IMG/VR virus record: IMGVR_UViG_3300017963_000225
Span: 27,635 to 91,634 of that record
Length of the DNA: 64,000 nt
Source of the DNA: a virus
Direction: 5' to 3' (one strand)
Shown here in pieces: positions 1 to 64,000 of this stretch (the first letter of the stretch is position 1; each line of letters opens with the position of its first letter). The position numbers and the translations under genes were made by a program. The notes beneath the pieces are model-generated. The model had not been told where the DNA came from. It saw only the letters and a list, made by a program, of their open reading frames with translations, and made no database searches.

Positions 1-1073
1 TGATAGTCAAGCGGAAAATCAGCCGAGTTTGCCACAGTTAGCTCGGCAAACGAGCCGCCAGCGGCGATGTTCTGCCCGAGAGTAGTCATGGTCTTTCGAG
101 TCATATTAGGAATCGACACCGACTCCCCTGACGAATGCGGATAGACGGTCACACCTTCCAGCGTGACGGTCGATCCAACGCGAGAAAACCCCTTCGTCTC
201 GAAGGTCGCCCCTTCTGGATCGCCGATATACATGATTCCAATCTCTGGCACGTTCTCGTATGTCGAGCCCAAATCAAAAGACGACACCCCTGCCGCGTAG
301 CTCCCCAGGATTTCCGATTTTTTCTGCGGGTAATACAAATATCCTGAAGGATAGTCGTCTGGATCTTGTGGACCCTCGACGGCCGCTCCAGCGGCATAGT
401 CGTTTTTTGTTGGGCTAAAGAACGTGAGAATCGATCCGACCCTAGAAAACCCCTTAATCTCCGTCGGAGACAAAGTGATAAGCCCGCTTATTGGGACGTT
501 CGTCGTGTCCGACAACGCGACCGACAGCGACCCCGCTAAAGCCGGTGCTGCCAGTGTGGTTGACCACGTTAGCGCGCCGAAGCCATCGAAGTGGCCAGTG
601 TTCTCTTGGTGAAGGTAGGTTGTCCCGTAAAGCGAGCGGGACGAAGCGATAATCAATGCGTTCGATTTTATCTCAAGGACGATTTCATTTTTGCGGTACG
701 AGTAAATATCGACCAGGCCAGAATCGAAAGCAGAGTCGCCAAAGAACAACTTGATGAGACGCTCGAAAATGTACTCGATGTTCTTTTGCGTGTTTGTGAC
801 GATTTTTATGAGTTCGCGATATTTCGCGTCACTCATGTTGTATCCACGCAGCCGGAATAAATCGACGTTTACTCCGTGGACCTGGAGGTATTTCCCGGCT
901 GCCGTGGCGAGCAGGAACTGCTTCCGGTACTCCTTTACGTCGTCAGAGGCTTGATTCATTTCGTCGCCCGTTGTCTCCAACAGGATCGAAATGCCCTGGC
1001 CGCTTTTCAGTTGATAGAAAGGTCGCGGGAAATACCGCTCTAACGCTTTCTTCTTGTCGATAAAGTCAACCAC
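1..1073 (-). CDS. Baseplate/tail protein I-like, partial
   Basis: The reading frame is open from a GTG at 1073 to the window edge, so its C-terminus is missing; about 357 codons are visible. The start is supported by AAGGTGAT just upstream, 9 bases after the stop of the baseplate J-like gene. Residues 1-110 resemble the phage tail protein I pattern (a stretch ATAAGKYLQVHG followed by MSDAKYRELI). That family joins the baseplate wedge to fibres. The following region is beta-rich and carries two copies of the motif GFSRVGS about 80 residues apart, suggesting tandem beta domains that could attach fibres or bind a ligand. Position directly after baseplate J is typical for gpI. The family call is moderate; the C-terminal role is unknown. 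Confidence 0.6.
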   Translation of the reverse strand, partial: MVDFIDKKKALERYFPRPFYQLKSGQGISILLETTGDEMNQASDDVKEYRKQFLLATAAGKYLQVHGVNVDLFRLRGYNMSDAKYRELIKIVTNTQKNIEYIFERLIKLFFGDSAFDSGLVDIYSYRKNEIVLEIKSNALIIASSRSLYGTTYLHQENTGHFDGFGALTWSTTLAAPALAGSLSVALSDTTNVPISGLITLSPTEIKGFSRVGSILTFFSPTKNDYAAGAAVEGPQDPDDYPSGYLYYPQKKSEILGSYAAGVSSFDLGSTYENVPEIGIMYIGDPEGATFETKGFSRVGSTVTLEGVTVYPHSSGESVSIPNMTRKTMTTLGQNIAAGGSFAELTVANSADFPLDY

Positions 1074-1082
1074 GGATCACCT

Positions 1083-2717
1083 TCAGCTCAGGGTGATGTT
1101 AGCCAGCGAGGTCTTCGGAAGTATGCCGTCTGGAATAACAATGTCAGCCGCTGGCGTTGTCAATTGGAAGTCCTTGACGCCCCTTACGAACCCTAGAGCT
1201 ACGATGCGGTTTTTGATGATAGAAACGCCAATGCCGAGGTTGTTAATGTAGTCGAGAATAGCCTGTTTGACTTCCGTCACAATTTCAGACAACGGCCTTG
1301 TGGTGTCGAGAATGAAGTTTCCAGCCACAGACACGTTCTGAATGGGCGGAACGCGAAGCTGCACCCAACTACCAAGCCCAACTACTCCACGGTATGTTTC
1401 GCGATCGAATCGGTCCCCGTAGAGATTATTGTTGGCTTCATGGATTAATCCAGTGTAGTAGGTCGCCTGCTCCAAAGTTATGGTGTCGCCTGCGGTCAGT
1501 GGCGAATTGAATTTTACAAGACCGTTGTCTGGCTGAACTCGGCATTGGGACAATCCGGTGCCTTGCGACATTACAACTGCGTTTTTCCGTATTTCGACGT
1601 TCGCATACACCATCGCGACATTTTCACCTGGCGACACAACGATTGGCAGGTATTGGAGAGGTATCCTCGCCTTTACTTCCCCGCCGTTGGCCGAAGCGAT
1701 GAGCGTTACTGGTGCCGCCAGCGATTCTTGAGTCGGAGTGAAGCCCGATCCATCGTCAACGTAGAGGATTGACGGCAACGTAGGGTCATTGTCCTCGAAA
1801 AGCTGGACGAAGCGGATTCTTTGCCCTTCAAAACTTGTTCCGAGCAGTGACCGCACGATGGCGTCAATGTTTGCCGAGCTTAACGACTGGCGCTCGCGAC
1901 GAATTCTTGCGCGATAGTCGGCGTCCGATTCCCTGTCGATGCCGTTGGAAATCTTGACGTTGTTGAGAACCTCGGCGTCGAGGAATGGCTTCGAGCCAAT
2001 AAATTTGACGATCGATGCCGAGGCGGTGTTTCCGATCGACCCCAAGGCATCAGCCTTGATATCGACGATGCCGCTCTCTTCTCCGTCATAAATGACAATC
2101 GGCGACGTTGTTTGATATGTCTTAGCCGACTCAGTAGCGGTGGCCTGCGTGCTGACGGTGAATGGACCAGGAAACGATCGGTCGCCAACCGTCGAGAGAA
2201 CGACATCCTCGCCAGCTCCGTGGTCGAACAAGATGTTGTCCGTCAGGCTTTGGAGCTGGTTTCCGACCTTGCTCGTGTAATCGAATGTCTCGAATACCGA
2301 ACTGCCACGCAAGCCAACCAGGACCGATCCGGCGCTGGGAAAGCTGGTCGCATCGACCAAATTAAGAAAGTTGTCTCCGTTGTTAGATCCACCACCGGCA
2401 ACGAAGTCCGCCACCTTAGTGATATTGGGATCGGTTACGGTGACGTTTCCAGTAGCTCGCTCAGCCGCGAAGCGTCCTTCTAGATCAGGAAATTCTGATC
2501 CCGCTTCGTCAAGGTCAGCTCCAATGGTCGTGTCAAGGCTCAACAGACCGAGAGCATTTTCCATCTCGACGTACAGCTCAAAAATTTGATCGGAAACCGC
2601 AAACAAGAAATTGTCTACGACTTCTCCGAGTGACGAGCTGGTCACAGGAGCCAATGCGAGGACATTCGCCGACATTTCGGCGTAAATTTGGCTTCTTTGC
2701 CTCGGATTGAAAACCAT
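1083..2717 (-). CDS. Baseplate J-like wedge protein
   Basis: A 544-residue protein with the hallmark of the baseplate J / gp47 family in its middle: a segment reading ESDADYRARIRRERQ followed by a helical stretch, then a C-terminal domain ending in a periplasmic-like alpha/beta fold with VIPDGILPKTSLANI. Such proteins form baseplate wedges that couple the tube and fibres to sheath contraction. The N-terminus (QRSQIYAEMSANVLA) matches the family's helical start. It sits between the LysM-like tail protein and the protein I-like gene, the usual wedge order. Length is longer than P2 gpJ (about 300 residues) and closer to versions from large myoviruses with inserted beta domains at residues 90-220. 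Confidence 0.85.
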   Translation of the reverse strand: MVFNPRQRSQIYAEMSANVLALAPVTSSSLGEVVDNFLFAVSDQIFELYVEMENALGLLSLDTTIGADLDEAGSEFPDLEGRFAAERATGNVTVTDPNITKVADFVAGGGSNNGDNFLNLVDATSFPSAGSVLVGLRGSSVFETFDYTSKVGNQLQSLTDNILFDHGAGEDVVLSTVGDRSFPGPFTVSTQATATESAKTYQTTSPIVIYDGEESGIVDIKADALGSIGNTASASIVKFIGSKPFLDAEVLNNVKISNGIDRESDADYRARIRRERQSLSSANIDAIVRSLLGTSFEGQRIRFVQLFEDNDPTLPSILYVDDGSGFTPTQESLAAPVTLIASANGGEVKARIPLQYLPIVVSPGENVAMVYANVEIRKNAVVMSQGTGLSQCRVQPDNGLVKFNSPLTAGDTITLEQATYYTGLIHEANNNLYGDRFDRETYRGVVGLGSWVQLRVPPIQNVSVAGNFILDTTRPLSEIVTEVKQAILDYINNLGIGVSIIKNRIVALGFVRGVKDFQLTTPAADIVIPDGILPKTSLANITLS

Positions 2718-2722
2718 GGCGT

Positions 2723-4807
2723 TTAACCTACCTTTTGTGTCTGGATGATCGGATCTTGGAGATTTTTCACAAAAACAGCCATAGTCACAAGGAGTGCTCC
2801 CTCGGATTGTTGGGCCGAAATCACCTGGCTTGCAACAATGCGACCGTCTCCAATAAACAACCCGCGTCCTTCCGCTTTTATGACCGCCTCTGTCACACCA
2901 TCAGAAAGACCAATGTAATTTGAAAACCCAATACGCCTTGACCTACGATAGGTCCCCTTCTTAGAAACCATCCGAAACCGAATGAACTGGCCGAGATTGA
3001 GTATCGAGTAGACGAGACGAATGTCGTCAGAAGTCCATTCGATATCGCCAGTTTGTTCGTTGATTAAGATGTCGTTGCCGAGCGAACGTTCAAATGGAGT
3101 CAGCGAAACAGACACGCCTGTCTCATTTCTGAAACGACGCTGCCCATCCTCGCCTGGAGGAGTGTCCTTCGGCACCGGATAGACAATCGGCTTGCCGTAA
3201 GCAATAACCGTGTCTTTTAACTCCGGGTGCGCGTCAATGTACGCCTGGTCAGCGACATACGGATATCGCAAGTTGTTAAGCAGCACCAGCTCGACCCAGC
3301 GACCAGGATCTCCGAGAAGCTTGGCTGCGATCGTTTGGATATCATCGTTCAAACCGACGACAGCCGTCCTGAAGTCGCTGTTAGCAGGATCGATATTTGC
3401 GAGCGTGATGCCTGCGCTGACCTCCCAATTGAACTGGCTAAGTGCCGTCGAAAACTCGGGCGCAATCAAGACAGCCGGATCAAAACTGCTCGACGGCGTA
3501 ATGGCCACGGACGAGTTTGGATTTTCCTCGATGCTCGTTGCAGAGCCAACGCTGGTGTCAGACGTTTCCTGTGCTTTTGGCTTGTCGTCAGCAGCGGCGG
3601 CTTCCGAAGGCTTCGTGGTCGTGAGGCCGCCAGCGGCCTGTGCTTCGGTTGGATCGACCGGCCTGCCATCAGGCAAGCTCCACGCACTTTGTTGCCTTCG
3701 CCTTTTTTTGCGGATTTTCTTGGCGTAGTCGGAAGGCTGAATGTTGTAGAGCTTGTCCAGCTTCAGCGTAAAGACAACCGCCCGCTCAGCCTTTATGATT
3801 GCATTGACGAGGGCGCTTCCTGCTCCTGCTGCTTCCAGTGCAGCAGCAGTCGAACGCAGGTTGGCGATGATTGACTTAGTACTATCACGCTTGAAGTTGA
3901 CAAGGTTCGGCAGGCGCCTGGCTTTAAGGTCAGCGTAGGATTGTGCCAACGAGTTAAGAGGTGCCAGTGTGTTATTGGCAAATCCATCGATAACGGCACT
4001 AATTTGACCAGCGACAAGGTTGACCCTATCCACTGTTTCCGAAAGTCGTTGAGTCACCGTGTCGAAAAGTTCAAATCCAGGAATTGACCCCATGATTTGT
4101 TCAACAAGGCTCTTTGAATCACTTCCATCGTATGGGTAGAGCGTTTCAAGAACAATTGTGTAAGAAAAACTGTTGTTGTGCTCGATAGCGTCTTCTCGCA
4201 CAAACTGCTTGGGCTCGACCACCCAAGCATCCTCGGTGCGACGATTGACATACACAAGAGAAAGACCCTTCGACAAATTTCCGAATCGCTTCAGAAATTT
4301 GTATCGACGGAACAGCGTTTCGAGAAACTTGATGCTTTCTAATCCAGATCCGATGCCGCTGTCCGGCAGCCTTTCGCGCTTATTGTTTGGATAAAGCCCG
4401 CACTGTCCTTGAATCACGATGTCGTTCATGACACCGCCTTCCGAGTTAACGAGCTTGCCGCCACCCTGCGTCACATTAGTTGTGCTCGCATGAGGCTCCG
4501 TCACCGTCTCCCTCTGCGGGTTTATGTTGAACGGTATTTGCACAACGGTGTCGTTGTATTTCAGAAGGAAGAAGTAGTCGCGAGTGGACTTGTCGCGAGT
4601 GCCTTTCCACAAGCGCCGATCGGTCGGCGTCTCGCCATACTGCTTAAAGGTACTTTCCGTCTGCTTAAAGAGCTGGCTGAAGCGGTCCTGACCGAAAAGG
4701 CCGAGCACAGCGTCGGCCGTCTCGGGACTAAGGATGGCGCCGGCAGCTCCAACCGCCGTAGCGACGCCAGCCAATGCTTGAGTCGGTGTTCCTACTCCAA
4801 TTGCCAT
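2723..4807 (-). CDS. Baseplate/tail protein with LysM-like domain
   Basis: A 694-residue protein. Residues 90-250 resemble tail or baseplate beta domains that pack on the tube (PFNINPQRETVTEPHA). A central helical region precedes a low-complexity Ala/Asp/Ser linker near residues 370-440. Around residues 480-560 there is a LysM-like segment (NDDIQTIAAKLLGDPGRW followed by VELVLLNNLRYPYV), a module often found in gp53-like baseplate wedge or tube-initiator proteins. The C-terminus is a beta-rich region that could form a baseplate contact. The start is supported by AGGAGATGG 8 bases upstream. Function is inferred from these elements and from its place between the spike cluster and baseplate J; the exact subunit is not certain. 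Confidence 0.6.
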   Translation of the reverse strand: MAIGVGTPTQALAGVATAVGAAGAILSPETADAVLGLFGQDRFSQLFKQTESTFKQYGETPTDRRLWKGTRDKSTRDYFFLLKYNDTVVQIPFNINPQRETVTEPHASTTNVTQGGGKLVNSEGGVMNDIVIQGQCGLYPNNKRERLPDSGIGSGLESIKFLETLFRRYKFLKRFGNLSKGLSLVYVNRRTEDAWVVEPKQFVREDAIEHNNSFSYTIVLETLYPYDGSDSKSLVEQIMGSIPGFELFDTVTQRLSETVDRVNLVAGQISAVIDGFANNTLAPLNSLAQSYADLKARRLPNLVNFKRDSTKSIIANLRSTAAALEAAGAGSALVNAIIKAERAVVFTLKLDKLYNIQPSDYAKKIRKKRRRQQSAWSLPDGRPVDPTEAQAAGGLTTTKPSEAAAADDKPKAQETSDTSVGSATSIEENPNSSVAITPSSSFDPAVLIAPEFSTALSQFNWEVSAGITLANIDPANSDFRTAVVGLNDDIQTIAAKLLGDPGRWVELVLLNNLRYPYVADQAYIDAHPELKDTVIAYGKPIVYPVPKDTPPGEDGQRRFRNETGVSVSLTPFERSLGNDILINEQTGDIEWTSDDIRLVYSILNLGQFIRFRMVSKKGTYRRSRRIGFSNYIGLSDGVTEAVIKAEGRGLFIGDGRIVASQVISAQQSEGALLVTMAVFVKNLQDPIIQTQKVG

Positions 4808-4858
4808 TTCGCCATCTCCTCACACTGATTCTATATCAAGCTGTCACATTAACGAGCA

Positions 4859-5275
4859 TCATTCGATGCTTGTTTCGATCACAATTTCTGGAAGCGGTAA
4901 TCCTGGTATTTCCGGCAGCGTTGGCAGCGCGACTGAAGGCAAAGACGGGAGACTTGGAATCTCGATGCCGAGTGGAGGAGGAAAACCAATCGACGGCAAC
5001 GCCAGGGTCGGAAGCGTCACGCCAGGTATGCTTGGAAGTGACGGCAGTGATGGCAGTTGAATGCCAATCGGAGGAGGAAATCCTATGCTCGGAAGCGCCA
5101 AGGTCGGCAACGTCACTCCGGGAATACTCGGCAAGCTTGGAAGAGATGGCAATTCGATGCCGAGCGGTGGCGGAAATGCGATGCCAGGAAGCGTCGGAAT
5201 AGGTATGCGCTGCTCTAGCGAAAAGACAACGCGAGTAGCGTATTTGCCGGTAACTTTTGTGACGAGAACGCTCAT
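4859..5275 (-). CDS. Proline/leucine-rich tandem-repeat baseplate-region protein
   Basis: A 138-residue protein of unknown function. After an ordinary N-terminus of about 23 residues (MSVLVTKVTGKYATRVVF) the rest is repeats. A 32-residue unit occupies residues 42-73 and 74-105 almost identically, with a partial third copy to about 134. Each unit has LPSLPSLPS, IPGVTLPTLALPS and GFPPP. Regular Pro and Leu every third residue suggest a polyproline-II or narrow beta-solenoid rod. The start codon overlaps the stop of the preceding gene (ATGA), so it is probably translated with it. The place next to the spike and hub genes suggests a virion part, perhaps a spike or fibre accessory, but that is inference. 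Confidence 0.6.
   Translation of the reverse strand: MSVLVTKVTGKYATRVVFSLEQRIPIPTLPGIAFPPPLGIELPSLPSLPSIPGVTLPTLALPSIGFPPPIGIQLPSLPSLPSIPGVTLPTLALPSIGFPPPLGIEIPSLPSLPSVALPTLPEIPGLPLPEIVIETSIE
4870..5152 (-). repeat. Tandem 96-bp coding repeats
   Basis: Two nearly identical 96-bp units (about 4961-5056 and 5057-5152) encode the 32-residue Pro/Leu-rich repeat, followed by a degenerate partial unit down to about 4870. The repeat length is a multiple of three, so copy-number change would keep the frame. Confidence 0.75.
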
Positions 5276-5913
5276 TGAACGTCCGTTGTAAACATGAGCG
5301 GCGCTGGTGTTGGCGCAGAAGAATCGACGCCATCCAAATCAAACTTTAGCGCCAGGAATGCCTCGTACAGAAGGATTGGCATTTGCGGTGGGACGCGCAC
5401 AATCGGTGGAACTGCTGTCGCGAATGGATCAGGCACTGGAGGCGTCAAAATATCGCCGTATGAGCTATTGGCAAGCGGAGCACTAAGCAATCCACTGAGA
5501 AGGTCCGCGTAAGCCGAATCAAGAGCGGCAGGATTGACGACCACTGCCGGCGGCGCCGAATAAAGGCTCGTCGGTGGGCTCGGCGGCGTCGTGATTGACG
5601 TGCCGGCAGGAATAACGAGGGTCCCGGCAAGGATGCCGGCCTTCCAGGCATCGGCCAGCTTAGTCCGGCCAGGCACTGGATCGCTCGATGCAGGAAAACC
5701 CGAGGATAGCACTGCTAGAGCTGCGGCCGTGCCAAACGTGAATATGGCCGTCCCTGGACCCGGCAAAAGGATTGGTGGCTGCTTGGGCTCAAGCTTGCCG
5801 GTCGAGTGGTCGCCCATGAAGTTGGCAATCGCCGCGCCGGCCGCCGTGCCGGTCGGATCAAGCGGCAGGTCGTCCCAATCAAGCTGGAAGGTGTCTTGAG
5901 GATCTAAGCTCAT
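5272..5913 (-). CDS. Uncharacterised baseplate-region protein
   Basis: A 213-residue protein that I do not recognise. It begins MSLDPQDTFQLDWDDLPLD, has a hydrophobic Ala/Gly-rich stretch near residues 45-70, and is Pro-rich from residue 105 onward. It overlaps both neighbours by 4 bases: its ATG overlaps the stop of the spike gene and its stop overlaps the start of the Pro/Leu repeat gene. This strict coupling places it in the spike and baseplate operon. A possible role is assembly or decoration of the central spike, but nothing in the sequence proves this. Confidence 0.6.
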   Translation of the reverse strand: MSLDPQDTFQLDWDDLPLDPTGTAAGAAIANFMGDHSTGKLEPKQPPILLPGPGTAIFTFGTAAALAVLSSGFPASSDPVPGRTKLADAWKAGILAGTLVIPAGTSITTPPSPPTSLYSAPPAVVVNPAALDSAYADLLSGLLSAPLANSSYGDILTPPVPDPFATAVPPIVRVPPQMPILLYEAFLALKFDLDGVDSSAPTPAPLMFTTDVQ

Positions 5914-7040
5914 ACGTTAGCCCTTAACAGCACGTACTCGGCCTTGACGGACGTTGCCGGCGATGCCTCGGCAAGCGCCAGCGTGCTAGGCGGCAGCGGC
6001 GGTCCGCTCGGTCCAACACCCGTAGCATGCGTGTGGCCGTCGAATACCGTCTTCAGATTCTCGTAAACTGTCGCATGAAAAACTGCTGCCGTGCCGAGGT
6101 TGACGGTGCCGCATTCGAGCGTGCAGCTCGGTGCTGAGACGATCACATTTTTACCGGCTGTGAGCTGAAGCGTGTCGTCCTTCAGGTTGATGATGTTGGC
6201 GCCAGTCTTATCGACCAGAACGATGTCGTCTTTGAGCGTGATGAGCGATCCCTGGCTTGACGCCACCGAAGCGGTTTTGTTGGCCGCGTCGAGGTAAACC
6301 GTGTCGCCTTCGCTGTCGGCAATCAGCACGTTGCCGTCCTTGTCCATCTTGACAAGCGACCCTTTAAGGTGAGTTATCGTCACTTCCTCGGCGCCATCGG
6401 TCATGTCAAAGACGAACAGGTGCCCGGCTTCGTCCTTATTGGTGAAGTTGAGCGCAAATTTCTTCGACCGCTTGACCTCGGATTTGTCCTGGCCGATCAC
6501 GTCGGTCGTGTCAAAGATGACATTGCCGTCTTTGTCGATTGTGAGGTTGGTGCCGTTAATTCTGAGCTTGAATTGTTTTTTATCGTCCTTCTTAGGACGC
6601 GGTGATGGACACACCCCGGCGACACCGGCCTGAAAATGAGGATAAATCGCCGTGATGATGGGACGCGCAACGTCGCCCATAAGAAACTGCACCACTGCCG
6701 TGTCGCCGTTTGTGAGCTTCCGATCCTGAATCAACTCATCGAACTCTGAATCATCGACGTTTTTAGTGCCGTCGTGTATGGGGAAATGGATGTAGTTGTC
6801 GGCGCCGCCACACGCGACCATTACCGGCACGCGCTGAAGCGTGATTCCCATTTCCTCGACAAGTAGGTCACATAAAACACGCGACCCTTCGCGATTCTCC
6901 TCATCGTCGGTGTCGTAGACTTTTACTACTTGCGCCAGTACCGGATAATGAATGCGATAGGCGCCTTCACCAGAAGTGTCACGCGGCCTGAAAACCAGCC
7001 CATCTTGTCGGATTGTTCCATCGTTAAGAATATCATTCAT
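5910..7040 (-). CDS. Baseplate central spike protein (gpV/gp5/VgrG-like)
   Basis: A 376-residue protein. Residues 20-135 fit the OB-fold of phage spike proteins (an AQVVKVYDTDDEEN strand, then GDTAVVQFLMGDVARPIITA). Residues 140-310 contain short periodic beta segments (FKLRINGTNLTIDKDGNVIF; LITLKDDIVLVDKTGANI) typical of the triple-stranded beta-helix that pierces the outer membrane. Near the C-terminus is HTHATGVGPSGPPLPPS, seen in many baseplate spike proteins of this type. The trimer would sit at the tube tip. It is encoded right after the hub gene with a 4-base overlap, as in many contractile phages. No lysozyme domain is visible, unlike T4 gp5. Confidence 0.8.
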   Translation of the reverse strand: MNDILNDGTIRQDGLVFRPRDTSGEGAYRIHYPVLAQVVKVYDTDDEENREGSRVLCDLLVEEMGITLQRVPVMVACGGADNYIHFPIHDGTKNVDDSEFDELIQDRKLTNGDTAVVQFLMGDVARPIITAIYPHFQAGVAGVCPSPRPKKDDKKQFKLRINGTNLTIDKDGNVIFDTTDVIGQDKSEVKRSKKFALNFTNKDEAGHLFVFDMTDGAEEVTITHLKGSLVKMDKDGNVLIADSEGDTVYLDAANKTASVASSQGSLITLKDDIVLVDKTGANIINLKDDTLQLTAGKNVIVSAPSCTLECGTVNLGTAAVFHATVYENLKTVFDGHTHATGVGPSGPPLPPSTLALAEASPATSVKAEYVLLRANV

Positions 7041-9022
7041 GCGATTGTTCCAAATTGAGCGGAAATATCAGCAGCCGATTGCGCACTCGTGATTTCTTCC
7101 TCGTTAGACACCCCGGTGAGTTTGTACCTAATGCCGCGTACTACAGTCAGAGTAGTTCTGATCGGTTGTCCAATCGACCAATCATCGGCAACACCCTGCA
7201 CGTAAAACAGCTCCAATTTTGGGTAAGGATTTTCTGGAGTGATGCGGGTTTCAAGGTACTTGCAGACTATTCCGAGCCGCGCCTCTTTCAAAAAGCGACA
7301 AACCAAGCGTCCGTTTAGAAACGCCGGATTCATGAAATACCAGTTGGCCAATGTCTTCCCGAACTCAACCGCGAAACGATCGGCACTTTCCGGTTGTTCT
7401 TTGTTAGGTGAAGGCTCGACGTAATTTGTAGACAGCTCGACCATGCGGAAACCGTAGGTTTTGGCGCTATCAACGTCGATATGGAAACCACCGAGAGAGG
7501 TTACAAGTAGTCGCCTGTCGTCGTTGGCGTCGTACTTTCCAATGACCATCCAGCCGTTCTGACGGTCAGCATTAGAAAGACCGACCTCATAATCAAGCAG
7601 CATCGGAGTGGCTTCGGTTTCGATGTACTTGTCGATATCAGATCCCGTGTCTGACTCAAACGTAGGAAAGGCCATGGGGCCGTACACCATAATGTCGTTG
7701 CCATCATCCATCAGCTCGAAATAGTCGGCGCCGAATTCTTCCTGCATTTCAGCCGATCCAGAAAAATCCGACAGTTTCGCGGCGTATGGCTTCACGTAGT
7801 CAGCGACGTTGAACATCATCTCTGAGGTGATGTCGAGTGGACGCTGGCGCATACAGAAACTCGGCGCTGGCAATCCGTCTCTTCCGTTTCTTCCGCCTTC
7901 AACATCGCCATTAGGGCAAAGGTCGAAGAAGAACTCGTTAAAGCCTGGATTTTGCAAGTTTCGGATCATATCGAACAGGCCGGATGTGGAGCTGTTCAGG
8001 AAATTTTTGAAAAAGTTTCCGCCGTATGTTTGGTAGAGGCTTCTTAAGGAAATGACTGACAACGGCGATTGATCGCTAATGCTGCCTGACTCCGCAGCCA
8101 ATGCTTGAAGTTTTGAAAACGCACTGCCAGAAGGTGGCGTTTTGTTTCCGCGAGAACTGGCGATTTTCTTGTTAAACTCATCAAGCCTCTCTTGAGCCAG
8201 CTCAGTATTTTCTTGAAGCACTCCATCAAGGTCGAGGTCGTCGATGAGTTTTTGCGGCAGCTTCCATTGCGGGAATGGCACCGAGGTCAAGCAAATTACC
8301 AAAATTTGCTTCACGAGGTCGGTGGCTGATCCGATGAGTTTAAGGTCCGTGCCGGCGAAGATGCTGATTGCGTTCATGCCGTCAATGTATGGGTTATAGT
8401 AAAGCGAAATGTCTTGAATGATGGCTCCGAGGGAACGCCCGCTAACCTGGAAGCTGGCTGTATAGCCCTGGTCCTTGTTGCCGGGGGACTTCGTTCGAGA
8501 AATGCGATCGACCTTGCCGATGAAACGCTCCTGCATGACAAGGACGTTCATCTTGCGCCCCTGTCCAGGAATGGTGACGTTCCCACTCACTAACGGACCA
8601 AGGTTTGGCAACGGCACGAAGACTTTCCCGACATCGCCAGCGGGCTCTGTTGCGGCGATATCGCCACTTTCATTGGCCGATTGTTTCAGCGAACTGGTGG
8701 CGAAGTTGTATGCAAGCTCGCCGTCAGCGGACAACGTGGCGATTTGATCTCCCATGAATATCCGAACGAAGTCGTCCGGCTGTATTAGCTCGTCCCACGG
8801 CTCGCTGGCATTGAGGGTGAAGTTGAAGCTGCCGCCGACCTCGGTGATAGTGCGATCAGTCGTGCATGCGGTGACTTCCCAAAAGAGGTCGCGCACCTCG
8901 CGGCCGTCATTGCCGTTTGGGTAAAGGCGAATACCAACGCCAGCCTGCTGCTGGTAAACGTGTTTTGCGTGCGTGTTAGTTGGTTTTCCTGAAACACTAA
9001 ACAGGCTACTGATGCCAGCCAT
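7037..9022 (-). CDS. Baseplate hub protein (gpD/gp27-like)
   Basis: A 661-residue protein interpreted as the hub that connects tail tube to spike. The N-terminal half has the beta-barrel pattern of late-control gpD / gp27 proteins (LFWEVTACTTDRTITEVGG; then DFVRIFMGDQIATL). A long insert at residues 240-400 is predicted helical and loop-rich, making it longer than P2 gpD (about 390 residues). The C-terminus has beta segments (YKLTGVSNEEEITSAQSAA). Position between the tape measure gene and the OB-fold spike gene is canonical. Its ATG overlaps the stop of the tape measure gene (TAATG), which implies coupled translation. Confidence 0.7.
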   Translation of the reverse strand: MAGISSLFSVSGKPTNTHAKHVYQQQAGVGIRLYPNGNDGREVRDLFWEVTACTTDRTITEVGGSFNFTLNASEPWDELIQPDDFVRIFMGDQIATLSADGELAYNFATSSLKQSANESGDIAATEPAGDVGKVFVPLPNLGPLVSGNVTIPGQGRKMNVLVMQERFIGKVDRISRTKSPGNKDQGYTASFQVSGRSLGAIIQDISLYYNPYIDGMNAISIFAGTDLKLIGSATDLVKQILVICLTSVPFPQWKLPQKLIDDLDLDGVLQENTELAQERLDEFNKKIASSRGNKTPPSGSAFSKLQALAAESGSISDQSPLSVISLRSLYQTYGGNFFKNFLNSSTSGLFDMIRNLQNPGFNEFFFDLCPNGDVEGGRNGRDGLPAPSFCMRQRPLDITSEMMFNVADYVKPYAAKLSDFSGSAEMQEEFGADYFELMDDGNDIMVYGPMAFPTFESDTGSDIDKYIETEATPMLLDYEVGLSNADRQNGWMVIGKYDANDDRRLLVTSLGGFHIDVDSAKTYGFRMVELSTNYVEPSPNKEQPESADRFAVEFGKTLANWYFMNPAFLNGRLVCRFLKEARLGIVCKYLETRITPENPYPKLELFYVQGVADDWSIGQPIRTTLTVVRGIRYKLTGVSNEEEITSAQSAADISAQFGTIA

Positions 9023-11814
9023 TATCGAAGACTCCCTCCAGCATTCCCGCCGCGAGCAACCCTATTGCCGAGTGCTCCAGTGTTCCGATCGGTCGCCTCA
9101 GTGTTCACACGGATCGCTTCTGCCAAAGCCTTTAGAGCTTCTTCCGACATAAACGGACTTTCGCTAGCCTTCTTGTCCGCAGCGTCACCTTTTGACGCTG
9201 ATTCTAGCGGTGCAATGCCGAGTTTTTTCATCGACGGAATTTGACCCGTCTCCTGGTATGCCTTTAGATATTTCTCGGCATCACTTCCGCGTCCTGATTC
9301 GTACAATTTGTCGGCAACATCACTAACGCGGGATTGTTCCATCGCTTTAGTCTTGCGAGCCCGTTTTTCTTCCTCGCTCCCGCCAACATCGAACGCTTGA
9401 CCGACCATGGAGCCTAGTCCACCGCCCATCGCTTCGATCGCTTCTCCTGGGTGGGCCGCCCACTCTGCCCAACCCCTGTCGCCTGTCTTCTCAGACAAGC
9501 GCTCGAAGAACGCGGTCGGGTCCTTCTGCATCTCGGCCATATCCATGCCGGCGCCGGCTACAGCGCTTGCCAGGTAAGCGGCCGGTATGCGCCCGGCCAT
9601 GCCGCCGCCAGCAGCCGCCGCGCCACCGCCAGCGCCAGCGGCACCAGCGGCGCCTGCCGCGCCGCGACCAAGCACCATCTTGAGAACGCCGGCTGCTCCG
9701 AGGCCAGCAGCGCCGATGCCGGCAGCGCCTGCCGCGATACCGCCCCAATCAGCATCGGTTTCCTTTGCGACACTCCCCTTGCCGAGGCCGAAAGTTTCAA
9801 GAGCCTTGGAAAGGGCAATAGCGGCACCTTTGGTGGCTTCTAGCATGGCGTTGTCGATGCCGGTGATAGCCTTGATGCCGTCTTTTGCTAGGCCAGCTAA
9901 AATCGCATTCGTTTGCCCCTGGATTTCGACAAGCTGCATCAAGGGATCTTTGTTTTCCTTGAGGATGTCTTTGATTTCCTTTTGGGCTCGCGTCTGGTCA
10001 ACATCGCCTGATTGCATGCGGCGCATGATTTCAATCAGGTCCTTTGATTGCCCAGGACCAATGCCGGCCTCCTGGTAAAGGCGCATTTGCACTTCTTGCT
10101 TCGAGCGATCGAACTGCGCCTGCTCCTCTTCGGTTAGCTTGCCTTTCTTCTCAAACAGCCCTCGCGTGCCACCCGACTCCTGGAAAAGCTGACCGAGAAT
10201 TTTTTGAATGTTCTCGACGCCGCCTTCTTTGCCGCCAAAGATGCCGCCTTCAGTTTTCTCCAGAAACTTGAGGTATCCGCCGATTCCTTCCTGCTCACCT
10301 TCGTTGCCGCCAAAAGCTCGGAACATGGTGCCGAGCATCGGACCTTGCAGCTTGCCGGCGCCTTTCATCATGCGGTCGAGCCCGCCGACGGCCTGCATCG
10401 CTGGCCCTCGGAAAAACTCCTCGCCGCGTCCGCTGGCACGCATGAGCTGGGAGAGGGCCTTGCTGATCGCTTGCGCGTTGTTCTCGCCGGTGGCCTGAAG
10501 AAGTTGACCCTGAATGTCAACCACGCGCGAAGTAAACTCAGTGATGCGGGCGCGGTCCATACCGCCCTTGACGCCTTCCATCATGATTTCTTCGAGCTTC
10601 TTACCGGCCTGCTCGGGCGCGGCTCCTCCAGCATGCTTCAGTGCGCCGGCCTGTGCTGCCACCTCTTCGCGGCCGAGCCCGAAGCGGAAGCTCGTGCGCG
10701 TCACGTCACGTAGGTTGTCGATGCCTGCCTTGCCGCCCACCTGCCGATTGAGCTGGCTAAGGAACTCCAGGTTTTCAGCGCCGCCGTAGCCGTACATATT
10801 GGCGGTCGCTGATCCGGCACGACCGACCGCGCCGCCCATCTGGCCAGAGAGCGTACGCGCCGTGGGAGCCATCCTGTGGGCCGTGTCGTAGGCGTCCTTT
10901 CCGACGCTGGCAGTGTAGCCGAGCCCGAGTGCTCCGACCCCGAGGGCTGCGCCGCCAAGCAATCCAGCGCCCCGTAAGAGTCCGCCACCGAGCCCGCCGA
11001 GTACGCCACCCGCTGCACCACCGCCACCGCCACCGCCCGACGGCATTAGGTCGCTCGTCATGCTGGCGTACTGCGCGACTCGCGACATTTGCGAGACGCC
11101 TGGAATATTCATGTCCGACAGCATCATGAGGCCGAGGTTGCCGCGACCCCCAAATCGACGGCCGCCGCGCTCGCCATCGGCAGCATCTTCTTCTGGAAAC
11201 GCCCCTTTAACGCCCTTGCGTGACTGTTGCAGCGTCTTGAGGTTGGCTTGCGCCTCTTCCCGCTGTTTCCGAGTCGTTTTAAGGATTTCCTGACGAAGCC
11301 TTAGCTCCTTCTCAAGCTCGGGCAACGCGGCCTTGCCTAGCTGACGCAGCTCCTTGGCTGTCTTGAGCGGCTGATCCTTGAAACCAAGGGCCGATTGCAT
11401 TTGTTCGCGAGCGCCGCGTTTTCTGAGCCCTGGTCCTTGTGGATCAAGGGCTTGCTCGATGGCCGACTTCTTCTTCGTCATCTCGCGAACTTCGCCGCGC
11501 TGCTGCTCCTCACGCGCCATCAATTCACCGGCGACATTCTCGCTGGCTTTTTCAAGACGGCTCGGCACCGACATGCCGCGCATGCTGTCCTTCACGTCAG
11601 CGGTGCGCTCAAAGGCACGAGCTGCCTGCTCGGCTTCAATACGCATCTGCTGAATAGCCAGCTTCTCGTCCTGGGTGAGGTCGCGCCCCTTTTGCAGAAG
11701 CTCATTGATGCTGCCAACGGCGTCCTTGGCGCGACTAAGCTCGCCCACAACGCGGGCGATTTCGTTGGCATCCATCACCGACAGCTTCTGAGCTAGGTCT
11801 TCTTCTTTAGCCAT
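9022..11814 (-). CDS. Tape measure protein
   Basis: A 930-residue protein. The N-terminal third is charged and helical (coiled coil about residues 1-215). Then come Gly/Ala-rich hydrophobic stretches near residues 255-305 and 690-760, which could act as membrane-active segments during DNA delivery. This composition, the position just after the paired chaperone-like genes and before the hub, and its being one of the longest genes in the tail block identify it as the tape measure. Using the rule of about 1.5 angstrom of tail per residue, a tail near 140 nm would be expected. No peptidase or lysozyme motif was seen. The ATG overlaps the upstream gene by 8 bases. Confidence 0.8.
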   Translation of the reverse strand: MAKEEDLAQKLSVMDANEIARVVGELSRAKDAVGSINELLQKGRDLTQDEKLAIQQMRIEAEQAARAFERTADVKDSMRGMSVPSRLEKASENVAGELMAREEQQRGEVREMTKKKSAIEQALDPQGPGLRKRGAREQMQSALGFKDQPLKTAKELRQLGKAALPELEKELRLRQEILKTTRKQREEAQANLKTLQQSRKGVKGAFPEEDAADGERGGRRFGGRGNLGLMMLSDMNIPGVSQMSRVAQYASMTSDLMPSGGGGGGGAAGGVLGGLGGGLLRGAGLLGGAALGVGALGLGYTASVGKDAYDTAHRMAPTARTLSGQMGGAVGRAGSATANMYGYGGAENLEFLSQLNRQVGGKAGIDNLRDVTRTSFRFGLGREEVAAQAGALKHAGGAAPEQAGKKLEEIMMEGVKGGMDRARITEFTSRVVDIQGQLLQATGENNAQAISKALSQLMRASGRGEEFFRGPAMQAVGGLDRMMKGAGKLQGPMLGTMFRAFGGNEGEQEGIGGYLKFLEKTEGGIFGGKEGGVENIQKILGQLFQESGGTRGLFEKKGKLTEEEQAQFDRSKQEVQMRLYQEAGIGPGQSKDLIEIMRRMQSGDVDQTRAQKEIKDILKENKDPLMQLVEIQGQTNAILAGLAKDGIKAITGIDNAMLEATKGAAIALSKALETFGLGKGSVAKETDADWGGIAAGAAGIGAAGLGAAGVLKMVLGRGAAGAAGAAGAGGGAAAAGGGMAGRIPAAYLASAVAGAGMDMAEMQKDPTAFFERLSEKTGDRGWAEWAAHPGEAIEAMGGGLGSMVGQAFDVGGSEEEKRARKTKAMEQSRVSDVADKLYESGRGSDAEKYLKAYQETGQIPSMKKLGIAPLESASKGDAADKKASESPFMSEEALKALAEAIRVNTEATDRNTGALGNRVARGGNAGGSLR

Positions 11815-12475
11815 CTTGAGTCAGCCCCTGCTTGGTCGCAAACTTCTTCAGAAACTCGTCTTCCTCGAAGTTCTTGAGCCAGTCGTCGGAAGTAAAATCG
11901 GTGCCGTGGATTTTGCCGCCAGTCACCGGATTTATTTTCTCGCCTTTCTCATTCTCTTTCACCCCCTGAAAACCAACAACCGGCGCGACAGTGCTTCCCT
12001 CAGGCGCTGCAATGTTTTTCTTGTCATGCACAAAGACAGGGCGGCGCCAAATATCCGCTCCGTCCGGGCAAGCAAGAACGTCCATGTCTGGAAACTCACC
12101 TCTGCCAAAGGCTTCTTCGAGCTGGTCAAGCTCGGGATCGCCGGTGCGGTAGTATGTGAGGCCAGTTTTAGGATTTTTGCGCTTGAAAATGCCCGCAAGC
12201 TCGACGCTTTTGGGGTTTTCAAAATAGAACTGCTCCCAAAGTTCAAGAGCGGCCTCTTCTGGCGTGTAGTCGTCAAAACGATCGTAGCGTGGCTTCTTCC
12301 ACCTGTGTTGCCACGCTACGCGAACGCTCGAATAGCCCCCTTGGACGTTTTCTCGCGCCTGTCTTTTGATTGACTCAAGCCATGCCGCTCCATCTTCTTC
12401 GCTGGTATCTGGCTTCGAGAATGGAAGCCGAGCACACTCAGGCGGAAGCGGCACCCTGGGCTTGAGGCTGAGCAT
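11807..12475 (-). CDS. Tail assembly chaperone, second component (gpT-like)
   Basis: A 222-residue protein, charged and Pro-containing, with no family I can name. Its location between the 125-residue chaperone-like gene and the tape measure, with a 38-base overlap with the former, matches the gpG/gpGT arrangement in which a frameshift fuses the two. The two frames relate by +1 (or -2), not -1. Upstream in this frame a TAA lies 6 bases before the ATG, so any slip must occur inside the overlap. AGAGGA lies about 11 bases before the ATG, so independent initiation is equally possible. Segments such as DDYTPEEAALELWEQFYFEN suggest a folded helical domain. Downstream overlap with the tape measure start is 8 bases. 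Confidence 0.6.
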   Translation of the reverse strand: MLSLKPRVPLPPECARLPFSKPDTSEEDGAAWLESIKRQARENVQGGYSSVRVAWQHRWKKPRYDRFDDYTPEEAALELWEQFYFENPKSVELAGIFKRKNPKTGLTYYRTGDPELDQLEEAFGRGEFPDMDVLACPDGADIWRRPVFVHDKKNIAAPEGSTVAPVVGFQGVKENEKGEKINPVTGGKIHGTDFTSDDWLKNFEEDEFLKKFATKQGLTQDG

Positions 12476-12815
12476 CGGGGTTTAGCGTCCTCTTGAAGCT
12501 GTTTTGGTATGCAATCCAGCGGTTGTAGACGGCAAAGACCGCCTCCCGGCACTGGAGCACGTTTTCGATCCAGTTAGGATCGGTCAGCCCGACCGGCTCA
12601 ACGGCGTTAGCCAGTGTGGCGACAGCTTCAAACCAAAGGTCGTCTTTGTCGCTGGCTGCTTTGAAGCCGGCAAGTAGCTGCGCCTTTGATTGCGCGATCA
12701 TTGTCTCGATGTTGGGTGTTCTTCGTTTCACGGTGAGGCTCAATCGGATGGTCCCGATGTCCTCTGTGCCGGTATCAAACTCGAAGGGAATGACTTTCTC
12801 ACGTTCCATTTTCAT
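12438..12815 (-). CDS. Tail assembly chaperone, first component (gpG-like)
   Basis: A 125-residue acidic helical protein encoded just downstream of tail sheath and tube. Size, position and overlap with the next frame match the first tail assembly chaperone (gpG of lambda, gp14 of T5-like systems), which binds the tape measure before tube polymerisation. The ATG follows AGGGAG. The final residues are Gln/Ala/Pro-rich (DAQPQAQGAASA), a plausible flexible linker if a frameshift product is made. No direct sequence family signature was recognised, so the call rests on context. Confidence 0.6.
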   Translation of the reverse strand: MKMEREKVIPFEFDTGTEDIGTIRLSLTVKRRTPNIETMIAQSKAQLLAGFKAASDKDDLWFEAVATLANAVEPVGLTDPNWIENVLQCREAVFAVYNRWIAYQNSFKRTLNPDAQPQAQGAASA

Positions 12816-12838
12816 TCTCTCTAACTCCCTTACAAAAC

Positions 12839-12861
12839 AGCCGGGAAAATTCCCGGCTTTT
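12839..12861 (-). terminator. Intrinsic terminator, probably bidirectional
   Basis: A 9-bp perfect stem (AGCCGGGAA / TTCCCGGCT) with a 2-base AA centre is flanked by TTTT on both strands. It lies between the tRNA-like element and the chaperone gene, so it may reduce readthrough from the tube and sheath genes into the tape measure block or define the 3' end of the tRNA-like transcript. Confidence 0.65.
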
Positions 12862-12865
12862 GAGT

Positions 12866-12938
12866 GGTCCAGGCCGGGCGCAAACCGGCATACTATCGCT
12901 TAGTAGGCGACTGCTCTATGCAATTGAGCTACTAGACC
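12866..12938 (-). tRNA. tRNA-like element with anticodon ACT, divergent or decayed
   Basis: On the minus strand 73 bases fold as a full cloverleaf: a 7-bp acceptor (GGTCTAG with CTGGACC, one G-T), D-stem GCTC/GAGC, anticodon stem GTCGC/GCGAT with loop CTACTAA, and T-stem GCCGG/CCGGC. U33 and A37 are present and the anticodon would be ACT, reading the Ser codon AGU. However, there is no long variable arm as in tRNA-Ser, the D-loop lacks GG (AATTGCATA), and the T-loop reads TTTGCGC instead of TTCRANY, so the G19-C56 contact and A58 are lost. This looks like a decayed tRNA or a tRNA-mimic rather than a working tRNA-Ser. No CCA is encoded. Confidence 0.5.
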
Positions 12939-12946
12939 GTGGAAAA

Positions 12947-13456
12947 TCATGCAGCATCTGCGATGACGCCGGTATTCTCACCTTCCTCGGCCATAATACG
13001 AGCGACGAAGTTGCAGTTTTCCGACACCATTGCTCCAGCGGCGATTTCCCACGCCTTCTGAGCGCACTTGACGCCAGAAATCGTGTAAAGGCTGCCTTTG
13101 GTGATTCGATCCTGAATCACCGCTGTTAATTCGCCAGACTGAAGGATTGGCGAACCGTCGTCAGCGAATGCCGGCATGATTTGCGCGCTCTCCGTGCCGC
13201 CTTCGATGTTCGCCGAAAGTGACGGGAAGGTGGCGGCCGTGTTGAGACGGGAAGCCGTCGCGACACGAGCCAACGATGCCGTAAACTCGACCGTGTAAGC
13301 CACCGGGACGTGCTCGACCACTTCCAGATGACCCAGCACGTTCAACGGCTGGTAGTTAATTCCGGTCGTGCCGGAACAGTTGATTGCGTAGCCGACTGGC
13401 TTGTTGCCGACCTTGAGGACGGCACGCGCACCAGTGAACACCGAAGAAGCTGACAT
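12947..13456 (-). CDS. Tail tube protein
   Basis: A 169-residue protein encoded immediately after the sheath, the standard place of the tube gene. The beta-rich pattern (VLKVGNKPVGYAINCSG; then LGHLEVVEHVPVAYTVEFTASLARV) and a C-terminal beta hairpin (TISGVKCAQKAWEIAAGAM) fit the single-domain tube subunit that stacks as hexamers inside the sheath. The ATG follows AGGGGG. The typical length (140-180 residues) matches. The tRNA-like element begins 9 bases after its stop. Confidence 0.8.
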   Translation of the reverse strand: MSASSVFTGARAVLKVGNKPVGYAINCSGTTGINYQPLNVLGHLEVVEHVPVAYTVEFTASLARVATASRLNTAATFPSLSANIEGGTESAQIMPAFADDGSPILQSGELTAVIQDRITKGSLYTISGVKCAQKAWEIAAGAMVSENCNFVARIMAEEGENTGVIADAA

Positions 13457-13491
13457 GATCTACCCCCTTTATATCGTCAATGGTGCGTTAA

Positions 13492-15252
13492 TTACGCTGC
13501 CTGACCTTCGCGAATGCCTACGACGATCGGCAGAATGAAACGAATACCTTCCCAGCCGATCACGGCGACCTCGTAGCGCAGCTCGCCGGCAGAGGTCTGG
13601 ATCAGCTTAGTGAGCTTCTTGTCGAAGCCCTTGATCGACTTGATGGTGTCCTTCTCGGCTTGGACCGACTCGTCGATGGCGTCGAGAACGTCCTGTGGCG
13701 TAAAGACGCTGCGTCCCTGGAAGCGCGACTTCATGAAGGCGCGGTGGTTGAAGGCAAAGACGGCGAACGACTCCACCATCTCAATGTAAATGTTGGCATT
13801 GTTGGTGTCTGCCAACCAGCAGGTGTAGCCGCCTTTGATGCGGATCACGTTGTTCTCATCGGGTTGCGAGAACAAGGCACCGCCTTTGAGCATTTCTGCG
13901 GCGTCGGCCACGCTGTCCCAGCTCACGTCGGTTTCCGAGCCGCTCGACTGGATCTGGCGGTACTCAAGCGGCGTGCCGATCGGCGAGCCGGCCTGTGTCT
14001 GCGCGCAAACGACCGCAAAACCCCACTCGTCGTAAGTGATGTTTTCGCCGGCAATGTCCAGGTCGGTGATGCGCTCGCTCGTCACTGACAGCCAGCGCGA
14101 CGAAAGGCGCGAGCACTCGTCGAGAAAAGCCTGCTTGTTGCCCTTGATCGAAACGAAGCCCTGACACTCACTTCGTCCGAGCAGAGAGCTGCGGTTTTCC
14201 AGGTGGTCTTTCACCTGGCTGTTGATCGAAGCGATCGAGACGGTCGAGCCATCCTGGTTGTCGGAGCTGAACAGCGGCACGAGGATGTTTGCACGCACCT
14301 TGAGCAGCGCATTGAGCGCCGCCTGGTGGTCCGAGTTAGAAGTGGTCCCGCGAGTGCCGCCCGTAAAGAGTGCGGTCGCGACAGAAGCCGGCAGCGCATC
14401 GCCAGCATTACCAGCGGCACGGGCGAAGGTGACGAGCCGGCTGGTCGATTCAGCCCACGAGGTAAGCTCATAAAGGCCGGCTCTGAAAGCCTTCGGACCG
14501 GCCGCCACAAGCTCAACCGAGCCGGCAGTCAAAATCAGGTCGAGATCCTTGGCCTTGACGCCGCCCTTGTTGTTTTTGATGGAAGCAGTGTAGCCGGTGC
14601 TTGCTGCGACGAGCTGCACGAGCTGGGCGATCGTCAACTCGCCAACGGTGATGTCGAGGCTTGCCGATCCGTCGGTCTGACCGACAAGGGCAACCTTCAG
14701 CTTGAGCACGCCAGTGTCGTACTCAAACGTCAAGGTCGCTGTCGCCGCGTCTCCCGTGTAGTCCATCTCGAAATAATCCGTCGATCCGAGGTTGGGGGAC
14801 TTCTCGGCGATTCCAAGCTCGTCAGTGACGGTGACGACTTGCGAGCCAAGCACAGTGGCCAAGGCGCCGGTGTACTGCGCCGTGAATGCGCCGTATTGCT
14901 TGGTGGTCAGCGTGCCCTTGGTGGACAGCGGCAACGTCGATTGGGTGCTGTTGTTGGTCTTGTAGAAGAGGACGGTGCTAGCGCCGGCCTGCACGAGGTT
15001 GTCGCTGCCCGAGCGCAAGGCTAGGCGGCAAGCGTTTGCTCCGGGACCTGCCTTCAAGGATTGCTTGACGACTTCCGGCGACGTGCCGCCAGCAAAGAGG
15101 TGCAAGCCAGGCTTCCCGCCGTCCGCTTCGCCGGTCAAGGCGACAATGCCGATGCCTTGCGACGTTGGGGTGAGGAGACGATAAAGGTCGAGGTAGCTGT
15201 ACGCATCGGGCGTAATGATTTCGACGCCCGCAAAGATGGTGCTACGTCCCAT
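13492..15252 (-). CDS. Tail sheath protein
   Basis: A 586-residue protein. The N-terminus (FAGVEIITPDAYSYLD) and early GIGIVALTGEADGGKPG match the first strands of contractile sheath proteins. The C-terminal domain contains the conserved RYEVAVIGWEGIRFILPIVV and a helical block FNHRAFMKSRFQGRSVFTPQ that interlocks neighbours during contraction. An LGRSECQGFVS segment near residue 360 precedes the core alpha/beta domain. A Gly/Ala/Thr-rich insert near 90-240 is probably exposed on the tail surface. Preceded by AAGGAG. The presence of this gene defines the phage as contractile (myovirus morphology). Confidence 0.9.
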   Translation of the reverse strand: MGRSTIFAGVEIITPDAYSYLDLYRLLTPTSQGIGIVALTGEADGGKPGLHLFAGGTSPEVVKQSLKAGPGANACRLALRSGSDNLVQAGASTVLFYKTNNSTQSTLPLSTKGTLTTKQYGAFTAQYTGALATVLGSQVVTVTDELGIAEKSPNLGSTDYFEMDYTGDAATATLTFEYDTGVLKLKVALVGQTDGSASLDITVGELTIAQLVQLVAASTGYTASIKNNKGGVKAKDLDLILTAGSVELVAAGPKAFRAGLYELTSWAESTSRLVTFARAAGNAGDALPASVATALFTGGTRGTTSNSDHQAALNALLKVRANILVPLFSSDNQDGSTVSIASINSQVKDHLENRSSLLGRSECQGFVSIKGNKQAFLDECSRLSSRWLSVTSERITDLDIAGENITYDEWGFAVVCAQTQAGSPIGTPLEYRQIQSSGSETDVSWDSVADAAEMLKGGALFSQPDENNVIRIKGGYTCWLADTNNANIYIEMVESFAVFAFNHRAFMKSRFQGRSVFTPQDVLDAIDESVQAEKDTIKSIKGFDKKLTKLIQTSAGELRYEVAVIGWEGIRFILPIVVGIREGQAA

Positions 15253-15305
15253 GGTTCAAAACTCCTTCTTTGGGGCCTCGTTTCCAAGACCTTAGTGTTT
15301 GAATA

Positions 15306-15539
15306 TCAATAGCTTTTGAAAAGCTCTTGAAACTGTTTGTCGGTTGCAAACTCAAGCCCCTTCGCTTTTGCGAAGGCGCGCTTGCCGCCGCGTTCCCACA
15401 AAGGACACCCTGTCGAGTGCAGAAACAGCTCGACATGGATTTTCGACGGATCAGGAGAAACGGGAATCTGTTTCGGCGCTTCCAGTTTGGTTTCTGGAAT
15501 TTTGACAACCTTGATTTCTTCTTTTTTCGGATCAACCAT
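15306..15539 (-). CDS. Small uncharacterised protein
   Basis: A 77-residue protein starting MVDPKKEEIKVVKIPETK, placed at ATG 15539 because of AGGGAG 8 bases upstream and a short overlap with the preceding stop; the frame is also open to 15584. The N-terminal 30 residues are Lys/Pro/Glu-rich and probably disordered, followed by a small folded region with one Cys (HSTGCPLWERGGKRAFAKAK). Lies between a helical connector-region gene and the sheath. No function recognised. Confidence 0.6.
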   Translation of the reverse strand: MVDPKKEEIKVVKIPETKLEAPKQIPVSPDPSKIHVELFLHSTGCPLWERGGKRAFAKAKGLEFATDKQFQELFKSY

Positions 15540-15948
15540 TTGCGTGCTCCCTTGCAAGCGTGTCTGTGGCGAGATACATTCCAATCAACTCTTTAGCACC
15601 AGTCTGAACAAGCCCCGCCGCAAACTTCTTCATGTCGTCATTCCCAAACCTTTGAACAAATGTTCGCATGTGTGGGTTGTCGGCCGACACAAAGCGCTTG
15701 GTCACTCGGTCGAATGTGATTTTACCGCGATCTTGCGCCGAGACGCCATATTTGCGACACAGCTCATCAACAAATGTGTTCCGATATTCTATGAACTGCT
15801 CCTGAAGCAGGGTTAGCTGCTCAGCCAAAGCATTGTGGGCCGTTTCTATGGCATAAAGTTTATCCCAAGCTCTGACCTCACCAGGAGTCAGCTCGAAATC
15901 ATAAATTTTCTCGCTCCACTTCTCGTCAGACTGAGAATCGAGCTTCAT
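15532..15948 (-). CDS. Uncharacterised helical connector-region protein
   Basis: A 138-residue, mostly helical protein with a likely coiled coil at residues 30-60 (AIETAHNALAEQLTLLQEQF). The start was set at ATG 15948 because GAGGTG precedes it; a GTG one codon earlier is possible. It overlaps the upstream gene at the stop codon. Its position between neck and sheath genes suggests a head-tail joining or tail completion role, but no family was recognised. Confidence 0.55.
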   Translation of the reverse strand: MKLDSQSDEKWSEKIYDFELTPGEVRAWDKLYAIETAHNALAEQLTLLQEQFIEYRNTFVDELCRKYGVSAQDRGKITFDRVTKRFVSADNPHMRTFVQRFGNDDMKKFAAGLVQTGAKELIGMYLATDTLAREHANG

Positions 15949-16727
15949 CACAGCACCTCGTCGGGATCGACGACAGCCGCACCGTCCGCGACCGATCCGG
16001 GCAGCCCAACGATGCCGCCCATGACGAGGGTATCGAATCCACTTTCCTCAATCGGTACAGATTCCTGCTTGGTGCAGTCGATAATGCACACGCGGGTGTA
16101 CGCAAAAATGCCTGCCTGAATCAAGGCTTCGTCCGGCTCAACGTCCATCCACGACACCTTTTGCTCAGCTATTCCGTAGCCCTCAAGATGAGGTCGATAG
16201 CGCAGCATGGCGTACTTGACTATGTAGTGCCAAAGGACCGTTTCGTCGAGGTTAGTGGTCACTATTGCGATGCGATATTGTGCTTGATTTTCAGTCCCAA
16301 GGTGAATGTACGACTTGCCTGTTTCTGTGTTTATAGTGCGATCTTTTATGTCGCCGAGGTATTGCCGCTCCGATTCACCGCCAAGCGTGATCGAAATGCA
16401 GGGCAAGTCCTGAGAGCTGCGCGGAAATCCATGCACAATGTGCATGTTGGCCGACTCCATTAGGCGCTGAATGTCCTCAATGGTTGGCACGGTGAGGCGA
16501 AAAATGCTGGTGTTTCCGGCCTCAGATTCTCGCCTTGGAATAGCATTCAGCCTGTCTTGAAACTCCTCAAAAACAAGCCGTTCGGTTGGTCCGCCGAGGT
16601 CACGACCGAGCCCGAGTCCTGGGTCGATGTTAAAAACCCTCGACAGAAGCTCGGGGTCCTTCTGGAGGTCGTCAAATCCTATGCGAATCGCAAACTCTAG
16701 CAATCTTTCCGCGTAGATGAAGCTCAT
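15948..16727 (-). CDS. Neck or tail terminator-like protein
   Basis: A 259-residue alpha/beta protein. The middle contains alternating strands (FRLTVPTIEDIQRLMESA; CISITLGGESERQYLG; YRIAIVTTNLDETVLWHYIV) reminiscent of tail terminator or tail-completion proteins of large contractile phages, and the C-terminus is Gly/Asp-rich. It is encoded immediately after the gp10-like tail completion gene, matching the usual order connector, tail completion, terminator, sheath. The ATG follows AGGTAG. The assignment rests on context and general fold impression rather than a specific motif. Confidence 0.5.
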   Translation of the reverse strand: MSFIYAERLLEFAIRIGFDDLQKDPELLSRVFNIDPGLGLGRDLGGPTERLVFEEFQDRLNAIPRRESEAGNTSIFRLTVPTIEDIQRLMESANMHIVHGFPRSSQDLPCISITLGGESERQYLGDIKDRTINTETGKSYIHLGTENQAQYRIAIVTTNLDETVLWHYIVKYAMLRYRPHLEGYGIAEQKVSWMDVEPDEALIQAGIFAYTRVCIIDCTKQESVPIEESGFDTLVMGGIVGLPGSVADGAAVVDPDEVL

Positions 16728-16733
16728 TGCGTT

Positions 16734-17447
16734 CTACCTTGATAACGTGGTGCGTTTTTTTACCCCGACCGAGGACTTGCGCTGGTTCTCGGCCTTTGTC
16801 GCCTCGGCAATCGCCGCCTTGATGATGGGACCGGCCTCTTTCTGGATGCGCTTGGCCAAATACCGGCCAGGCACGGAAGGCGACATCCAGCGGCTCGGGT
16901 CCTCTCGGATGGACTTCTCGGAAATGACGAAAAACCCGCGCATAGCCTGGGCGCTGATGCGCCCCGGTCGAGCTGGGCGACTGAGGCGTCGATGGGCCTC
17001 ATACTTCTTCATGCCGCCGTAGCGGGCGAGCGCCGACTTCACCATGCGCGGAACGCCCTTCTCGAAGGCTCTGGTGACGCTGGCGCCGACGCTCGGAGGT
17101 CGGAAGGTCGCCTTGGCCTTGGGCTCGACGTGGATCACCTTGTACTTGAAGCCGGCCTTGGAGCGCTTCACCTTGGCGCCCGACAGGATGGCCAGCCCGA
17201 GGTTGAAGGCGCGGTGGCCGTTTTCGACGTACTCGGCGTGCTTGGCGTAGTTGACGATCTTGATCTTGCCGCCCTGTACGCGCACGCTGCCGGCGGCGTA
17301 AAGCCCCCGCACGTAGGCGCCGCTGCCGGTTGGTGCGCGAGCTACCCACAGGTCACGGACGAAGAGGGCCAGATTCCACAGCATGCGTCGCGTGTTGTGG
17401 TTTCTGGCCAGCTCGGGGGCAAAATCAAACTCGACCGAAACCGGCAT
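16734..17447 (-). CDS. HK97 gp10-like tail completion protein
   Basis: A 237-residue basic protein. The motif VNYAKHAEYVENGHR near residue 70 is the signature of the HK97 gp10 / tail-completion family, and WVARAPTGSGAYVRGLY just before it matches its typical RAPvdTGrLR lead-in. The C-terminal 70 residues are Lys/Arg-rich (RKSSVGVKKRTTLSR) and may contact DNA. Start at ATG 17447 is supported by GGAG; a GTG precedes it in frame. The family joins the tail tube to the head-completion ring. It overlaps the preceding small gene by 23 bases. Confidence 0.7.
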   Translation of the reverse strand: MPVSVEFDFAPELARNHNTRRMLWNLALFVRDLWVARAPTGSGAYVRGLYAAGSVRVQGGKIKIVNYAKHAEYVENGHRAFNLGLAILSGAKVKRSKAGFKYKVIHVEPKAKATFRPPSVGASVTRAFEKGVPRMVKSALARYGGMKKYEAHRRLSRPARPGRISAQAMRGFFVISEKSIREDPSRWMSPSVPGRYLAKRIQKEAGPIIKAAIAEATKAENQRKSSVGVKKRTTLSR

Positions 17448-17655
17448 CACGCCGCTCCTGGAATGCCGCCTCGGCCAGGGCGACAGCCTTTTGCAGCGTG
17501 GTGCCCTTCTGGTTGGTCGGCTCCAGGCCGAACTTCATCTTGGGGTAGGTCTTCTTGAGCGCGACAAGGTGCTCCCTGGCGTCCGACGGATCGTCGTACA
17601 CCTGATAGCGGATTTTCTTGCCGTGCGCGTCGATGCCGACGACCGTTACCGCCAT
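17425..17655 (-). CDS. Small uncharacterised protein
   Basis: A 76-residue protein, strand-helix-strand in pattern (MAVTVVGIDAHGKKIRYQVY then DAREHLVALKKTYPKM). Start follows GAGGTGATCC. It overlaps the gp10-like gene by 23 bases, showing translational coupling. No family recognised. Confidence 0.6.
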   Translation of the reverse strand: MAVTVVGIDAHGKKIRYQVYDDPSDAREHLVALKKTYPKMKFGLEPTNQKGTTLQKAVALAEAAFQERRDAGFGRV

Positions 17656-17658
17656 GGA

Positions 17659-18150
17659 TCACCTCTTGTTCTTCGCGAGCCACGCCTGCGTCTTCTTGAG
17701 CGCAGAAGAAGTGTCGGCTCGGCCGTCGTCGAGCGACTTCTTCATGTCCGGCCCGTCGTCGTCGGCGTAGCCCTCTTTGAAGGACTTGTCAGCCTTGTGG
17801 CCGGCAAAACCCTTCTTCTCCTTGTGGTGCTTCACCTTCGGATTGCCGTCGGTCGCCGCATCGCCAGCGTAGCTGATTTCGTCGTCGGCCTCGGAGCGGT
17901 AGTGGTCGATGTTGCGGCGCATCTTGTCGGCCATCGAGCCGTAGCGGCTTTTGTTCTTGCGGGCATGCTCCAAGGCATGGCGCAAAAACATAAACTCGTG
18001 CTGGCGCTCGGCCTTCTGATCGCCGGCCACCCGCGCCGCCTTAGCATGACATGCGTGGTGGTACATAGCATCTTGACACGACTTGATGAGCGGATCGGCA
18101 TCGCCGAGCAGGTCGCCCACCCGTCCCATTGCTTTTGCAAGCCTGCTCAT
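17659..18150 (-). CDS. His/Lys-rich uncharacterised virion-module protein
   Basis: A 163-residue protein rich in His, Lys, Asp and Arg. Helical N-terminus (LGDADPLIKSCQDAMYHHAC) with repeated HHACHAK, HEFMFLRHALEHARKNK, then a disordered charged tail (NPKVKHHKEKKGFAGHKADK). The composition resembles that of the His-rich repeat protein encoded at 19081-19938, including a GFAGHKADKSFKEG segment similar to its GFSxEDHxDA units. It could bind DNA or metal inside the capsid. No catalytic motif seen; function unknown. Confidence 0.55.
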   Translation of the reverse strand: MSRLAKAMGRVGDLLGDADPLIKSCQDAMYHHACHAKAARVAGDQKAERQHEFMFLRHALEHARKNKSRYGSMADKMRRNIDHYRSEADDEISYAGDAATDGNPKVKHHKEKKGFAGHKADKSFKEGYADDDGPDMKKSLDDGRADTSSALKKTQAWLAKNKR

Positions 18151-18160
18151 AGCATTCCTT

Positions 18161-18451
18161 TCAGGTAAAACGATTGCGGACGGTTTCGACGCGCTGGATG
18201 CGGACTAGGGTATTTCCGCCTCCGGTCGTTTCCTCAATGCCAGTTGTCTGATAGACGCCTGGCTCAAACTCCGCTGCCTCATCGAACACCTGAACGAAGC
18301 CGGCATCGACGCCTTGCTTGTGGTAGTCCTGGTAAGGCATCTTCATGAACTTCTCGGTGTTGACGACGGTGTGATTCACGCCGCGTCCTTCAAGAATGAT
18401 GTTCTTCTCGCTGGGAAACGGCGACAGAATACGAATAAATGGCGTAGACAT
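18161..18451 (-). CDS. Small uncharacterised protein
   Basis: A 96-residue protein with alternating strands (FIRILSPFPSEKNIILEGRG). Its ATG follows AAGGAGG with ideal spacing. It sits in the connector and neck block among other small genes. Possibly a head completion or decoration subunit; not recognised. Confidence 0.55.
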   Translation of the reverse strand: MSTPFIRILSPFPSEKNIILEGRGVNHTVVNTEKFMKMPYQDYHKQGVDAGFVQVFDEAAEFEPGVYQTTGIEETTGGGNTLVRIQRVETVRNRFT

Positions 18452-18462
18452 AGTAAACCTCC

Positions 18463-18669
18463 TTACGGGTTTGTCTCATTTTGACGAATATTCGAGAGAA
18501 GCTCGACGATGAGGAGTAGAAGCGCAATCACCGTTCGCTGTGGCGTGGTGGTCGATCCGTCAGCTTCGATGTCAGTAGCGCCGGAATGCTCGCCGGACTT
18601 CAATTGCACATACGGCCGCGCAATCCGCCTGGCTTCAGCAACGATCTCTGTCTTGGTCCTGGCTGCCAT
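18463..18669 (-). CDS. Small uncharacterised protein
   Basis: A 68-residue, mostly helical protein (MAARTKTEIVAEARRIARPY, with a hydrophobic amphipathic helix VIALLLLIVELLSNI). AGGAG precedes the ATG. Position between two other short neck-region genes. Function unknown. Confidence 0.55.
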   Translation of the reverse strand: MAARTKTEIVAEARRIARPYVQLKSGEHSGATDIEADGSTTTPQRTVIALLLLIVELLSNIRQNETNP

Positions 18670-18681
18670 GGATAGCTCCTA

Positions 18682-19077
18682 TCAGTCGCCCACAACAACA
18701 ATCTTGCCCTTGGCGACCGTCGAAACGCTAGGGTTAGTGACTAACAGACCCGTAAATTCCATGTGCATGATCGACGGACGACCGCCGAGAAACTTCAGGG
18801 CCTGAGACGTGCCAGCATCATTGACTACTTTTAGCTCGATGTCTTGGTCCATATCGACGACAAGCATCTTGCCAAGAGCGACGGTCCCCATGGAGACGGC
18901 TACGTCAGCCGCTGCGGCTGCCAAGTTGATTCGGCCAGCCTCGTTCTCATTCATGGCGGTGTTTTCGTACTGGACGTTGAGCTTCTCGTAGTCCTTCTCG
19001 ACGATCGCAGCGCCGGTGACGGTCGGGTTTTTTGCGACCGTGACGGAAGTGATTTGCTTGATAATCACGTCACCCAT
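18682..19077 (-). CDS. Uncharacterised beta-rich virion-module protein
   Basis: A 131-residue protein with regular beta strands (VIIKQITSVTVAKNPTVTGA; KMLVVDMDQDIELKVVND; KGKIVVVGD) and a short helix of Ala (RINLAAAAADVAVSM). The pattern would suit a capsid or neck decoration protein. The ATG follows AGGTGAG. No specific family was recognised. Confidence 0.55.
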   Translation of the reverse strand: MGDVIIKQITSVTVAKNPTVTGAAIVEKDYEKLNVQYENTAMNENEAGRINLAAAAADVAVSMGTVALGKMLVVDMDQDIELKVVNDAGTSQALKFLGGRPSIMHMEFTGLLVTNPSVSTVAKGKIVVVGD

Positions 19078-19080
19078 ATC

Positions 19081-19938
19081 TCACCTCTTGGCATGATGTT
19101 TTGTGTGGTGGAAGTGAGCAGCATCGGCATGATCGGCCGCCAGCTTGGCGAACGCCCCAACGTGCTTACCCTTGCGCGACAAATGCTCCATCAAACTCAA
19201 CACAGCACTTGCCCGTTTGTGGTGAGCGTGCATGGCGTCAGCATGATCCTCGCGGCTAAAGCCCTTGTGGTGCTCGGCGTGCTTGTGGCTGTGGCGGTGG
19301 ATTTTCTTGCCGCTCTTTGTCTTGCCGACGTGTTCACGCGCCTTCTTCAGCTTAGCGCCAACGGCCAGGCCGAAGTGGTGATTCATTGCCTCGCGATGAT
19401 GCGCGATGACATTTGGGTGCGTCTCGGAGCCAAGCTTGGAGATATGAGCAGCATGGGCGCGGTATGCGTCCATGTGGTCGTGGGTTGAAAAACCCACGTG
19501 AGCCGAGCTGGATGGGTGCGACATGATTCGCTTGCCCGAGCGTGTCTGCCCGAGCGCGTGCTCGCCCTGGCTTTTGCGAGGCCGCATGACGCTGGTGCCG
19601 AGAGCTTTTTTGAAGTGGTCGCCAGACATGATGTGAAACTGACGCTTGGCTTCTCTGTCTTGCGAGCTTTTGCTTGGCGACGACCCCAGCTTTATCCCAT
19701 GCTCGTTGATGTGAGCCTTTATGCCGTTATTATGCGATTCAATCCCGCCAAGATCGGCGTGACTCCTTGCATGCGGCATGTTCTTGCCGTGAAGCAAATG
19801 CAAGCCAGCGGCATCAGCATGATCTTCTTTTGAAAACCCGGAGTATTCCCCCGGAGATTTTGCGCTGTAAACGTCCTTGCCGCTCCTGGTTGTCCCAAGT
19901 TTTTTTCCTAGACTTGATTTGCGAAGGAAAAATTTCAC
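19081..19938 (-). CDS. His-rich SGK/EDH repeat protein with N-terminal F-x-K tag
   Basis: A 285-residue protein starting at GTG 19938 that overlaps the upstream stop (GTGA). The N-terminus MKFFLRKSSLGKK resembles the [RK]F[LF]xK[AS] tag of the packaged head-module proteins. Three repeats follow: LGTTRSGKDVY...GFSKEDHADA, LGQTRSGKRIM...GFSTHDHMDA and VGKTKSGKKIH...GFSREDHADA, each followed by helices with many His (HAEHHKG, HHTKHHAKR). High His/Lys content suggests binding to DNA or metal. I have no experimental family for it; I infer a packaged or ejected virion protein. Confidence 0.6.
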   Translation of the reverse strand: MKFFLRKSSLGKKLGTTRSGKDVYSAKSPGEYSGFSKEDHADAAGLHLLHGKNMPHARSHADLGGIESHNNGIKAHINEHGIKLGSSPSKSSQDREAKRQFHIMSGDHFKKALGTSVMRPRKSQGEHALGQTRSGKRIMSHPSSSAHVGFSTHDHMDAYRAHAAHISKLGSETHPNVIAHHREAMNHHFGLAVGAKLKKAREHVGKTKSGKKIHRHSHKHAEHHKGFSREDHADAMHAHHKRASAVLSLMEHLSRKGKHVGAFAKLAADHADAAHFHHTKHHAKR

Positions 19939-20777
19939 CGAAAAGGCCCTCGTCCCTGTGGGGAGTTGAACGTGGATTGCGTCGTGTGATCGACCGCGCC
20001 GCGCTGGCGCTGGACAATCGCCCGGTCAAGCCGCGTGGCAATCACATTGTAGGGAAACACAAGGTCAAGTCCAGTGCGCTGCGGATCTGGCAGATTGTCG
20101 TCATGACCAGTGCGATGCAATGGCTTTGCGGTTTCTCCGACAATCACGTACTCGGGACGGGCAAGGTAACGAACGCTGTACTTGGTGCCCTTTTGTAGCT
20201 TGGTTTCAATACGCCGAGCCGCCGCATTGAAGCTCCAGTCGTCGCTTCCAAGCTTCAGGATGGCTTGTGTCGTGGCGTCTTGGTAGAGTACCGTCTCAAC
20301 GCAGCTTACATCGCGAAATCGCAGTGTTTCAGCGGTTGACCCGTCGGTCAACGTCGCTCCAGCCGTGTGATATTCGTTGTTAACGACTTCCACGTCAGCG
20401 CACATTTGAACGATATCACCGTCGGCCGGTATTACGCCCGGAAAGAGCGTCACCGACACCGATCCAGTGATTGCGCGCCCACCATCCTTGCGCTCGCTCC
20501 TGCCGCTGCGGCTATGGACCATGGCTCGCGCATACATGGGGTCGGTTTCTGCTTCGAGGTGAAACCAACCAAGGCCACGGCACTGGTGGCAAGAAATGCT
20601 CGGCTGACCAGACAAAGCATTGGTGCATGGGCATGAAACGGCCTTCCAATACTTGATCGCAACGGAGTAGTCAGAGATGAACTCCTTGACGCCGCTTAGG
20701 TCAAGTTGAGGGAATCGCGTAGCCCCCGGAGCGGGAGCTACGCCAATAGCCGCTGGCCTTAAAGAGAAGCCACCCAT
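19935..20777 (-). CDS. Head-tail joining protein with Cys cluster
   Basis: A 280-residue protein. Near residues 48-72 is a possible zinc site (SCPCTNALSGQPSISCHQCR), followed by a beta-rich body (AITGSVSVTLFPGVIPADGD; YVIVGETAKPLHR). The C-terminus is disordered. Located between adaptor-region and connector-region genes, so a neck or head-completion function is likely. The family was not recognised with certainty; some large myoviruses carry a similar Cys-containing neck protein, which I state only as an impression. Confidence 0.5.
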   Translation of the reverse strand: MGGFSLRPAAIGVAPAPGATRFPQLDLSGVKEFISDYSVAIKYWKAVSCPCTNALSGQPSISCHQCRGLGWFHLEAETDPMYARAMVHSRSGRSERKDGGRAITGSVSVTLFPGVIPADGDIVQMCADVEVVNNEYHTAGATLTDGSTAETLRFRDVSCVETVLYQDATTQAILKLGSDDWSFNAAARRIETKLQKGTKYSVRYLARPEYVIVGETAKPLHRTGHDDNLPDPQRTGLDLVFPYNVIATRLDRAIVQRQRGAVDHTTQSTFNSPQGRGPFR

Positions 20778-20789
20778 GAGGTCCCTTCT

Positions 20790-21173
20790 TTACACGCTCG
20801 CCTGAATGCCGGCCGTCTTCAATGCGGCAATTTCAGCATCGATCTTCGCTTGGAGATCGAGCAGACGGGCATCAACGTCAGTGGCGAGCGCCGCATCGCC
20901 GGCGCCGCCCGATCCATCGGTCGTGCCGACGGCCGCAAGCGCTCCGAGCGCGGCGACGTTAGCCGCTTGCGAGGCGGTCAATTTGGCGGCGAGCGCAGAA
21001 ACAAGGCCCGACACCTTGCTTTGAGCGATCGAGGAGTCAGGCAGTCGCTGAGCTGCGAGAGCCTGATCGAGTGCTTTTGCCAGCTCGTCGTTCCCGGTGA
21101 TGCTTCCTTGAGCGATTCGGAGAACTCGAACTTCGTCGTCCGTCAGAACGCTGTATCCCTTAGCTGCCGACAT
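20790..21173 (-). CDS. Head fibre-like or coiled-coil small protein
   Basis: A 127-residue protein with an N-terminal helical domain (VLTDDEVRVLRIAQGSITG), a Gln/Ala-rich middle (TASQAANVAALGALAAV), a Gly/Asp linker and a C-terminal helix (DLQAKIDAEIAALKTAG). The form resembles small phage head fibre proteins in which a coiled coil projects from the capsid or neck. The ATG follows GGAGG. Neighbours are the long fibre gene and connector genes. Assignment is weak. Confidence 0.5.
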   Translation of the reverse strand: MSAAKGYSVLTDDEVRVLRIAQGSITGNDELAKALDQALAAQRLPDSSIAQSKVSGLVSALAAKLTASQAANVAALGALAAVGTTDGSGGAGDAALATDVDARLLDLQAKIDAEIAALKTAGIQASV

Positions 21174-21232
21174 CTCTTTTCCTCCTTGGACTTGCGATAT
21201 TTATTATCGCTCGTTCATTGCAAAAAAACCAC

Positions 21233-22393
21233 TTAGGCAATCCAGGTCGGAAGTCCTCGATAGTTTGCCCGCATCGACGCGATGTTGTCTGGATCGAGGT
21301 CAACTTCGTAGCGCCGCGCCAAGGCTCCAAACTGAGTCATCTCCGCTGTCGCCAGCAGGTTAACCGAGCTGGATAGCCCGTCAACCCCGAACGAACGTGA
21401 GGCGATCCCGCGAGAAATCGCGATGCCAATTTCGTCAAGCAACACAACTGCGGCTTTTTTCATTACGATGTCGCAAACCTCTTTGGCGATTGCTCCATCC
21501 TCGGGGCCATAATCGTAATCGATCGCCCAAAAGCCTGGGACCATGTGATTGCCGACCGCTTCTAGCAGCGTCACGTCAAGAAACTGGCCGTTATTGTCGA
21601 TGATAATATTGATTGCGCCGGCCGTTGTGGGACGAATATAAACCCATCCCATTTTCATTTCGTTGCCGACAACCCATTCGTTTGGAATGCGATAAACCGT
21701 CTTGCCGGCGTAAACCCCGCGCACATTTCTGACGCGAACAATGTTTGAGTGCGGCAAGCGAATAGCCGACCACATGAAGCTCTGTTGTTGCTGCCACGGC
21801 AACAAATGCCCGTCTTCGTCGTAGTCAACGCCTTTGACTGGCGGCGGTGCCTGGGTGTCAGCATACGGTTTGGTTAGAACGCGACGGCCGCGTAATGGCG
21901 TCCCAATCTGCCGCTCCATCCAAGTGATCGCTACATCAACATGATGCTGTATGGTGTTGTCTGGAAGGTAATACCCGTTCGCGAGAGCCTGCCATACAGG
22001 CCACAAGTAAAACTTTTTCAGCGTGCATGCTGTAAGGTCGCCGATCGTACAAGTGAGCAGCTCGTTGTAATTCGGAACACCGCCAGTGAGCATCGTCACG
22101 ACATTGATGTCGAAGACGAGGTTGCGCTGCGAAGCGCCATTCAGCGGAATGATCTGCCACTGATCGTGATAAGTGCCACGCGCAGGGAAAAGCGATCCAG
22201 GCACCGTCACTTGATAGGTGCCAGTGCCAACATGCTCAACGCTTCCGCCAGGAATAACGGCGATTTGTTGGTACTGCTCATTCAGAATGATGACGTTCAC
22301 AATCTGATAAGCATCCATCAGAATGCCATTGTAAACATGGCGCAAACCAAGCGTCACATCCTGCCCGACGAGCGTTTCTGCGCGTGTCCCCAT
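21233..22393 (-). CDS. Adaptor or neck protein with N-terminal beta domain
   Basis: A 386-residue protein. The first 100 residues look like an Ig-like or fibre-associated beta domain (LRHVYNGILMDAYQIVNVII; VEHVGTGTYQVTVPGSL), the same type of region seen at the start of the downstream long fibre (SGTGWNPTVEGQYSVSYEIY). The rest is alpha/beta (YYLPDNTIQHHVDVAITWME; YDYGPEDGAIAKEVCDIV) and resembles head-tail connectors that have an alpha-helical adaptor body. It may anchor the long fibre at the neck. Its ATG is coupled to the stop of the fibre gene (TGATG region). Confidence 0.55.
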   Translation of the reverse strand: MGTRAETLVGQDVTLGLRHVYNGILMDAYQIVNVIILNEQYQQIAVIPGGSVEHVGTGTYQVTVPGSLFPARGTYHDQWQIIPLNGASQRNLVFDINVVTMLTGGVPNYNELLTCTIGDLTACTLKKFYLWPVWQALANGYYLPDNTIQHHVDVAITWMERQIGTPLRGRRVLTKPYADTQAPPPVKGVDYDEDGHLLPWQQQQSFMWSAIRLPHSNIVRVRNVRGVYAGKTVYRIPNEWVVGNEMKMGWVYIRPTTAGAINIIIDNNGQFLDVTLLEAVGNHMVPGFWAIDYDYGPEDGAIAKEVCDIVMKKAAVVLLDEIGIAISRGIASRSFGVDGLSSSVNLLATAEMTQFGALARRYEVDLDPDNIASMRANYRGLPTWIA

Positions 22394-25300
22394 CAGAACG
22401 GCTCCCCGCTGCTAAGCAGCGCAGCAGTGTCGGCCTTGATGGTCGCACGCTCCGCTTTTGCTGTGTCGTTGGCTGGCTTGAGGGCATCGGCTGTGTCCGT
22501 GAAGCCCACGCCCTTGATCTGATCCAGCGCAGCCAGGATTGGCGTCAGGTCGAGGTCGGCAGCGTCGATGGCGTCTTTGATCGCCTTCAAGCTGTCGGCC
22601 ACCGACGTGAATCCCGAGCCCTTAATATCAGTCAGCGAGGCTTCCGTGGCGCGGCTGGAAATCGTCGCGTCCAGGTTGTTCAACCGCACGTCCGTCGCAA
22701 GCAGCGTATTGAGCGGGATCGCCGCAACCGCCGACGCCAAGCTGGAGAGGCCGGCCGCCGTAGCCAGCGTACCGACGACCGCCTGAACGGCAAGCAGCGT
22801 CGTTTGCTGAGCGCCACCAGAGATCGGGATCGCAGCGGCGAGGTCGGCAATGGCCTTGAGGCTGTGAAGGCTCGGGTTGTAGCCCACGCCGAACACATCA
22901 GCCAGCACCGCAGCCGCTGCTCGGCTTGAGACGCTGGCGTCGAGATAGGCCAGACGCGGGTCGCTCGCGAGCGCCGGATTGGTTGGAATGGCATTGACGC
23001 TTGTCTGAAGTGTGTTGACGCTCGCCTGGCTCGCACGGCTAGCGGCCGTGGCAGCGGCCGTAGCCGCCGAAGATGCCGCTGCATCAGCGCTTGTCTTGGC
23101 GGCATCCACCTTCGGCCTGAGGGCCGCGAGGCTGTCGGTGCCCGTGGCGAAGCCGGCGCCCTTGATGTCGGAGAGCTGCGCGAGCACCGGCGACAGGTCG
23201 GTGGGCGCTACGCTGTCTCGGATGGCCTCCAAGCTGTCGGTGACGGCATTGAAGCCGGCGCCTTTGATCGTCGTCAAGGTGGCTTCCTGAGCCCGACTCG
23301 ACACCGTTGCGTCGAGGTTGGTCAGACGAGGATCTGTCGTGAGCACCGGGTTGGTCGGGACGGCGGATACCTGAGCCGAAAGGGACGTGACGCTCGCCTG
23401 GCTTGCCTTGGTGCCGATCGACGCCAGGATCGTCGCCTGATTGGCTGCCGTCGCATCGCCGGCCGAGGTTGGCAACGTGTTGATCTTGTCTCGGATGGCC
23501 TCCAGCGTGTCAGTGGCACCGCTGAAACCGCCGCCTTTGATGCTGTCGAGGCTTGCCTGAGTGGCGCGCTCGCTCACCTTGGCATCGAGCACCTCACCGA
23601 AGCTGCCCACGGCGACGTGACCCGCACGAGCCTCGTCCCACACCGCATCGGCAATCTGACCGGCTGTAGGCGCCGATGTCACGCCGTCGCTGATAGCCTT
23701 GCCGACCGTGCCAGCCGCCAGGTGGGCGGCGATCGGCTCGTCAAGCACGGCGTTTTTGATCTGAGCGGCGGTTGGCAGGGCCGCTATCGAGGCGGCCGAT
23801 GCACGCGAGCTGATAGAAGCGTCAAGCAGGTCGAGCGCCGCTAGACGCGCTGGCGTCAATCCTGATTCTAGGTAGTTGGTGTCGGACAGAATATCGCCCG
23901 CCTGAGTCGAGCTGGCGCGGGTGCTGACCACCACGTCAAGTCGCGAAAGGTTGTCGATCAATGCCGCCCGGGCAGTCGAGATGACCCCCTGATTGGACTC
24001 GCCAAAGGTTCCGGCCGTGTTCTGGCCGGCACGAGCGGCGCCCCATATTGCATTTTGAAGGCTGCTTGGCGCTGTTTGAGCCACCGCCAACGAGGCGTCG
24101 GCCTCTGCCATGTCAACTTTTATCTCAACCACGGAAAGTTGAGCGGTCGTTGCAAGCGTGCTCAACGGCGTGTCAATGGCTTCACCAAAAGTGCCGACAA
24201 CTACGTGCAAAGCTCTTGGCTCGTCCCACACGGCCGCAGCGATTGCTTCCGGCGACGAACCAGCACTCGCATCATTCAGGCGTTTTCCGGTCGTTCCGAC
24301 GGTCAAGTGACCCGCGATAGGCTCGTTCCACACCTTGTCTGTGATGGCGTCCTCTTGAGAGGAAGCGATTACAGAATCGACACGACCGCCCGTAAAGACA
24401 AGCTGATCGGTTTTCACCTTGATTGCGGTTGTCTGAACAGCGATTCCATCGACAACGGTGTCAACCGTGTCAACGCTTGTCTGGCTAGCGCGGCTTGCCA
24501 CCGTTGTCTGGAGAGCTTCGCCGAAAGACCCGCCCAATGCGCTCGCCGCTCGTGTGCGGTCCCAAACAGCCACAGCGACCTCGACAGCAGCGTCGTTGGC
24601 TAAAGCAGCCGCGTCGATTGCGTTGGCGGCAAATTTCGATGACGTGATTGCCGCAGTGTCAATTTTTGCGGCTGTTATGGTGTTCGACTGGACTTTTGCG
24701 GCACTAATTGCGCCGTCGGCAAGCTTGGCATTTGTGATCGCCGCATCGACGATCTTTGCTGCGCTGATAGCACTATCAGCCAGGCCAGTGTTGGTCACGC
24801 GCACCGTTTCGCCAAAGCTTCCGGCGACAACGTGCCCAGCTCGAAGCTCGTCCCACACCTTGTCTGCGATTGTGTCTTCGTTACCAGATGTGATGCTGTA
24901 CCCGGTTTTGTCGCTGACGACTTGAGCGTTAGCGTTGACATTTCCTGCCGTAAAGGCGAGCTGGTCGGTCTTGGCCTTGATAGCGGAGCTGTCGGATTTT
25001 ACCGAAGCGATATCGGCCGACACGCTCACGCCGGCTGGCGTTCCGAGCTTGGTGTCAATAGCCGTCACGCTTGCCTGCGTGGCTCGGCTCGCCACGGTGG
25101 CGTCGAGGTTGTCAAGATTGGCAGCACGGCCATTGGTCCACTGTACCGTGGACAGCGCCGTGGAAGCCGGCGCCCTGGAAGAAACCGTCGCGTCGAGGTT
25201 GTCGAGATTGGCCGCGCGCCCGTTCGTCCACACGGCCGTCGAAAGGGCCGTTGCCGATGGAGCGCGACTAGACACCGTTGCGTCAAGGTTGTCGAGGTTT

Positions 25301-25887
25301 CCTGCGCGCAGCGTTGTGTAATCCGTCCGCAATCCACTCGTGTCGGACTTGACTGATGCAACGTCGGCAGAAAGTGAGGCGCCGGTTGGCGTGCCGATCT
25401 TTGCTTGAATGTCATCAGTATCGGCGTTGACGAGCGCGATTGCCGCCTGTGTGGCGTCATGCTCGGCCTGGTTGGTAGCAGCACGGCTAGCGGCCGAAGC
25501 CTCCGATTGCCGACTTGACACCGTCGCGTCAAGGTTGTCGAGATTGGCGGCGCGAGTGTTCGTCAAACGAGTAAGCAACGTCGCCAAATCCTGATCGAGA
25601 GAACGAACCTCGATAATTTCGGCGTCTCGTTCGTACCTATTGTCTACTGAGGCAAATGTCCCATCAGTGTAAATCTCATAGCTAACGCTATACTGCCCTT
25701 CGACAGTCGGATTCCATCCCGTTCCAGAATAGTGTCCGCCTGTTCTGTGCGTCAGCGTAAATGGCGACCCTGAAACCTCCGCTCCAGCGCTGTTGAACAC
25801 GCGAGCACGCACTCCGCGAGTAGCGTTTCCATCCCACAATGTAATCGACAGAAGGACGTTTCCGTTTACCTCTGTAGTGCGGCTCAT
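22393..25887 (-). CDS. Long repetitive fibre/whisker protein
   Basis: A 1164-residue protein. Residues 1-95 form a beta domain similar to the N-terminus of the neighbour at 21233-22393. The remainder is built of recurring motifs: RAANLDNLDATVSSRA, AVWDxxRAxHxxxGSFGE, and IKGxGFxxxTDSLxAIRD, at irregular spacing, with long coiled-coil runs (AAKTSADAAASSAATAAATA). Such motifs are typical of phage fibres and form trimeric rods. Location in the head-neck block rather than downstream of the baseplate suggests a neck whisker or head-attached fibre. Intragenic repeats may allow length variation by recombination. Confidence 0.7.
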   Translation of the reverse strand: MSRTTEVNGNVLLSITLWDGNATRGVRARVFNSAGAEVSGSPFTLTHRTGGHYSGTGWNPTVEGQYSVSYEIYTDGTFASVDNRYERDAEIIEVRSLDQDLATLLTRLTNTRAANLDNLDATVSSRQSEASAASRAATNQAEHDATQAAIALVNADTDDIQAKIGTPTGASLSADVASVKSDTSGLRTDYTTLRAGNLDNLDATVSSRAPSATALSTAVWTNGRAANLDNLDATVSSRAPASTALSTVQWTNGRAANLDNLDATVASRATQASVTAIDTKLGTPAGVSVSADIASVKSDSSAIKAKTDQLAFTAGNVNANAQVVSDKTGYSITSGNEDTIADKVWDELRAGHVVAGSFGETVRVTNTGLADSAISAAKIVDAAITNAKLADGAISAAKVQSNTITAAKIDTAAITSSKFAANAIDAAALANDAAVEVAVAVWDRTRAASALGGSFGEALQTTVASRASQTSVDTVDTVVDGIAVQTTAIKVKTDQLVFTGGRVDSVIASSQEDAITDKVWNEPIAGHLTVGTTGKRLNDASAGSSPEAIAAAVWDEPRALHVVVGTFGEAIDTPLSTLATTAQLSVVEIKVDMAEADASLAVAQTAPSSLQNAIWGAARAGQNTAGTFGESNQGVISTARAALIDNLSRLDVVVSTRASSTQAGDILSDTNYLESGLTPARLAALDLLDASISSRASAASIAALPTAAQIKNAVLDEPIAAHLAAGTVGKAISDGVTSAPTAGQIADAVWDEARAGHVAVGSFGEVLDAKVSERATQASLDSIKGGGFSGATDTLEAIRDKINTLPTSAGDATAANQATILASIGTKASQASVTSLSAQVSAVPTNPVLTTDPRLTNLDATVSSRAQEATLTTIKGAGFNAVTDSLEAIRDSVAPTDLSPVLAQLSDIKGAGFATGTDSLAALRPKVDAAKTSADAAASSAATAAATAASRASQASVNTLQTSVNAIPTNPALASDPRLAYLDASVSSRAAAAVLADVFGVGYNPSLHSLKAIADLAAAIPISGGAQQTTLLAVQAVVGTLATAAGLSSLASAVAAIPLNTLLATDVRLNNLDATISSRATEASLTDIKGSGFTSVADSLKAIKDAIDAADLDLTPILAALDQIKGVGFTDTADALKPANDTAKAERATIKADTAALLSSGEPF
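22600..25580 (-). repeat. Dispersed coding repeats in fibre gene
   Basis: Multiple copies of a DNA segment that encodes NLDATVSSR (minus strand) are spread from about 22660 to 25540, alternating with copies encoding a VGxFGE motif. Copies are near-identical at about 25085-25290, where three lie close together. This explains the repeat signal without invoking CRISPR. Confidence 0.75.
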
Positions 25888-25891
25888 GGTC

Positions 25892-26359
25892 TTACCTCAA
25901 CCGAATTAGTTCAACTAACAGGATCGTCATGTCTGGAACAAACGATACAGTAGAGCCTTCAAGTGGAGATGCTTGAAGCTCAAAATAATCATTCGCGTTC
26001 ATGTTCATGATAAACAATGCGTGCAGGTTGTTGTTTTCAGCATCGTTAGCGCGGTTTGATCCATCCTGTGAATGACTTCTTCCAACGTCGCCAGATCCGT
26101 TCAGTAGAATTCTCGTGGAAACTCCGCTGTTGTTCGCGGAGGGATCGATGCGACAACGGTAATAAACCCTGACCGAGCAATCCACTAAAGCACGAAATTG
26201 ACTACTAGTTGGCTTGTCGAGATATCCGTTGTAAAAACTGTCCACATCAGAAGAAAAATCAACAGTCGTCCAAACCCCTGGTGTGTTCCCCAAATTCAAT
26301 GGGGCCGTCATCTCGTGCTGTACCCATGCTACCGGATGTGGATTGCTTGCTTTTGGCAT
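25892..26359 (-). CDS. C1q-like beta-sandwich virion protein
   Basis: A 155-residue protein. The sequence alternates short strands (VRVYYRCRIDPSANNSG; NLHALFIMNMNANDYFELQA; MTILLVELIRLR) and resembles the C1q/TNF-type jelly roll that phages use at fibre tips or as head decoration. GGAGGGG lies upstream of the ATG. Encoded just upstream of the long fibre gene in transcription order, so a role as fibre cap or attachment domain is plausible. Fold is inferred by pattern only. Confidence 0.5.
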   Translation of the reverse strand: MPKASNPHPVAWVQHEMTAPLNLGNTPGVWTTVDFSSDVDSFYNGYLDKPTSSQFRALVDCSVRVYYRCRIDPSANNSGVSTRILLNGSGDVGRSHSQDGSNRANDAENNNLHALFIMNMNANDYFELQASPLEGSTVSFVPDMTILLVELIRLR

Positions 26360-26382
26360 CGACCCCTCCTTTCAGAAACTCT

Positions 26383-26712
26383 TTACAGCATAGCTGAAAG
26401 CGCGGCGAAACCTTCGTCCAGAGACAATTCCTCGCCGTTAATGAGCATCAGCGTCGAATCGGCTCCATTGTTGACTGGAGCAGCAAAAATGATGCCTTTC
26501 TTGTTGACAAGAACGGGAGCATCGTCGGCCGTTAATTCGATGAATGGCTCTGCCGCCAGCGCCAGCTTAACATCCTCGTAAGACTCATCTGCCTGATAGC
26601 TGTTTCCGTCAATCATGGTGACGACTGAATCGTTGTCTTGAGCGGCGACTTTCAAAATCAAATCGCTGTTAAATTTGAGGGAATCGCCCTGAACGAAAAG
26701 ACTGAAAAACAT
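26383..26712 (-). CDS. Uncharacterised small head-module protein
   Basis: A 109-residue acidic beta-rich protein (FSLFVQGDSLKFNSDLILKV; DDAPVLVNKKGIIFAAPV). The ATG follows AGGAG. Lies between a capsid-proximal SAP/Rho-N-like gene and the C1q-like gene. Possible capsid decoration protein; unrecognised. Confidence 0.55.
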   Translation of the reverse strand: MFFSLFVQGDSLKFNSDLILKVAAQDNDSVVTMIDGNSYQADESYEDVKLALAAEPFIELTADDAPVLVNKKGIIFAAPVNNGADSTLMLINGEELSLDEGFAALSAML

Positions 26713-26728
26713 TTTTCACTCCTTTGAT

Positions 26729-27178
26729 TTATTTCGAGCCGAGAATCGCACTTACTAGCTTGTCTTTTGGTTGATCGACGTTTGCGATGCCCAGGCTGGC
26801 AGCCAGCTTCTTCAACTCTTCCGGCTTCGCCGCGTCGAGCTGCTCCTTCGTAAATTTCTCACTAGTAGCCACCTGCTTGCCTTGGGCTGTCGATTGAGGT
26901 TGAGCTTGCTGAGTGACAACCGGAGCGACCGGCGCCTTGACAATTGGCGGCTGTCCAACTTCTGCTCGCCGCATTTGTAGCGATGGCGCATCAGGCGGAA
27001 GGGATGAGAGGTTCGGACCACCGGACGACGTATTTGAAAAAGCATCCTGGACTTCCGAAGGAGGAAGCTCCTCCCCAGCGAAACGCCACAAATGTCCCTT
27101 GAGGGCATGCGTGGCGGTCGTCTTATCACCACGAAGCAAATCTTCTGACTTCAGTCCGAGGGCTGGGAACGCAAACAT
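26729..27178 (-). CDS. Head-module protein with C-terminal SAP/Rho-N-like domain
   Basis: A 149-residue protein. An N-terminal segment (FAFPALGLKSEDLLRGDKTT) is followed by a Pro/Gln-rich linker and a C-terminal helix-extended-helix module (TKEQLDAAKPEELKKLAASL...DKLVSAILG) that fits the SAP / Rho N-terminal fold used to bind nucleic acid. Such domains occur in small phage head-completion or head-associated proteins. It follows the capsid gene terminator, so it may start from its own promoter or from readthrough. AGGAGAG precedes the ATG. Confidence 0.6.
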   Translation of the reverse strand: MFAFPALGLKSEDLLRGDKTTATHALKGHLWRFAGEELPPSEVQDAFSNTSSGGPNLSSLPPDAPSLQMRRAEVGQPPIVKAPVAPVVTQQAQPQSTAQGKQVATSEKFTKEQLDAAKPEELKKLAASLGIANVDQPKDKLVSAILGSK

Positions 27179-27192
27179 GGGTGCTCTCCTAA

Positions 27193-27226
27193 GATGAAAG
27201 GCCGGGGGATCGTAGTCCCCCGGCCT
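27193..27226 (-). terminator. Intrinsic terminator after major capsid gene
   Basis: An 11-bp GC-rich stem (AGGCCGGGGGA / TCCCCCGGCCT at 27199-27226) is followed on the minus strand by TTTCATC. It lies 31 bases past the capsid stop. This is where strong capsid expression would be limited before the downstream genes. Confidence 0.7.
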
Positions 27227-27256
27227 GGTCTACCTAAATTACGACGTTAGGCCAGG

Positions 27257-28855
27257 TCAGGCTGGTCGATCAAGAAGAGGCTTCTTGATTTCGGTGCCGC
27301 CGACGTTGAGCCAAACCACGTTCACCCACGGACGCGGCACTTGCGGTGCCAGAACATGAGCGAACAGCTTGTTGGTATGCAGCCAACCAAGCTTGGCAAG
27401 GTCGAACTCGAAGAGGCCGGTGAGCTGGGCGAGCGCGACCGACGAGCGACCAACGGTGTACTCGTTGGTTGCCGAGGTCGGGACGCCGCCATCATCAATC
27501 GCTTGCGCGTTCGGCGAGTGGACATCAGATCCCCAAGCCCACGTCGTTCCCGGAATGTAGTCATCGCGATCGATGACGACGACCGGAGTCGTGTTGCCTG
27601 GAGCAATGCCGTTCGGGACCTCAAAAATGAAGACGGGATCGCGCAGGACCGGCTCCATAAAGGTGTCCGGCTGTGCAGGATCAGCAACGTATCCGCGATA
27701 GATGCGGAACGACTGCTCATCACCACGCGGGGTGATCGTGAACTCGATCGTCTTCCCTGCCTGCGCGTTGACGGCAGCGGACAGGTTGGAGGCGACCGAT
27801 TCGCCGACTTCATTGACGGCGGTCATGTAATAGACCATGCCGGTCAAGCGCTCGCCAGAAGAGGCGAACTTGCCGGTGCCGGCGACGTTGACGGCCGGTT
27901 GAGTGACCGAGCCGGCGCCAGCGCCGCCAAAGGTGAATGCCGACGGTGCGCCCGGAATGGCGACCGTGTTCGGACCGCCCGTCCGCACGAGAGACGACAG
28001 AGCGTTCTCACGGCGGAAATAGACGATGTTTCCGTTGACCTTCACGCCATCGACCGATTGGCCGATGATGAGGCCCTTGGTATTCGCCGCCGCAATGTTG
28101 CCCATCAGCGTGAAGCGCGCTGCGGGATCGAGGTTGGCCTCGATGTTCTCGGTCACTTCAGGAGCGCAATAGATGCGCTTCAGAACGCCGTGGCGCTTGT
28201 TGAAGGCGGTCGCCTGCGAGCGAATGCCCTTGGTGCCGTCCATCAGAAGCGGCTTGCCGCGCATGTCGATGAAAATGTCCGTGTTCGCAAATGGCACGGT
28301 GGCCAGCGGCGAGCGCGTCAATTCGTCGATGAGCTGCCAAACGCCTTTGAAGATGTTCGGGTCGGTCGAGAAGCGAGTGTCCGACTGGAAAAGCTCGACG
28401 TTGAGCTGGTACATCATGAGCAGGCGAACGACGAGATCGTTCGATGCCGCGATGTCCGGCTGTCCGAGCAGCTTCACCGTGTTTTGCAGCACGGTGAGGC
28501 CCTGGACGGCCGTCGTCTTGCCGTAGAGCTTGAGCTGGACTTGCTTCTTGGTTCCCTCGATGTTCGCCGAAGGCGGCAGCGAGTTTGGCGCGAACGCCAG
28601 CTTCGTCTTGTGGTTGCCGTAGCGATCAACCTGAGTGAACTCGTGGTTGACCTGCTGCGCTTGCTGCTTCGGAAGATCCTTGAGCAGCGTCATTTCTTGC
28701 CGGTCAGTCTCGGAATAAAGCTGGAGGTACGCTTCGTCCTCCAGGTCTTCCTTCATGAACGGCTGGATGCTGGTGCCGGTCGCCGAATCGACCGACAGTG
28801 CTTTACGCACGAGGTCGAGAATCTGCGCGTCGGCCATGTTTGAAGAATTCAACAT
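27257..28855 (-). CDS. Major capsid protein with FN3-like insertion
   Basis: A 532-residue protein. Start set at ATG 28855 behind AAGGAGGAAGG; the frame is also open to 28924. Order after protease and scaffold identifies it as the major capsid protein, and the length and domain pattern are consistent. Residues 300-420 look like an inserted FN3/Ig-type domain (GMVYYMTAVNEVGESVASN; EQSFRIYRGYV), probably surface exposed. Near the N-terminus is DLVRKALSVD, matching the hydrophobic-x-K-[AS] pattern found across this head module and offering a possible protease processing site. A terminator follows. Confidence 0.75.
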   Translation of the reverse strand: MLNSSNMADAQILDLVRKALSVDSATGTSIQPFMKEDLEDEAYLQLYSETDRQEMTLLKDLPKQQAQQVNHEFTQVDRYGNHKTKLAFAPNSLPPSANIEGTKKQVQLKLYGKTTAVQGLTVLQNTVKLLGQPDIAASNDLVVRLLMMYQLNVELFQSDTRFSTDPNIFKGVWQLIDELTRSPLATVPFANTDIFIDMRGKPLLMDGTKGIRSQATAFNKRHGVLKRIYCAPEVTENIEANLDPAARFTLMGNIAAANTKGLIIGQSVDGVKVNGNIVYFRRENALSSLVRTGGPNTVAIPGAPSAFTFGGAGAGSVTQPAVNVAGTGKFASSGERLTGMVYYMTAVNEVGESVASNLSAAVNAQAGKTIEFTITPRGDEQSFRIYRGYVADPAQPDTFMEPVLRDPVFIFEVPNGIAPGNTTPVVVIDRDDYIPGTTWAWGSDVHSPNAQAIDDGGVPTSATNEYTVGRSSVALAQLTGLFEFDLAKLGWLHTNKLFAHVLAPQVPRPWVNVVWLNVGGTEIKKPLLDRPA

Positions 28856-28869
28856 CGTAACCTTCCTCC

Positions 28870-29811
28870 TTACGCCATGGCTTTCGCGAGGACCGTTGCG
28901 TCGCCAGCACGGCCACGCTTCCACTCCTCGTGAGTGATTTTTCCTTCTGCCTTCGCCTTCATGAGTGCATTGCGCTGATCGCCAGTCACAATGCGCCCGA
29001 GTGCATCAGGCTGAGCAGAAACCTGGACTTGATCTTGCGACACCGCAGCGATTGCGGGCGCCATGCCGGCAACCTTCGGCATGCCAGGAAGTTGAGAAAT
29101 CGACTTCATCAGAGAGGTGTGCTCTCCGAGCGACTTCTCAAGGCGGTTTTGCTTCTCGATGACCGCCGTCAGCCCCTTTTGCAGGGAAATCAGCAGACGA
29201 TCGCGACGAGGATCGGCCAGCTCCGCGAGCAGCTCGCCGAAGGTGGCAACGCCAGAACGAAGCTCTCTGACGGACTTGCCGAGGTATTCCACGGCATCGC
29301 CCATGCCTTCGAGGAATTCGGTGGCATCGACGCCACCTTCGTCCGCATCGTCGTCATCGACGACCTGCTCGCTTTTCTTCATCTTCTTCTTGCCCTTGGA
29401 CTTGCCACGGCTGAAGAAGGCCGGCATGCCATCATCATCATCATCGTCGTCGTCGTCATCGGCGTCATCGTCGCCCTTATTGACGATTTTCGAGGAGTCC
29501 TGATAGCCCTGTCCCGACTTCTTCGGGCTCTTGGCCGGGTCGTCCTCGGTGGCAATCACCTGGGAGCCGCTTCGTCCTTTGGCATCCAAGGTGTTGTCAC
29601 TGCGCGGAGCGCCGTTGGCCTTGAAAAGAGCGCCGAGGCCCTCTTTCACGCCATCAACGATCGACTTGCGGATCAGGTCGGGAGTGACTTGCGCTCCAGC
29701 CTGATTTGCGTCCTGGCCGCCTTCGCCGCCAGTGTCACCTGCGGACTGATCCGCCGCAACTGCGGCGTCCATGTCCCGAATGGCTTTTTCAAGCAGATCC
29801 TCGTGGTCCAT
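28870..29811 (-). CDS. Scaffold-like acidic capsid assembly protein
   Basis: A 313-residue protein encoded between prohead protease and capsid, the usual scaffold slot. It is low complexity, with a run of about 15 Asp near residues 113-128 next to a Lys-rich block (SRGKSKGKKKMKKSE), then a coiled-coil region (EFLEGMGDAVEYLGKSVREL; LEKSLGEHTSLMKSI). It begins MDHEDLLEKAIRD and ends ATVLAKAMA, both including a hydrophobic-x-K-A site. This fits a scaffold cleaved by the protease and removed. AAGGAGG precedes the ATG. Confidence 0.65.
   Translation of the reverse strand: MDHEDLLEKAIRDMDAAVAADQSAGDTGGEGGQDANQAGAQVTPDLIRKSIVDGVKEGLGALFKANGAPRSDNTLDAKGRSGSQVIATEDDPAKSPKKSGQGYQDSSKIVNKGDDDADDDDDDDDDDGMPAFFSRGKSKGKKKMKKSEQVVDDDDADEGGVDATEFLEGMGDAVEYLGKSVRELRSGVATFGELLAELADPRRDRLLISLQKGLTAVIEKQNRLEKSLGEHTSLMKSISQLPGMPKVAGMAPAIAAVSQDQVQVSAQPDALGRIVTGDQRNALMKAKAEGKITHEEWKRGRAGDATVLAKAMA
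29430..29476. repeat. GAT/GAC trinucleotide repeat (poly-Asp)
   Basis: A run of GAT and GAC codons (read on the minus strand) encoding the poly-Asp segment of the scaffold-like gene. Possible slippage site; in frame. Confidence 0.7.
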
Positions 29812-29844
29812 TTCTATAACCTCCTTGGGATATGGACGCTTATA

Positions 29845-30573
29845 TCAGCCAAACTTGGAAGCGAGGTAATTTTGTACCCGCAACCGAGCTTGGTCATGAT
29901 TGTCTCCGTACTTACTCATCGCGTGCTCGACAAGCCCGTCCTCAAGGCTTGTCGATGTCACCGAAGCGAGTGGCGAGAAGGCTTTCTCGTAAAACTCATC
30001 GCGACAAAGAACTGGCATCTGTTTCATGAGGGATTTGGCGAGAACTGACACGGTGCAATTTGGATTTACGGGCCGGAAGGTAAGAGCGATGTTGTAAACG
30101 ACGGCCTTTTGAACGTAGCGCCCGCATGGACTACGCTCCATGACCTTTCCCTCGATGGACTGACACAATCCGCGATTCGTCCCTGCTTTTCTGAGCTGGG
30201 TGTGCTGCTGAATCACCATGTCTGTCGAGTAGCCTTCCCAGATCGGGAGGCCCTTGATGATTCGGCCTTCACTAAACCACTTGCCATCCTGAAACCAAGC
30301 CTTCTTTCCCCACGGAACACCAACGGTGGCGTGTGGAATATGGTTCCAGTTGAAATCGCCGTGCTCCATAAACGGCGAGAAGTCCAACCCCTTCTGGAGT
30401 ATGACCTCTTTGTCCCGGTCTTTGTCTGGCGTCGAAGCAATACCCGTAAACGGATAGTATTTCGTGTCGCCTTGCTTTTGTTCGGACTTCAACATGAGCC
30501 CGTCGGGACAGAACGCAATGAAGGTCCCGTCACTCCTAACGTAAAGCCCATTGTCTTCGCCAACGTCGAACAT
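29845..30573 (-). CDS. Prohead serine protease (S78/HK97-type)
   Basis: A 242-residue protein with the HK97-type protease order: FTGIASTPDKDRDKEVI at 42-58, then the putative catalytic His in FNWNHIPH (His78), a loop, and the nucleophile in LCQSIEGKV (Ser139), followed by YNIALTFRPVNPNC. It would cleave scaffold and capsid proteins during maturation. Near residues 177-187 it carries VLAKSLMKQMP, matching the [hydrophobic]-x-K-[AS] pattern of its neighbours, which may be a self-processing site. It starts behind AGAGGTAGG and opens the block scaffold-capsid. A terminator separates it from the genes at 30.7 kb and above. Confidence 0.8.
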   Translation of the reverse strand: MFDVGEDNGLYVRSDGTFIAFCPDGLMLKSEQKQGDTKYYPFTGIASTPDKDRDKEVILQKGLDFSPFMEHGDFNWNHIPHATVGVPWGKKAWFQDGKWFSEGRIIKGLPIWEGYSTDMVIQQHTQLRKAGTNRGLCQSIEGKVMERSPCGRYVQKAVVYNIALTFRPVNPNCTVSVLAKSLMKQMPVLCRDEFYEKAFSPLASVTSTSLEDGLVEHAMSKYGDNHDQARLRVQNYLASKFG

Positions 30574-30601
30574 TCAGTACCTACCTCTTGACCGGGACGA
30601 G

Positions 30602-30621
30602 CGATGCTTGATTCTAGCATC
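30602..30621. promoter_or_regulatory. Inverted repeat upstream of protease gene
   Basis: GATGCT and AGCATC are separated by 7 bases, 29 bases upstream of the protease start. On the minus strand TAGAAT lies inside it, which could serve as a -10 element, with TTGGAT 20 bases further upstream. It may be an operator or part of a promoter for the protease-capsid block. Weak evidence. Confidence 0.3.
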
Positions 30622-30642
30622 GAAATGCTCAAATAAATCCAA

Positions 30643-30685
30643 GCATAAAAAAAGAAATGCCCCCGAATTCATAATTCGAGGGCAC
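30643..30685 (-). terminator. Intrinsic terminator between polyvalent block and protease
   Basis: A stem of about 11 bp (TGCCCTCGAATT paired with AATTCGGGGGCA, one mismatch) is followed on the minus strand by TTTCTTTTTTTA. It would end transcripts from the large-protein block at 31-46 kb before the protease gene, so the capsid genes likely have their own promoter. Confidence 0.75.
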
Positions 30686-30750
30686 TGGAGCAGAAAACTT
30701 ATCCGCTTTCTTTAGAGCAATTTAGCCTTACCAAACCATCGGCGGCGTTG

Positions 30751-30969
30751 TCAAGCCCCGTGATATCGCGCAAGCATCTCGAAGTTTTTTTTGATTTGCT
30801 TTAATCGACTGTTTTGAAGCCACGAGGGCTGGTTAAGCGTCCCGCCTTCAGAGAAATACTGGTTCCAACTCTCCAGAGTGATGTCGGCCACGCTCATCGG
30901 CCCCCGGTAGCCGACACTGATGGATTTGAGCAGTGAGCTTGGTGTGGGAAACTTGATCTTGAAGCGCAT
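30751..30969 (-). CDS. Small tagged head-module protein
   Basis: A 72-residue protein. Start set at ATG 30969 (MRFKIKFPTPSSLLKSI) because AGGAGGG precedes it with good spacing; the frame is open to 30987, which overlaps the previous stop. The N-terminus shows the [RK]F tag pattern and an SLLKSI site, the same hydrophobic-x-K-[AS] element found in the larger neighbours. The rest is a small helical domain (LQNSRLKQIKKNFEMLARYH). Perhaps a minor packaged protein; unrecognised family. Confidence 0.6.
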   Translation of the reverse strand: MRFKIKFPTPSSLLKSISVGYRGPMSVADITLESWNQYFSEGGTLNQPSWLQNSRLKQIKKNFEMLARYHGA

Positions 30970-30983
30970 AGACAAGGCCCTCC

Positions 30984-31799
30984 TCATTCGTCGTAGTCGA
31001 TGGACGGTGGCTTTTTGTGAACGCGCATAGCATTTCGCATGTAGGACTCGACGCCAGCCATGTTGACCTCGCCATCGTTTTTAAGCGCCATGCGCCGCAC
31101 GCAATAGTCAAACCACTTGGGGTGGTCACGGAAAAACGGCCGCGTGTGAGCCATCGATAGAGCTTTCCTGAGCGGCACCGTTGCGCCCTGCTTCTGCTCC
31201 ATCATGGTGCGGAATGCCTGATTGAAGCGGTCTAGCGCCTCATGCTCCATGCCGGACGGGCCGTGCTCATAAGCCTTCTCAATGATCGCTCGGCAAAGGC
31301 CCTTAAAGCCAGTGCGCGGCACTTCATGCAACCTCTCGACATTGCCGAGGATTTTGCGACAAGCGTAAAGCAGGTGAGCGATGGGTTTTTTGGCGCGGCG
31401 AAACTGCTCGCCCACCCAAGCATCGCGATCGGTTTGCGACAGCCCCTTCGTCTCATTCCTGAGACGAGCCGCCCAAACCTCTCCAGCCTCGTGTTCCTTC
31501 TTGACCTTCTCCCACTTGCCCTTGCCGCGCTTGATATAAGTGCCGTCGGCGCGCTTTCTGACCGTGCCGACCGGCAGCGCCCTGGCCTTCTCGATCAGGT
31601 CGAGCTTCGAGTAGTAGTCAGGGTCCTCGGCAAGATGGTCCATGGCGATTTCGCGCGCCAACGCCCGATCCTTCGTGTGCTCCAGCTCGTGCTTGGTCCC
31701 TCGCGCAAGCTGGCCAGCGTCAAAGTCGCTCGGCTTACGCTTGTCGGCCTTGCCGCCTGGCAGGCGATCTTTATAGCCGGCCTTGAGTAAAAACCGCAT
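30984..31799 (-). CDS. DUF5661-like polyvalent protein with tag and PVGT module
   Basis: A 271-residue protein beginning MRFLLKAGYKDR, the clearest form of the N-terminal tag. Residues 26-66 contain LARGTKHELEHTKDRALARE followed by IAMDHLAEDPDYYSKL, a motif I associate with DUF5661, common in phage head and polyvalent proteins. Residues 68-100 then repeat the tag and module found in the 1638-residue neighbour: LIEKARALPVGTVRKRADGT followed by YIKRGKGKWEKV. The helical C-terminal half (AHLLYACRKILGNVERLHEV) is unrecognised. The stop of the giant gene immediately precedes its start (TGA ATG). Likely a virion-packaged accessory protein. Confidence 0.65.
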   Translation of the reverse strand: MRFLLKAGYKDRLPGGKADKRKPSDFDAGQLARGTKHELEHTKDRALAREIAMDHLAEDPDYYSKLDLIEKARALPVGTVRKRADGTYIKRGKGKWEKVKKEHEAGEVWAARLRNETKGLSQTDRDAWVGEQFRRAKKPIAHLLYACRKILGNVERLHEVPRTGFKGLCRAIIEKAYEHGPSGMEHEALDRFNQAFRTMMEQKQGATVPLRKALSMAHTRPFFRDHPKWFDYCVRRMALKNDGEVNMAGVESYMRNAMRVHKKPPSIDYDE

Positions 31800-34700
31800 T
31801 CAGTCCTCCTCGTCCAGGCCGAGCGCCTTCTTGAGTTTTTTTCCGCCAACCGCTGTCTCAATAAAGACAAGCTCGTCCATTGCGCGAGTGTAGGCGACGT
31901 ACATAAGATTCTTCTCTTGCACTATCTCCCACGGCTTCTTTGCCATGCTAGACGGCATCAGGTGGTGGTTGAGGATAAACACACGCGGCGCCTCAAGCCC
32001 CTTGGCCTTATGCACCGAGGACAGGCGCAAAATGCTATCGCGTTTCTTGCCTTCGTCATCCTTGAACATCGATTCGATTTCACGCACGAGCCCGTCAACG
32101 TCCTTGGCCTGACTTTCCGCCATGAACACCGAAAGGGTTTCAAACTTGTCCTCAATCGCCGTTGTGTCGGCGTCGGGATCTTTGAGTTTGAGCTTGTTGA
32201 TTTCCCGCTTACTCCACTCGACCAGCTTACCTCCGAGGTCGTCGAGGCTCTTTGGCTTGAGCTTCTTAATGAGTGAGGTCATGCCCAAACCGATGTCACG
32301 CCCCATCACCTTGCACGGCACGCGCTCGCGCAGCAGCTTGTAGGCCATGCTGACCAGCGGCGCGTTGTTGCGGCAGACAATCATATCGGTCTGCTTGAAG
32401 TCCTCGATCTTGAACTTGGTGCCGAGGTCTTTGATCTCGCCTGGCTGAGCATCGGGACGCGGCTTGATGCCTGGAACGATTGTCTGAGCCAGCTCGATGA
32501 TTTTCTTGCCGCAGCGGTAGGAAATCGGCAGCTCGAACACCTTAGCGTTGAACTGCTTGCGGATCAGGTCGAGGCTCTCGGGGTTGGCACCACGGAAGCC
32601 GTAAATGGCCTGATGCGGGTCGCCGACCGCCACGACGCGCGTTTTGGTGTCGGTCGAACGCCGGATCGCCTCGCGCTGAATGTCGGACACGTCCTGCGCC
32701 TCGTCAACGAACAGAAAGTCGTACTTGGCCCAAGGCGTGTTGTAGATGATCGGCATATAGAACTGGTCGTCGAAGTCGATCACGTCCTTTTGCATAATGG
32801 ACTTCTCAAGCGCCAGGCGCGACAGGCGGATAGCATGCTCGACCGTCTGCGGGTAGTCGATTTCAATCGAGAAGTGCTCGATGAGATTTTCCCACTGCTC
32901 CCTGGTGTCGGGCACGAGCCCCTTGATGCCGTGTGCGGCAAGCGAGGCTGGCGCCAGGCCCATCTGCTTGGCCTTGGATACCATGCTTTTCACCGTCCCG
33001 AAGTATGTCTTGTCCTCGGGACCTTGCAGCATGTCGCGTAGGATAGCGCTGGTCTTGGTGCCCTTCTCGACCTTGACCCGGTTGTAGCCGCCCATGAAAC
33101 GCGCCCATGAGGCAAAGCCAAGCGCGTTGAGTGTCCGCACCGCCTTCTGATCGACAGCCCACTGCGGGACACGGCCGAGCAGCTCGTCGCGAGCCGAGGT
33201 GTTGAAGGCCAGGAAGATGATCGACTTGTCGCGTGGGATAACGTCGAGCGCCCGCACGATCGTGGCCGTCTTACCAGATCCGGCCTTAGCATCAATCATC
33301 GCGTTGCCGCTGCCCTTCTCGATCCAATCGAAAATCGCCTGCTGATATGGCGACGGCTTGAACGGTTTTTTTGGCTCATGTCCCGGAGCGTCTTTGGGCT
33401 CAGGATCGACCGGAACCTTGGGCTCGGGTTCTTGAGATGGCGGCGGCAAAACAACGGCGGGTTGCATGGTGGGAGCCTCCTGCTTAGGCGGCTCCTTCTT
33501 CGGAGCCGGTGGTTTTTCTGCGGGTTGTTTTACCGTGCCGGCCTCCTGTTGTCTACGCTTGGCCTTGGCCTTCAAAGCTTGCGTAACGAGGTCGTCAGGT
33601 TGTTTCTTCTTATCAAGCCTCTTGTCATCCCAAGCGACAGCTTCCTCGAACGTGACCTCGCGGCCGGCTTGTTTCATAAGCTTGGCCAGGTGACGCTTGG
33701 CCATCGCGATATTTTGCTGCTCCTCGCGCGGCGACGCCTCGCCGTCTCGTGACGTGCGCTCGGGCTCCAGCTCCAGGTGAGCGTGCCAAATTTTCTCCAT
33801 CAGCTCATCGCTGATCTCTTCCTTCTTTGACTTAGCCTTTTTTGGCTCAGCCTTCTTCTTCGGCTCGGGCTTGGCGGTGGCCTCGACGCGCTTCTTACCC
33901 TGCTCGTGCAGCAGGTCGTGGTAGCGCATCACCGTTTCATGGATCTTGCCGGCGGTCTTTTCCCAGCCGCTGTTCTTCCAGTCGTCGTCGCCGAACATTT
34001 CCGAAAAATACTCATGGTGATCGTCGGGGGAGGTCGAGTGCGGGTGAATGTCTTTCTTGTGAAGGTGATTGGCCCAATGCTTGACACCGGCTGTGAACTC
34101 TTTCTTGATCGCAGCGTAGTCCTTGCGTTTCTTGTAGCCACCGGCCTCAAGCGTCTTCTCGGCAAGGCGCGGCAGGTGCTCTTTCTGCCACTTGTGGTCG
34201 TCCACCTTGACGTAGGTGCCGTCTGCCCACTTGCGGCGGGTGCCGACCGGCGCCTTCCTGGCCTTGAAGAAAAACCGCACGAGCCCGCCTCGCGGCTCGA
34301 TAGCTGGCGGATCGACAAGCTTGATGCCGATCCGTGCGACGACAGCCTTCCTGATCTTGTCGTGCTTCAAAATGTACTCCATCAGCTCCGCGATGCGTTC
34401 TTTGTACTTCCAATCGGGAGCGTCCGCGTGTTTGGGGTCGTCCTTGGTGTAATAAAGCGCATGCGGCACGAAGTTGTCGATGTAGCTCTTGTCGATCTTG
34501 CCAGCGGCAATCAACTCCTCGGCCTTCACCAAGCCATACACCTCAAAGGCTCGCGCAAATACCTCGGTCGGCTTGTTCAAGTAAGCACTGAACGACTGTC
34601 CCATCATTTTGCCTTTGTGCGACCACTGGTAGTAGGGCGTCGAGCGCACTAGCTCCAGCATCTCTTTGTACTTGGCCTTCAGCTCAGGATCGCTGGCAAT

Positions 34701-36716
34701 GGCGGCCGAGCGCGGCGTGCTGTCAGTTCCCTCGTGCATGGCATAGTCGATGGCGTGTCCAAGCTCATGGATCATCGACTTGGAGTCGCTCGTGAAGTCG
34801 TGGATCTCCACCGACAGCTTGCCATGCCAGTAGGTGGCAGCCGCACGGGAGGCGCGCTTGCCCAGCCGGGCGTTCACCCGGAAGTGCAGCGGCCGGATGA
34901 AACGCACCCCCATGTGATCCATGATGATGTTGGTCTGCTTAATCATTTGCAGGATGCGGAAGCGCTGATCCTTGTTCGTCTTGGCCAGATCAACGCTACG
35001 GATCATGTTGGTGCGCGCCTGCACGGCGTCGTTGACCTCGGGCGGTATTTCGCCCGACAGCAGCGGGTAGTCCTTCTTGGTGCCCTCTCCCAGCTCGTAG
35101 CCGGCCTGGTGCGCGGAGTAGGCCAGCGCTTGGTGGCGCAGCGCGTACTCCTTCTTGAGCCGCAACATCGCCTTGCGGCGGCGCTCATGCTCCTGCAAGG
35201 ATGCGCCGCTTTCCGCCTGATCGCGCTCGAAGTGATCTCCGGCGCTCCTGGGCTGATCGTCGAGCCCGAAGGCGGCACGCACGTACCACTGATCCTTCTC
35301 GATGTGACGGATGACCGCCAGCATCTCGTCCACCCATTTTTTCTTGGGCATCAGGTGGGCGTTTACTTCGAGCTGGTTGTGCTTCAGCCACCACTTCTTG
35401 GCTTCCTTCGCCTCGGCCTCACTGCCGAACGAGCCGACCGTGTTTTTGCGGTCCCTGCCGATCGAAACCAAGTCGAAAATGCCAGGACGATCCTCGCCGC
35501 CGAGGCCGACGCCGCTATGGATTTCATACGTGCGCTCGCGCTCGGCCATGCCACCTCGCTTGAGGCCCTTGGCCCTCTTGTGGCCCTCGTGCTTCAAAAA
35601 CCCGTAATAGTTTTTGACGATGGTATGCACGGTGTCGGCGGTCTTCTGCCAGCCGCTCTTATGCCACTCGGGGTCGTCGAACACCTCGGCCCAATGCTCA
35701 TGGTGCTCATTTGGCTTGGTGTGCTCTGGGTGCTGGTCGTTGGCGTGCAGGTAGTCGGCCCAATCGGATGCTGCCCGCACAACTTCCTTTTGGATCTCTT
35801 TGAAATCCTCGCGCTTGGCGTGACCGTGGTCCTTGAGCGCCTTCACCGCTAGTTTCTTTACCGTCTCGCGATGCCAGTTGTGGTCATCGACCTTGACGTA
35901 AACCCCATCAGCCCAGGTGTGGCGCGTGCCGACCGGAACTTTCTTTGCTTTGAAGAGGAAGCGCACCGAGGCTTCTCCTTTCTTGAGGCTGCCTCGATGC
36001 TCCAGCTCGGCCTTGAGCGAAGCAAGCATAGCCTCGTGTGACTTAATGGCAAATTCGCTTTGCATGCCCTCGATCTTGGTGATCCGCTCCTTAATCGCCT
36101 GCTCGTCGAGGTGAGCATACTTGCGGCCGACGCCGCGCACGTCGAACAGCGTGCCGATCTCGATCTCAAAGTCTTCCTGGGCGTGCTTCTTGCCGTTGAG
36201 CGACTTGTCGTTGTATTTGCGGAAGCCGCCCATGTCGAGCAGCTTGAGGTTTCCATCGCCGTCGCGGGCAAATTGCAGCTTGTCCCACGGGTAATAGCCC
36301 TCCTTGCGGAAGATGCGCCACAGCTCGTCGCGCACCGCCTCGGGCTCGCCGCGCTTGAGGTCGCTCATTTCGATCGGCTTCAGGTGCTCACGCGCCAGAA
36401 ACAGCTTCTTGCCCTTGCGCCACGTCGCGTAGTGCTTCGGAATGAGCGAGCTGCCGGCAAGATCCTTGAGCGCGTTGTGCTCCAGCATGAGGTCGTCGCG
36501 GGCACCCTTGGGCGTTTTCTTCGGAGCGTGACGCGCCTGGAAAGGCGCCTGCTTGGACACCTTGACGGCCACGTCGCCGATCGGCTCGACCTTGGCGTGA
36601 AAGACATGCCCTTGATGGCCATGGCCGATGTACTTCCATTTGCCGTTGGCGATCTTCTGCCAGTCGCCATGCACAGTGCCGATCGGCACGGCCTTAGCTT
36701 TCAACAGAAACATCAT
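31800..36716 (-). CDS. Polyvalent fusion: kinase-like, metallopeptidase, UvrD-like helicase
   Basis: A 1638-residue protein in three tagged modules. Residues 1-250 begin MMFLLKAKAVPIGT and carry a kinase-like fold: Gly loop GHGHQGHVF (31-39), VAVK (Lys52) and DMGG (Asp161) in place of DFG; no HRD is visible, so it may be inactive. Residues 251-812 begin VRFLFKAKKVPVGT and contain a zinc site HELGH (650-654), with Glu718 in KPTEVFARAFE as a likely third ligand. Residues 813-1638 begin VRFFFKARKAPVGT and hold a UvrD-like SF1 helicase with AKAGSGKT (1143-1150), VDEAQD (1337-1342), AVGDPHQAIYGFRG and VAYTRAMDEL. Modules 2 and 3 share a duplicated ~130-residue segment. It lies in the head operon, so packaging and injection are inferred, as for P1 DarB and polyvalent proteins. 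Confidence 0.75.
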   Translation of the reverse strand: MMFLLKAKAVPIGTVHGDWQKIANGKWKYIGHGHQGHVFHAKVEPIGDVAVKVSKQAPFQARHAPKKTPKGARDDLMLEHNALKDLAGSSLIPKHYATWRKGKKLFLAREHLKPIEMSDLKRGEPEAVRDELWRIFRKEGYYPWDKLQFARDGDGNLKLLDMGGFRKYNDKSLNGKKHAQEDFEIEIGTLFDVRGVGRKYAHLDEQAIKERITKIEGMQSEFAIKSHEAMLASLKAELEHRGSLKKGEASVRFLFKAKKVPVGTRHTWADGVYVKVDDHNWHRETVKKLAVKALKDHGHAKREDFKEIQKEVVRAASDWADYLHANDQHPEHTKPNEHHEHWAEVFDDPEWHKSGWQKTADTVHTIVKNYYGFLKHEGHKRAKGLKRGGMAERERTYEIHSGVGLGGEDRPGIFDLVSIGRDRKNTVGSFGSEAEAKEAKKWWLKHNQLEVNAHLMPKKKWVDEMLAVIRHIEKDQWYVRAAFGLDDQPRSAGDHFERDQAESGASLQEHERRRKAMLRLKKEYALRHQALAYSAHQAGYELGEGTKKDYPLLSGEIPPEVNDAVQARTNMIRSVDLAKTNKDQRFRILQMIKQTNIIMDHMGVRFIRPLHFRVNARLGKRASRAAATYWHGKLSVEIHDFTSDSKSMIHELGHAIDYAMHEGTDSTPRSAAIASDPELKAKYKEMLELVRSTPYYQWSHKGKMMGQSFSAYLNKPTEVFARAFEVYGLVKAEELIAAGKIDKSYIDNFVPHALYYTKDDPKHADAPDWKYKERIAELMEYILKHDKIRKAVVARIGIKLVDPPAIEPRGGLVRFFFKARKAPVGTRRKWADGTYVKVDDHKWQKEHLPRLAEKTLEAGGYKKRKDYAAIKKEFTAGVKHWANHLHKKDIHPHSTSPDDHHEYFSEMFGDDDWKNSGWEKTAGKIHETVMRYHDLLHEQGKKRVEATAKPEPKKKAEPKKAKSKKEEISDELMEKIWHAHLELEPERTSRDGEASPREEQQNIAMAKRHLAKLMKQAGREVTFEEAVAWDDKRLDKKKQPDDLVTQALKAKAKRRQQEAGTVKQPAEKPPAPKKEPPKQEAPTMQPAVVLPPPSQEPEPKVPVDPEPKDAPGHEPKKPFKPSPYQQAIFDWIEKGSGNAMIDAKAGSGKTATIVRALDVIPRDKSIIFLAFNTSARDELLGRVPQWAVDQKAVRTLNALGFASWARFMGGYNRVKVEKGTKTSAILRDMLQGPEDKTYFGTVKSMVSKAKQMGLAPASLAAHGIKGLVPDTREQWENLIEHFSIEIDYPQTVEHAIRLSRLALEKSIMQKDVIDFDDQFYMPIIYNTPWAKYDFLFVDEAQDVSDIQREAIRRSTDTKTRVVAVGDPHQAIYGFRGANPESLDLIRKQFNAKVFELPISYRCGKKIIELAQTIVPGIKPRPDAQPGEIKDLGTKFKIEDFKQTDMIVCRNNAPLVSMAYKLLRERVPCKVMGRDIGLGMTSLIKKLKPKSLDDLGGKLVEWSKREINKLKLKDPDADTTAIEDKFETLSVFMAESQAKDVDGLVREIESMFKDDEGKKRDSILRLSSVHKAKGLEAPRVFILNHHLMPSSMAKKPWEIVQEKNLMYVAYTRAMDELVFIETAVGGKKLKKALGLDEED
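33888..34280 (-). repeat. Internal duplicated tag and VDDH module, copy B
   Basis: Residues 813-943 of the giant protein: tag, PVGT, ADGTYVKVDDHKW, a helical segment and HHEYFSEM...SGWEKTAGKIH. It begins at GTG 34280 with a weaker GAGGCGGG upstream. It aligns with copy A over its full length, indicating duplication followed by fusion with the helicase. Confidence 0.75.
35562..35966 (-). repeat. Internal duplicated tag and VDDH module, copy A
   Basis: Residues 251-385 of the giant protein: tag, PVGT, ADGVYVKVDDHNW, a helical segment and an HxEHW...SGWQKTADTVH block. It begins at GTG 35966 with AAGGAG about 9 bases upstream, as though it were once or still is a separate start. Copy B lies at 33888-34280. 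Confidence 0.75.
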
Positions 36717-36973
36717 GACTCTTCGCTTTCATAATCCTGGAAAACCATCCTGCTTCCCTTCAGGTGATAAATTTTCCCGTCTTTATGAATGTAAATTTTT
36801 CCGCCAACATCCAAGGTCGCCGAAGGATGATCGCCGCCAACCATCCAGCGACCGCCCTCCTTGTGCGCGGTCGTCTCCGTCGATGTCCCATCTTTCCAGT
36901 AAATTTTCGCTCGATGCTTCCGAGGCTGCTTGTCTTTTGCGCCCTTCGTCCTCGACTTGAAAAAAAACTTCAT
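36713..36973 (-). CDS. Small tagged head-module protein
   Basis: An 86-residue protein beginning MKFFFKSRTKGAKDK, another clear copy of the tag. The body is beta-rich (AKIYWKDGTSTETTAHKEGG; YIHKDGKIYHLKGSRMVF) and highly charged. It overlaps both neighbours by 4 bases, so it is translated with the MuF-like gene upstream and the giant polyvalent gene downstream. Likely packaged with them; function unknown. Confidence 0.65.
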   Translation of the reverse strand: MKFFFKSRTKGAKDKQPRKHRAKIYWKDGTSTETTAHKEGGRWMVGGDHPSATLDVGGKIYIHKDGKIYHLKGSRMVFQDYESEES

Positions 36974-38010
36974 AAAGACACCTTCCTGAGTGAGTTTTTA
37001 GACATGGCTTGCTTGACCGTCTCACGCACAGCGGCCCGCACGTTGCGCGACAGCGGCACAGTCGCCAGCACGTCCGAAGGCTCGCCGGGAATCAGCACCC
37101 ACCAATCGGTCATCTGCTTGAAGCCCATAAACTCGGTCAGGTATTTGATGCCCGCACCTGTAGGCCAAAAATCAGGCATGCCGAGCACAATAGGCATCAC
37201 TTCCAAAATTTTGGTGACGTATTCGTCGAAACTGCGGGCCTGACGAAAGCGCACCTCGCGCAGGTGCGGCACGTCAAGCGGCGAGCGGTCGTAGTAGCGC
37301 GCCCCGCGCACCTGGCCGGGGCTCAAGAGCTGGTAGAAGGGCTGGCTCACGCGGCCGTGTCCGTGACGCGCCAGCGTGTAGCCATCCTGCTCGTCAACGA
37401 CGACAAGCGGCATCGCCATCAGGACCGCACGTATTACGGCGCGTCCCGTGACGCTGCTCGCGTCTACCCAAGCGGCGCCGGTGCTTACCTCTGGGCGATA
37501 GTCCGTTCCCTCCATGACACGCCGCACCCATCCGAAGGGCAGCACGCGCTCGGCCTTGGTCAGCTCGGGCAGCTTGTCACTCATCCACACCCCACACTTG
37601 CAGTTAGGATGCAGAGCGCCTTGCATCCACGGCTTTACCTGCTTCACGCGCCAACGGCGCGGGCGACCAGGAGGTCCGAATATTTTGGCGCAAGAATCGC
37701 AACAATCCGACGTACTGCGATAGACGATGCCATTCGGCCCTACAGCCGACGCCAATAGCTCGAAGCTGCTTTTACCGCGAGCATTGGTGATCTCGGTGCG
37801 AAGCACTCGCCCCCAATCGCGCTTGTCGGTTTTGGTGCCGGCCTGGCGCTTGAGCTGCTTTTCGGCGCCAAAGGGCGTCAGGTCGCGTCGAATAGCGTCC
37901 GAAACGATGCGGCGCACGCTGGCCAGCCGTTTCTTACCGATCTTGGTGATGAGGCCGCCGCCCTCCTCCTCGGCTTCAAGGGCAGCCAGCTTGGTTGCTA
38001 TGGTCGGCAT
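36970..38010 (-). CDS. MuF-like minor head protein with Cys motif
   Basis: A 346-residue protein. Residues 60-150 carry the MuF pattern: helices then RVLRTEITNARGKSSFELLA, a strand, DCCDSCAKIFGPPGRPRRW and HPNCKCGVW, where Cys/His pairs could bind zinc. MuF-type proteins sit at the portal vertex and in Iyer's polyvalent scheme often co-occur with effector domains. The C-terminal half (YKQMTDWWVLIPGEPSDVLA-like region) is unrecognised. It is encoded between the SNF2-like helicase and the giant polyvalent gene. Start follows a stop by 3 bases. Confidence 0.6.
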   Translation of the reverse strand: MPTIATKLAALEAEEEGGGLITKIGKKRLASVRRIVSDAIRRDLTPFGAEKQLKRQAGTKTDKRDWGRVLRTEITNARGKSSFELLASAVGPNGIVYRSTSDCCDSCAKIFGPPGRPRRWRVKQVKPWMQGALHPNCKCGVWMSDKLPELTKAERVLPFGWVRRVMEGTDYRPEVSTGAAWVDASSVTGRAVIRAVLMAMPLVVVDEQDGYTLARHGHGRVSQPFYQLLSPGQVRGARYYDRSPLDVPHLREVRFRQARSFDEYVTKILEVMPIVLGMPDFWPTGAGIKYLTEFMGFKQMTDWWVLIPGEPSDVLATVPLSRNVRAAVRETVKQAMSKNSLRKVSL

Positions 38011-38013
38011 GAC

Positions 38014-41000
38014 TCACTCCTCATCGCCTTCGATATGATGGCGAACGCCATTATACCCGCGCTGGTTTTCCTGGAACATCGCCGCCGCTGAAAGAAGCAC
38101 CTTCTTTGTCTTGGCGCTTGCCTTCTCGCCTAGCTTTTTCTCAAGAGCCGGCCAGAAACTGTCGGCCTCCTTCGGATTTGCCACGTCGCCGTCGCCTAGG
38201 TGGTCGAGCTGGCGCGAGCCAAGGTGCTTCACCATGTCCTTCAGGTGCTCGCCCATGTGCTTTTTGATCTTGGCGTCGGACTTGATGCCGTGCGTGTTGA
38301 GGGCCGCCTCGACAGCCGACTCGTGGTCTTGGTCCTTGTGCGGAGTATGCGCCTTCCCTGAAGCCCAGCGATCCACCGTGTCGCGCATCGCCTTCTTGGT
38401 GCCATCTGTGAGCTTCTCTTTGTGCTTCTTCTCGTACTCGTTGACATACGAGCTGAAGAGAGCGTCAGTCACCTTCTTGCCCTTGCCCTTCGCTGCCTCG
38501 TGACGCGAAGCAAGCTCGACAATGTGCGGCATGATGCTTCCTTCGATGCCACGATCAAAAAGCAGGTGGTGGTCCTTCTTTCCACGCGAGCGCAAGTGAT
38601 CGCGAAAGTGCCCAAGCAGGCCGTCTTTCTCAGAGTCCTCAACCGTGCCGCTGCCGACGACACCGCCAGCATACTGCTGATAGCCGGGCTGGCCGTGCAT
38701 GGCCTGCGCCTGCTCGCCACCGATCGGCGCGGCCGTCGATCGCTTGTACTGCGGATCGCCGTCCTCGCCGGTGTACTTCTTCGCGTATGCCTTCCCTTCC
38801 TCGTGCTGGAACTGAAGGATCTTCTGCCCCAGCTCGTGGTACTTCGGAAGGATTTCAGACTTGCGCATTCCCCTGATGTTTTCGAGGTTAAGCGTGATCG
38901 CCGTCTCGGTGTCGGTGTCGTCCATGTCCGAAACGATCATCATGTTCGTGTGAAGCTTCGCCATGAGGCGCACGTACTTCGTCACGTCCATCGTGTCGTC
39001 AACAAGGCCCAAGTGAATGTTGACGGGCTTGTCTTGGCCGAAACGCCAGATTCGCGCGTAAGACTGCTCCTGCGTGCCAGGCGAGTAGTGGTGATCGTAA
39101 CGGTACATGCCGTTGGCGATTTGCAGGTTGACGCCCTCCGTGACCGACTGATCGACGGCGACGATGATCTGCGGTCCCTTGGGGTCGTTCTGGAAGTCCT
39201 CAAGCTCCTTCTTGTGCGAGGCGTCGTAGTAAATCGCCTTGCTTTTCAGGTGCTCTGGCATGTGGTCGAGAACGTGCTGGGCGCTCATGCGGCGCTGGCA
39301 AAACACAATAAACTTGCCGTTCTTGGGGTCCTTGAAGTGCTCGTCGAGCTTCGCATAGAGGTCGGTCGCCTTGGGGCTGACCTTGCCCTTCAAGGCGCGG
39401 ATCGCCTTGCGCGTGTCGGGTGACAGCTTCGACAGAAGGTCGATCGCCTCCTGCTTCTCGGCCTCAAGCTCGGCCGCCGCGTCCCCTCTTAGCTCTGCCT
39501 TGATCGCCCGCGCAGCGGCACGAGTCCCGCCGAGGGTGGATATCGCTTTCTCGACCGTCTCGGCCAGTGTGTCGGGATGGTCCGTGATGCCCATAAGCAC
39601 GTTGAATTTGCTCATGAACGCCGGCTTCGCATCGCCTTCGCTGGGAAGGAAGTCCTCGCTCTCGTCCCCGACACCGCTCTCCTCCAAAATCTGGGAGATC
39701 ACGTCGTCGAGCGCCGTCTCGTACACGCCCTGCGTCGTCGCGTCGTGCTTGACTACGGACATATGCTCGTTGCGCTGCGGCAGCTTGTCGATCCATGCCG
39801 AGCGCCGGATGCTCACAAGCCCCATGCGCTGCAAATCTTCGCGCAGCTTCTTCAGGCCGTCGCGGGACCACTTCACCGACTTCGGCCCGCGCCCCTTGCC
39901 CTTGTTGCCCTTGCCGCCGCCTACCACCGCCCCGAAAGCCGCGTTGCCTTCCAAGCCCTTCGCGGCGCCGCCCTCGTGCCCATAGGCTTCCTTGAACTGC
40001 TTTTCGGTCCAGTTGACGTAGGGGTGCAGAAACTTGAGCTGGCCGATGGCATCGAGCGGGTTGTTGGAGATGAACGTGCCAGACGCCACGCGCTTGTACT
40101 TGATGCCGCTAAGGTGCTGCACCGCCTTGAATCGTGACGTTTCCGTCGTCTTGATCCGGTGCGACTCGTCGAGGGCAACGTAGTCGAAACCCGAGGCGCT
40201 CAGGCGCTTGGCGTTGGCGTAGTCGTCGGAGCCCTTGGGCTTGTAGGAGACAAAATCGTAGCCGGCCATGAAGATGGTGTTGGGTGGAGCCTCGTCCATC
40301 GCCTGCATCATGGCTTCCAGATCGCCCTTGAAGTCATCCTTGAGCGTCTTGGCGCTCATTTTGAACACGTTGACGCGACCCTCGGTGTACTTCTCGGCCG
40401 TCAGCTTGGCGTTCTGGTCGAGCGTGTTGGTCGGCACGACGATCAGCGGCTTCTTGATCTTGCCTTTCGCCATGAGGTTGAGGGCATCGGCCGGCAGGAT
40501 GAGCCCCTTGCCGCCGCCCATGTCCACGTCCACCATGGCGTTGGTCAGGCCGTCGAGCTTGGCGAGCGTCTCGGCTTGGTGCCCGAAAAACTTGATCGAC
40601 GACGAAAGAGCTGGGATATGCGGGCAGTCCTTAGGGCCAAGGTGTGCGACCTTTCCAGCCTCGTCAAAAATCCTCTTCACGTCCTCGATGGCGTGCTCGG
40701 AGTGCTCGCCCATCAGCTTGCCGAGCGCCTGCTCGTGCGTCCCGCGCATCTCTGGATCGGACGCCACATCGTCAAAGAAATCACGCAGCACCGGGTCCTT
40801 GTGCGTGTACGCCTGGGCATACGTCGTCACGTCGCCGTGTGTGTCGTTCAGGTGCTTGGCAATCTTAGACACATGGTTTTTGTATATCCAGAAATCGGCT
40901 CCCAACTCGTTACGAAACCTTGGCGTCGGCGATTCTTTCTCCGCTTCGAGAATCTCGTCGAGGAAGGCGTCGTAGTCTTTGATGCCCTTGGAGCGCTGCC

Positions 41001-41331
41001 AAATTTCCCGCGCGTGCTCGTCGGGCCGGTAAACGCCGTTCAAAAACCGCGACTTCTCATCGTGGTTCATTTCGCCTTTGTGCTTGAACACGTCAGGCGC
41101 AACGGCCTTGCCCTTTGTCCTCAACGACTGCCATCTCTTCGGCATCACCGTCGTCGATTTGTCGTCGGAGTGAATCACCTTGCCGGCGAACGTGCCTGGG
41201 TCCTTCTTCGCCTGATCGCGCTTGTCCTGGTGCTGGTCGATGTAAACCAGGCTGCCGTTGGGAAGATGGCGGTAGTGCGCCTTGACGGCGCGCGACTTGA
41301 TGAGCGCATTAGGTCCGAAATAAAGCCTCAT
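38014..41331 (-). CDS. SNF2-like helicase, putative virion-packaged (DarB-like)
   Basis: An 1105-residue protein. It begins MRLYFGPNALIKSRAVK and then YRHLPNGSLVYIDQHQ, a diverged version of the tag plus ADGxYVKVDDH module. From about residue 245 it has SF2 helicase motifs: MVDVDMGGGKGL (motif I), LIVVPTNTL (Ia), LDESHRIK (II, 387-394), RVASGTFI (III), then a C-terminal RecA-like lobe with FIVFCQRRMSAQHVL and a VI-type segment QSYARIWRFGQDKPVNIH, which together indicate the SNF2/RapA family. The C-terminal 250 residues are charged and unrecognised. It lies between portal-region genes and MuF, so I infer it is loaded into the head; P1 DarB is an SF2 protein injected with DNA. Confidence 0.75.
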   Translation of the reverse strand: MRLYFGPNALIKSRAVKAHYRHLPNGSLVYIDQHQDKRDQAKKDPGTFAGKVIHSDDKSTTVMPKRWQSLRTKGKAVAPDVFKHKGEMNHDEKSRFLNGVYRPDEHAREIWQRSKGIKDYDAFLDEILEAEKESPTPRFRNELGADFWIYKNHVSKIAKHLNDTHGDVTTYAQAYTHKDPVLRDFFDDVASDPEMRGTHEQALGKLMGEHSEHAIEDVKRIFDEAGKVAHLGPKDCPHIPALSSSIKFFGHQAETLAKLDGLTNAMVDVDMGGGKGLILPADALNLMAKGKIKKPLIVVPTNTLDQNAKLTAEKYTEGRVNVFKMSAKTLKDDFKGDLEAMMQAMDEAPPNTIFMAGYDFVSYKPKGSDDYANAKRLSASGFDYVALDESHRIKTTETSRFKAVQHLSGIKYKRVASGTFISNNPLDAIGQLKFLHPYVNWTEKQFKEAYGHEGGAAKGLEGNAAFGAVVGGGKGNKGKGRGPKSVKWSRDGLKKLREDLQRMGLVSIRRSAWIDKLPQRNEHMSVVKHDATTQGVYETALDDVISQILEESGVGDESEDFLPSEGDAKPAFMSKFNVLMGITDHPDTLAETVEKAISTLGGTRAAARAIKAELRGDAAAELEAEKQEAIDLLSKLSPDTRKAIRALKGKVSPKATDLYAKLDEHFKDPKNGKFIVFCQRRMSAQHVLDHMPEHLKSKAIYYDASHKKELEDFQNDPKGPQIIVAVDQSVTEGVNLQIANGMYRYDHHYSPGTQEQSYARIWRFGQDKPVNIHLGLVDDTMDVTKYVRLMAKLHTNMMIVSDMDDTDTETAITLNLENIRGMRKSEILPKYHELGQKILQFQHEEGKAYAKKYTGEDGDPQYKRSTAAPIGGEQAQAMHGQPGYQQYAGGVVGSGTVEDSEKDGLLGHFRDHLRSRGKKDHHLLFDRGIEGSIMPHIVELASRHEAAKGKGKKVTDALFSSYVNEYEKKHKEKLTDGTKKAMRDTVDRWASGKAHTPHKDQDHESAVEAALNTHGIKSDAKIKKHMGEHLKDMVKHLGSRQLDHLGDGDVANPKEADSFWPALEKKLGEKASAKTKKVLLSAAAMFQENQRGYNGVRHHIEGDEE

Positions 41332-41636
41332 TTCGGCTCCTCCCGGCTGACGTGCAGCATTCCGTCGTCTCCGACATAAAACCAGCCAAGGTCGGTGGCC
41401 TCGTCAACAAGGCTCGTGTAGTCCCACTCGGGATGCGCGGCCTTCATCTTATGCATCACCCACTCGAAGGCTTTAAGCTCGTCGCCGCTCATCGGCCTGC
41501 GCGCCTGGCGCAGCTCGAAAGGATGCAAGTGGTAGTCGGTGATGCCGCCTTGCAGCTCGTCGTTCTCGTCGATCGGCTGACGCTGGCCGCTGCCGTCGTC
41601 GTCCTGCGATTTATGAAACCAGTTTAGAATGCTCAT
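41328..41636 (-). CDS. Small uncharacterised head-module protein
   Basis: A 102-residue acidic protein (MSILNWFHKSQDDDGSGQRQ). The start is set at ATG 41636 because GAGGTGAC precedes it; a GTG one codon earlier is possible. It overlaps the SNF2-like gene start (AAATGA). Contains WxxxHKM and YVGDDGMLHV segments but no known motif. Confidence 0.5.
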   Translation of the reverse strand: MSILNWFHKSQDDDGSGQRQPIDENDELQGGITDYHLHPFELRQARRPMSGDELKAFEWVMHKMKAAHPEWDYTSLVDEATDLGWFYVGDDGMLHVSREEPK

Positions 41637-42016
41637 CACGTCACCTCGATCGCGAGCGACTCAATTTGGTATGGCCACTTCAAGATGGTGTTGTCGGCAA
41701 ATCGAACTACGAAACGACCATAAAACATTCCTTTGTCGGCCGTGTCGTTTGGATGCCACTGATAGCGCACAACGCCAGCCACAGCATCAATCACCTCGAC
41801 CTGGCCGAAGACGCCCTTTTGATCGTGCGTGCGTGAGCAGGCGTTGAACAGCTCGAAGCTCACAACGGCGTCAGTAAGATCAACACCAGCGATAGCCGTG
41901 GTTTGGCAACCATAGGACTGTGACGGGAGCTGGACAGGCACCTGTCCCGTTGGCGTCAGCGTCACCTCAAGCGAGGGCTGCGTGGCGCCCTGCGGGATCA
42001 TGAAATTGGCGATCAT
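41636..42016 (-). CDS. BppU/Ig-like beta-sandwich protein
   Basis: A 126-residue protein: DLTDAVVSFELFNA, then GQVEVIDAVAGVVRYQWHPN, then GMFYGRFVVRFADNTILKWP. This pattern resembles the N-terminal beta domain of phage baseplate upper (BppU) or decoration proteins. Coupled to the cold-shock gene by ATGA. Its presence in the head block suggests a head- or neck-decorating role. No catalytic motif. Confidence 0.55.
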   Translation of the reverse strand: MIANFMIPQGATQPSLEVTLTPTGQVPVQLPSQSYGCQTTAIAGVDLTDAVVSFELFNACSRTHDQKGVFGQVEVIDAVAGVVRYQWHPNDTADKGMFYGRFVVRFADNTILKWPYQIESLAIEVT

Positions 42017-42330
42017 GCCGTCTCCTCCGAGATGCGCTTCACGTCCATCGCTACTGGCCCCTCGTGGTTTTTGCCGACGTAAAACTCCACCGCGTCCCCT
42101 TCGGCAAGCGACTTGAAGCCACGTTGAACAATAAATTTGAAATGCACGAAGAGGTCTTTGCCATTCAGCGCGCGCTGAAGCTCCAGGTCGTCGGGCTTGA
42201 TATATCCGAAGCCGCGCTGCGCGTTAAACCACTGGACGCGGCCTTTAAGCCTTCTTCTTGCGTTGAAGTGAGGCAATTCTCTGGACGAACTCGTCGTCTG
42301 ACTCATCTCTGCGCTGCGGTCCCCGTGCAT
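42013..42330 (-). CDS. Cold-shock-domain protein overlapping portal 3' end
   Basis: A 105-residue protein. The CSD begins RLKGRVQWFNAQRGFGYIKP (RNP1-like) then DLFVHFKFIVQRGFKSLAEG and PVAMDVKRI, a full single-domain cold-shock fold that binds RNA or ssDNA. The start was set at ATG 42330 because GAGGAAGA lies 6 bases upstream; the open frame reaches 42582 and a second ATG lies at 42306. The start lies within the portal gene in another frame, an overlap of 86 bases. In phages such proteins may regulate RNA or be packaged; its lack of the head tag argues against the latter. Confidence 0.7.
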   Translation of the reverse strand: MHGDRSAEMSQTTSSSRELPHFNARRRLKGRVQWFNAQRGFGYIKPDDLELQRALNGKDLFVHFKFIVQRGFKSLAEGDAVEFYVGKNHEGPVAMDVKRISEETA

Positions 42331-44071
42331 TTGATTCTTCCTCGTCGTCCTGTTGCCCATCATCATCGCCGCCGCCGCCGTCGCCGCCGTCATCGTTGCC
42401 CTCATCGCCGCCTTGAGCTTGACCCTGAGCGCCTGGCTGAGCTGCTTGCGCCTGCATTTGTTGTTTCTGCATTTCCATCTGTTGCTTAGCCTGGAGCGCT
42501 TGCGCGACGATCGGATTGGAAACCACGTCGCCACCCTGCTCGGGCGGCAACGGATCAAGCCCCTGCTCCTGGCGCATCTCATTGACGGTCACAAATGTTG
42601 CCTTGGCCGTCGTGATTTGGATCGACTCCATTTCATTCTGGCCATAGTCCCACTCCATCGTCAGATCAGGATGGATGCGCTCAAGAATCGGGTCAAAAAC
42701 CGTCGTCTTGTAGTGCTGAAGACAACTTTCGAGCCCTTGCTCCTGGCTCATCTCGATTTGCGTAGCCTGAGACGCCTGATTCAGCGATCCCCGGTTGTCT
42801 CCAGCTCGCGGCGCCTCGTTAATTTCGCTTGGGTGCATGCGAAAAACAGCGCAAGCCAGGTTCGTCAATTTCTGGATGTAGACATCGAACAGCATGTCGC
42901 GATGATTTTGTCTGGTAGGAATAACACTGAGGTCATCCTTACCATTCGGCAGCGCAACGACCGGCAATCTAAACATTCCCGCGATGCCGCTCATGTTGGT
43001 CGCGAGGATGTTCGTAAAGTCGGTAATGTGTTTGTCGTTCCACTGACCGCGAATGCCGATGATTGTCTCGGCCATGTTGCCAAACTCAAAAAACCTTTGG
43101 TTGGCTGTCATGGCGAGAATTTCGGCAAGGATCGTGAAGATGGACCGCTCAAGCATCGAGCGTGGATAGCCAGCCTTCGTCACGTCCGTTGTCGGCATGG
43201 TCGGCGCGACGATAATTTCGTCGTGCCTGAATGCGGCTGTTGGCCGCCCTTGTAGAATGTAAATGTACTGCGTCTTCTCATCGACGCTGATCTGGTACTT
43301 GTCGGCAATCATACCTAGCGTTGACTTCCAAGCAGCATAGTTCGTCGCGAAGTCTTTCGGAAACTCGCGATTCACGGTGCTGATATATTTCACCGCCGCA
43401 AATGTCGGGATCACATTTGCACCATCAATCGCTCCGAACGCCCGAGGCGTGCGGTTTGGATCAAGCCCAAGCTCAATACATGGGCGATTGATTACCAGAA
43501 GATCCTCAGTAATTTTCTGAAGGAAGCCCGACATATTTGGCTCGATTTCGTCGTAAACGACGCCCTCGCTCCAATAAACCTTCCACGGCTTCATCAAAAA
43601 TTCTTCGACCTCTCGGCAGAAGACATTGAATTCTTCCGGGACCTTAAATTTAGAATCCGCATGACGTTTGTGGACAACCTTGAAGCCAACGTCGCCCTTC
43701 TTTGCGCCCTGCGAGCGCCGAGAAAAACGCTGCACTTGATGCAGGCGAGTGCTCACAATTGCACTAAGCAGCGGCGACCTCTCGCTAACTTGCCGAAGCG
43801 TGGCGAAGTTGAGCGTGCCTTTCTTCTGGCCAAGGTTGTTAGTGTAGCCCTTGGGATATCCGCCGAACATGGTGGCTGATCCAGTCATGTATTGTTCGGC
43901 TATCCGTGGCGCCTGCGGACCAAGACCAAAGGCAAGTAGCTTGATAACCTCATCAAGCGACGGCCCTTGTTGGCGAGACGGCGCCTGCTCCGTCTGCGGC
44001 ACTCCTGGAATCATTCCCGCCATGCCCATACCAATAGGTACTAACCCTTGATGATCGTCATTATCTGCCAT
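42245..44071 (-). CDS. Portal protein
   Basis: A 608-residue protein. The opening RQVSERSPLLSAIVSTRLHQ is a portal pattern, followed by crown and stem-like regions (NVIPTFAAVKYISTVNREFP; IFTILAEILAMTANQRFFEF). The C-terminus is a Gln/Gly/Asp-rich low-complexity tail (QMQAQAAQPGAQGQAQGGDE) and a basic end. It directly follows TerL and precedes the MuF and polyvalent genes. The dodecameric portal forms the DNA entry channel. Length is typical. Start near GAGGG. Confidence 0.8.
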   Translation of the reverse strand: MADNDDHQGLVPIGMGMAGMIPGVPQTEQAPSRQQGPSLDEVIKLLAFGLGPQAPRIAEQYMTGSATMFGGYPKGYTNNLGQKKGTLNFATLRQVSERSPLLSAIVSTRLHQVQRFSRRSQGAKKGDVGFKVVHKRHADSKFKVPEEFNVFCREVEEFLMKPWKVYWSEGVVYDEIEPNMSGFLQKITEDLLVINRPCIELGLDPNRTPRAFGAIDGANVIPTFAAVKYISTVNREFPKDFATNYAAWKSTLGMIADKYQISVDEKTQYIYILQGRPTAAFRHDEIIVAPTMPTTDVTKAGYPRSMLERSIFTILAEILAMTANQRFFEFGNMAETIIGIRGQWNDKHITDFTNILATNMSGIAGMFRLPVVALPNGKDDLSVIPTRQNHRDMLFDVYIQKLTNLACAVFRMHPSEINEAPRAGDNRGSLNQASQATQIEMSQEQGLESCLQHYKTTVFDPILERIHPDLTMEWDYGQNEMESIQITTAKATFVTVNEMRQEQGLDPLPPEQGGDVVSNPIVAQALQAKQQMEMQKQQMQAQAAQPGAQGQAQGGDEGNDDGGDGGGGDDDGQQDDEEESNARGPQRRDESDDEFVQRIASLQRKKKA

Positions 44072-44074
44072 GAT

Positions 44075-45856
44075 CTAGCCCTCAGTAGTCGCTTGTATTC
44101 TACCCTGTTCTTTCATTTGCTCCCACAACCGCCTGTAATGCTCGACTAATACCCGATCGGTCCCCGGCGGTATGAGCCGCATCAACTGATCGAGATTTTC
44201 CGGCATCGCTCCAGCGGAAGCGCCAGCCTTCACGCCATAAACACGAAATTCTCCACGTATTTTATATGCGAGTAAGCAATACACTTCAGCATGATAATAG
44301 TGGTCAGGATCGCCAAGATAGACATACCGTGGAGGATTGCTTTCTTGGTCCAAAATCCGCGTCGGTGTCTTGAGCATCTCGTAGTATTCCGAGCGGTCTA
44401 ACGACTGTGCGTTAGCTGGGAGTAGTAGGCGCTTTTGCACAAACCACGCCTGCACCAAGTCCATCAGCATGGTCCGGTCAGCACTCACCACGCCGTAGCG
44501 GCGATTGTCCTTCTCCTCCTCACTGCTCCTGATCTCATTTATACCTTGGTGATATCGACAAATGTAACCTCGCCCAGGATGTTTGCACGCATAATCAATC
44601 GATTTGCGTGTCTCAGGCATCGCGTCAATCACATAAGAAACAATGTTGAAACGGGCAAAAAGGAAATCAAGCTCCTCGAACTCTCGGACGGTGCCGGCAA
44701 AAACAAGCGGCAATTTCTCGCCTTCCTGCACGATTTTTCTGACGACAACGTGCAACCGCTTGCCAACGTCAACACCCATCACGCACGGCTCGCGCTCGTC
44801 GGTGGGCATCAGGTAAAAATCTTTGCAGGCGTTTAGAATGTCGTCGGTGAGCTTGGCTCCCTTGCCAGCGTAGGTCAAGCCGAGCATTGAGTTGTAAAAC
44901 ACCTGTAGCTTGGTGTCGTCCTCGACAGCGAGCTTGAACTTCTCCCACATTGTTTTTATTTCGACGTAGCTACTGAGCATCTGATGGATCAAGTAACCGT
45001 GCTTGTCTTTTATGTTTGGATGCTTTGCCACCCACCCTGATTTGTGAGTGAAGCGATTCAGCGGCTTGTCGCACTTGACGCACAGAACGAAAATGTCTCG
45101 ACCGCACCCGTCATGCCACGCGGCGTCCTTTAGACGGTAAAACCCATCATCTGTCTGATCGACCACGTTCTTAAACCAATCCATCACTTGCCAGAAGCCA
45201 CAGCTCGGGCACTTGACGAAGAACTCCATCATGTTGGTAAGGCGATAACTGGCATTGATGCCGTATTTATCGACCGTCGGGTTTGACGCCTCGCGCTTGA
45301 GCTTGAAGGGAGATGCCGTCATGCGGTCATCGGCCTTCTCGTAGTTCACGAGGTCAAATCGGTCAGTCTCGTCAGCGACGATCATGTCGAGCGGCTTCTC
45401 GATAAACGTCGTCGCCGAGTTTGAGCCAGCGTAAAAAATCGATCCCTTGCCAAAATGCTTCAGGCCACGGCTGTCCTGCGTTCTAGCGGCGCTGCGAAGC
45501 TGCATCTTGTAGTAGGGGACTTTCTCGATCACAGTATCGACGCGGTTGGCGACGAACTGGTTTCTTAGCTGCTCGGTCGGAATAACGTACATCACTTGCA
45601 ATCCGCGCTCGGCTCCCTCGAATGCGGTAATCATCAGGTATTCGGTCTTACCTGTCTGCACGCTCGATTGCATGACGACGACTTGCGCGCTGTCTTTGTA
45701 GATGGCGACAAGGTAGGGCTTGTCGTCGAAGCGCATGTTCTCGCCGCGAATGTTTCTGTGATGGAGGATGGCGTACTTTAATCGAGGATAGCGATTAAGT
45801 TCGTGGTCCAAGAGATAGAGGCGGGTCAGAAACTCCTGCTCAAGTGTCTCCCTCAT
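44075..45856 (-). CDS. Terminase large subunit
   Basis: A 593-residue protein. ATPase motifs: SSVQTGKTEYLMI (Walker A variant), a Q-like VIPTEQLRNQF segment, and MIVADETDRFD (Walker B). Nuclease motifs: CVMGVDVGKRLHVVV (first Asp pair) and VIDAMPETRKSIDY (second Asp). A CPSCGFWQ and CVKCDKPLNRF pair suggests a zinc element, seen in T4/lambda-type or GpA-like TerL proteins. It drives DNA packaging and cuts the concatemer. Upstream overlap is 17 bases with a zinc-ribbon gene. I did not find a convincing TerS. Confidence 0.85.
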   Translation of the reverse strand: MRETLEQEFLTRLYLLDHELNRYPRLKYAILHHRNIRGENMRFDDKPYLVAIYKDSAQVVVMQSSVQTGKTEYLMITAFEGAERGLQVMYVIPTEQLRNQFVANRVDTVIEKVPYYKMQLRSAARTQDSRGLKHFGKGSIFYAGSNSATTFIEKPLDMIVADETDRFDLVNYEKADDRMTASPFKLKREASNPTVDKYGINASYRLTNMMEFFVKCPSCGFWQVMDWFKNVVDQTDDGFYRLKDAAWHDGCGRDIFVLCVKCDKPLNRFTHKSGWVAKHPNIKDKHGYLIHQMLSSYVEIKTMWEKFKLAVEDDTKLQVFYNSMLGLTYAGKGAKLTDDILNACKDFYLMPTDEREPCVMGVDVGKRLHVVVRKIVQEGEKLPLVFAGTVREFEELDFLFARFNIVSYVIDAMPETRKSIDYACKHPGRGYICRYHQGINEIRSSEEEKDNRRYGVVSADRTMLMDLVQAWFVQKRLLLPANAQSLDRSEYYEMLKTPTRILDQESNPPRYVYLGDPDHYYHAEVYCLLAYKIRGEFRVYGVKAGASAGAMPENLDQLMRLIPPGTDRVLVEHYRRLWEQMKEQGRIQATTEG

Positions 45857-46124
45857 TTTGGTCTATCCTGACGGCATAAGGAACGTCACCCGCTGGCGTA
45901 AAAACTCCACTCGGCACCTTCTTAAAGGCGTTAACGTCCTTTGTTTTTATTACACGACCACAACGATAACAATGAACAGCATCTTTGCTGCCCGTATAGC
46001 GAACAAGACAAAAGTCACAAACGCCAACGCGCTGTGGTATCACGACAAATGTGTCAATAACAGCATTTGACGAACTGTATTTTTTTTTGGCCTTACTACC
46101 GCCTTCTGTGCTTTTGCCTGCCAT
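45840..46124 (-). CDS. Small zinc-ribbon protein
   Basis: A 94-residue protein with two Cys pairs, CDFCLVRYT and CYRCGRVIKTKD, a likely zinc ribbon. N-terminus is basic (KSTEGGSKAKKKYSSSN). It overlaps the TerL start by 17 bases, so a role in packaging, perhaps as a DNA-binding helper, is possible but unproven. Confidence 0.6.
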   Translation of the reverse strand: MAGKSTEGGSKAKKKYSSSNAVIDTFVVIPQRVGVCDFCLVRYTGSKDAVHCYRCGRVIKTKDVNAFKKVPSGVFTPAGDVPYAVRIDQNEGDT

Positions 46125-46129
46125 AAAAC

Positions 46130-46558
46130 CTACTCATCTTGTGGTTGTGTTGGTGGCTCGCCGTCGAAGGTCCCTTCGATAATTTCTCTTCCATCGGGCC
46201 ATGGCACGTCTTCTATGGGGTAGTTTTCGAGCGGCTCTTGTGTCTCTCCATCAAACTTTTTCCGGCTTTCGGCTTCCTGCTTCTTCTTCTCCTTGGCGGC
46301 ACGCTGACGCTCCCAGCGTTTTTCTGCCGCTCGCTTGGCCTTCTCTTTGCTTGTCAGACCAACCTTTTCACCAGCCGCCTTTTCCATCATCGCCGCCGCC
46401 TTTGAAACTTCTTTGCCAGATTCCCACAACGGGCGCGCACTAACAGCGTTCTGCATGTGCTCAGCCGACTCGATAGTCCTCATCGCTGCCTGAAGCGCTG
46501 CACGGTCGATTGGATCGCGTAGGTCAAGCTCGATCGACACTCTGGTTGTATTGCTCAC
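46130..46558 (-). CDS. Coiled-coil uncharacterised protein upstream of TerL
   Basis: A 142-residue protein starting at GTG 46558 with GGGAGC upstream. The centre is a basic coiled coil (KEKAKRAAEKRWERQRAAKE) and the C-terminus acidic and Pro-rich. The place upstream of TerL is the usual place of TerS, but no HTH is obvious. I keep TerS only as a possibility. Confidence 0.5.
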   Translation of the reverse strand: MSNTTRVSIELDLRDPIDRAALQAAMRTIESAEHMQNAVSARPLWESGKEVSKAAAMMEKAAGEKVGLTSKEKAKRAAEKRWERQRAAKEKKKQEAESRKKFDGETQEPLENYPIEDVPWPDGREIIEGTFDGEPPTQPQDE

Positions 46559-46607
46559 GTTGAATGCTCCCAGTCATCCTATCAGAACGACCCACGCTCA
46601 CCAAAAC

Positions 46608-46799
46608 CTAACCGCCTAGCTGCTTCTCAAGGCCGGCCACGATGTCACTCAGCCGGCGGTCCTTGTACGTCTTGGCCCTCAGACACGCCCGAATCACTGC
46701 CGCCAGAATCGCCGGCAACGCGGAGTCTGGCTGGATGCTGATCTGCTGAATCAATAGCTGGCTCGGCGCTGGCCTCACCTCCTCGGGATTTTTCCCCAT
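46608..46799 (-). CDS. Small uncharacterised protein
   Basis: A 63-residue helical protein (MGKNPEEVRPAPSQLLIQQI then LPAILAAVIRACLRAKTYKD). AAGGAGG lies 6 bases before the ATG at 46799, which settles the start. Unrecognised. Confidence 0.6.
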   Translation of the reverse strand: MGKNPEEVRPAPSQLLIQQISIQPDSALPAILAAVIRACLRAKTYKDRRLSDIVAGLEKQLGG

Positions 46800-46974
46800 G
46801 TCCATCCTCCTTTCGATTAATTCTCAGCGACAAGGTGCGTTGAGCATGCGCAAGCATGCCAAGAACAACACTTTCGATCAATTGCACTGGTACTTCACCG
46901 TTGAAATTAAGCTCGAAACGTTCGCCCAGCACCTGCACTCTCTCGTCAATTTGCAGAAACAATCCGATCCTCAT
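46645..46974 (-). CDS. Possible small protein overlapping neighbour
   Basis: A 110-residue frame starting ATG 46974 with AAGGG upstream. The first 50 residues (MRIGLFLQIDERVQVLGERF) look protein-like; the last 60 are low complexity and lie inside the well-supported gene at 46608-46799. Without it, 46806-46945 would be a gap. Real coding may end earlier through error or overlap; confidence is low. Confidence 0.35.
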   Translation of the reverse strand: MRIGLFLQIDERVQVLGERFELNFNGEVPVQLIESVVLGMLAHAQRTLSLRINRKEDGHGEKSRGGEASAEPAIDSADQHPARLRVAGDSGGSDSGVSEGQDVQGPPAE

Positions 46975-47290
46975 GCGGCTTTGCCCTTTCAATAAGCGCC
47001 AGATAAGCTGGCGTGTGGATATGCTGTTGAAACAAAATGGCAATTTGATGCTTGTCGAGCCTGCGAGCGGCAGCCAGCCTCAGGATAGACTGTTGCACGT
47101 CTTTGAGAACGGTCGTCAGTCCCGAAGCGGCCATCGCCTGTGATTCCGGTAGGGCGAGCTTGTCGAGCGTGTCGGTGCCTTGAGCGACCAGCATGGCGTG
47201 GTATCCATAGAGGTGGCGCTCCAGGCGCTGCACGGCAGCATGACGCAGTGTCACCTTCATGCGTCCGATGTCTTTAGTTGTCGCTTTCAT
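46946..47290 (-). CDS. Helical uncharacterised protein
   Basis: A 114-residue mostly helical protein (RHAAVQRLERHLYGYHAMLV; LRLAAARRLDKHQIAILFQQ). It overlaps the winged-helix gene upstream by 4 bases (ATGA). Unrecognised, possibly a regulator partner. Confidence 0.55.
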   Translation of the reverse strand: MKATTKDIGRMKVTLRHAAVQRLERHLYGYHAMLVAQGTDTLDKLALPESQAMAASGLTTVLKDVQQSILRLAAARRLDKHQIAILFQQHIHTPAYLALIERAKPHEDRIVSAN

Positions 47291-47562
47291 TTTTTTCCCT
47301 CAGGACGCAAAACACGATATTCATAATGCCCCAGCGCAGGGGCGCCGCGATGGCGTTTCTCAACGATATAAGAGCCGAATCGTGGCTTTCGCAAATGCCG
47401 CAGTTGAGCAGAAACCGATGCAGAAGCATACCCAGTAGCCGCTTCAATCTCGCGCAATGTTCGCCACACACCGTCAAGCATGAGTTCACGAATGCTTGCA
47501 TGTTGCTTAGTGAGCCTTTCGCTGTCCGTGCCGTGGTCGTATGATGGACCGTTGAACCTCAT
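47287..47562 (-). CDS. Winged-helix DNA-binding protein
   Basis: A 91-residue protein, start at ATG 47562 overlapping the stop of the glycosyltransferase gene. GVWRTLREIEAATGYASASV followed by SAQLRHLRKPRFG and a basic wing matches a winged helix-turn-helix. It may be a transcription regulator of the accessory genes. The frame is open to 47598. Confidence 0.65.
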   Translation of the reverse strand: MRFNGPSYDHGTDSERLTKQHASIRELMLDGVWRTLREIEAATGYASASVSAQLRHLRKPRFGSYIVEKRHRGAPALGHYEYRVLRPEGKK

Positions 47563-48767
47563 AACAGCTCCAGATGGCGTCTGGCGACGTTCTCCCAACT
47601 ATTCACGCGCAAAAACTCAGCCTGACGCCCTAATTGAGCCTTGCGCTCGTCCGCACTCGAAAACAAGCCGGTCAGTGCCTGCACAATCCCGGCTACGTCC
47701 GACACCCTCGGAGCGACGCCTTGCAGGTCGTGGAAATGGGGCTCTGTTGACGCCACGATAGGAATGCCATGGCTCATGGCGATCCGCGCCGCTCCCGAAC
47801 AACCAAACACAGTATGGTCGGGTGCTGCACAGTAAGGAAACACCGCTGCCTGGTTAGTCCTCAGATAGCTCCCAAGCGTCTCGTCGGATTGAAACCCGCG
47901 CACAATGGCGACGTTCTCCTGGACGCCAAGCTCATCGACAAGCTCGTGCAAATCTTGCGCGTAAGCATCATGCTGTACTTTGGCATGAGGCGATTCGCTG
48001 AATAGCGCCGTAAAGAATACGTCGGGAAGGGTTTGCCGTAGCTCAGCCACGGCTCGAATGCACGACTCAAAACCCTTATAGCGGAAACCGAAACCAAACT
48101 GCATGAATGTGTGCTTGGATCTGTAAAGATTCCAGTATTTCTCACCGCTGTTGAACGAGTGACAGCCGTGCGGAATGACATGAACATCGCCCGGAACTTT
48201 CTTCTCGTTCTTTAGAACGTCGCGAGCCAGCTCAGTATGAACAATGATGTTCGGTACGGCTGCTTCGCAGATGGTCTTGTCCTTGTGATGGAATACGCTG
48301 TGCAAGGTGACAAACACCTTGTAGTCGCGCAACGCACTCAAAAACGCGAGCCAGTGCCTTGCGTCGGGAAACAGGCCGTACTCGTGCTGAATCATCACAA
48401 CGTCAGGATCGAATTGCTTGATCTCGTTGACAAGTCGCATAAGCGGCTGGCCGCGCTTCCACGACGGCACGAGCATCGTCTTCTTCAGGTCCTCGTCGGC
48501 AAACCAATCAGGAGAACGCTCGACAGTACCCTCCTCGCAGAAGATGCGCGCCTCGGCCACGCCGGCTATTAGGTGCGGCCACAGTGCCTCGGCATAGGTG
48601 CTGATGCCGCAGCGCTCCTTGTAGACGCCGACCAGGGCCACGCGCAGCCGAGAAGGCTCGACGCGAGCGGCCGTGTCGATGAGCTGGCCTTGACGCACCA
48701 CGAAACGCTCCATGAGCACACCGTCGGCAATCTCCTCAAGATGCGCCGGCACCTCCAGGACTTTCAT
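47559..48767 (-). CDS. Glycosyltransferase (GT4-like)
   Basis: A 402-residue protein starting MKVLEVPAHLEEIADGV (ATG 48767). It shows the two-lobe GT-B form: RVALVGVYKERCGISTYAEA (Gly-rich donor or acceptor loop), VVMIQHEYGLFPDARHW, then RYKGFESCIRAVAELRQTLP, VAIVRGFQSDETLGSYLRTN and CSGAARIAMSHGIPIVAST, the last being the conserved nucleotide-sugar region of GT4 enzymes. It could glycosylate a virion protein or alter host surface sugars. Encoded right after a pyruvyl transferase-like gene, so the pair may act on one glycan. Confidence 0.75.
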   Translation of the reverse strand: MKVLEVPAHLEEIADGVLMERFVVRQGQLIDTAARVEPSRLRVALVGVYKERCGISTYAEALWPHLIAGVAEARIFCEEGTVERSPDWFADEDLKKTMLVPSWKRGQPLMRLVNEIKQFDPDVVMIQHEYGLFPDARHWLAFLSALRDYKVFVTLHSVFHHKDKTICEAAVPNIIVHTELARDVLKNEKKVPGDVHVIPHGCHSFNSGEKYWNLYRSKHTFMQFGFGFRYKGFESCIRAVAELRQTLPDVFFTALFSESPHAKVQHDAYAQDLHELVDELGVQENVAIVRGFQSDETLGSYLRTNQAAVFPYCAAPDHTVFGCSGAARIAMSHGIPIVASTEPHFHDLQGVAPRVSDVAGIVQALTGLFSSADERKAQLGRQAEFLRVNSWENVARRHLELL

Positions 48768-48802
48768 GCCGCTGTCATCACTGTATTGAACATGATGGCT
48801 GC

Positions 48803-49801
48803 TTACAGCCCTAATTTGTCGGCCACGATAGGCACAATATCGAGCCACCTTTTTTTCACTCCCTTGGCATAGTCGGTATTGGGCAATTGGCTTCCAGACA
48901 GCAGATCAACGGTGTCGAGAAGCTGTCTGTCGGTAAAGCCGTAGTAGGGCACCGTCTCGATGCCACTGTCCATGGCAAAAGCATTCATTTTGTCGTGGCT
49001 ATTGATAAGGATTGCATGACGGCCGAGGGCAGCCGAAAACACAGCGCCGTGCAGCCTTTGAGTAACGACCAGGTGCGAGCGCGCAATCGACGCCCGGCAC
49101 TCGGCCTCATCCATGTAGCCCATGCGCGAGAAGTAGCTCATCGGATCGGAGTTCATCTTGCCCGTCACCGCCCACATCGGCCGCTCGTCCGATTCACGCG
49201 GATTGACGCACATGGCGTAGAAGCTGACGTGCAATCCGTCATCGATCATGCGATCGAGCGCCTTGGCCATCTCGCGGACAAACCACTCGTGCGCCTGATA
49301 GGCCCAAATCGGCGCGTCCCGGCGCGGCGTCAGATGGTCGCTGAGAAACACGGCCACCATCCTTGACGGCGGCTGCTCGCATAGCTGCCAATAAACATCG
49401 TCGCGGGCTAGAACAAGGTCGCCGGCGTAATGGACTTTATTACGGTCTATTTCATGTATACGAGTCAGCTTGTCGAACGACAAACGATCGCGCACGACGA
49501 TCAGCTTGGCTTTTTTCAGCAGCTTGCTGTGGTCAGGATGCACCACGTCGCCGCAGCTCACCCCGAGATAGGCAATCGGCATGCCCTCAGGCAGGTGAAT
49601 GTCAATGCTTCCGGCCACCGCCTGATCGAGAAAGCTGCCGCCGCCGAACACCACGGCGTCAAATCTTATCGCCAGTCGCTCCGGAAGCCTGTCGGCGAAC
49701 GTGAAATCAACACCAGGGAAAAGCCCGGTAATCGCCGGACGAAAAGCCTCGTCACCCAAATTGCCGTGGCCGTACCAACCGTAAACAAGCACCTTCGCCA
49801 T
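48803..49801 (-). CDS. Polysaccharide pyruvyl transferase-like protein
   Basis: A 332-residue protein starting MAKVLVYGWYGHGNLGDEAF, the PF04230-type opening, with AGAGGT before the ATG. FDAVVFGGGSFLD, SKLLKKAKLIVVRDRLSFDK and a C-terminal ARSHLVVTQRLHGAVFSAAL...HAILINSHDKM are the family's core. Enzymes of this type add pyruvate to sugars of exopolysaccharides or cell-wall polymers using PEP. In a phage it may modify host or virion glycans. Start choice: frame open to 49834. Confidence 0.75.
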   Translation of the reverse strand: MAKVLVYGWYGHGNLGDEAFRPAITGLFPGVDFTFADRLPERLAIRFDAVVFGGGSFLDQAVAGSIDIHLPEGMPIAYLGVSCGDVVHPDHSKLLKKAKLIVVRDRLSFDKLTRIHEIDRNKVHYAGDLVLARDDVYWQLCEQPPSRMVAVFLSDHLTPRRDAPIWAYQAHEWFVREMAKALDRMIDDGLHVSFYAMCVNPRESDERPMWAVTGKMNSDPMSYFSRMGYMDEAECRASIARSHLVVTQRLHGAVFSAALGRHAILINSHDKMNAFAMDSGIETVPYYGFTDRQLLDTVDLLSGSQLPNTDYAKGVKKRWLDIVPIVADKLGL

Positions 49802-49837
49802 TGTGTCTACCTCTCTAACATTTATTTCTGACACACA

Positions 49838-50134
49838 CTAACGCGCTAAGGTTGACGCTTTCCAGTGAATTCGGCGATGCCCGCTAACCGACCACGTTAA
49901 ACGTACACCCCACCTTCCACCGAGCCAAACCTTCTCGATTCGGCAAATATCTGTCGGCGCAGGATTGCAGGGATCGGGCATCGGCTCGGGATCATCAAAG
50001 ACGCATGATACTGAGGCGACTTGTCGGAGCTTGAGGCTAATCGTACACCCCGAGCTGGCCGAGACGTGCAGAACGCCTTCCTGCTCGTTCCTTGCATTAA
50101 TTAAACGAAACAGCTCACGCAGCACCTTGAACAT
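49838..50134 (-). CDS. Small protein, paralogue of 50337-50591 product
   Basis: A 98-residue protein, start at ATG 50134 with GGGAGCAAGG upstream; the frame is open to 50200. Its second half (DDPEPMPDPCN; VWLGGRWGVRLTWSVSG; RRIHWKA) aligns well with the 84-residue product at 50337-50591. Beta-rich, unknown function. Possibly a virion decoration or regulator pair. Confidence 0.55.
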   Translation of the reverse strand: MFKVLRELFRLINARNEQEGVLHVSASSGCTISLKLRQVASVSCVFDDPEPMPDPCNPAPTDICRIEKVWLGGRWGVRLTWSVSGHRRIHWKASTLAR

Positions 50135-50157
50135 ACCTTGCTCCCTGATTGTTTGGA

Positions 50158-50340
50158 TTAAGGAGCCTCGAAACCGTCGAAGCTCTCGGCGCCAGTCCAC
50201 GATCGAAGCTGCATCCTCCGCTTGCCATTCGGCGTGACGTTTTCGTCGTAACCAACATCGACAGCCACCTCGACGTGTTCAAACTGGTCGTCCACAATCG
50301 TTTCATTGGTATTCACATTGATGGCGATCACCCGGATCAT
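50158..50340 (-). CDS. Small uncharacterised protein
   Basis: A 60-residue protein (MIRVIAINVNTNETIVDDQF). Its ATG overlaps the stop of the preceding gene (ATGA). One beta hairpin then a basic turn (NVTPNGKRRMQL). Unknown function. Confidence 0.5.
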   Translation of the reverse strand: MIRVIAINVNTNETIVDDQFEHVEVAVDVGYDENVTPNGKRRMQLRSWTGAESFDGFEAP

Positions 50341-50591
50341 CCTCTGACCTCCCATACGATTTTTCTCGTAGTGCTCGTTCTCCACGCGATTTTTAGCTTG
50401 AAATCGCTTCCTTCCCGCCACAACTGCGCTTCCAGGTAGTCAACGCTTTGAGCGCCGCATCCAGGAGGAATGCTCTCTGGATCTTCGGCATACTTGACGC
50501 TTGAGCTTTTGGGATCAGTCAGCGCGACAAGTATTTCAGCAGATCCAGTCCCAACAACACTAAGGTTGCCGACGACAAGCCTTCTCGACAT
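50337..50591 (-). CDS. Small protein, paralogue of 49838-50134 product
   Basis: An 84-residue protein (MSRRLVVGNLSVVGTGSAEI). EDPESIPPGCG and AQLWREGSDFKLKIAWRTST match the neighbour's EDP..P-rich loop and final strands. The start region overlaps a terminator stem, so the first codon could be ATG 50606 or 50591. No clear Shine-Dalgarno. Confidence 0.55.
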   Translation of the reverse strand: MSRRLVVGNLSVVGTGSAEILVALTDPKSSSVKYAEDPESIPPGCGAQSVDYLEAQLWREGSDFKLKIAWRTSTTRKIVWEVRG

Positions 50592-50593
50592 AT

Positions 50594-50624
50594 AAAAAAC
50601 CCCCATTTGTTTTTAACAAGGGGG
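50594..50624 (-). terminator. Intrinsic terminator
   Basis: Stem CCCCCTTGTT / AACAAATGGGGG with TTTTTTAT after it on the minus strand. It separates the block above 50651 from the small paralogue genes and follows the stop of the 50651 gene by about 27 bases. Confidence 0.75.
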
Positions 50625-50650
50625 ATTGTAATCATGATGGACTTAAATAT

Positions 50651-50860
50651 CTATCCGTGGATGCGTTTGGATGGCGGGTCGCCAGTAAGGGCGGACAAGG
50701 CGTCGTCAAGGTCGAGCTGGGTGGCGTTGGCCACTGCCTTCCAGTCCACGCGGTAGCCATTCTTGTCCATCTCGCGTGCTGTCTTGATGCGCTGAATGGC
50801 GGCCACGGCGGTATTGACGAGCTGGCGAAGCGGCTCGTGGTCCATTGGGTTTTCGATCAT
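50651..50860 (-). CDS. Small helical uncharacterised protein
   Basis: A 69-residue protein (MIENPMDHEPLRQLVNTAVA). Start overlaps the upstream stop (ATGA at 50857-50860). Contains DWKAVANATQLDLDDALSAL, helical. Unknown. Confidence 0.5.
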   Translation of the reverse strand: MIENPMDHEPLRQLVNTAVAAIQRIKTAREMDKNGYRVDWKAVANATQLDLDDALSALTGDPPSKRIHG

Positions 50861-51141
50861 TTGCGGCGCACCAGCTTGATCCACGAGACACGCGGCCGGT
50901 AAAGGCGTCCATCCTCTTCAAGCAGGTACGTGTCGTGCTCGGTCGCATTGCCGATGTTTTCATAATAAGTGTCCCCGCGCTTGACGCACGGCAGCTTGTT
51001 GGCCACCGTCTCGGGACGCTCGCCGGCCTTTACTTTGCAGGCGACATAGCCGACGTGCATTTTGCGAACACCGCGCCCGATGCCGACCCACCTCACCTTG
51101 TCACCGGAGCTGAAAGATTGGCTACTCGTCTTCGTCTTCAC
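50857..51141 (-). CDS. Small beta-rich uncharacterised protein
   Basis: A 94-residue protein; start GTG 51141 chosen because AAGGG lies 8 bases upstream. It contains SGDKVRWVGIGRGVRKMHVG and RLYRPRVSWIKLVRRK. The start overlaps the stop of the CsrA-like gene, so it is coupled to it. Unknown function. Confidence 0.55.
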   Translation of the reverse strand: MKTKTSSQSFSSGDKVRWVGIGRGVRKMHVGYVACKVKAGERPETVANKLPCVKRGDTYYENIGNATEHDTYLLEEDGRLYRPRVSWIKLVRRK

Positions 51142-51328
51142 TAGAGAAACCCTTTCGTGTAAATTGAGGCGAACTTTCGTCATCAATGCGCATGATGTCA
51201 ACCTCTTTTGGCGCATCAAACGCAAGCCGCACTTGCCCTGACCTTAGTTCTACAACGACGATTGTGATATCGCCATGGCTTGTCCTCATCACGATGCGCT
51301 CATTCTTCTTCCGAGTAAGACACAGCAC
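51122..51328 (-). CDS. csrA: CsrA-like RNA-binding regulator
   Basis: A 68-residue protein starting at GTG 51328: MLCLTRKKNERIVM then ITIVVVELRSGQVRLAFDAP and KEVDIMRI. This is the full CsrA fold: a short N-terminal strand, central strands and the APKEV region used to bind GGA in RNA. The dimer represses or activates translation by binding leader RNAs. The C-terminal extension is acidic (SSEDEDE). In a phage it may divert host carbon-storage regulation or control its own mRNAs. Start is GTG. Confidence is high for the fold, moderate for role. Confidence 0.8.
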   Translation of the reverse strand: MLCLTRKKNERIVMRTSHGDITIVVVELRSGQVRLAFDAPKEVDIMRIDDESSPQFTRKGFSSEDEDE

Positions 51329-51345
51329 CGCCCACCCCCCGTTTG

Positions 51346-51744
51346 CTAATGAACGAGATTGTCCGTTTTCTTTACTAAGCGTGGTGTTAATTTTTTGAAA
51401 GGGTAGTTTTTGATTATTGTTTGTAGCTCAGTGCCGCAAAACGGACAGAAATTCAAAACGACTAGAGAGTCCCCCCCCTTCAAAACAATCACAAGTGGGT
51501 GCTCGCTGTCCGTGTAGGCAAAAATGTTACCCTGCCTCAGGTTTTCCACCAGCGCTTCACATAAAGAATCTTCCGTGCAGCAGCTCATATCATGGGGCAC
51601 CGACTCCGACTCCAATTCCGATTGGTCCTCGAAGCTTGTTGTATTGCGCCACGAGGAAAACTCCAAGAGCCAGTGGAGCGACGGCCATAATGATTGCCAC
51701 AACCAAGCAAGCAACAAAATGACCATAGCCTCGATCATCGTCAA
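51346..51744 (-). CDS. Membrane-anchored protein with CPFCG motif
   Basis: A 132-residue protein. Residues 1-30 are a hydrophobic helix (MVILLLAWLWQSLWPSLHWL), a likely membrane anchor. The rest includes CCTEDSLC and FCPFCGTEL, the latter a possible zinc knuckle (C-x2-C). Translated with the RyR gene (ATGA overlap). Function unknown. Confidence 0.6.
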   Translation of the reverse strand: MTMIEAMVILLLAWLWQSLWPSLHWLLEFSSWRNTTSFEDQSELESESVPHDMSCCTEDSLCEALVENLRQGNIFAYTDSEHPLVIVLKGGDSLVVLNFCPFCGTELQTIIKNYPFKKLTPRLVKKTDNLVH

Positions 51745-52247
51745 ACCTCATCGGTCGGCTCCGGTACTGAAGTCAACGGTCGCAGAAGCAGTGCGCGAAC
51801 AATCGCGTTAAACAGCTCGTCCTTCTGTCTTTGGCCGAGTGGAAGCTTGTCGTAAGTGATCAAGCACGGGTGCTCTTTCTTAGCAACGTCCTTGACCTCG
51901 CCATACCGCCAGCCGCTTGCAAGCTTCTCGATCATCCAATTTTCATGCAGGGCGCTTGGTGACGACAGTGGGTTTCTGATCTTGAACAAAATGCCGTTGC
52001 ACGTTGTCTCCTTCATCCAGTCCTCGGCGTCGTCCCATGGTGGGCTGGCGGCCTCGCCGAGCGTTACCTGCAACGCTCGATTTGCCTCGTGACACACACG
52101 AGCACAAGCGAGTATGTGGCCTGTGAGCATGAGGATGCTCTTTCCCTTGAAGCGGTCCTGAACTCCTGGCGGAAATCCGTCGAGGTATCCTTCGTCAAGC
52201 ATCTTTGCCATCACGGCCGCTGACAATTGAGCATCCAAAACAGTCAT
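51741..52247 (-). CDS. RyR-domain protein
   Basis: A 168-residue protein. The C-terminal half has the RyR repeat pattern: LSSPSALHENWMIEKLASGW, YGEVKDVAKKEHPCLITYDK and LPLGQRQKDELFNAIV. RyR domains occur in bacterial and phage conflict or signalling proteins and are proposed to sense small molecules. The N-terminal part (QDRFKGKSILMLTGHILACA) is helical. GAGGGG precedes the ATG. Adjacent to an HNH nuclease and an Acb2-like gene, so a role in defence interference is possible, as inference. Confidence 0.7.
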   Translation of the reverse strand: MTVLDAQLSAAVMAKMLDEGYLDGFPPGVQDRFKGKSILMLTGHILACARVCHEANRALQVTLGEAASPPWDDAEDWMKETTCNGILFKIRNPLSSPSALHENWMIEKLASGWRYGEVKDVAKKEHPCLITYDKLPLGQRQKDELFNAIVRALLLRPLTSVPEPTDEV

Positions 52248-52257
52248 CGTTAGCCCC

Positions 52258-52635
52258 TCATATTTTTACAGTGTTTGTGAAGCGAGCGGGGTCGCCATAG
52301 GCCGCGATGCGACTTACCAAAAATGCTGCATCGCGCTCGACGTGCGGGTTGAACATTTGAAAATCGTCCATGTGACCGATCAACAGATGGCAGCGCCGAC
52401 ACAAGACAATCGCATTATCCCTGTCTAGTTCGCGATGAGGCGCCAAATGAAACGGCTCGATGTGATGGACCTCAAGACGCTTCTTTGACATGCAGGCTGA
52501 GCAGCTCCCGTATTTCTTGACGAGAGCCCGAGCGAAGCTTGCCCATTTAGGGCTTCGTCGCATGCCGCCTGGCAGCCTGCCGGTGGAAACGTCACGAACG
52601 TGCTCAACTGCGCCTTTGATGGCCTGAATAATCAT
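52258..52635 (-). CDS. HNH endonuclease
   Basis: A 125-residue protein: YGSCSACMSKKRLEVHHIEP, then RDNAIVLCRRCHLLIGHMDD. The first CxxC and the later CRRC bracket the HNH core (HH...N...H). Could be a homing-type or packaging-associated nuclease; not near TerL, which favours a stand-alone role. Zinc binding is expected from the two Cys pairs. Confidence 0.75.
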   Translation of the reverse strand: MIIQAIKGAVEHVRDVSTGRLPGGMRRSPKWASFARALVKKYGSCSACMSKKRLEVHHIEPFHLAPHRELDRDNAIVLCRRCHLLIGHMDDFQMFNPHVERDAAFLVSRIAAYGDPARFTNTVKI

Positions 52636-52668
52636 CCTTCGTCACTCCGACTCCATGGGGAAGAATCA

Positions 52669-52875
52669 TCAGCGATTACCCAGCACGCAGCGCACGGCCG
52701 CGTCCTTGGCTTCCAAAAGCTTTCTCAGCGCCACGGCCTGCTCCTCGGCATCGACGGCCGGCGTGTTGACGATGATCCTGGCAAGATCCTCGAAGTAGCG
52801 CGCCACCTCCCGCAGGTGCGGCGGCAGGTGACAGCTATTGAAGTAGCGCATGATAGGTAGTTCTTTACTAGACAT
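52669..52875 (-). CDS. acb2: Acb2-like cyclic-nucleotide sponge (anti-CBASS candidate)
   Basis: A 68-residue helical protein (ATG 52875 behind AAGGAG; a GTG precedes it). The order MRYFNSCHLPPHLREVARYF, DLARIIVNTPAVDAEEQA, VALRKLLEAKDAAVRCVL matches the DUF7681 / Acb2 pattern, where a small helical protein forms hexamers that bind cyclic di- or trinucleotides and so block CBASS and Thoeris signalling. The basic and aromatic residues of the family's binding face are plausible here but I cannot test them. It sits within an accessory cluster next to RyR and HNH genes. The match is from recall, hence moderate confidence. Confidence 0.7.
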   Translation of the reverse strand: MSSKELPIMRYFNSCHLPPHLREVARYFEDLARIIVNTPAVDAEEQAVALRKLLEAKDAAVRCVLGNR

Positions 52876-53377
52876 CACATTTCTCCTTTATCACGTTATT
52901 CTCCGCGTCCTCGCGCCGCTTCTCCAGGTACCGCGTGTGTCGTGCGCGCGACTCGCTCCAAGTGCAAGCGCTATAGCCGCATCCCCGCTCGTCAGCGCCG
53001 AACGACGAGCACATACGAGGACGAATGTCGTAGATGGTGCAGTTTCCACCGACGTAGTGCTTGCACTTGTAGTGATAGACGGGATCGCTCGCCGATTCGA
53101 GCCCTGCTTCGCGTGTCCTCTCTCCGTCAGGGTGCTCGTGTGATTGCCTGATGTACGTCAACATAGGGTAAATCAGCTCAATGTCCTGATAAATCGGCAG
53201 CGACAGCTTGCCGCCGAGCCGGTGCCTATCGCGCCCTTGCATTTCAATCACCACCTGCTCGCGAAAGTCCTTGCTGCGAATAGCAAGCATGTATGAATCT
53301 CGCAGGTCACTTGGCGCCAGCGGCAGTCCGATGTTCTCGCAGCAGTGCCCGGTGCATCGTCCGCATTGTTCTTTCAT
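52868..53377 (-). CDS. YkgJ-family cysteine cluster protein
   Basis: A 169-residue protein with MKEQCGRCTGHCCENIGLPL at the start (CxxC, CC), then YKCKHYVGGNCTIYDIRPRM CSSF-type cluster near residue 100-130. This eight-Cys pattern is the YkgJ / CxBxCC family thought to bind Zn or an Fe-S cluster. Role in phages unknown; could modify or demodify a host protein. Overlaps the Acb2-like gene by 8 bases. Confidence 0.7.
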   Translation of the reverse strand: MKEQCGRCTGHCCENIGLPLAPSDLRDSYMLAIRSKDFREQVVIEMQGRDRHRLGGKLSLPIYQDIELIYPMLTYIRQSHEHPDGERTREAGLESASDPVYHYKCKHYVGGNCTIYDIRPRMCSSFGADERGCGYSACTWSESRARHTRYLEKRREDAENNVIKEKCDV

Positions 53378-53388
53378 GTAAAACCATT

Positions 53389-53715
53389 CTACTCGTTGTT
53401 GTCTTTACGTCGTGATTTGCCCCTCGGCCATCCCGGCCTTTTGACAGAAGCCTCCTCCGCTTCCGCAAGGCTCACGGCCGACGCGCCGTCGCTTACTTCC
53501 GTTTCAGATCCAGGATTCCTCCATGGCCTAACTGGTTCTTCGTCTATGCCCTTGCTTGTCATCCTTTCAAGCTTGCGCTTCAGGTACTCGCGCACCTCAA
53601 ATAATTCCTTGATGAGGATGCGCTTGGCGTTCCCATTGTCCATCTCATTGATTTTCTTTTTGAGGCTTGCGATATGGGAACTAAGCTCAGGACCGCTCAT
53701 CGTGCGGAAATTCAT
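53389..53715 (-). CDS. Coiled-coil uncharacterised protein
   Basis: A 108-residue protein: helical coil (MSGPELSSHIASLKKKINEM; KELFEVREYLKRKLERM) then a disordered basic tail ending RPGWPRGKSRRKDNNE. That tail resembles the AT-hook-like KxGRP element at the C-terminus of some H-NS-type silencers but is not a clear match. ATGA overlap with the upstream gene. Confidence 0.5.
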   Translation of the reverse strand: MNFRTMSGPELSSHIASLKKKINEMDNGNAKRILIKELFEVREYLKRKLERMTSKGIDEEPVRPWRNPGSETEVSDGASAVSLAEAEEASVKRPGWPRGKSRRKDNNE

Positions 53716-54014
53716 AGCTGGCGTCCACCGAGCTTATCCGGGTCGCGATCACACTCGACCTTGCGTCCGTCCCAAGGCGCGACGACCGGCAACGTGCTCA
53801 CGTCGAACTCTTCAAAGTTGATTTTGACGTTGGCGCGAACATTGGCGGCAGCCTCCTCGATGGCCGCCGCCATGGCGGCCGCAGGATCGCGCCGCAGCGT
53901 GTCGGACTTGTAGCGGTCGATTCTGCCTCGCGGACCTGATGAGCAGGTGCCGCGATACCACAGCTCACCGCGATAGTTGACCGGCTGCACTTCAACGTGA
54001 ATGACAAAACTCAT
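53712..54014 (-). CDS. Small uncharacterised protein
   Basis: A 100-residue protein (MSFVIHVEVQPVNYRGELWY). Beta start, then helix with many Ala (DPAAAMAAAIEEAAANVRAN). Overlaps its neighbours by 4 bases. Unknown. Confidence 0.5.
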   Translation of the reverse strand: MSFVIHVEVQPVNYRGELWYRGTCSSGPRGRIDRYKSDTLRRDPAAAMAAAIEEAAANVRANVKINFEEFDVSTLPVVAPWDGRKVECDRDPDKLGGRQL

Positions 54015-54250
54015 TTCGCAACCTTTTCATTTTCTTTCGATTTTTTCGGTGGTTGAAACACTGGCGGGATTTGAAGCGGAAACCCATTAACCGCGTCGCG
54101 CCAAGTCAAAATTTCATCAAAGAAAAATTTGATAATTTTCGAGAGAGGAACTCTGGTTTCGGCGGCTCGAATGGCCGCCCAATACCCTTGTGCAAACCCT
54201 CGTCGATATGTGCCTTCGATCGATGGGTGCTTCTTTTCATTCTCGTCCAC
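54011..54250 (-). CDS. Small uncharacterised protein
   Basis: A 79-residue protein. Start set at GTG 54250 because AAGGAGG lies 5 bases before it; a GTG at 54265 overlaps the upstream stop and is also possible. Helical (AQGYWAAIRAAETRVPLSKI) with a Lys-rich tail. Unknown. Confidence 0.5.
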   Translation of the reverse strand: MDENEKKHPSIEGTYRRGFAQGYWAAIRAAETRVPLSKIIKFFFDEILTWRDAVNGFPLQIPPVFQPPKKSKENEKVAK

Positions 54251-54261
54251 AAGCGCCTCCT

Positions 54262-54510
54262 TCACAGGGAATTCAAAAGGTCAGCAAGACCATTTTTGTT
54301 GGCATTTTTTAAGGCATTTGCCGCGCCGCCTTGCGCCCTTAACCAACAGCGTGCCGTGACGGAAATGCTAACTTTTGGGTCAAGGCTGTCTTCCAGCTCT
54401 TTGTTGTGAGCTGGACACAGCGAAGCCCATACCCTACCGAAGCTGTCCGCTTGGTCCTCGTGAGCCGCATTACAACAATCGACCCAGGTGCATTTTTTAA
54501 CTTCGCTCAA
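54262..54510 (-). CDS. Small Cys-containing uncharacterised protein
   Basis: An 82-residue protein; start TTG 54510 overlaps the upstream stop, matching the coupling used by its neighbours; the frame is open to 54564. Motif TWVDCCNAAHEDQADSFGRV then LCPAHNKEL gives a possible C-C-H-H zinc-binding set. Unknown function. Confidence 0.55.
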   Translation of the reverse strand: MSEVKKCTWVDCCNAAHEDQADSFGRVWASLCPAHNKELEDSLDPKVSISVTARCWLRAQGGAANALKNANKNGLADLLNSL

Positions 54511-54815
54511 GGTTTTCCATCCTCGATCTTCATCGTGACCTTGACCTTCACGTCGTCTCCCCACTCGATATCGTAATCATCTTCGAGAAAGCGAATGATG
54601 GCGCGACCTCGCACGCGCAAGCGGTCGCCCTTCTTGAAGTCGGGCATGTCACCGCTAAACGGGAAGCTCCAAATTCCCGTCTCGAAAAACCCCAGTATCT
54701 CACCCCAATCATCGCCCATCGGTGCCGGAATGTCGGTTTTGTCATACAGAAGCTTCCACGGAACGAGCTTGCTCGCCGTTCGGACATAAATGAAATCGAT
54801 TTTCAGATTTACCAT
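54507..54815 (-). CDS. Small beta-rich uncharacterised protein
   Basis: A 102-residue protein (MVNLKIDFIYVRTASKLVPW; FKKGDRLRVRGRAIIRFLED). A small OB/beta-barrel impression (KKGDRLRVRGRAII) may indicate nucleic acid binding. Its start lies 1 base after the preceding stop. Unknown. Confidence 0.5.
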   Translation of the reverse strand: MVNLKIDFIYVRTASKLVPWKLLYDKTDIPAPMGDDWGEILGFFETGIWSFPFSGDMPDFKKGDRLRVRGRAIIRFLEDDYDIEWGDDVKVKVTMKIEDGKP

Positions 54816-55052
54816 TCAATACTCCAAATCATGTTCTATTGGCTCAAATACCTGAAAACAAGACACGCCGCTGCCGTTCAGCACGTAGCAAACGCTCTCG
54901 CGATTTGAGCACCGCCACATATTCTGGCTAATGCTCATCGACACGATCGCGCACTGCATCGCGTGTTCTTGATCGATTAATTTTGATTTGGATTCTTTTA
55001 GCTCTTTGCACGAGCTACAGAAAAAACTGAGGACGAGGACGAGGATTTTCAC
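54816..55052 (-). CDS. Putative small lipoprotein or exported Cys-rich protein
   Basis: A 78-residue protein starting GTG 55052 with AGGAGG upstream. The N-terminus (VKILVLVLSFFCSSCKELKE) is a short signal-like segment with a weak lipobox. The mature part has several Cys (MWRCSNRESVCYVLNGSGVS) that could pair. May act at the membrane; unknown. The tRNA-Asn starts 30 bases upstream. Confidence 0.5.
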   Translation of the reverse strand: MKILVLVLSFFCSSCKELKESKSKLIDQEHAMQCAIVSMSISQNMWRCSNRESVCYVLNGSGVSCFQVFEPIEHDLEY

Positions 55053-55081
55053 TGATTGGCCTCCTGCCAAAAAATAAAAGC

Positions 55082-55153
55082 TGCGGTGGCACGACTCGAA
55101 CATGCGACAGGTGGATTAACAGTCCATTGCTCTACCAACTGAGCTACACCGCA
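55082..55153 (-). tRNA. tRNA-Asn (GTT)
   Basis: A 72-base cloverleaf: acceptor TGCGGTG with CACCGCA (7 bp), D-arm GCTC/GAGC with AGTTGGTA, anticodon loop CTGTTAA (anticodon GTT), T-arm GCATG/CGTGC with loop TTCGAGT, and discriminator G. U1-A72 and G73 are typical of bacterial tRNA-Asn. All key bases are in place, unlike the other tRNA-like element. No CCA encoded. Confidence 0.9.
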
Positions 55154-55195
55154 TTGCTTTGCTCGAACGTATTCACAATCTGACACGCAATCAAC

Positions 55196-55243
55196 ACAAA
55201 AAAGTAGGGTGGGCGCCACGAGCTTCCCCAGCACTGCCCACCC
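55196..55243 (-). terminator. Intrinsic terminator
   Basis: Stem GGGTGGGC/GCCCACCC with an 21-base loop, followed on the minus strand by TACTTTTTTG. It lies between SSB and the tRNA gene and should end SSB-region transcripts. Confidence 0.7.
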
Positions 55244-55389
55244 TGTCAAAGCCTTCTCGTGGTGCTTATCAAAACGCCCGACACCATGCCGGGAACGTCC
55301 CGATCATTTGTAAAGGACCGCTGGCCTGACTGACTATCGCCGACCAGGCTGTAACCTCTTGCGCTTGTAGCAGCGGCCTTATCGTTCGC

Positions 55390-55413
55390 ATGCCCGACTG
55401 GAGCCTCGGGCAT
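55390..55413. other. Hairpin just after SSB gene; rest of gap 55154-55421 unassigned
   Basis: ATGCCCGA and TCGGGCAT are separated by 8 bases, 9 bases after the SSB stop. No U-run follows on the minus strand, so it may stabilise the mRNA 3' end or act with a protein. The remaining gap bases up to 55244 show no gene I can support. Confidence 0.4.
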
Positions 55414-55421
55414 ACTTTCGA

Positions 55422-56141
55422 TCAAAATGGAATATCATTCAAACCTGGCGGTGGCGTTCCGTATGCAGGAGCATTCTGCGGCTGCCCATACGGCTGCCCG
55501 TATTGCGGCTGCTGCGCTTGCGGCTGCTGCGCTTGCGGAGCTTGTGCAGCTTGTGCAGCTTGTGGCTGAGCGGCTCTTGGCTGCTGCCAAGCATTGGGAT
55601 GCGGCTGCTGCGGAGCTTGCCCATAAGCCTGACCAGCGTACTGCGGCGCAGGCGCAGGCGCTGGCGGCGGCGCGTAGGCTTGACCATAGCCTTGCGCTTG
55701 CGGAGCATGCTGCTGCTGCTGCTGCTGCTGCTGCGCCTGACCTTGCATCGGATAGCGCGAAGGTCCAGGATGCAGAAACACCGCATTGGCGTTAATCACC
55801 GTCTTCCACTTCTTCTCGCCGCTGTTGTTATCAGTCCAGCTCTCGTTCTCGACGCCACCGAAGAAACAAATCGTCTGCCCTGGCTGAGCTTGCGCCAGCG
55901 ATTCAGCGGCCGTCCCCCAGGCTTTAACATTGATTGTGTCGTGATGGATCGGGCGCTGACCGCCCTGGCTGTCGGCGCGACCGAGCCGGCAAATCTGCAC
56001 TCGGGTGCTGGCGACCTTATTGCCGTTTTGCGTCTGATTAACGCGGGGGGCCTCGACAACGTGGCCGACGTATGGAGCGTCACCCTTGTAATGGTCAGGC
56101 GCACTGTAGTTCAGACGTGGATCTTGATTCGGATGTGACAT
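55422..56141 (-). CDS. ssb: Single-stranded DNA-binding protein
   Basis: A 239-residue protein. N-terminal OB fold: YVGHVVEAPRVNQTQNGNKV, VQICRLGRADSQGG, HDTINVKAWGTAAESLAQA, QTICFFGGVENESW and WKTVINANAVFLH. The middle is Gln/Pro/Ala-rich disordered linker including a run of 8 Gln. The C-terminus GLNDIPF is the acidic DIPF tip that recruits DNA-repair and replication proteins. It protects phage ssDNA during replication and works with the primase-helicase encoded nearby. Confidence 0.85.
   Translation of the reverse strand: MSHPNQDPRLNYSAPDHYKGDAPYVGHVVEAPRVNQTQNGNKVASTRVQICRLGRADSQGGQRPIHHDTINVKAWGTAAESLAQAQPGQTICFFGGVENESWTDNNSGEKKWKTVINANAVFLHPGPSRYPMQGQAQQQQQQQQHAPQAQGYGQAYAPPPAPAPAPQYAGQAYGQAPQQPHPNAWQQPRAAQPQAAQAAQAPQAQQPQAQQPQYGQPYGQPQNAPAYGTPPPGLNDIPF
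55709..55734. repeat. CAG/CTG trinucleotide run
   Basis: About 8 consecutive CAG codons (read on minus) encode the poly-Gln in the SSB linker. A slippage-prone run in frame. Confidence 0.75.
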
Positions 56142-56190
56142 TTGATACCTCGCTTACGTTGTCTTGGCCCCACGCATGGGACACGGTAAA

Positions 56191-56490
56191 TCAGTTGAGC
56201 GTGAGCTGCTTCTTCTCGGTGAGCTTCAGCTCGCGTCCACCGACCGCGAAAATGACCTTCTCAAGCGCTGGCTCGGCGTTGAGCATCTTAATCAGCTCGC
56301 GGCGGGTCGAAGCTTCGATCAGCGTGATGCCGACCTCGCGCAGGCGCACAACGGCGTAGTAGCTCGGCCGGGCGCGAGCGGCCTTGGCCTCACCTTCTGC
56401 GGCTTCGTCTTCGGCCGGCTGTGCTGCCTCGGGCAGGCCCTCGGCGACAGGGAGCGCCTCTTGCGTAGCTTGGGCTTCTTGGGTTTCCAT
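56191..56490 (-). CDS. Acidic Ala/Glu-rich protein with C-terminal fold
   Basis: A 99-residue protein. Start at ATG 56490 with GGAAGGA upstream; the frame is open to 56625. N-terminal half is Glu/Ala-rich disordered; C-terminal half (SYYAVVRLREVGITLIEAST; ALEKVIFAVGGREL) is a small alpha/beta fold. It lies between SSB and a helical gene. Unknown function. About 120 bases upstream hold no gene and may contain a promoter. Confidence 0.5.
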   Translation of the reverse strand: METQEAQATQEALPVAEGLPEAAQPAEDEAAEGEAKAARARPSYYAVVRLREVGITLIEASTRRELIKMLNAEPALEKVIFAVGGRELKLTEKKQLTLN

Positions 56491-56614
56491 GACGATATCC
56501 TTCCATGTTGAAATCACCGCTGGATCGACACGCGCACCATGCGCGTTGTACCAGCGTCGATAGCTGTTTTTACTAGGTCCGATAAGATTCGCTCGCGTGA
56601 GCGCACAAAAAGGC

Positions 56615-56944
56615 TCACCGCACACCTCGCTGTGCCAAAAAATCGACCACTTCCCACCACAGCCTCTTGTGCCTCCTTAGGCACTCACGAGCCTTGGCTA
56701 GGTGGACATGCGGCTCAAGCTCGTAGCCGTCGAGCTGTCGCTCCAGCTCCGACACGGCCAGGTATTCACCTTGGAAGACGATCTTCATGCACTGCCAAAA
56801 TGGTGAGCCTGGTGCCCGCTGATGCTTAGGAACAAGCTCTATCCACGCCTCATTTAGTGCGGTCATATACTTGTCACAATTTGACACAATTTCTGCTTGT
56901 CTTGGCGTCAAACTTGTCGCGTAGTTTTGTGTTTCTTCGCTCAT
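56615..56944 (-). CDS. Helical uncharacterised replication-block protein
   Basis: A 109-residue helical protein (TPRQAEIVSNCDKYMTALNE; LEPHVHLAKARECLRRHKRL). It overlaps the primase-helicase gene by 4 bases, so likely co-translated. Could be a replication accessory; unrecognised. Confidence 0.5.
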   Translation of the reverse strand: MSEETQNYATSLTPRQAEIVSNCDKYMTALNEAWIELVPKHQRAPGSPFWQCMKIVFQGEYLAVSELERQLDGYELEPHVHLAKARECLRRHKRLWWEVVDFLAQRGVR

Positions 56945-58806
56945 TCTTTGTCAGCTCCAGCCGCCATATCTTGACCTGATAAATGACCTTTAGGCCAACG
57001 GCTTCTGTACGTTCGCGACTGTTTCTTTGTCGCAACAGGAGCACCTTCTGTCAACTCAGTTTCTTCGATTGAACGTGTTTTTTCGTCGAAGCGATAGAAC
57101 ACTTTTCCCTTACGTCCGAGGTATCGATTCTTCTGCACTTCGATGTAATTGTCGCCGTCGTCACCGCCCGGCTGTAGCAGCAAAACATTGTCAACATCTT
57201 GCGTTGCCTTGCCACTTCCGAATACCGCACTCAGGTCCATCGACGCGCCAAAGCCCCACTTCTTAGGGTGACTAATCAGCCAAAGGTGAACGCCAAGCTG
57301 GTTTACAAACACGCGCAGCTTGTGAATCGCCTCGTCTTGAACGTCAAATTTGTTGCTGCCTTTCGCTTGAACGGACAGCATAAACTGAAGGTTATCGATC
57401 ATGATCTGCCGCACGCCCTGAACGCGCACGGCATACGTGCAGGCGTCGATTACCTCGTCAACATTGGTTGATCCCCAGAACGTCGTCAGCTCAATAGGTA
57501 GGGCTTCAATGAAGTCCAAAACCTTGTCGGCGTTCCCCTCTTTCGTCAGGTCGCCGTCTCCTCCAAGCTGGCGAGCCACGTCGGTTAGGAGCACGTCGTT
57601 AACGATCTCAAACGAGCACAGCAGCGTCGGAAGCTGATATTCCATGCAAAGGTTAAGCACCATTTGCCGCACGGTTGTCGTCTTTCCGAAGCCGGTTGGG
57701 CCAGTGACGAGCGTGATTTCTGTTGGCCTGTGGCCACCAAGTAGCTTCGTCAACCTCTCGAATCCAGGTATAGGAAGCCCTAGGTATTTGTCAGGATTTA
57801 GCAGCCTGTCTTTGACCTTCTCCCTGTACTTCGCTGGCGTCACGATCTCTTTGTGCGGCCTCAGTTTCGCGCTTGCGACGAGGCTTTTGATCGACAATCC
57901 GGCTAGCAAAGCGTCGTTCGCGTCCTTCGGTCCAACGCTAGTTCCGCCTCGCGTTTGTATGACATAACTGCGGTCCAAACCTATCTTCGGTATGTGTTTG
58001 TCGAGCGCTTCTCGGCCAGCCTTGTCGTCATCGAGCCACAGAAAAATGCGTCTAAAACGCTCCAGTTTTTTGACCAAATCAGGCATCAACGAATCTGTAC
58101 CGTTAGGTAAACTGATAGCCACCATGCCGGTTTCCTGATGCACCGTGATGGCATCCAGCTCACCCTCAGTGAGCACAACCTCTTGCGTGTCTTCGGTTAC
58201 GAGGTGCCACCCGAAGAACGAGTAGCCTCCCCCCTTCGGCTCAAGCGTCATGCACTTCTTGTCGTGAACGGATCGCAGCTTGGTGCGGACGGCAATCTCT
58301 CGACCATCCTGGTCGGTGTCGTACCACCCGAAGGTGACGCAGTTGTGCAGCAGGTCGCCGAACTGCTTGACCTCGGCTCCGAGTCGGTATGCCTTGGCAC
58401 CGGCCTCGGTGATGCCTCGCGATGCCAGCCATTCCACCACCACGGTGTTGCCGTCAAGCCAGGATTGGGCTCTCTTGAGGCGCTCGGGATCGGCCTTGAC
58501 GAAATTGCGGCGCTTGAAGCTCGGCCCATTCTGGCGCTCCAGCGCGTCGTCGAGGTCGCCTAGGTCGCGTCGAAGGTCCGCATGGCTGCCGGTGGCGCTG
58601 CATCGGTTGCAGCGAAACGCACCTGTGTCTTTTCGGACATAGAGCTTGTACTCGTTGTCGGACTTGCCTTTCGTAGGTGGGCAGAACGGGCAAACCTTGA
58701 TAGTCCACTGGTCCTGGCTGTCGCGAAGCTCGAAACCCTTGGTGCCCAAGTAGCTGCGGAACTCTGACTGGTTGTATTCCAAGTAGCGGTTGCCATGTGC
58801 GCTCAA
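56941..58806 (-). CDS. Primase-helicase (T7 gp4-like)
   Basis: A 621-residue protein starting at TTG 58806 behind AGGAGG. Zinc domain: KVCPFCPPTKG and FRCNRCSATG (about 38-78). TOPRIM: EVVLTEGELDAITVHQETGM (Glu at about 215) then FLWLDDDKAGREALD. Helicase: ITLVTGPTGFGKTTTVRQMV (Walker A), LLCSFEIVNDVLLTDVARQL, QIMIDNLQFML (Walker B) and LWLISHPKKWG. Makes RNA primers and unwinds DNA at the fork. It sits next to a putative initiator and SSB, forming the replication block. Confidence 0.85.
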   Translation of the reverse strand: MSAHGNRYLEYNQSEFRSYLGTKGFELRDSQDQWTIKVCPFCPPTKGKSDNEYKLYVRKDTGAFRCNRCSATGSHADLRRDLGDLDDALERQNGPSFKRRNFVKADPERLKRAQSWLDGNTVVVEWLASRGITEAGAKAYRLGAEVKQFGDLLHNCVTFGWYDTDQDGREIAVRTKLRSVHDKKCMTLEPKGGGYSFFGWHLVTEDTQEVVLTEGELDAITVHQETGMVAISLPNGTDSLMPDLVKKLERFRRIFLWLDDDKAGREALDKHIPKIGLDRSYVIQTRGGTSVGPKDANDALLAGLSIKSLVASAKLRPHKEIVTPAKYREKVKDRLLNPDKYLGLPIPGFERLTKLLGGHRPTEITLVTGPTGFGKTTTVRQMVLNLCMEYQLPTLLCSFEIVNDVLLTDVARQLGGDGDLTKEGNADKVLDFIEALPIELTTFWGSTNVDEVIDACTYAVRVQGVRQIMIDNLQFMLSVQAKGSNKFDVQDEAIHKLRVFVNQLGVHLWLISHPKKWGFGASMDLSAVFGSGKATQDVDNVLLLQPGGDDGDNYIEVQKNRYLGRKGKVFYRFDEKTRSIEETELTEGAPVATKKQSRTYRSRWPKGHLSGQDMAAGADKE

Positions 58807-58839
58807 AAGCGGCCTCCTGCCTTGTCTCGCTTGGGTTTG

Positions 58840-60267
58840 TTAATATGGCTCGTTATCAAAACCGCACGGCTCACCGCCTTCATAGTACGGGTCATCTTGA
58901 GGCGGCGAACCTGCCGCACTGATTGGGTAAACTTGCTGATCGTTTTGGCTATAGTTATTTTCGCCGCTGTTGCGTTCTGGTGCCTCACCGTCCCCAAGGT
59001 CGGGCGAAGGGCTTTGCGTCAAGCAGGAGCGAAACTCGGCGATCCTTGACGGCACCTGGGGGGCGACTTGAGGTGCCGCCGAAACGATGGCGGCCTCGCC
59101 GCCCGGTGAGCTGGGCAGGGGGAGCACGATCTTCGCATCCTTGCCGATCCCATCCCGCTTGGGAGTAGGCACGCAGCCATCGTTAGGCACGAAACCCGGA
59201 CACATCGCGGGGTCTAGCTCTGTGTTCTCCGCGCAATCCTTGTGGTGCATGGGCGACAAGGCGAGTAGCAGTTTGCGAAAATGCGCCGCCGACGGCGTTG
59301 CGCTCGGATCGAAACACTCGGCAGGCCACATTAAGCTCTTGTATTTCTTGCCCATCATCAAGTTATCCCAGCTTGGCTGCCAAAATTTTGGGCGTCCATC
59401 GTGTGCAAAAAGTAAGCTGGCGCCGATTTGAGCACTCATGAGGCGCATGGTCGTGGCCACCACGTTGCCACGAGTCCCACCGTTCTCGATCTCGATCAGC
59501 TTCGCCAGGCGCTCCAAAAGCTCGGGGTCCGCGTCCGAGTGGACAGGATCGTCGATGCCAGCGGTGATCGCGCACTGGACACGAGCCCACGCCAAAAGGC
59601 TCACGGCGCAGTCGGCAAGCTGCCCACGCCAGGTGGGACCGCACGACTCGACAACGCTCTTGAAGCCCCCCCATCCAACCGGCAGCACGGACCTAGCCGC
59701 CCTTTCGCCGATCGTCAGGTTTGCCGTCTCGCCCTGCTCCGCTCCGCTTCTGCTTGCAGGCTCGTCAGAGCCTTTAGCAGAAGCAGAAGAAGAAGAATAG
59801 GTTGGACGGTGGTTGGATTCGGTTGAACCGCTGTTGAGCCGCTGTTTACGTTTGTCGGCCTGTATTTCTTGGCTCCTCTTGCCCTTATTCGACTGCGATA
59901 TCAGAAACTTAACCCTCTTGGACATGCCGTTGACGTAAAAGAACCCCGGTTCATTCCAACAGCGGTTCAACTCCGGTTGAACAACTGTTAAGCATTTGCT
60001 CACCTCATGTTTAGCATCGGCTAGAAGCTGTTCACAGGGGGTCACGAGCCCTGCATCTACCAGCGCCTGAACAACTCGGTCTTTTGCCGCGCATTCGCAC
60101 GTATGCGCCAGCTCCAAAGCTGTCATGATTGGGCGCTTTTCTTTGTGGCAGCGCACCCAAATAGCCATCATGCGACCGATGGCCTCGAAGCGTTTCCAGT
60201 CCATAGCGTCAGCCAAAAGACCAAATCTGCCATCGCTGAACACGCCTTCATCGACGAGAATATTCAC
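58840..60267 (-). CDS. Replication initiator/loader-like protein
   Basis: A 475-residue protein starting at GTG 60267. Residues 1-110 look like a helical winged-helix (MTALELAHTCECAAKDRVVQ). A Ser/Glu linker follows, then a helical domain with many Trp and Cys (SLMWPAECFDPSATPSAAHF; KFWQPSWDNLMMG). The form and place resemble DnaD-like or lambda O-like loaders. No P-loop seen. The gene precedes the primase-helicase, where loaders are common. Family not proven. Confidence 0.5.
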   Translation of the reverse strand: MNILVDEGVFSDGRFGLLADAMDWKRFEAIGRMMAIWVRCHKEKRPIMTALELAHTCECAAKDRVVQALVDAGLVTPCEQLLADAKHEVSKCLTVVQPELNRCWNEPGFFYVNGMSKRVKFLISQSNKGKRSQEIQADKRKQRLNSGSTESNHRPTYSSSSASAKGSDEPASRSGAEQGETANLTIGERAARSVLPVGWGGFKSVVESCGPTWRGQLADCAVSLLAWARVQCAITAGIDDPVHSDADPELLERLAKLIEIENGGTRGNVVATTMRLMSAQIGASLLFAHDGRPKFWQPSWDNLMMGKKYKSLMWPAECFDPSATPSAAHFRKLLLALSPMHHKDCAENTELDPAMCPGFVPNDGCVPTPKRDGIGKDAKIVLPLPSSPGGEAAIVSAAPQVAPQVPSRIAEFRSCLTQSPSPDLGDGEAPERNSGENNYSQNDQQVYPISAAGSPPQDDPYYEGGEPCGFDNEPY

Positions 60268-60273
60268 GGTATG

Positions 60274-60534
60274 TCACCCTTTCTTGCCGAGTAGTTTCTG
60301 TGCTTCTGCCACCGCCTCGACGGCACTTGCTATCCACACTTGCAGCAGCTCAGGACTGCGATGCGAGCGCATGGAGTAAACAAAATCTCTGAAGGCATCG
60401 CCCTCCAACCGCACCGGCGTTCCGTCGGGAAGCTCCACAACAAGGCGCGATCCTGTAACCTCAAAGACAGCCATCGTTGCCAAAACTGACACGCTGCTGC
60501 GAAGCTGCGGGCGCTCCTTGACGCTAATCGCCAT
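60274..60534 (-). CDS. Small uncharacterised protein
   Basis: An 86-residue protein, start ATG 60534 behind GGGGGAGAGG; frame open to 60618. A beta N-terminus (VSVLATMAVFEVTGSRLVVE) and helix (LLQVWIASAVEAVAEAQKLL). Unknown, perhaps a regulator or loader partner. Confidence 0.55.
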   Translation of the reverse strand: MAISVKERPQLRSSVSVLATMAVFEVTGSRLVVELPDGTPVRLEGDAFRDFVYSMRSHRSPELLQVWIASAVEAVAEAQKLLGKKG

Positions 60535-60615
60535 CACCTCTCCCCCAAAATTTATGCAAGTTGACGCATGATTTTTCTCGTCGCGATCCCACCACGACCG
60601 CCTTGTCCCGGTCAA

Positions 60616-60643
60616 CATAATTTTGTGTCGAGGAAAAATTATG
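60616..60643. other. AT-rich inverted repeat
   Basis: CATAATTTT and AAAATTATG form perfect 9-base arms separated by 10 bases, overlapping the stop of the 60639 gene. It could be an operator or weak terminator for either strand. Confidence 0.45.
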
Positions 60644-61781
60644 TGGCGTCGTCCGACGTGCCTTCTTCTTGAGCACGCACCTCGGCTTCGATCGTTTCGG
60701 CTTGGGTAAGTTGATCGGACTGTACGAGCTGGCGCAGTGACTCCATCTTGGCCAGCTCGCCTTCGAGCTGCTCAGGGGTCATCGAGCCGAGCTTGGAGGC
60801 ATAGCGCTTGAGCGTGACCGACATGCTGTCTGTTTCGCCCTGGCCGGCCTTCTGGGCTCCCTGCATCTGCTGGATGAGGATATTGACGTTGCCCGAGCCA
60901 TCGACCATCCGACGCATGACCTCGGCGGCCATGGCAATGTCGCTTATGGTGGGCACCTTGAGCAGCTCGGTCGTGCCGTCGCCCGACTTGACGCGGCCTG
61001 TCTGGTTGTATTGCATGAGCTGGACGTTGGCCACCTTGAGCTGCTGGTACATCATCTTGTGCAGCTCGAAGTTGCGAACGGCTGCCGCCAGGCGCATTTC
61101 GTCCGGTATTACGTCAAAGGTGGCATAGACATGATTGAGCCGCTGGCCTCGCCAATCGTCGCGCTGCGACACGCGGCGAATCGACTGTTCGGTGATCGAC
61201 TTGAACATGAGCGGGCGTCCCAATTTGTCGATGATCCCGAACTCGATCATCAGCGCCCTGAGGTTTGGCATCTCGCCAACTGGCGCGAGGATGTAGGCGT
61301 CGCGCACCTTCTCAATTAGCGCTTCTTCCTCGGTGACTGGCACGGCAATATGCACCTTGCGCTCCTCATGCACCTGAGCAAACTGCTTGGCTACCGGATG
61401 ACTCAGCCGAGCGGTTGACTTGACGACCTTCTCTTTATCAATCGTGAACCTCTGTTCTGTTTTCTCTTTTTTGTTCTTGATAAGAATCGTGAAGCCTTCA
61501 GGCGACTGGCAGTTGAGAACGCGGCTTTTCCATTCTTTCCGCACCTCGATCGGCGCATTTGGAAACATCGCAAGGCATTCCTGCGCGATCAGTCCTTCGT
61601 CGTAGCGCTCGTAAATCCATGAGCTTGTTTTGCGAAGCGACCGCGCCAGCTCCTCTGCGGTAAACGCGCGATTGTGTAGGCTCGGATTGTCCTTTATCGC
61701 GTTTCGCAGAATGATGAGGTCTTGTTGTTTGATGGGCCGGCGTGATTTACTTGCTTTGTTTTTTTCACGATTGGAGGTCAT
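60639..61781 (-). CDS. Uncharacterised HTH-containing protein
   Basis: A 380-residue protein starting ATG 61781. Near residues 40-60 is FTAEELARSLRKTSSWIYER, a helix-turn-helix. The centre (LSHPVAKQFAQVHEERKVHI; RALMIEFGIIDKLGRPLMFK) and C-terminus (coiled coil, SLRQLVQSDQLTQAETIEAE) are unrecognised. It may be a regulator or replication factor. The start is only 3 bases from the plus-strand gene, and its leader therefore overlaps that gene's coding region. Confidence 0.5.
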   Translation of the reverse strand: MTSNREKNKASKSRRPIKQQDLIILRNAIKDNPSLHNRAFTAEELARSLRKTSSWIYERYDEGLIAQECLAMFPNAPIEVRKEWKSRVLNCQSPEGFTILIKNKKEKTEQRFTIDKEKVVKSTARLSHPVAKQFAQVHEERKVHIAVPVTEEEALIEKVRDAYILAPVGEMPNLRALMIEFGIIDKLGRPLMFKSITEQSIRRVSQRDDWRGQRLNHVYATFDVIPDEMRLAAAVRNFELHKMMYQQLKVANVQLMQYNQTGRVKSGDGTTELLKVPTISDIAMAAEVMRRMVDGSGNVNILIQQMQGAQKAGQGETDSMSVTLKRYASKLGSMTPEQLEGELAKMESLRQLVQSDQLTQAETIEAEVRAQEEGTSDDAT

Positions 61782-61784
61782 GCC

Positions 61785-62222
61785 GTGGATTCTGCCTTTC
61801 TAACGTCCGCTGTCTCATTCAGTATCGGATTGGTCGCACTTCTAAACATCGTCATCCTTGCCAGGGAAATTGGCAACCTTCGACAAAAGGTCGCCAACTC
61901 AGACGAACGGCAAGCATCGATGCGGGCTCAACTCGACACGACCCGAGCCGCAATCACCGCAACGCGAAGGGTAATCGAAATTTTGGCCGACAGGTATAGG
62001 GATCTCCACAACGATGTCGGCGACATGGCCGACGAGCTTGCCAAGCTTGCAGGCATGATGCAGCCACAAAACGAGGCATACCAGCTTCCAGAAAATATTG
62101 TTGTTGATGAGGAGGCTTTTATGCGTAAGGAGCGCGGCGTGATAAAATCACAGCTAGACGACGCCGACGACGATGACTTCAGCGATGAAGCAACCAGAGA
62201 GGTTTTCGCTCAGGAGCATTGA
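61785..62222 (+). CDS. Membrane-anchored coiled-coil protein
   Basis: A 145-residue protein starting GTG 61785 with GGAGG upstream. Residues 5-27 (FLTSAVSFSIGLVALLNIVI) are a membrane helix. A long coiled coil follows (LAREIGNLRQKVANSDERQA), then an acidic end (DDADDDDFSDEATREV). It starts the only plus-strand block. May act as a membrane or lysis-associated protein, but no such motif is certain. Confidence 0.6.
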   Translation: MDSAFLTSAVSFSIGLVALLNIVILAREIGNLRQKVANSDERQASMRAQLDTTRAAITATRRVIEILADRYRDLHNDVGDMADELAKLAGMMQPQNEAYQLPENIVVDEEAFMRKERGVIKSQLDDADDDDFSDEATREVFAQEH

Positions 62223-62732
62223 ATGTCTTTTGCATCGGATCGCAAGCTGCTTTCGTGTCCCACCTGCGCGGACAAAAAATGGCACCGGAAGCTGGAGCGG
62301 CTTGTTTATCGATGCACCGCCTGCGGCAACGCGCTGGACTTAGCCACGGTCAAACGTGACGAAAAACGACAGCGCGACACCGAGCGGCGATTCAAGCAAG
62401 AGCCGAAGCCACGCAAGAAACGACCCACCCGCAAAATACGCCTTATCGACAAGCCTTTTGTCGCATTCATTCACGACTGGCCTTGCATCGTTCCAGGATG
62501 CGAAAGGCCGTGGCCAGTGCATGCGCATCACTCCATACCGCGAGGAAGAGGTGGCAGCGACCGCACCTGCATTCCGCTATGTCACCGCCACCATGCCGAC
62601 TATCACGACAAAATTGGCAGCATCGAAGCGGCTGAGAAAGAATGGGGGATTGACGTTGAAGCTGCTACAATAGCACTCAATGCGGCCTTTGATGCCGGAC
62701 GGCAAGGGCCATACCACGGGATGGAGCCGTGA
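62223..62732 (+). CDS. HNH/Ref-like nuclease with zinc ribbon
   Basis: A 169-residue protein. A zinc ribbon CPTCADKKW...CTACGNALDL at the N-terminus, a basic linker, then CIVPGCERPWPVHAHHSIPR with GSDRTCIPLCHRHHADYHDK, the HNH/Ref (RecA-dependent nuclease) pattern with HH and HxxxxH. In P1, Ref cuts DNA in RecA filaments. Starts directly after the previous stop (TGA ATG). Coding is on plus. Confidence 0.7.
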   Translation: MSFASDRKLLSCPTCADKKWHRKLERLVYRCTACGNALDLATVKRDEKRQRDTERRFKQEPKPRKKRPTRKIRLIDKPFVAFIHDWPCIVPGCERPWPVHAHHSIPRGRGGSDRTCIPLCHRHHADYHDKIGSIEAAEKEWGIDVEAATIALNAAFDAGRQGPYHGMEP

Positions 62733-62950
62733 ATCTTGAGGTCTACATCGTCTCGAACATTGTCTGCATCGCCAGCTTCCTGCTTGGTGTTTACCTGCGC
62801 CATTTCGCCATACGCCAAGTAGCGCACCTGCCTGTTTTCTTCCTAGCTATGCTTGTCAGCGCCATACTCCAGTTCTATGCGTTTTTCGGCTTTCTAGTTA
62901 ACTGGCACGCATTTGTAACCGCACCCAATCTCCATGATATAATCAAGTAA
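62729..62950 (+). CDS. Small membrane protein
   Basis: A 73-residue protein with two hydrophobic helices (IVSNIVCIASFLLGVYL; FFLAMLVSAILQFYAFFGFL). GTG start overlaps the nuclease stop (GTGA). Could be a holin or a membrane-located partner; no proof. Confidence 0.55.
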   Translation: MNLEVYIVSNIVCIASFLLGVYLRHFAIRQVAHLPVFFLAMLVSAILQFYAFFGFLVNWHAFVTAPNLHDIIK

Positions 62951-62972
62951 ATCAAAAATTCTGGAGGCTTCC

Positions 62973-63425
62973 GTGAAAAGGGTCCTACCGATCCTGTGCG
63001 CGGTATTGCTTGCGCTAAAAGCGGTCACGCCGACGCCGGTCGTCGTCCGCTATGATGACGCAATCAAGATGGTGCAATCGAAACCAGCCGTCGTCGATGT
63101 CACCATCACGAAGGAGGCGATCGAGTATGCGATTGACGATGGCTTGCCGTCGATAATGGCGTCGGCGTCGGTCGAGCCTGTCGTGGAGTTCGATCAGCAA
63201 ATTGGCTATCGGCTGCTGACCGTCAATCCGGGCTCGATATGGGAGGCTCTAAATCTGAGGGCTGGCGACATTGTGCTTGAGGTCGAAGGCATACCACTTT
63301 CGAGCGAGGAAAGGACGAAATCGATCGTCTTCTTTGTCATCACGCAACGGACGTTCACCTACACTGTCAGACATAAAACGGGCAGAGTGTTTGAAGAGGT
63401 CTTGTACCAAGTCGTGGTCCAATAA
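62973..63425 (+). CDS. Exported PDZ-like domain protein
   Basis: A 150-residue protein with GTG start behind GGAGG. Residues 1-20 (MKRVLPILCAVLLALKAVTP) are a signal or anchor. The C-terminal half (YRLLTVNPGSIWEALNLRAG, DIVLEVEGIPLSS) is a PDZ-like domain like those in type II secretion GspC and DegS. No protease seen. It may bind a periplasmic partner; possible role in lysis or superinfection control. Confidence 0.6.
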   Translation: MKRVLPILCAVLLALKAVTPTPVVVRYDDAIKMVQSKPAVVDVTITKEAIEYAIDDGLPSIMASASVEPVVEFDQQIGYRLLTVNPGSIWEALNLRAGDIVLEVEGIPLSSEERTKSIVFFVITQRTFTYTVRHKTGRVFEEVLYQVVVQ

Positions 63426-63465
63426 AAAAGAAGGCCGCCTGTACCCCCGCATAGGTACAGGCGGC
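63423..63465 (-). terminator. Intrinsic terminator, possibly bidirectional
   Basis: An 11-bp stem GCCGCCTGTAC/GTACAGGCGGC (63434-63465) is followed on the minus strand by CTTCTTTTTTATT. It ends the minus-strand gene at 63652-63978 and, as a GC hairpin after the plus-strand PDZ gene, could also halt plus transcription. The bases from 63466 to 63529 show no feature I can support. Confidence 0.7.
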
Positions 63466-63550
63466 ACAGCACCGCCAATCGCTCCCAATCCCCCCTCACG
63501 ACACCCGAGAGCTTGATTATAAATCAGACATGCTCGAAGGAACAAATCCG

Positions 63551-63655
63551 ATGGAAGAATTGATCGCCATGATCGTTAAAGGCGTCCTAGGTGCGTCGGC
63601 CATACTGACCTTTGTCGCCGCGTTTGTGTTGGGCGCCATCATAAGCTCCGTCTAG
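63551..63655 (+). CDS. 34-residue membrane peptide
   Basis: A short gene (MEELIAMIVKGVLGASAILT then FVAAFVLGAIISSV) preceded by AAGGA; the frame is open from ATG 63530. A single hydrophobic helix covers most of it. Its stop overlaps the stop of the convergent gene (CTAG). May be a small membrane toxin, holin or lysis regulator; unknown. Confidence 0.55.
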   Translation: MEELIAMIVKGVLGASAILTFVAAFVLGAIISSV

Positions 63656-63978
63656 TCTTCGGGGAGTAAATCCGATTGCCGACGGTCGAGGGCCTCATCG
63701 CCGGTTTTCTCGCCGAAACCAGTTGAGCGCTCGAAGTGCTCGATGCAAATCATGACCGCCTCCTCCAACGGACAGCCATGCGAGAGGCGAAGCTGGCCAG
63801 TGATGCGACGGAAGGTGCCGACCTGCTCCTCGTCGAGGTAAAGACTGATGGGGTGCTTCAGCGTGCCCTCCGTCTCCAGCTCCTCGTCGTCCAGCTTGTA
63901 TTTGCCGGCGTCGTCAGCGGGCTCCTCTAGGATGAGGTTGGCCCAAGCGTCGAAGTCGGAAAACTCCTCGGACGACAT
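63652..63978 (-). CDS. Acidic uncharacterised protein, possibly partial
   Basis: A 108-residue acidic protein (MSSEEFSDFDAWANLILEEP; LKHPISLYLDEEQVGTFRRI). No Shine-Dalgarno is visible before ATG 63978, and the frame stays open to the window end, so the true start may lie outside. The region LYLDEEQVGTFRRITGQLRL suggests a CopG/ribbon-helix-helix-like regulator, but this is weak. Confidence 0.5.
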   Translation of the reverse strand: MSSEEFSDFDAWANLILEEPADDAGKYKLDDEELETEGTLKHPISLYLDEEQVGTFRRITGQLRLSHGCPLEEAVMICIEHFERSTGFGEKTGDEALDRRQSDLLPED

Positions 63979-64000
63979 GATTTCGGCGGTGAGCGTTTTC

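What the first reader, a model, noticed from the sequence alone, without database searches (positions are those of the whole stretch)
31800..36716. 1638-residue concatenated polyvalent protein
One frame joins a kinase-like domain, a HELGH metallopeptidase and a UvrD-like helicase, each preceded by the tag and PVGT block. Modules 2 and 3 carry a duplicated ~130-residue segment. It looks like three once-separate packaged proteins fused in frame, perhaps split again by the prohead protease. Polyvalent proteins are known, but this combination and the reiterated tag may be undescribed.
Basis: partly seen in the sequence, partly recalled or inferred. Interest (0 to 1): 0.9.

Follow-up and report, generated by a model that had tools for sequence, protein, structure and literature searches.

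The report
Phage cargo polyprotein with repeated head-targeting tags
A phage from environmental DNA encodes three proteins, apparently packed into its head and injected into its host, as one chain, each starting with the same short tag that matches the cutting site of the phage's own head protease; relatives encode similar tagged proteins as separate genes, so this looks like a 'beads on a string' way of loading a virus particle.

Summary
In detail: an uninterrupted 1638-codon ORF (31800-36716, minus strand) in the head operon of a 91.6-kb IMG/VR phage contains three modules, each beginning with a tag ([M/V]-x-F-[F/L]-[F/L]-K-A) and a P[VI]GT...G...K...W block. Modules 2 and 3 share a 134-aa segment (49% identity). 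The helicase is certain, the HELGH zincin probable, the kinase rests on motifs only.

The tag has the hydrophobic..K|[A/S] form expected of this phage's prohead-protease site. It matches the MCP arm (LVRK|A; HK97 is cut at K103/S104), recurs in scaffold and protease, and starts other head-operon genes. The motif is 11-fold enriched in head genes.

Relatives carry comparable tags at the starts of separate ORFs. In three other proteins an internal K|[A/S] falls where a stand-alone relative begins, including this phage's own neighbouring 271-aa gene, both halves of which are separate tagged ORFs in relatives. Both internal tags of the 1638-aa ORF start with GTG behind strong Shine-Dalgarno sequences.

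Best reading: in-frame fusion of separately tagged, virion-packaged proteins, probably split again after Lys6, Lys256 and Lys818. Cleavage is inferred; internal translation starts are the main rival.

The parts
31800..36716 (-). 1638-aa three-module ORF (cargo polyprotein)
   Evidence: one open frame, no internal stop
36696..36716 (-). tag 1, aa 1-7 MMFLLK|A, followed by KAVPIGT
35967..36698 (-). module 1, kinase-like on motifs only (aa 7-250)
   Evidence: motifs; no profile, PDB or fold support
35975..35980 (-). Shine-Dalgarno AAGGAG 8 nt before the GTG of tag 2
   Evidence: -8.7 kcal/mol, best 0.5% of 577 internal ATG/GTG codons
35946..35966 (-). tag 2, aa 251-257 VRFLFK|A, first codon GTG
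35571..35972 (-). duplicated segment, copy in module 2 (134 aa)
   Evidence: 49% identity to the copy in module 3
34755..34769 (-). HELGH zincin motif (aa 650-654); candidate third ligand E718 at 34563-34565
   Evidence: sub-threshold zincin profiles
34260..34280 (-). tag 3, aa 813-819 VRFFFK|A, first codon GTG with a Shine-Dalgarno-like stretch (-7.8 kcal/mol, best 1.4%)
33885..34286 (-). duplicated segment, copy in module 3
31857..33368 (-). SF1 UvrD/Dda-like helicase domain (aa 1117-1620), Walker A GSGKT at 33267-33281
30984..31799 (-). 271-aa gene: tag MRFLLK|A + DUF5661, then internal LDLIEK|ARALPVGT unit; a two-unit fusion
31584..31604 (-). internal tag of the 271-aa gene (aa 66-72, LDLIEK|A)
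   Evidence: homology to stand-alone L019 protein starts here
36713..36973 (-). 86-aa gene starting MKFFFK|S
38014..41331 (-). 1105-aa SNF2 helicase, N-terminus NALIK|SRAVKAHYRHLPNG (near-match tag)
41328..41636 (-). about 102-aa gene, MSILNWFHK|S
   Evidence: relative L040 has LDWLAK|A at the same place
29845..30573 (-). prohead protease with candidate sites LMLK|S and three others
   Evidence: phrog_1028 E 3e-30
28870..29811 (-). probable scaffold with four K|[A/S] sites (aa 9, 49, 179, 310)
   Evidence: and position between protease and MCP
27257..28855 (-). major capsid protein; predicted cleavage site LVRK|ALSVDSATG at 28799-28813
19081..19938 (-). 285-aa His-rich protein with N-terminal VKFFLRK|S tag, outside the head operon

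Best explanation
The ORF is a polyprotein of virion cargo. Three proteins, each with its own N-terminal head-targeting tag that ends in a prohead-protease site, have become joined in frame. The tags bring the chain into the prohead core together with scaffold and protease; the protease then cuts after Lys6, Lys256 and Lys818. This leaves a ~28.5-kDa module (kinase-like?), a ~65-kDa zincin and a ~93-kDa SF1 helicase, each starting A-[K/R]-x-x-P[V/I]GT, which stay in the head and enter the host with the DNA. Shown here: the ORF, the tags, their match to predicted protease sites, separate tagged ORFs in relatives. Inferred: packaging, cleavage, ejection and enzymatic roles.
For: Tag form equals the predicted MCP site LVRK|A, which aligns by position and form with HK97 K103/S104 (PMC10275583); similar sites recur in scaffold and protease. 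Enrichment in head genes p 1e-7. Invariant K and a conserved block in 8 aligned headers. Relatives keep K|[A/S] at MCP arm, protease N-terminus, scaffold, and at the start of large helicases; herelleviruses with the related protease do so too. Similar headers start separate ORFs in L019, L020, L040, L042. Three other proteins have an internal tag exactly where a stand-alone relative begins: our 271-aa gene, G010 1717-aa, G010 442-aa; chance about 1e-5. The 271-aa gene's two halves both exist as separate tagged ORFs. Internal GTG codons with strong Shine-Dalgarno sequences mark the old gene starts. The header is constrained in both copies (dN 0.14 against 0.53 in the rest, dS about 1.5). The helicase's nearest relatives in named phages are stand-alone, untagged and outside the head operon.
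Against: No proteomics or cleavage data. The cleavage specificity is deduced, not measured. No relative of module 1 or of the zincin was found, so separate ancestors of those two are not seen. In L042 a related header-plus-helicase ORF carries a header block without a tag. The internal Shine-Dalgarno/GTG sites also fit internal translation.
Confidence: 0.6

Rival explanations
1. Internal translation: ribosomes start at the GTG codons of tags 2 and 3, so the locus makes nested products (1638, 1388 and 826 aa), each with an N-terminal tag, without needing proteolytic separation. This can also act together with cleavage.
For: Both internal tags begin with GTG; Shine-Dalgarno energies -8.7 and -7.8 kcal/mol are in the best 0.5% and 1.4% of 577 internal ATG/GTG codons, while the ORF's own start is the weakest of 36 genes at -1.8.
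Against: The sites may be fossils of the fusion. Module 1 would still be joined to 2 and 3, so module 1 has no separate form this way. The internal tag of the 271-aa gene has no start codon, yet keeps K|A.
Confidence: 0.2
2. An uncut polyvalent protein: the chain is packaged whole and the three tags act as multiple docking points on the scaffold or capsid, with one enzyme chain injected.
For: Polyvalent proteins such as P1 DarB (250 kDa) and N4 virion RNA polymerase are packaged whole (PMC9024508, PMC5512222).
Against: The tags have the form of predicted protease sites, including the K|[A/S] residues conserved at MCP, scaffold and protease sites in relatives, which docking alone would not need.
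Confidence: 0.12
3. Self-processing by the embedded HELGH zincin, as Iyer et al. proposed for polyvalent proteins, at sites other than the tags.
For: HELGH zincin in module 2; published model for MPTase domains (PMC5512222).
Against: Does not explain why tags recur at module starts and at the starts of genes without a zincin.
Confidence: 0.08

Closest known systems
Polyvalent proteins of phages and conjugative elements (Iyer et al. 2017, PMC5512222)
   Same: Several disparate enzyme domains in one chain, encoded with portal, terminase and head genes, zincin present, kinase/helicase/InPase/Nudix partners; authors already liken them to polyproteins.
   Different: They propose release by embedded zincins. 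In the passages read no repeated targeting tag or prohead-protease site between units is described.
T4 capsid targeting sequence of internal proteins and Alt; giant-phage propeptides (PMC5694885)
   Same: Short N-terminal peptide that directs proteins into the prohead and is removed by the prohead protease.
   Different: T4 cuts after E, one tag per protein at the N-terminus; here K|[A/S], shorter, and repeated inside one chain.
Phage P1 DarB/DarA (PMC9024508, PMC12810830)
   Same: SNF2 helicase-type cargo with N-terminal packaging signal; DarA N-terminus cut by protease Pro.
   Different: No common tag consensus among Dar proteins was found by its authors; no concatenation of tagged units.
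HK97 MCP maturation (PMC10275583)
   Same: Prohead protease cuts at K103/S104; the MCP site here has the same form.
   Different: Concerns the capsid protein's scaffold domain, not injected cargo.
Morganella phage Mecenats66 and IMG/VR relatives L019-L029, L040-L045
   Same: Same head-operon order, K|[A/S] sites, tagged helicases, Nudix and other cargo; some two-unit fusions.
   Different: No three-unit ORF like this one; no relative of its kinase-like and zincin modules.

Membership tests
Polyvalent proteins (Iyer 2017) | two or more disparate catalytic domains in one polypeptide | tested here: met
   SF1 helicase certain, zincin probable; kinase unconfirmed
Polyvalent proteins (Iyer 2017) | encoded with phage head/packaging genes | tested here: met
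   between minor head protein and prohead protease
Polyvalent proteins (Iyer 2017) | zincin-type MPTase domain | tested here: inconclusive
   HELGH plus EVFARAFE, profile hits below curated cut-offs
Polyvalent proteins (Iyer 2017) | delivered into the host with the DNA | not testable with these tools
   needs virion and infection experiments
Cleavable capsid targeting sequence (T4 CTS type) | short N-terminal peptide shared by several head-cargo proteins and ending at a prohead-protease site | tested here: met
   by sequence only:
Cleavable capsid targeting sequence (T4 CTS type) | T4 gp21 specificity (cut after E) | tested here: not met
   site is K|[A/S] here, so it may work like a CTS but is not the T4 signal
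Cleavable capsid targeting sequence (T4 CTS type) | sufficient to target a protein to the prohead and removed there | not testable with these tools
   needs packaging and N-terminal sequencing
UvrD/Dda-like SF1 helicase (phrog_1967) | full helicase core with Walker A and Walker B | tested here: met
   GSGKT aa 1146, DEAQD near aa 1336; E 6e-100
Protein kinase | kinase fold and catalytic residues | tested here: inconclusive
   motifs only; no Pfam or PDB hit, AF2 pLDDT 40

The most novel reading that the evidence does not exclude
A polyprotein strategy in tailed phages: virion cargo enzymes joined in one ORF, each unit headed by a cleavable head-targeting tag, released in trans by the head-maturation protease, with tagged units fusing and splitting between related phages as interchangeable beads.
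Probability: 0.5. Interest if true: 0.85.

Novelty: new variant of a known kind. Interest (0 to 1): 0.72.

Why it matters
If true, the tag is a readable address label: injected proteins of this phage group could be predicted from sequence alone by the K|[A/S] tag and header block. It would give tailed phages a trans-processed polyprotein mechanism in place of, or besides, embedded zincins, explain how large polyvalent proteins arise by gene fusion, and offer a short portable signal for loading proteins into HK97-type heads.

Tried and rejected
Close homologues of the whole ORF: none in viral contigs or genome contigs by peptide patterns, and none of modules 1, 2 or the duplicated segment among named phages or by profile in viral contigs. 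Terminase-based relatives (Lana, PMBT3, UAntarctica, Achromobacter 2-1, SHOU24) have another head module and were not informative. AlphaFold of module 1 and of the zincin region from single sequences gave pLDDT 40 and 44, so no fold search was run. The same N-terminal enrichment test in Mecenats66 is weak when taken genome-wide (7 genes against mean 2.8, 27 of 1000 shuffles reach it), so the argument there rests on the specific MCP, scaffold, protease and helicase sites. Considered and rejected: tag as membrane or secretion signal (only 5-6 hydrophobic residues); assembly error (no stop, no frameshift, GC3 similar across modules); chance repeat. Library searches found no paper describing repeated prohead-protease tags inside a cargo ORF, which is weak evidence of absence because the library is partial.

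Full report
Observation. The window lies at 27635-91634 of a 91,634-bp IMG/VR virus record. The head operon runs on the minus strand: terminase 44075-45856, portal 42245-44071, small genes, SNF2 helicase 38014-41331, a minor-head-like protein 36970-38010, an 86-aa gene, the 1638-aa ORF, a 271-aa gene, prohead protease 29845-30573, probable scaffold 28870-29811, MCP 27257-28855. The 1638-aa ORF is exactly as described, uninterrupted, with tags at aa 1, 251 and 813 and a 134-aa duplicated segment at 49% identity.

Domains. The C-terminal 500 aa are an SF1 UvrD/Dda-like helicase (phrog_1967, 6e-100). Module 2 has HELGH with a plausible third ligand and weak zincin profile hits. Module 1 has kinase-like motifs but no profile, PDB or structural support. 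Neither module 1 nor the zincin has a detectable relative in the named phages or in any locus fetched.

What the tag is. The MCP N-arm reads ILDLVRK|ALSVDSATGTSIQPFM, which matches in form and place the HK97 arm that is cut at K103/S104 (PMC10275583). A motif taken from it (two hydrophobics, any residue, K, then A or S) finds 23 sites in 59 proteins: 18 of them in the 4635 aa of the head operon and 5 in the other 14161 aa (p 1e-7; p 1e-5 without the tagged ORFs). It occurs four times in the scaffold and four in the protease, as expected for proteins digested during maturation, and in the first 25 aa of seven genes (0.94 expected, none of 3000 shuffles).

Relatives. Mecenats66, the only named phage with a similar MCP, has M-x-K|[S/A] in MCP, six times in scaffold, and at the start of its protease and its 1371-aa helicase. 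A profile scan gave eleven IMG/VR loci and later scans three further close contigs. K|[A/S] sites recur at the MCP arm, protease N-terminus, scaffold, minor head protein and helicase N-terminus, and in the herelleviruses Twort and vB_EalM-132, whose proteases are related.

Separate tagged ORFs. In L020 the tag and header start a 529-aa ORF (NLFK|AKAAQVGEKRKW), a 324-aa ORF (GIVMK|AKELPAGTIVRRADGWYQK) and a 395-aa PAPS-reductase-like ORF (FLFK|SRVGRPIGT); the helicase there is a separate, untagged 907-aa ORF that overlaps the 324-aa ORF by GTGA. In L042 the corresponding two are one 1751-aa ORF. Eight aligned headers share an invariant K and G..G..K..W.

Internal tags mark old gene starts. (a) Our 271-aa gene: homology to the stand-alone L019 protein starts at its internal LDLIEK|ARALPVGT (aa 68 against aa 2), and its first half matches a stand-alone 105-aa DUF5661 protein in L042 that has its own tag (HDWIFK|A). 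(b) In G010 a 1717-aa InPase-helicase protein has QHMLK|S exactly where stand-alone helicases of L021, L023 and Mecenats66 begin (41-54% identity over long stretches). (c) In G010 a 442-aa protein has ETMAK|S where stand-alone tagged Nudix proteins of L037 and Mecenats66 begin. The chance of a K|[A/S] site near all three junctions is about 1e-5. G010 has a further ORF with two headers.

Fusion scars in the 1638-aa ORF. Both internal tags start with GTG. Their Shine-Dalgarno energies (-8.7 and -7.8 kcal/mol) are in the best 0.5% and 1.4% of 577 internal ATG/GTG codons, while the ORF's own start is the weakest of 36 (-1.8). In the duplicated segments the header is more constrained than the rest (24 of 32 against 41 of 100 residues identical; dN 0.14 against 0.53 at dS about 1.5), so the internal tags have been kept by selection. 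Nearest helicases in named phages are about 500 aa, untagged and outside the head operon.

Mechanism. The best-supported account is fusion of separately tagged cargo genes, with the tag acting as a cleavable head-targeting signal, like T4's CTS (PMC5694885) but with K|[A/S] specificity. Predicted cuts after Lys6, Lys256 and Lys818 give 28.5-, 64.7- and 93.0-kDa proteins. Shown: anatomy, motif statistics, comparative junctions. Inferred: targeting, cleavage, ejection. Internal initiation is a serious rival and may coexist.

Relation to known systems. It belongs with polyvalent proteins by domain content and context. Iyer et al. likened those to polyproteins released by embedded zincins. What is new here is the repeated tag with a prohead-protease-like site between units and the demonstrable fusion of tagged units. 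I rate it a new variant of a known kind.

Noticed in passing
L020:3572-6295 (UvrD-like helicase) and L033:1-3489, minus strand (SNF2 helicase): In the related phage G002 both helicases appear to carry inteins (start C, end HN followed by C or S) inserted at the Walker B DE motif.
   Followed up: partly
window 19081-19938 (-): 285-aa His-rich protein with three repeats of an LGxTxSGKxxY...GFSxxDHxDA pattern and an N-terminal VKFFLRK|S tag, far from the head operon: a candidate further cargo protein.
   Followed up: partly
L037:7366-11499 (-), L036:11731-15324 (-), L011:22805-26521 (Mecenats66 ORF50): Long proteins with a GY.L.G..RWHK-like header and regions resembling kinase and ADP-ribosyltransferase by eye; Pfam gave no hit for the L037 one.
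   Followed up: partly
L042:957-6212, aa 793-825: A second header block (AAIGEIHEWKDGWYEKVGPGEW) without a preceding K|[A/S] tag, so the block may be a small domain separable from the tag.
   Followed up: no
window 12864-12938 (-): ARAGORN predicts a tRNA-Ser with anticodon ACT, unusual for bacteria and their phages; may be a misprediction.
   Followed up: no
L003:12395-13973 and L004:651-2221: Left part of the record encodes proteins with CxxCH haem-binding-like motifs and a YceI-like protein, odd for a phage; could be auxiliary genes or flanking host DNA.
   Followed up: no

Follow-up and report, generated by a model that had tools for sequence, protein, structure and literature searches.

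Acb2 proteins have one short helix followed by two long helices that run antiparallel (PMC12043709), and Acb2-type sponges are regarded as limited to particular phage groups (PMC11722364). In the T4 protein, residue Y8 has been shown to be necessary (PMC12657218, PMC12657230). Acb4, the Pfam PF13876 family (PMC11722364), is another anti-CBASS sponge and has a different fold, according to its authors. The phage RyR proteins called RyDEP in a 2026 preprint either cleave 2'/3'cADPR or sequester it, and overcome Thoeris; their ligand or catalytic residues are H75, W78, H100 and D117 (PMC13232231). The main text of that preprint mentions neither Acb2 nor Acb4, nor any fusion of RyR to them (PMC13232231).

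The window considered here is the whole 64,000-nucleotide stretch of viral DNA that was analyzed. An earlier annotation (the original prediction) had placed in it a 68-aa Acb2-like anti-CBASS sponge that would bind cyclic nucleotides. Comparison with the described systems supports membership in the wider hairpin superfamily, and the residues by which Acb2 holds its ligand are replaced.

The 68-aa gene and its setting

The gene holds at its predicted coordinates on the minus strand (Table 1), with the ATG at 52875 and the end of the stop codon at 52669 in the ORF list, and a ribosome-binding site precedes the start. An alternative GTG at 52878, 3 bases upstream of the ATG, would give a 69-aa product. 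The C-terminal ending that the original prediction singled out, VALRKLLEAKDAAVRCVL, is present and is followed by GNR.

The description of the surroundings as a cluster of small accessory genes also agrees with the sequence, in which the 68-aa gene lies within a series of short, mostly overlapping minus-strand genes. The order of transcription is the CxxCxxCC gene, which overlaps the 68-aa gene by 8 nt, then the 68-aa ORF, the HNH-like ORF, the RyR-domain gene, the 132-aa ORF and the CsrA-like gene. The HNH-like ORF thus separates the hairpin gene from the RyR gene two genes downstream, a gene that was absent from the original prediction and that changes the picture. The cluster apparently serves counter-defense.

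Table 1. Features around the 68-aa gene, in order of transcription.
Feature	Coordinates	Strand	Basis or remark
CxxCxxCC putative metal-binding protein, 169 aa	52868..53377	-	Pfam PF03692, 27.5 bits (cut-off 23)
Ribosome-binding site AAAGGAG	52883..52889	-	7 nt before ATG of the 68-aa gene; from sequence
Putative divergent Acb2/Tad1-hairpin protein, 68 aa	52669..52875	-	ORF, phrog_1761 match, AF2, profile-profile comparison
HNH endonuclease-like ORF, 125 aa	52258..52635	-	Pfam PF01844, E 7e-8
RyDEP-like RyR-domain protein, 168 aa	51741..52247	-	Pfam PF02026, 41 bits (cut-off 27.4)
132-aa ORF	51346..51744	-	Weak DUF6980 similarity, below cut-off; overlaps RyR gene by 4 nt
CsrA-like phage RNA-binding regulator, 68 aa	51122..51328	-	Pfam PF02599, 56.4 bits

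The 91.6 kb virus record also contains terminase-, sheath- and SSB-like ORFs, as judged by eye from their sequences. Several other minus-strand ORFs of the window were noted in passing. A 1638-aa ORF (31800-36716) has a C-terminal UvrD/Rep-type helicase region (PDB DNA helicase II, E 1e-16). A 1105-aa SNF2-family helicase-like ORF (38014-41331) lies near portal- and terminase-like genes and possibly, at a guess, encodes a virion-packaged anti-restriction helicase. Two overlapping ORFs (47559-48848 and 48803-49834) appear by eye to be glycosyltransferase-like and polysaccharide pyruvyl transferase-like.

A widespread phage family

The 68-aa protein is matched by phrog_1761 (E 4.5e-18) and phrog_5120 (E 7.7e-14), both of which are listed in PHROGs as of unknown function. 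Relatives are encoded in 288 GenBank phage records (from phages of Vibrio, Erwinia, Acinetobacter, Gordonia and others), in 465 of 500 pattern-matched IMG/VR stretches, and at 62 loci of sequenced bacterial genomes, with up to 63% identity to the window protein among the IMG/VR and bacterial sequences. The PHROG matches and the relatives in phage records and IMG/VR stretches place the ORF far from chance and confirm that it is a real gene. The near-invariant core of the family is F-x3-HLP...L-x3-S...F-x2-LA...E-x3-A-LRKLLEAKDAAVR, and H17, E56, K58, D59 and R63 are fixed. A search for conserved gene neighbors of the family found none, as expected for a mobile accessory gene.

Searches of the PDB with the single sequence and with the family profile gave no meaningful match, and those of NCBIfam and PADLOC were empty or gave chance matches. 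One relative has a weak TetR_C match that was judged to be chance. Another member of the family (L035:1563-2078) carries a C-terminal extension of about 100 aa, which we take to resemble a widespread family of small phage proteins.

Relation to the Acb2/Tad1 hairpin

The original prediction rested on a match to the DUF7681 pattern. We take DUF7681 to be an earlier designation of what is now Pfam PF24729 (Acb2_Tad1_hairpin). That part of the prediction did not survive a direct search, in which the PF24729 model had no match in the window protein and the T4 Vs.4 control scored 71.4 bits. The best family member scored 21.4 bits (E 3e-4) and fell short of the curated cut-off of 27 bits; sub-threshold matches in five family members all share one register. 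What stood was remote homology, visible by profile-profile comparison. With hhalign, the family aligned with 14 PF24729-type proteins over 52 columns in register (probability 93.1%, E 3.2e-7), where known Acb2 sequences aligned with the same set reached 97.6%. When the 14-sequence profile was run against 18,556 ORFs, 80 had E<1, and 66 of these were members of the hairpin family, out of the 81 family ORFs present; nearly all of the remainder were other hairpin proteins. These comparisons indicate that the 68-aa family is a remote homolog of the Acb2/Tad1 hairpin. Other helical Pfam families match weakly too.

The closest branch by profile comparison consists of uncharacterized actinophage and Paenibacillus proteins of PF24729/phrog_1454 (RFxYHPP...IR...MWANAxIAR). 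Its F-x-Y-H-P N-terminus, helix 2, P-x-x-E turn and helix 3 align with the window family across the 52 columns, but that branch has an invariant Arg in helix 2 and MWANA, where the window family has Ser and KDAAVR. The link to Acb2 is clear only by way of this branch. Direct profile comparison of the family with T4/Falsigemmobacter-type Acb2 was weak (probability 6%), and with the family HMM those sequences could not be told apart from decoy ORFs. The two groups are bridged by phrog_1454, which matches both T4 Vs.4 and members of the hairpin family, and to which the canonical hairpins belong (E 1.5e-23).

Predicted fold and ligand-contact residues

The AF2 model of the 68-aa protein (pLDDT 90) has helices at residues 8-13, 20-38 and 44-67, so that the predicted fold is the Acb2 layout of a short helix and two long antiparallel helices. 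Once the family itself is set aside, the nearest named structures in BFVD are those of Acb2/Tad1 hairpin proteins. Solved Acb2 structures are 7UQ2 for T4 Vs.4 and 8H2J, 8H2X and 8IXZ for Pseudomonas phage p26. Foldseek found no Acb2 among the 39 PDB matches of the model. This absence is informative because a control model of similar size, that of a 61-aa PF24729 protein, retrieves 8H2X at rank 1, and Tad1 as well. Tad1 and the 68-aa protein have the same type of C-terminal alpha-hairpin (E-x3-A-L...E-A), but the ORF and the AF2 model of the latter consist of the hairpin only, with no Tad1-type N-terminal beta domain.

The Tyr/Lys pair that is invariant in the Acb2 set (Y7/K22 in alignment A2, Y8/K23 in T4) is not kept in the family. 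We take the corresponding dinucleotide contacts of the Pseudomonas phage Acb2 to be Y11 and K26, a spacing that was confirmed. At the Lys/Arg contact position the family has Ser and the window protein Ala, in alignments A2, A3 and A5 and in the hhalign register; the equivalent of T4 Y8 is uncertain because the N-terminal helix differs. In alignments read by eye, T4 F82 falls opposite Leu and T68 opposite Arg. Since these contacts are replaced, and H17, E56, K58, D59 and R63 are fixed instead, the pocket, if there is one, differs, and the ligand need not be cGAMP or cA3. The binding of 3',3'-cGAMP or cA3 and the block of CBASS that had been predicted would be plausible, though the contact residues do not support them, and some other nucleotide signal may be bound instead.

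Taken as a whole, the family resembles Acb2 as a small phage protein with the same order of helices, remote homology in register and RyR as a fusion partner. It differs in its invariant LLEAKDAAVR, its conserved H17, K58, D59 and R63, and a shorter inter-helix loop, as well as in the Pfam score, the contact residues and the Foldseek result given above. Acb2-like identity as originally proposed is thus retained for the hairpin homology and the helix layout, but not for the direct HMM match, the contact residues or the retrieval of solved Acb2.

The RyR-domain neighbor

The RyR protein of the window exceeds its Pfam cut-off (Table 1) and matches both the solved ryanodine-receptor domains and the bacterial RyR domains in the PDB. 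Its residues H100, W103, H125 and D142 (alignment A6 numbering) correspond to RyDEP H75, W78, H100 and D117, so that all four ligand residues are kept, with a spacing (+3, +25, +42) identical to that of RyDEP. These residues make it likely that 51741-52247 is a RyDEP-like anti-Thoeris gene. Most of the tested RyDEP homologs only bind; to judge from its sequence, the window protein may either cleave cADPR isomers or only sequester them.

RyR-hairpin linkage and fusions in other phages

No RyR gene was found at E<=0.001 in any of 46 other family-carrying contigs, which are fragments. Adjacency is therefore no general rule and partnership with RyR would be optional; conserved adjacency was dropped as an argument, and the fusions and the linkage seen from the RyR side were kept. 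In 80 IMG/VR RyR loci there are 12 non-redundant hairpins; 10 of them are within 1 kb of the RyR domain, all on the same strand. The density of hairpins near RyR is about 18-fold that elsewhere in the loci, a value reached by none of 200,000 random placements.

The window hairpin family is joined to RyR in at least two contigs. In 3300049893_001406 one ORF carries both; its hairpin is 54% identical to that of the window over 59 aa, and its RyR part 46% identical to the window RyR domain over 115 aa. Contig 3300046684_000187 has a second such fusion, and in contig 3300040801_000782 a canonical PF24729-type hairpin stands at the same place in an RyR fusion. The common position means that RyR can be paired interchangeably with the window family or with canonical hairpins. 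In Sulfitobacter phage phiCB2047-B (L291:1519-2085), RyR and PF24729 occur in one protein, both above cut-off. Fusions in L291, L366, L333, L344 and L391 show that either order is possible: the hairpin is N-terminal in L391 and C-terminal in L291 and L366. The L366 fusion has a canonical Acb2-type domain in which the Acb2 Tyr and Lys are kept.

At E<=0.001, the only Pfam partners in a set of 36 long RyR ORFs are PF24729, in four, and PF13876, in one. The PF13876 (Acb4 family) domain is fused to RyR in Vibrio phage vB_ValP_FGH (OL762410.1, L290:1213-1878), a possible dual anti-CBASS/anti-Thoeris protein to judge from its domains; the record of the window phage has no Acb4 homolog. The RyR proteins at L317:5296-6267, L309:5959-6876 and L340:5959-6858 have a long C-terminal extension of a common kind, with no Pfam match at E<=0.001. 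Apart from the fusions, a second and different Acb2-type hairpin gene lies directly downstream of the family gene in two loci (L018:401-829, L069:158-541).

Interpretation and alternatives

The reading that we prefer, with a probability of roughly 0.55, is that the 68-aa protein is a divergent hairpin of the Acb2/Tad1 superfamily, an oligomeric sponge for a nucleotide signal, expressed with a RyDEP-like RyR protein that acts against cADPR signals. The protein would be a small three-helix member of the alpha-hairpin superfamily and would most likely assemble into oligomers, which would bind a nucleotide-derived bacterial immune signal and act as a sponge. It would be expressed together with the RyR-domain protein, its partner would bind or cleave cyclic ADP-ribose (Thoeris) signals, and evasion of immunity by the phage would follow.

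The nearest competitor, which we consider unlikely, is a functional Acb2, that is, a hexameric sponge for cyclic di- and trinucleotides (3',3'-cGAMP, cA3) that blocks CBASS. Superfamily and topology are common to both, a canonical hairpin (L391) and the family (L372/L373) occupy the same RyR-fusion position, the L366 fusion has a canonical Acb2-type domain, and in L018 and L069 another hairpin gene directly follows the family gene. The loss of the invariant Tyr/Lys pair, the substitutions at the Lys/Arg, F82 and T68 positions and the failure of Foldseek to retrieve a PDB Acb2 argue against it. The fusions would also fit a protein that is mainly an oligomerization or assembly module, aiding the RyR protein in trans by increasing that protein's avidity for ADP-ribose signals rather than serving as a sponge itself. 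Tad1 likewise joins a hairpin to another ligand-binding domain, and its hairpin helices contribute to the gcADPR pocket (PMC12043709). Most family members, however, have no RyR gene in their contig, and the conserved polar residues E56, K58, D59 and R63, with H17, suggest a binding site beyond mere packing, which makes such a role improbable in our estimate. That the protein is an unrelated small helical phage protein, a regulator or structural accessory with a convergent likeness to Acb2/Tad1, would accord with the unreached Pfam cut-off, with the commonness of two-helix hairpins and with the weak matches to other helical families; given the profile-profile E of 3e-7, the top-80 rank of 66 of the 81 family ORFs and the interchangeable fusion partners, we regard it as very improbable.

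A broader proposal goes beyond the preferred reading of a divergent nucleotide-signal sponge and is tentative, with the odds somewhat against it. Phages may join RyR, as the anti-Thoeris part, to interchangeable anti-CBASS sponges (Acb2/Tad1, the new hairpin, Acb4). The window would hold the unfused form, and the new family would serve as a sponge whose pocket differs, perhaps to fit a signal that has no known sponge.

Significance

The fold class and the type of mechanism are already known; the open-access literature searched names neither the hairpin family nor its divergent motif or RyR fusions. With this family, the Acb2-type sponges would gain a widely distributed branch that escapes curated models, and the change in its pocket predicts a ligand other than theirs. 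The RyR fusions form a short list of proteins open to direct testing. Their recurrence, with Acb2/Tad1 hairpins and with Acb4, suggests that a single phage protein may combine anti-Thoeris and anti-CBASS modules.
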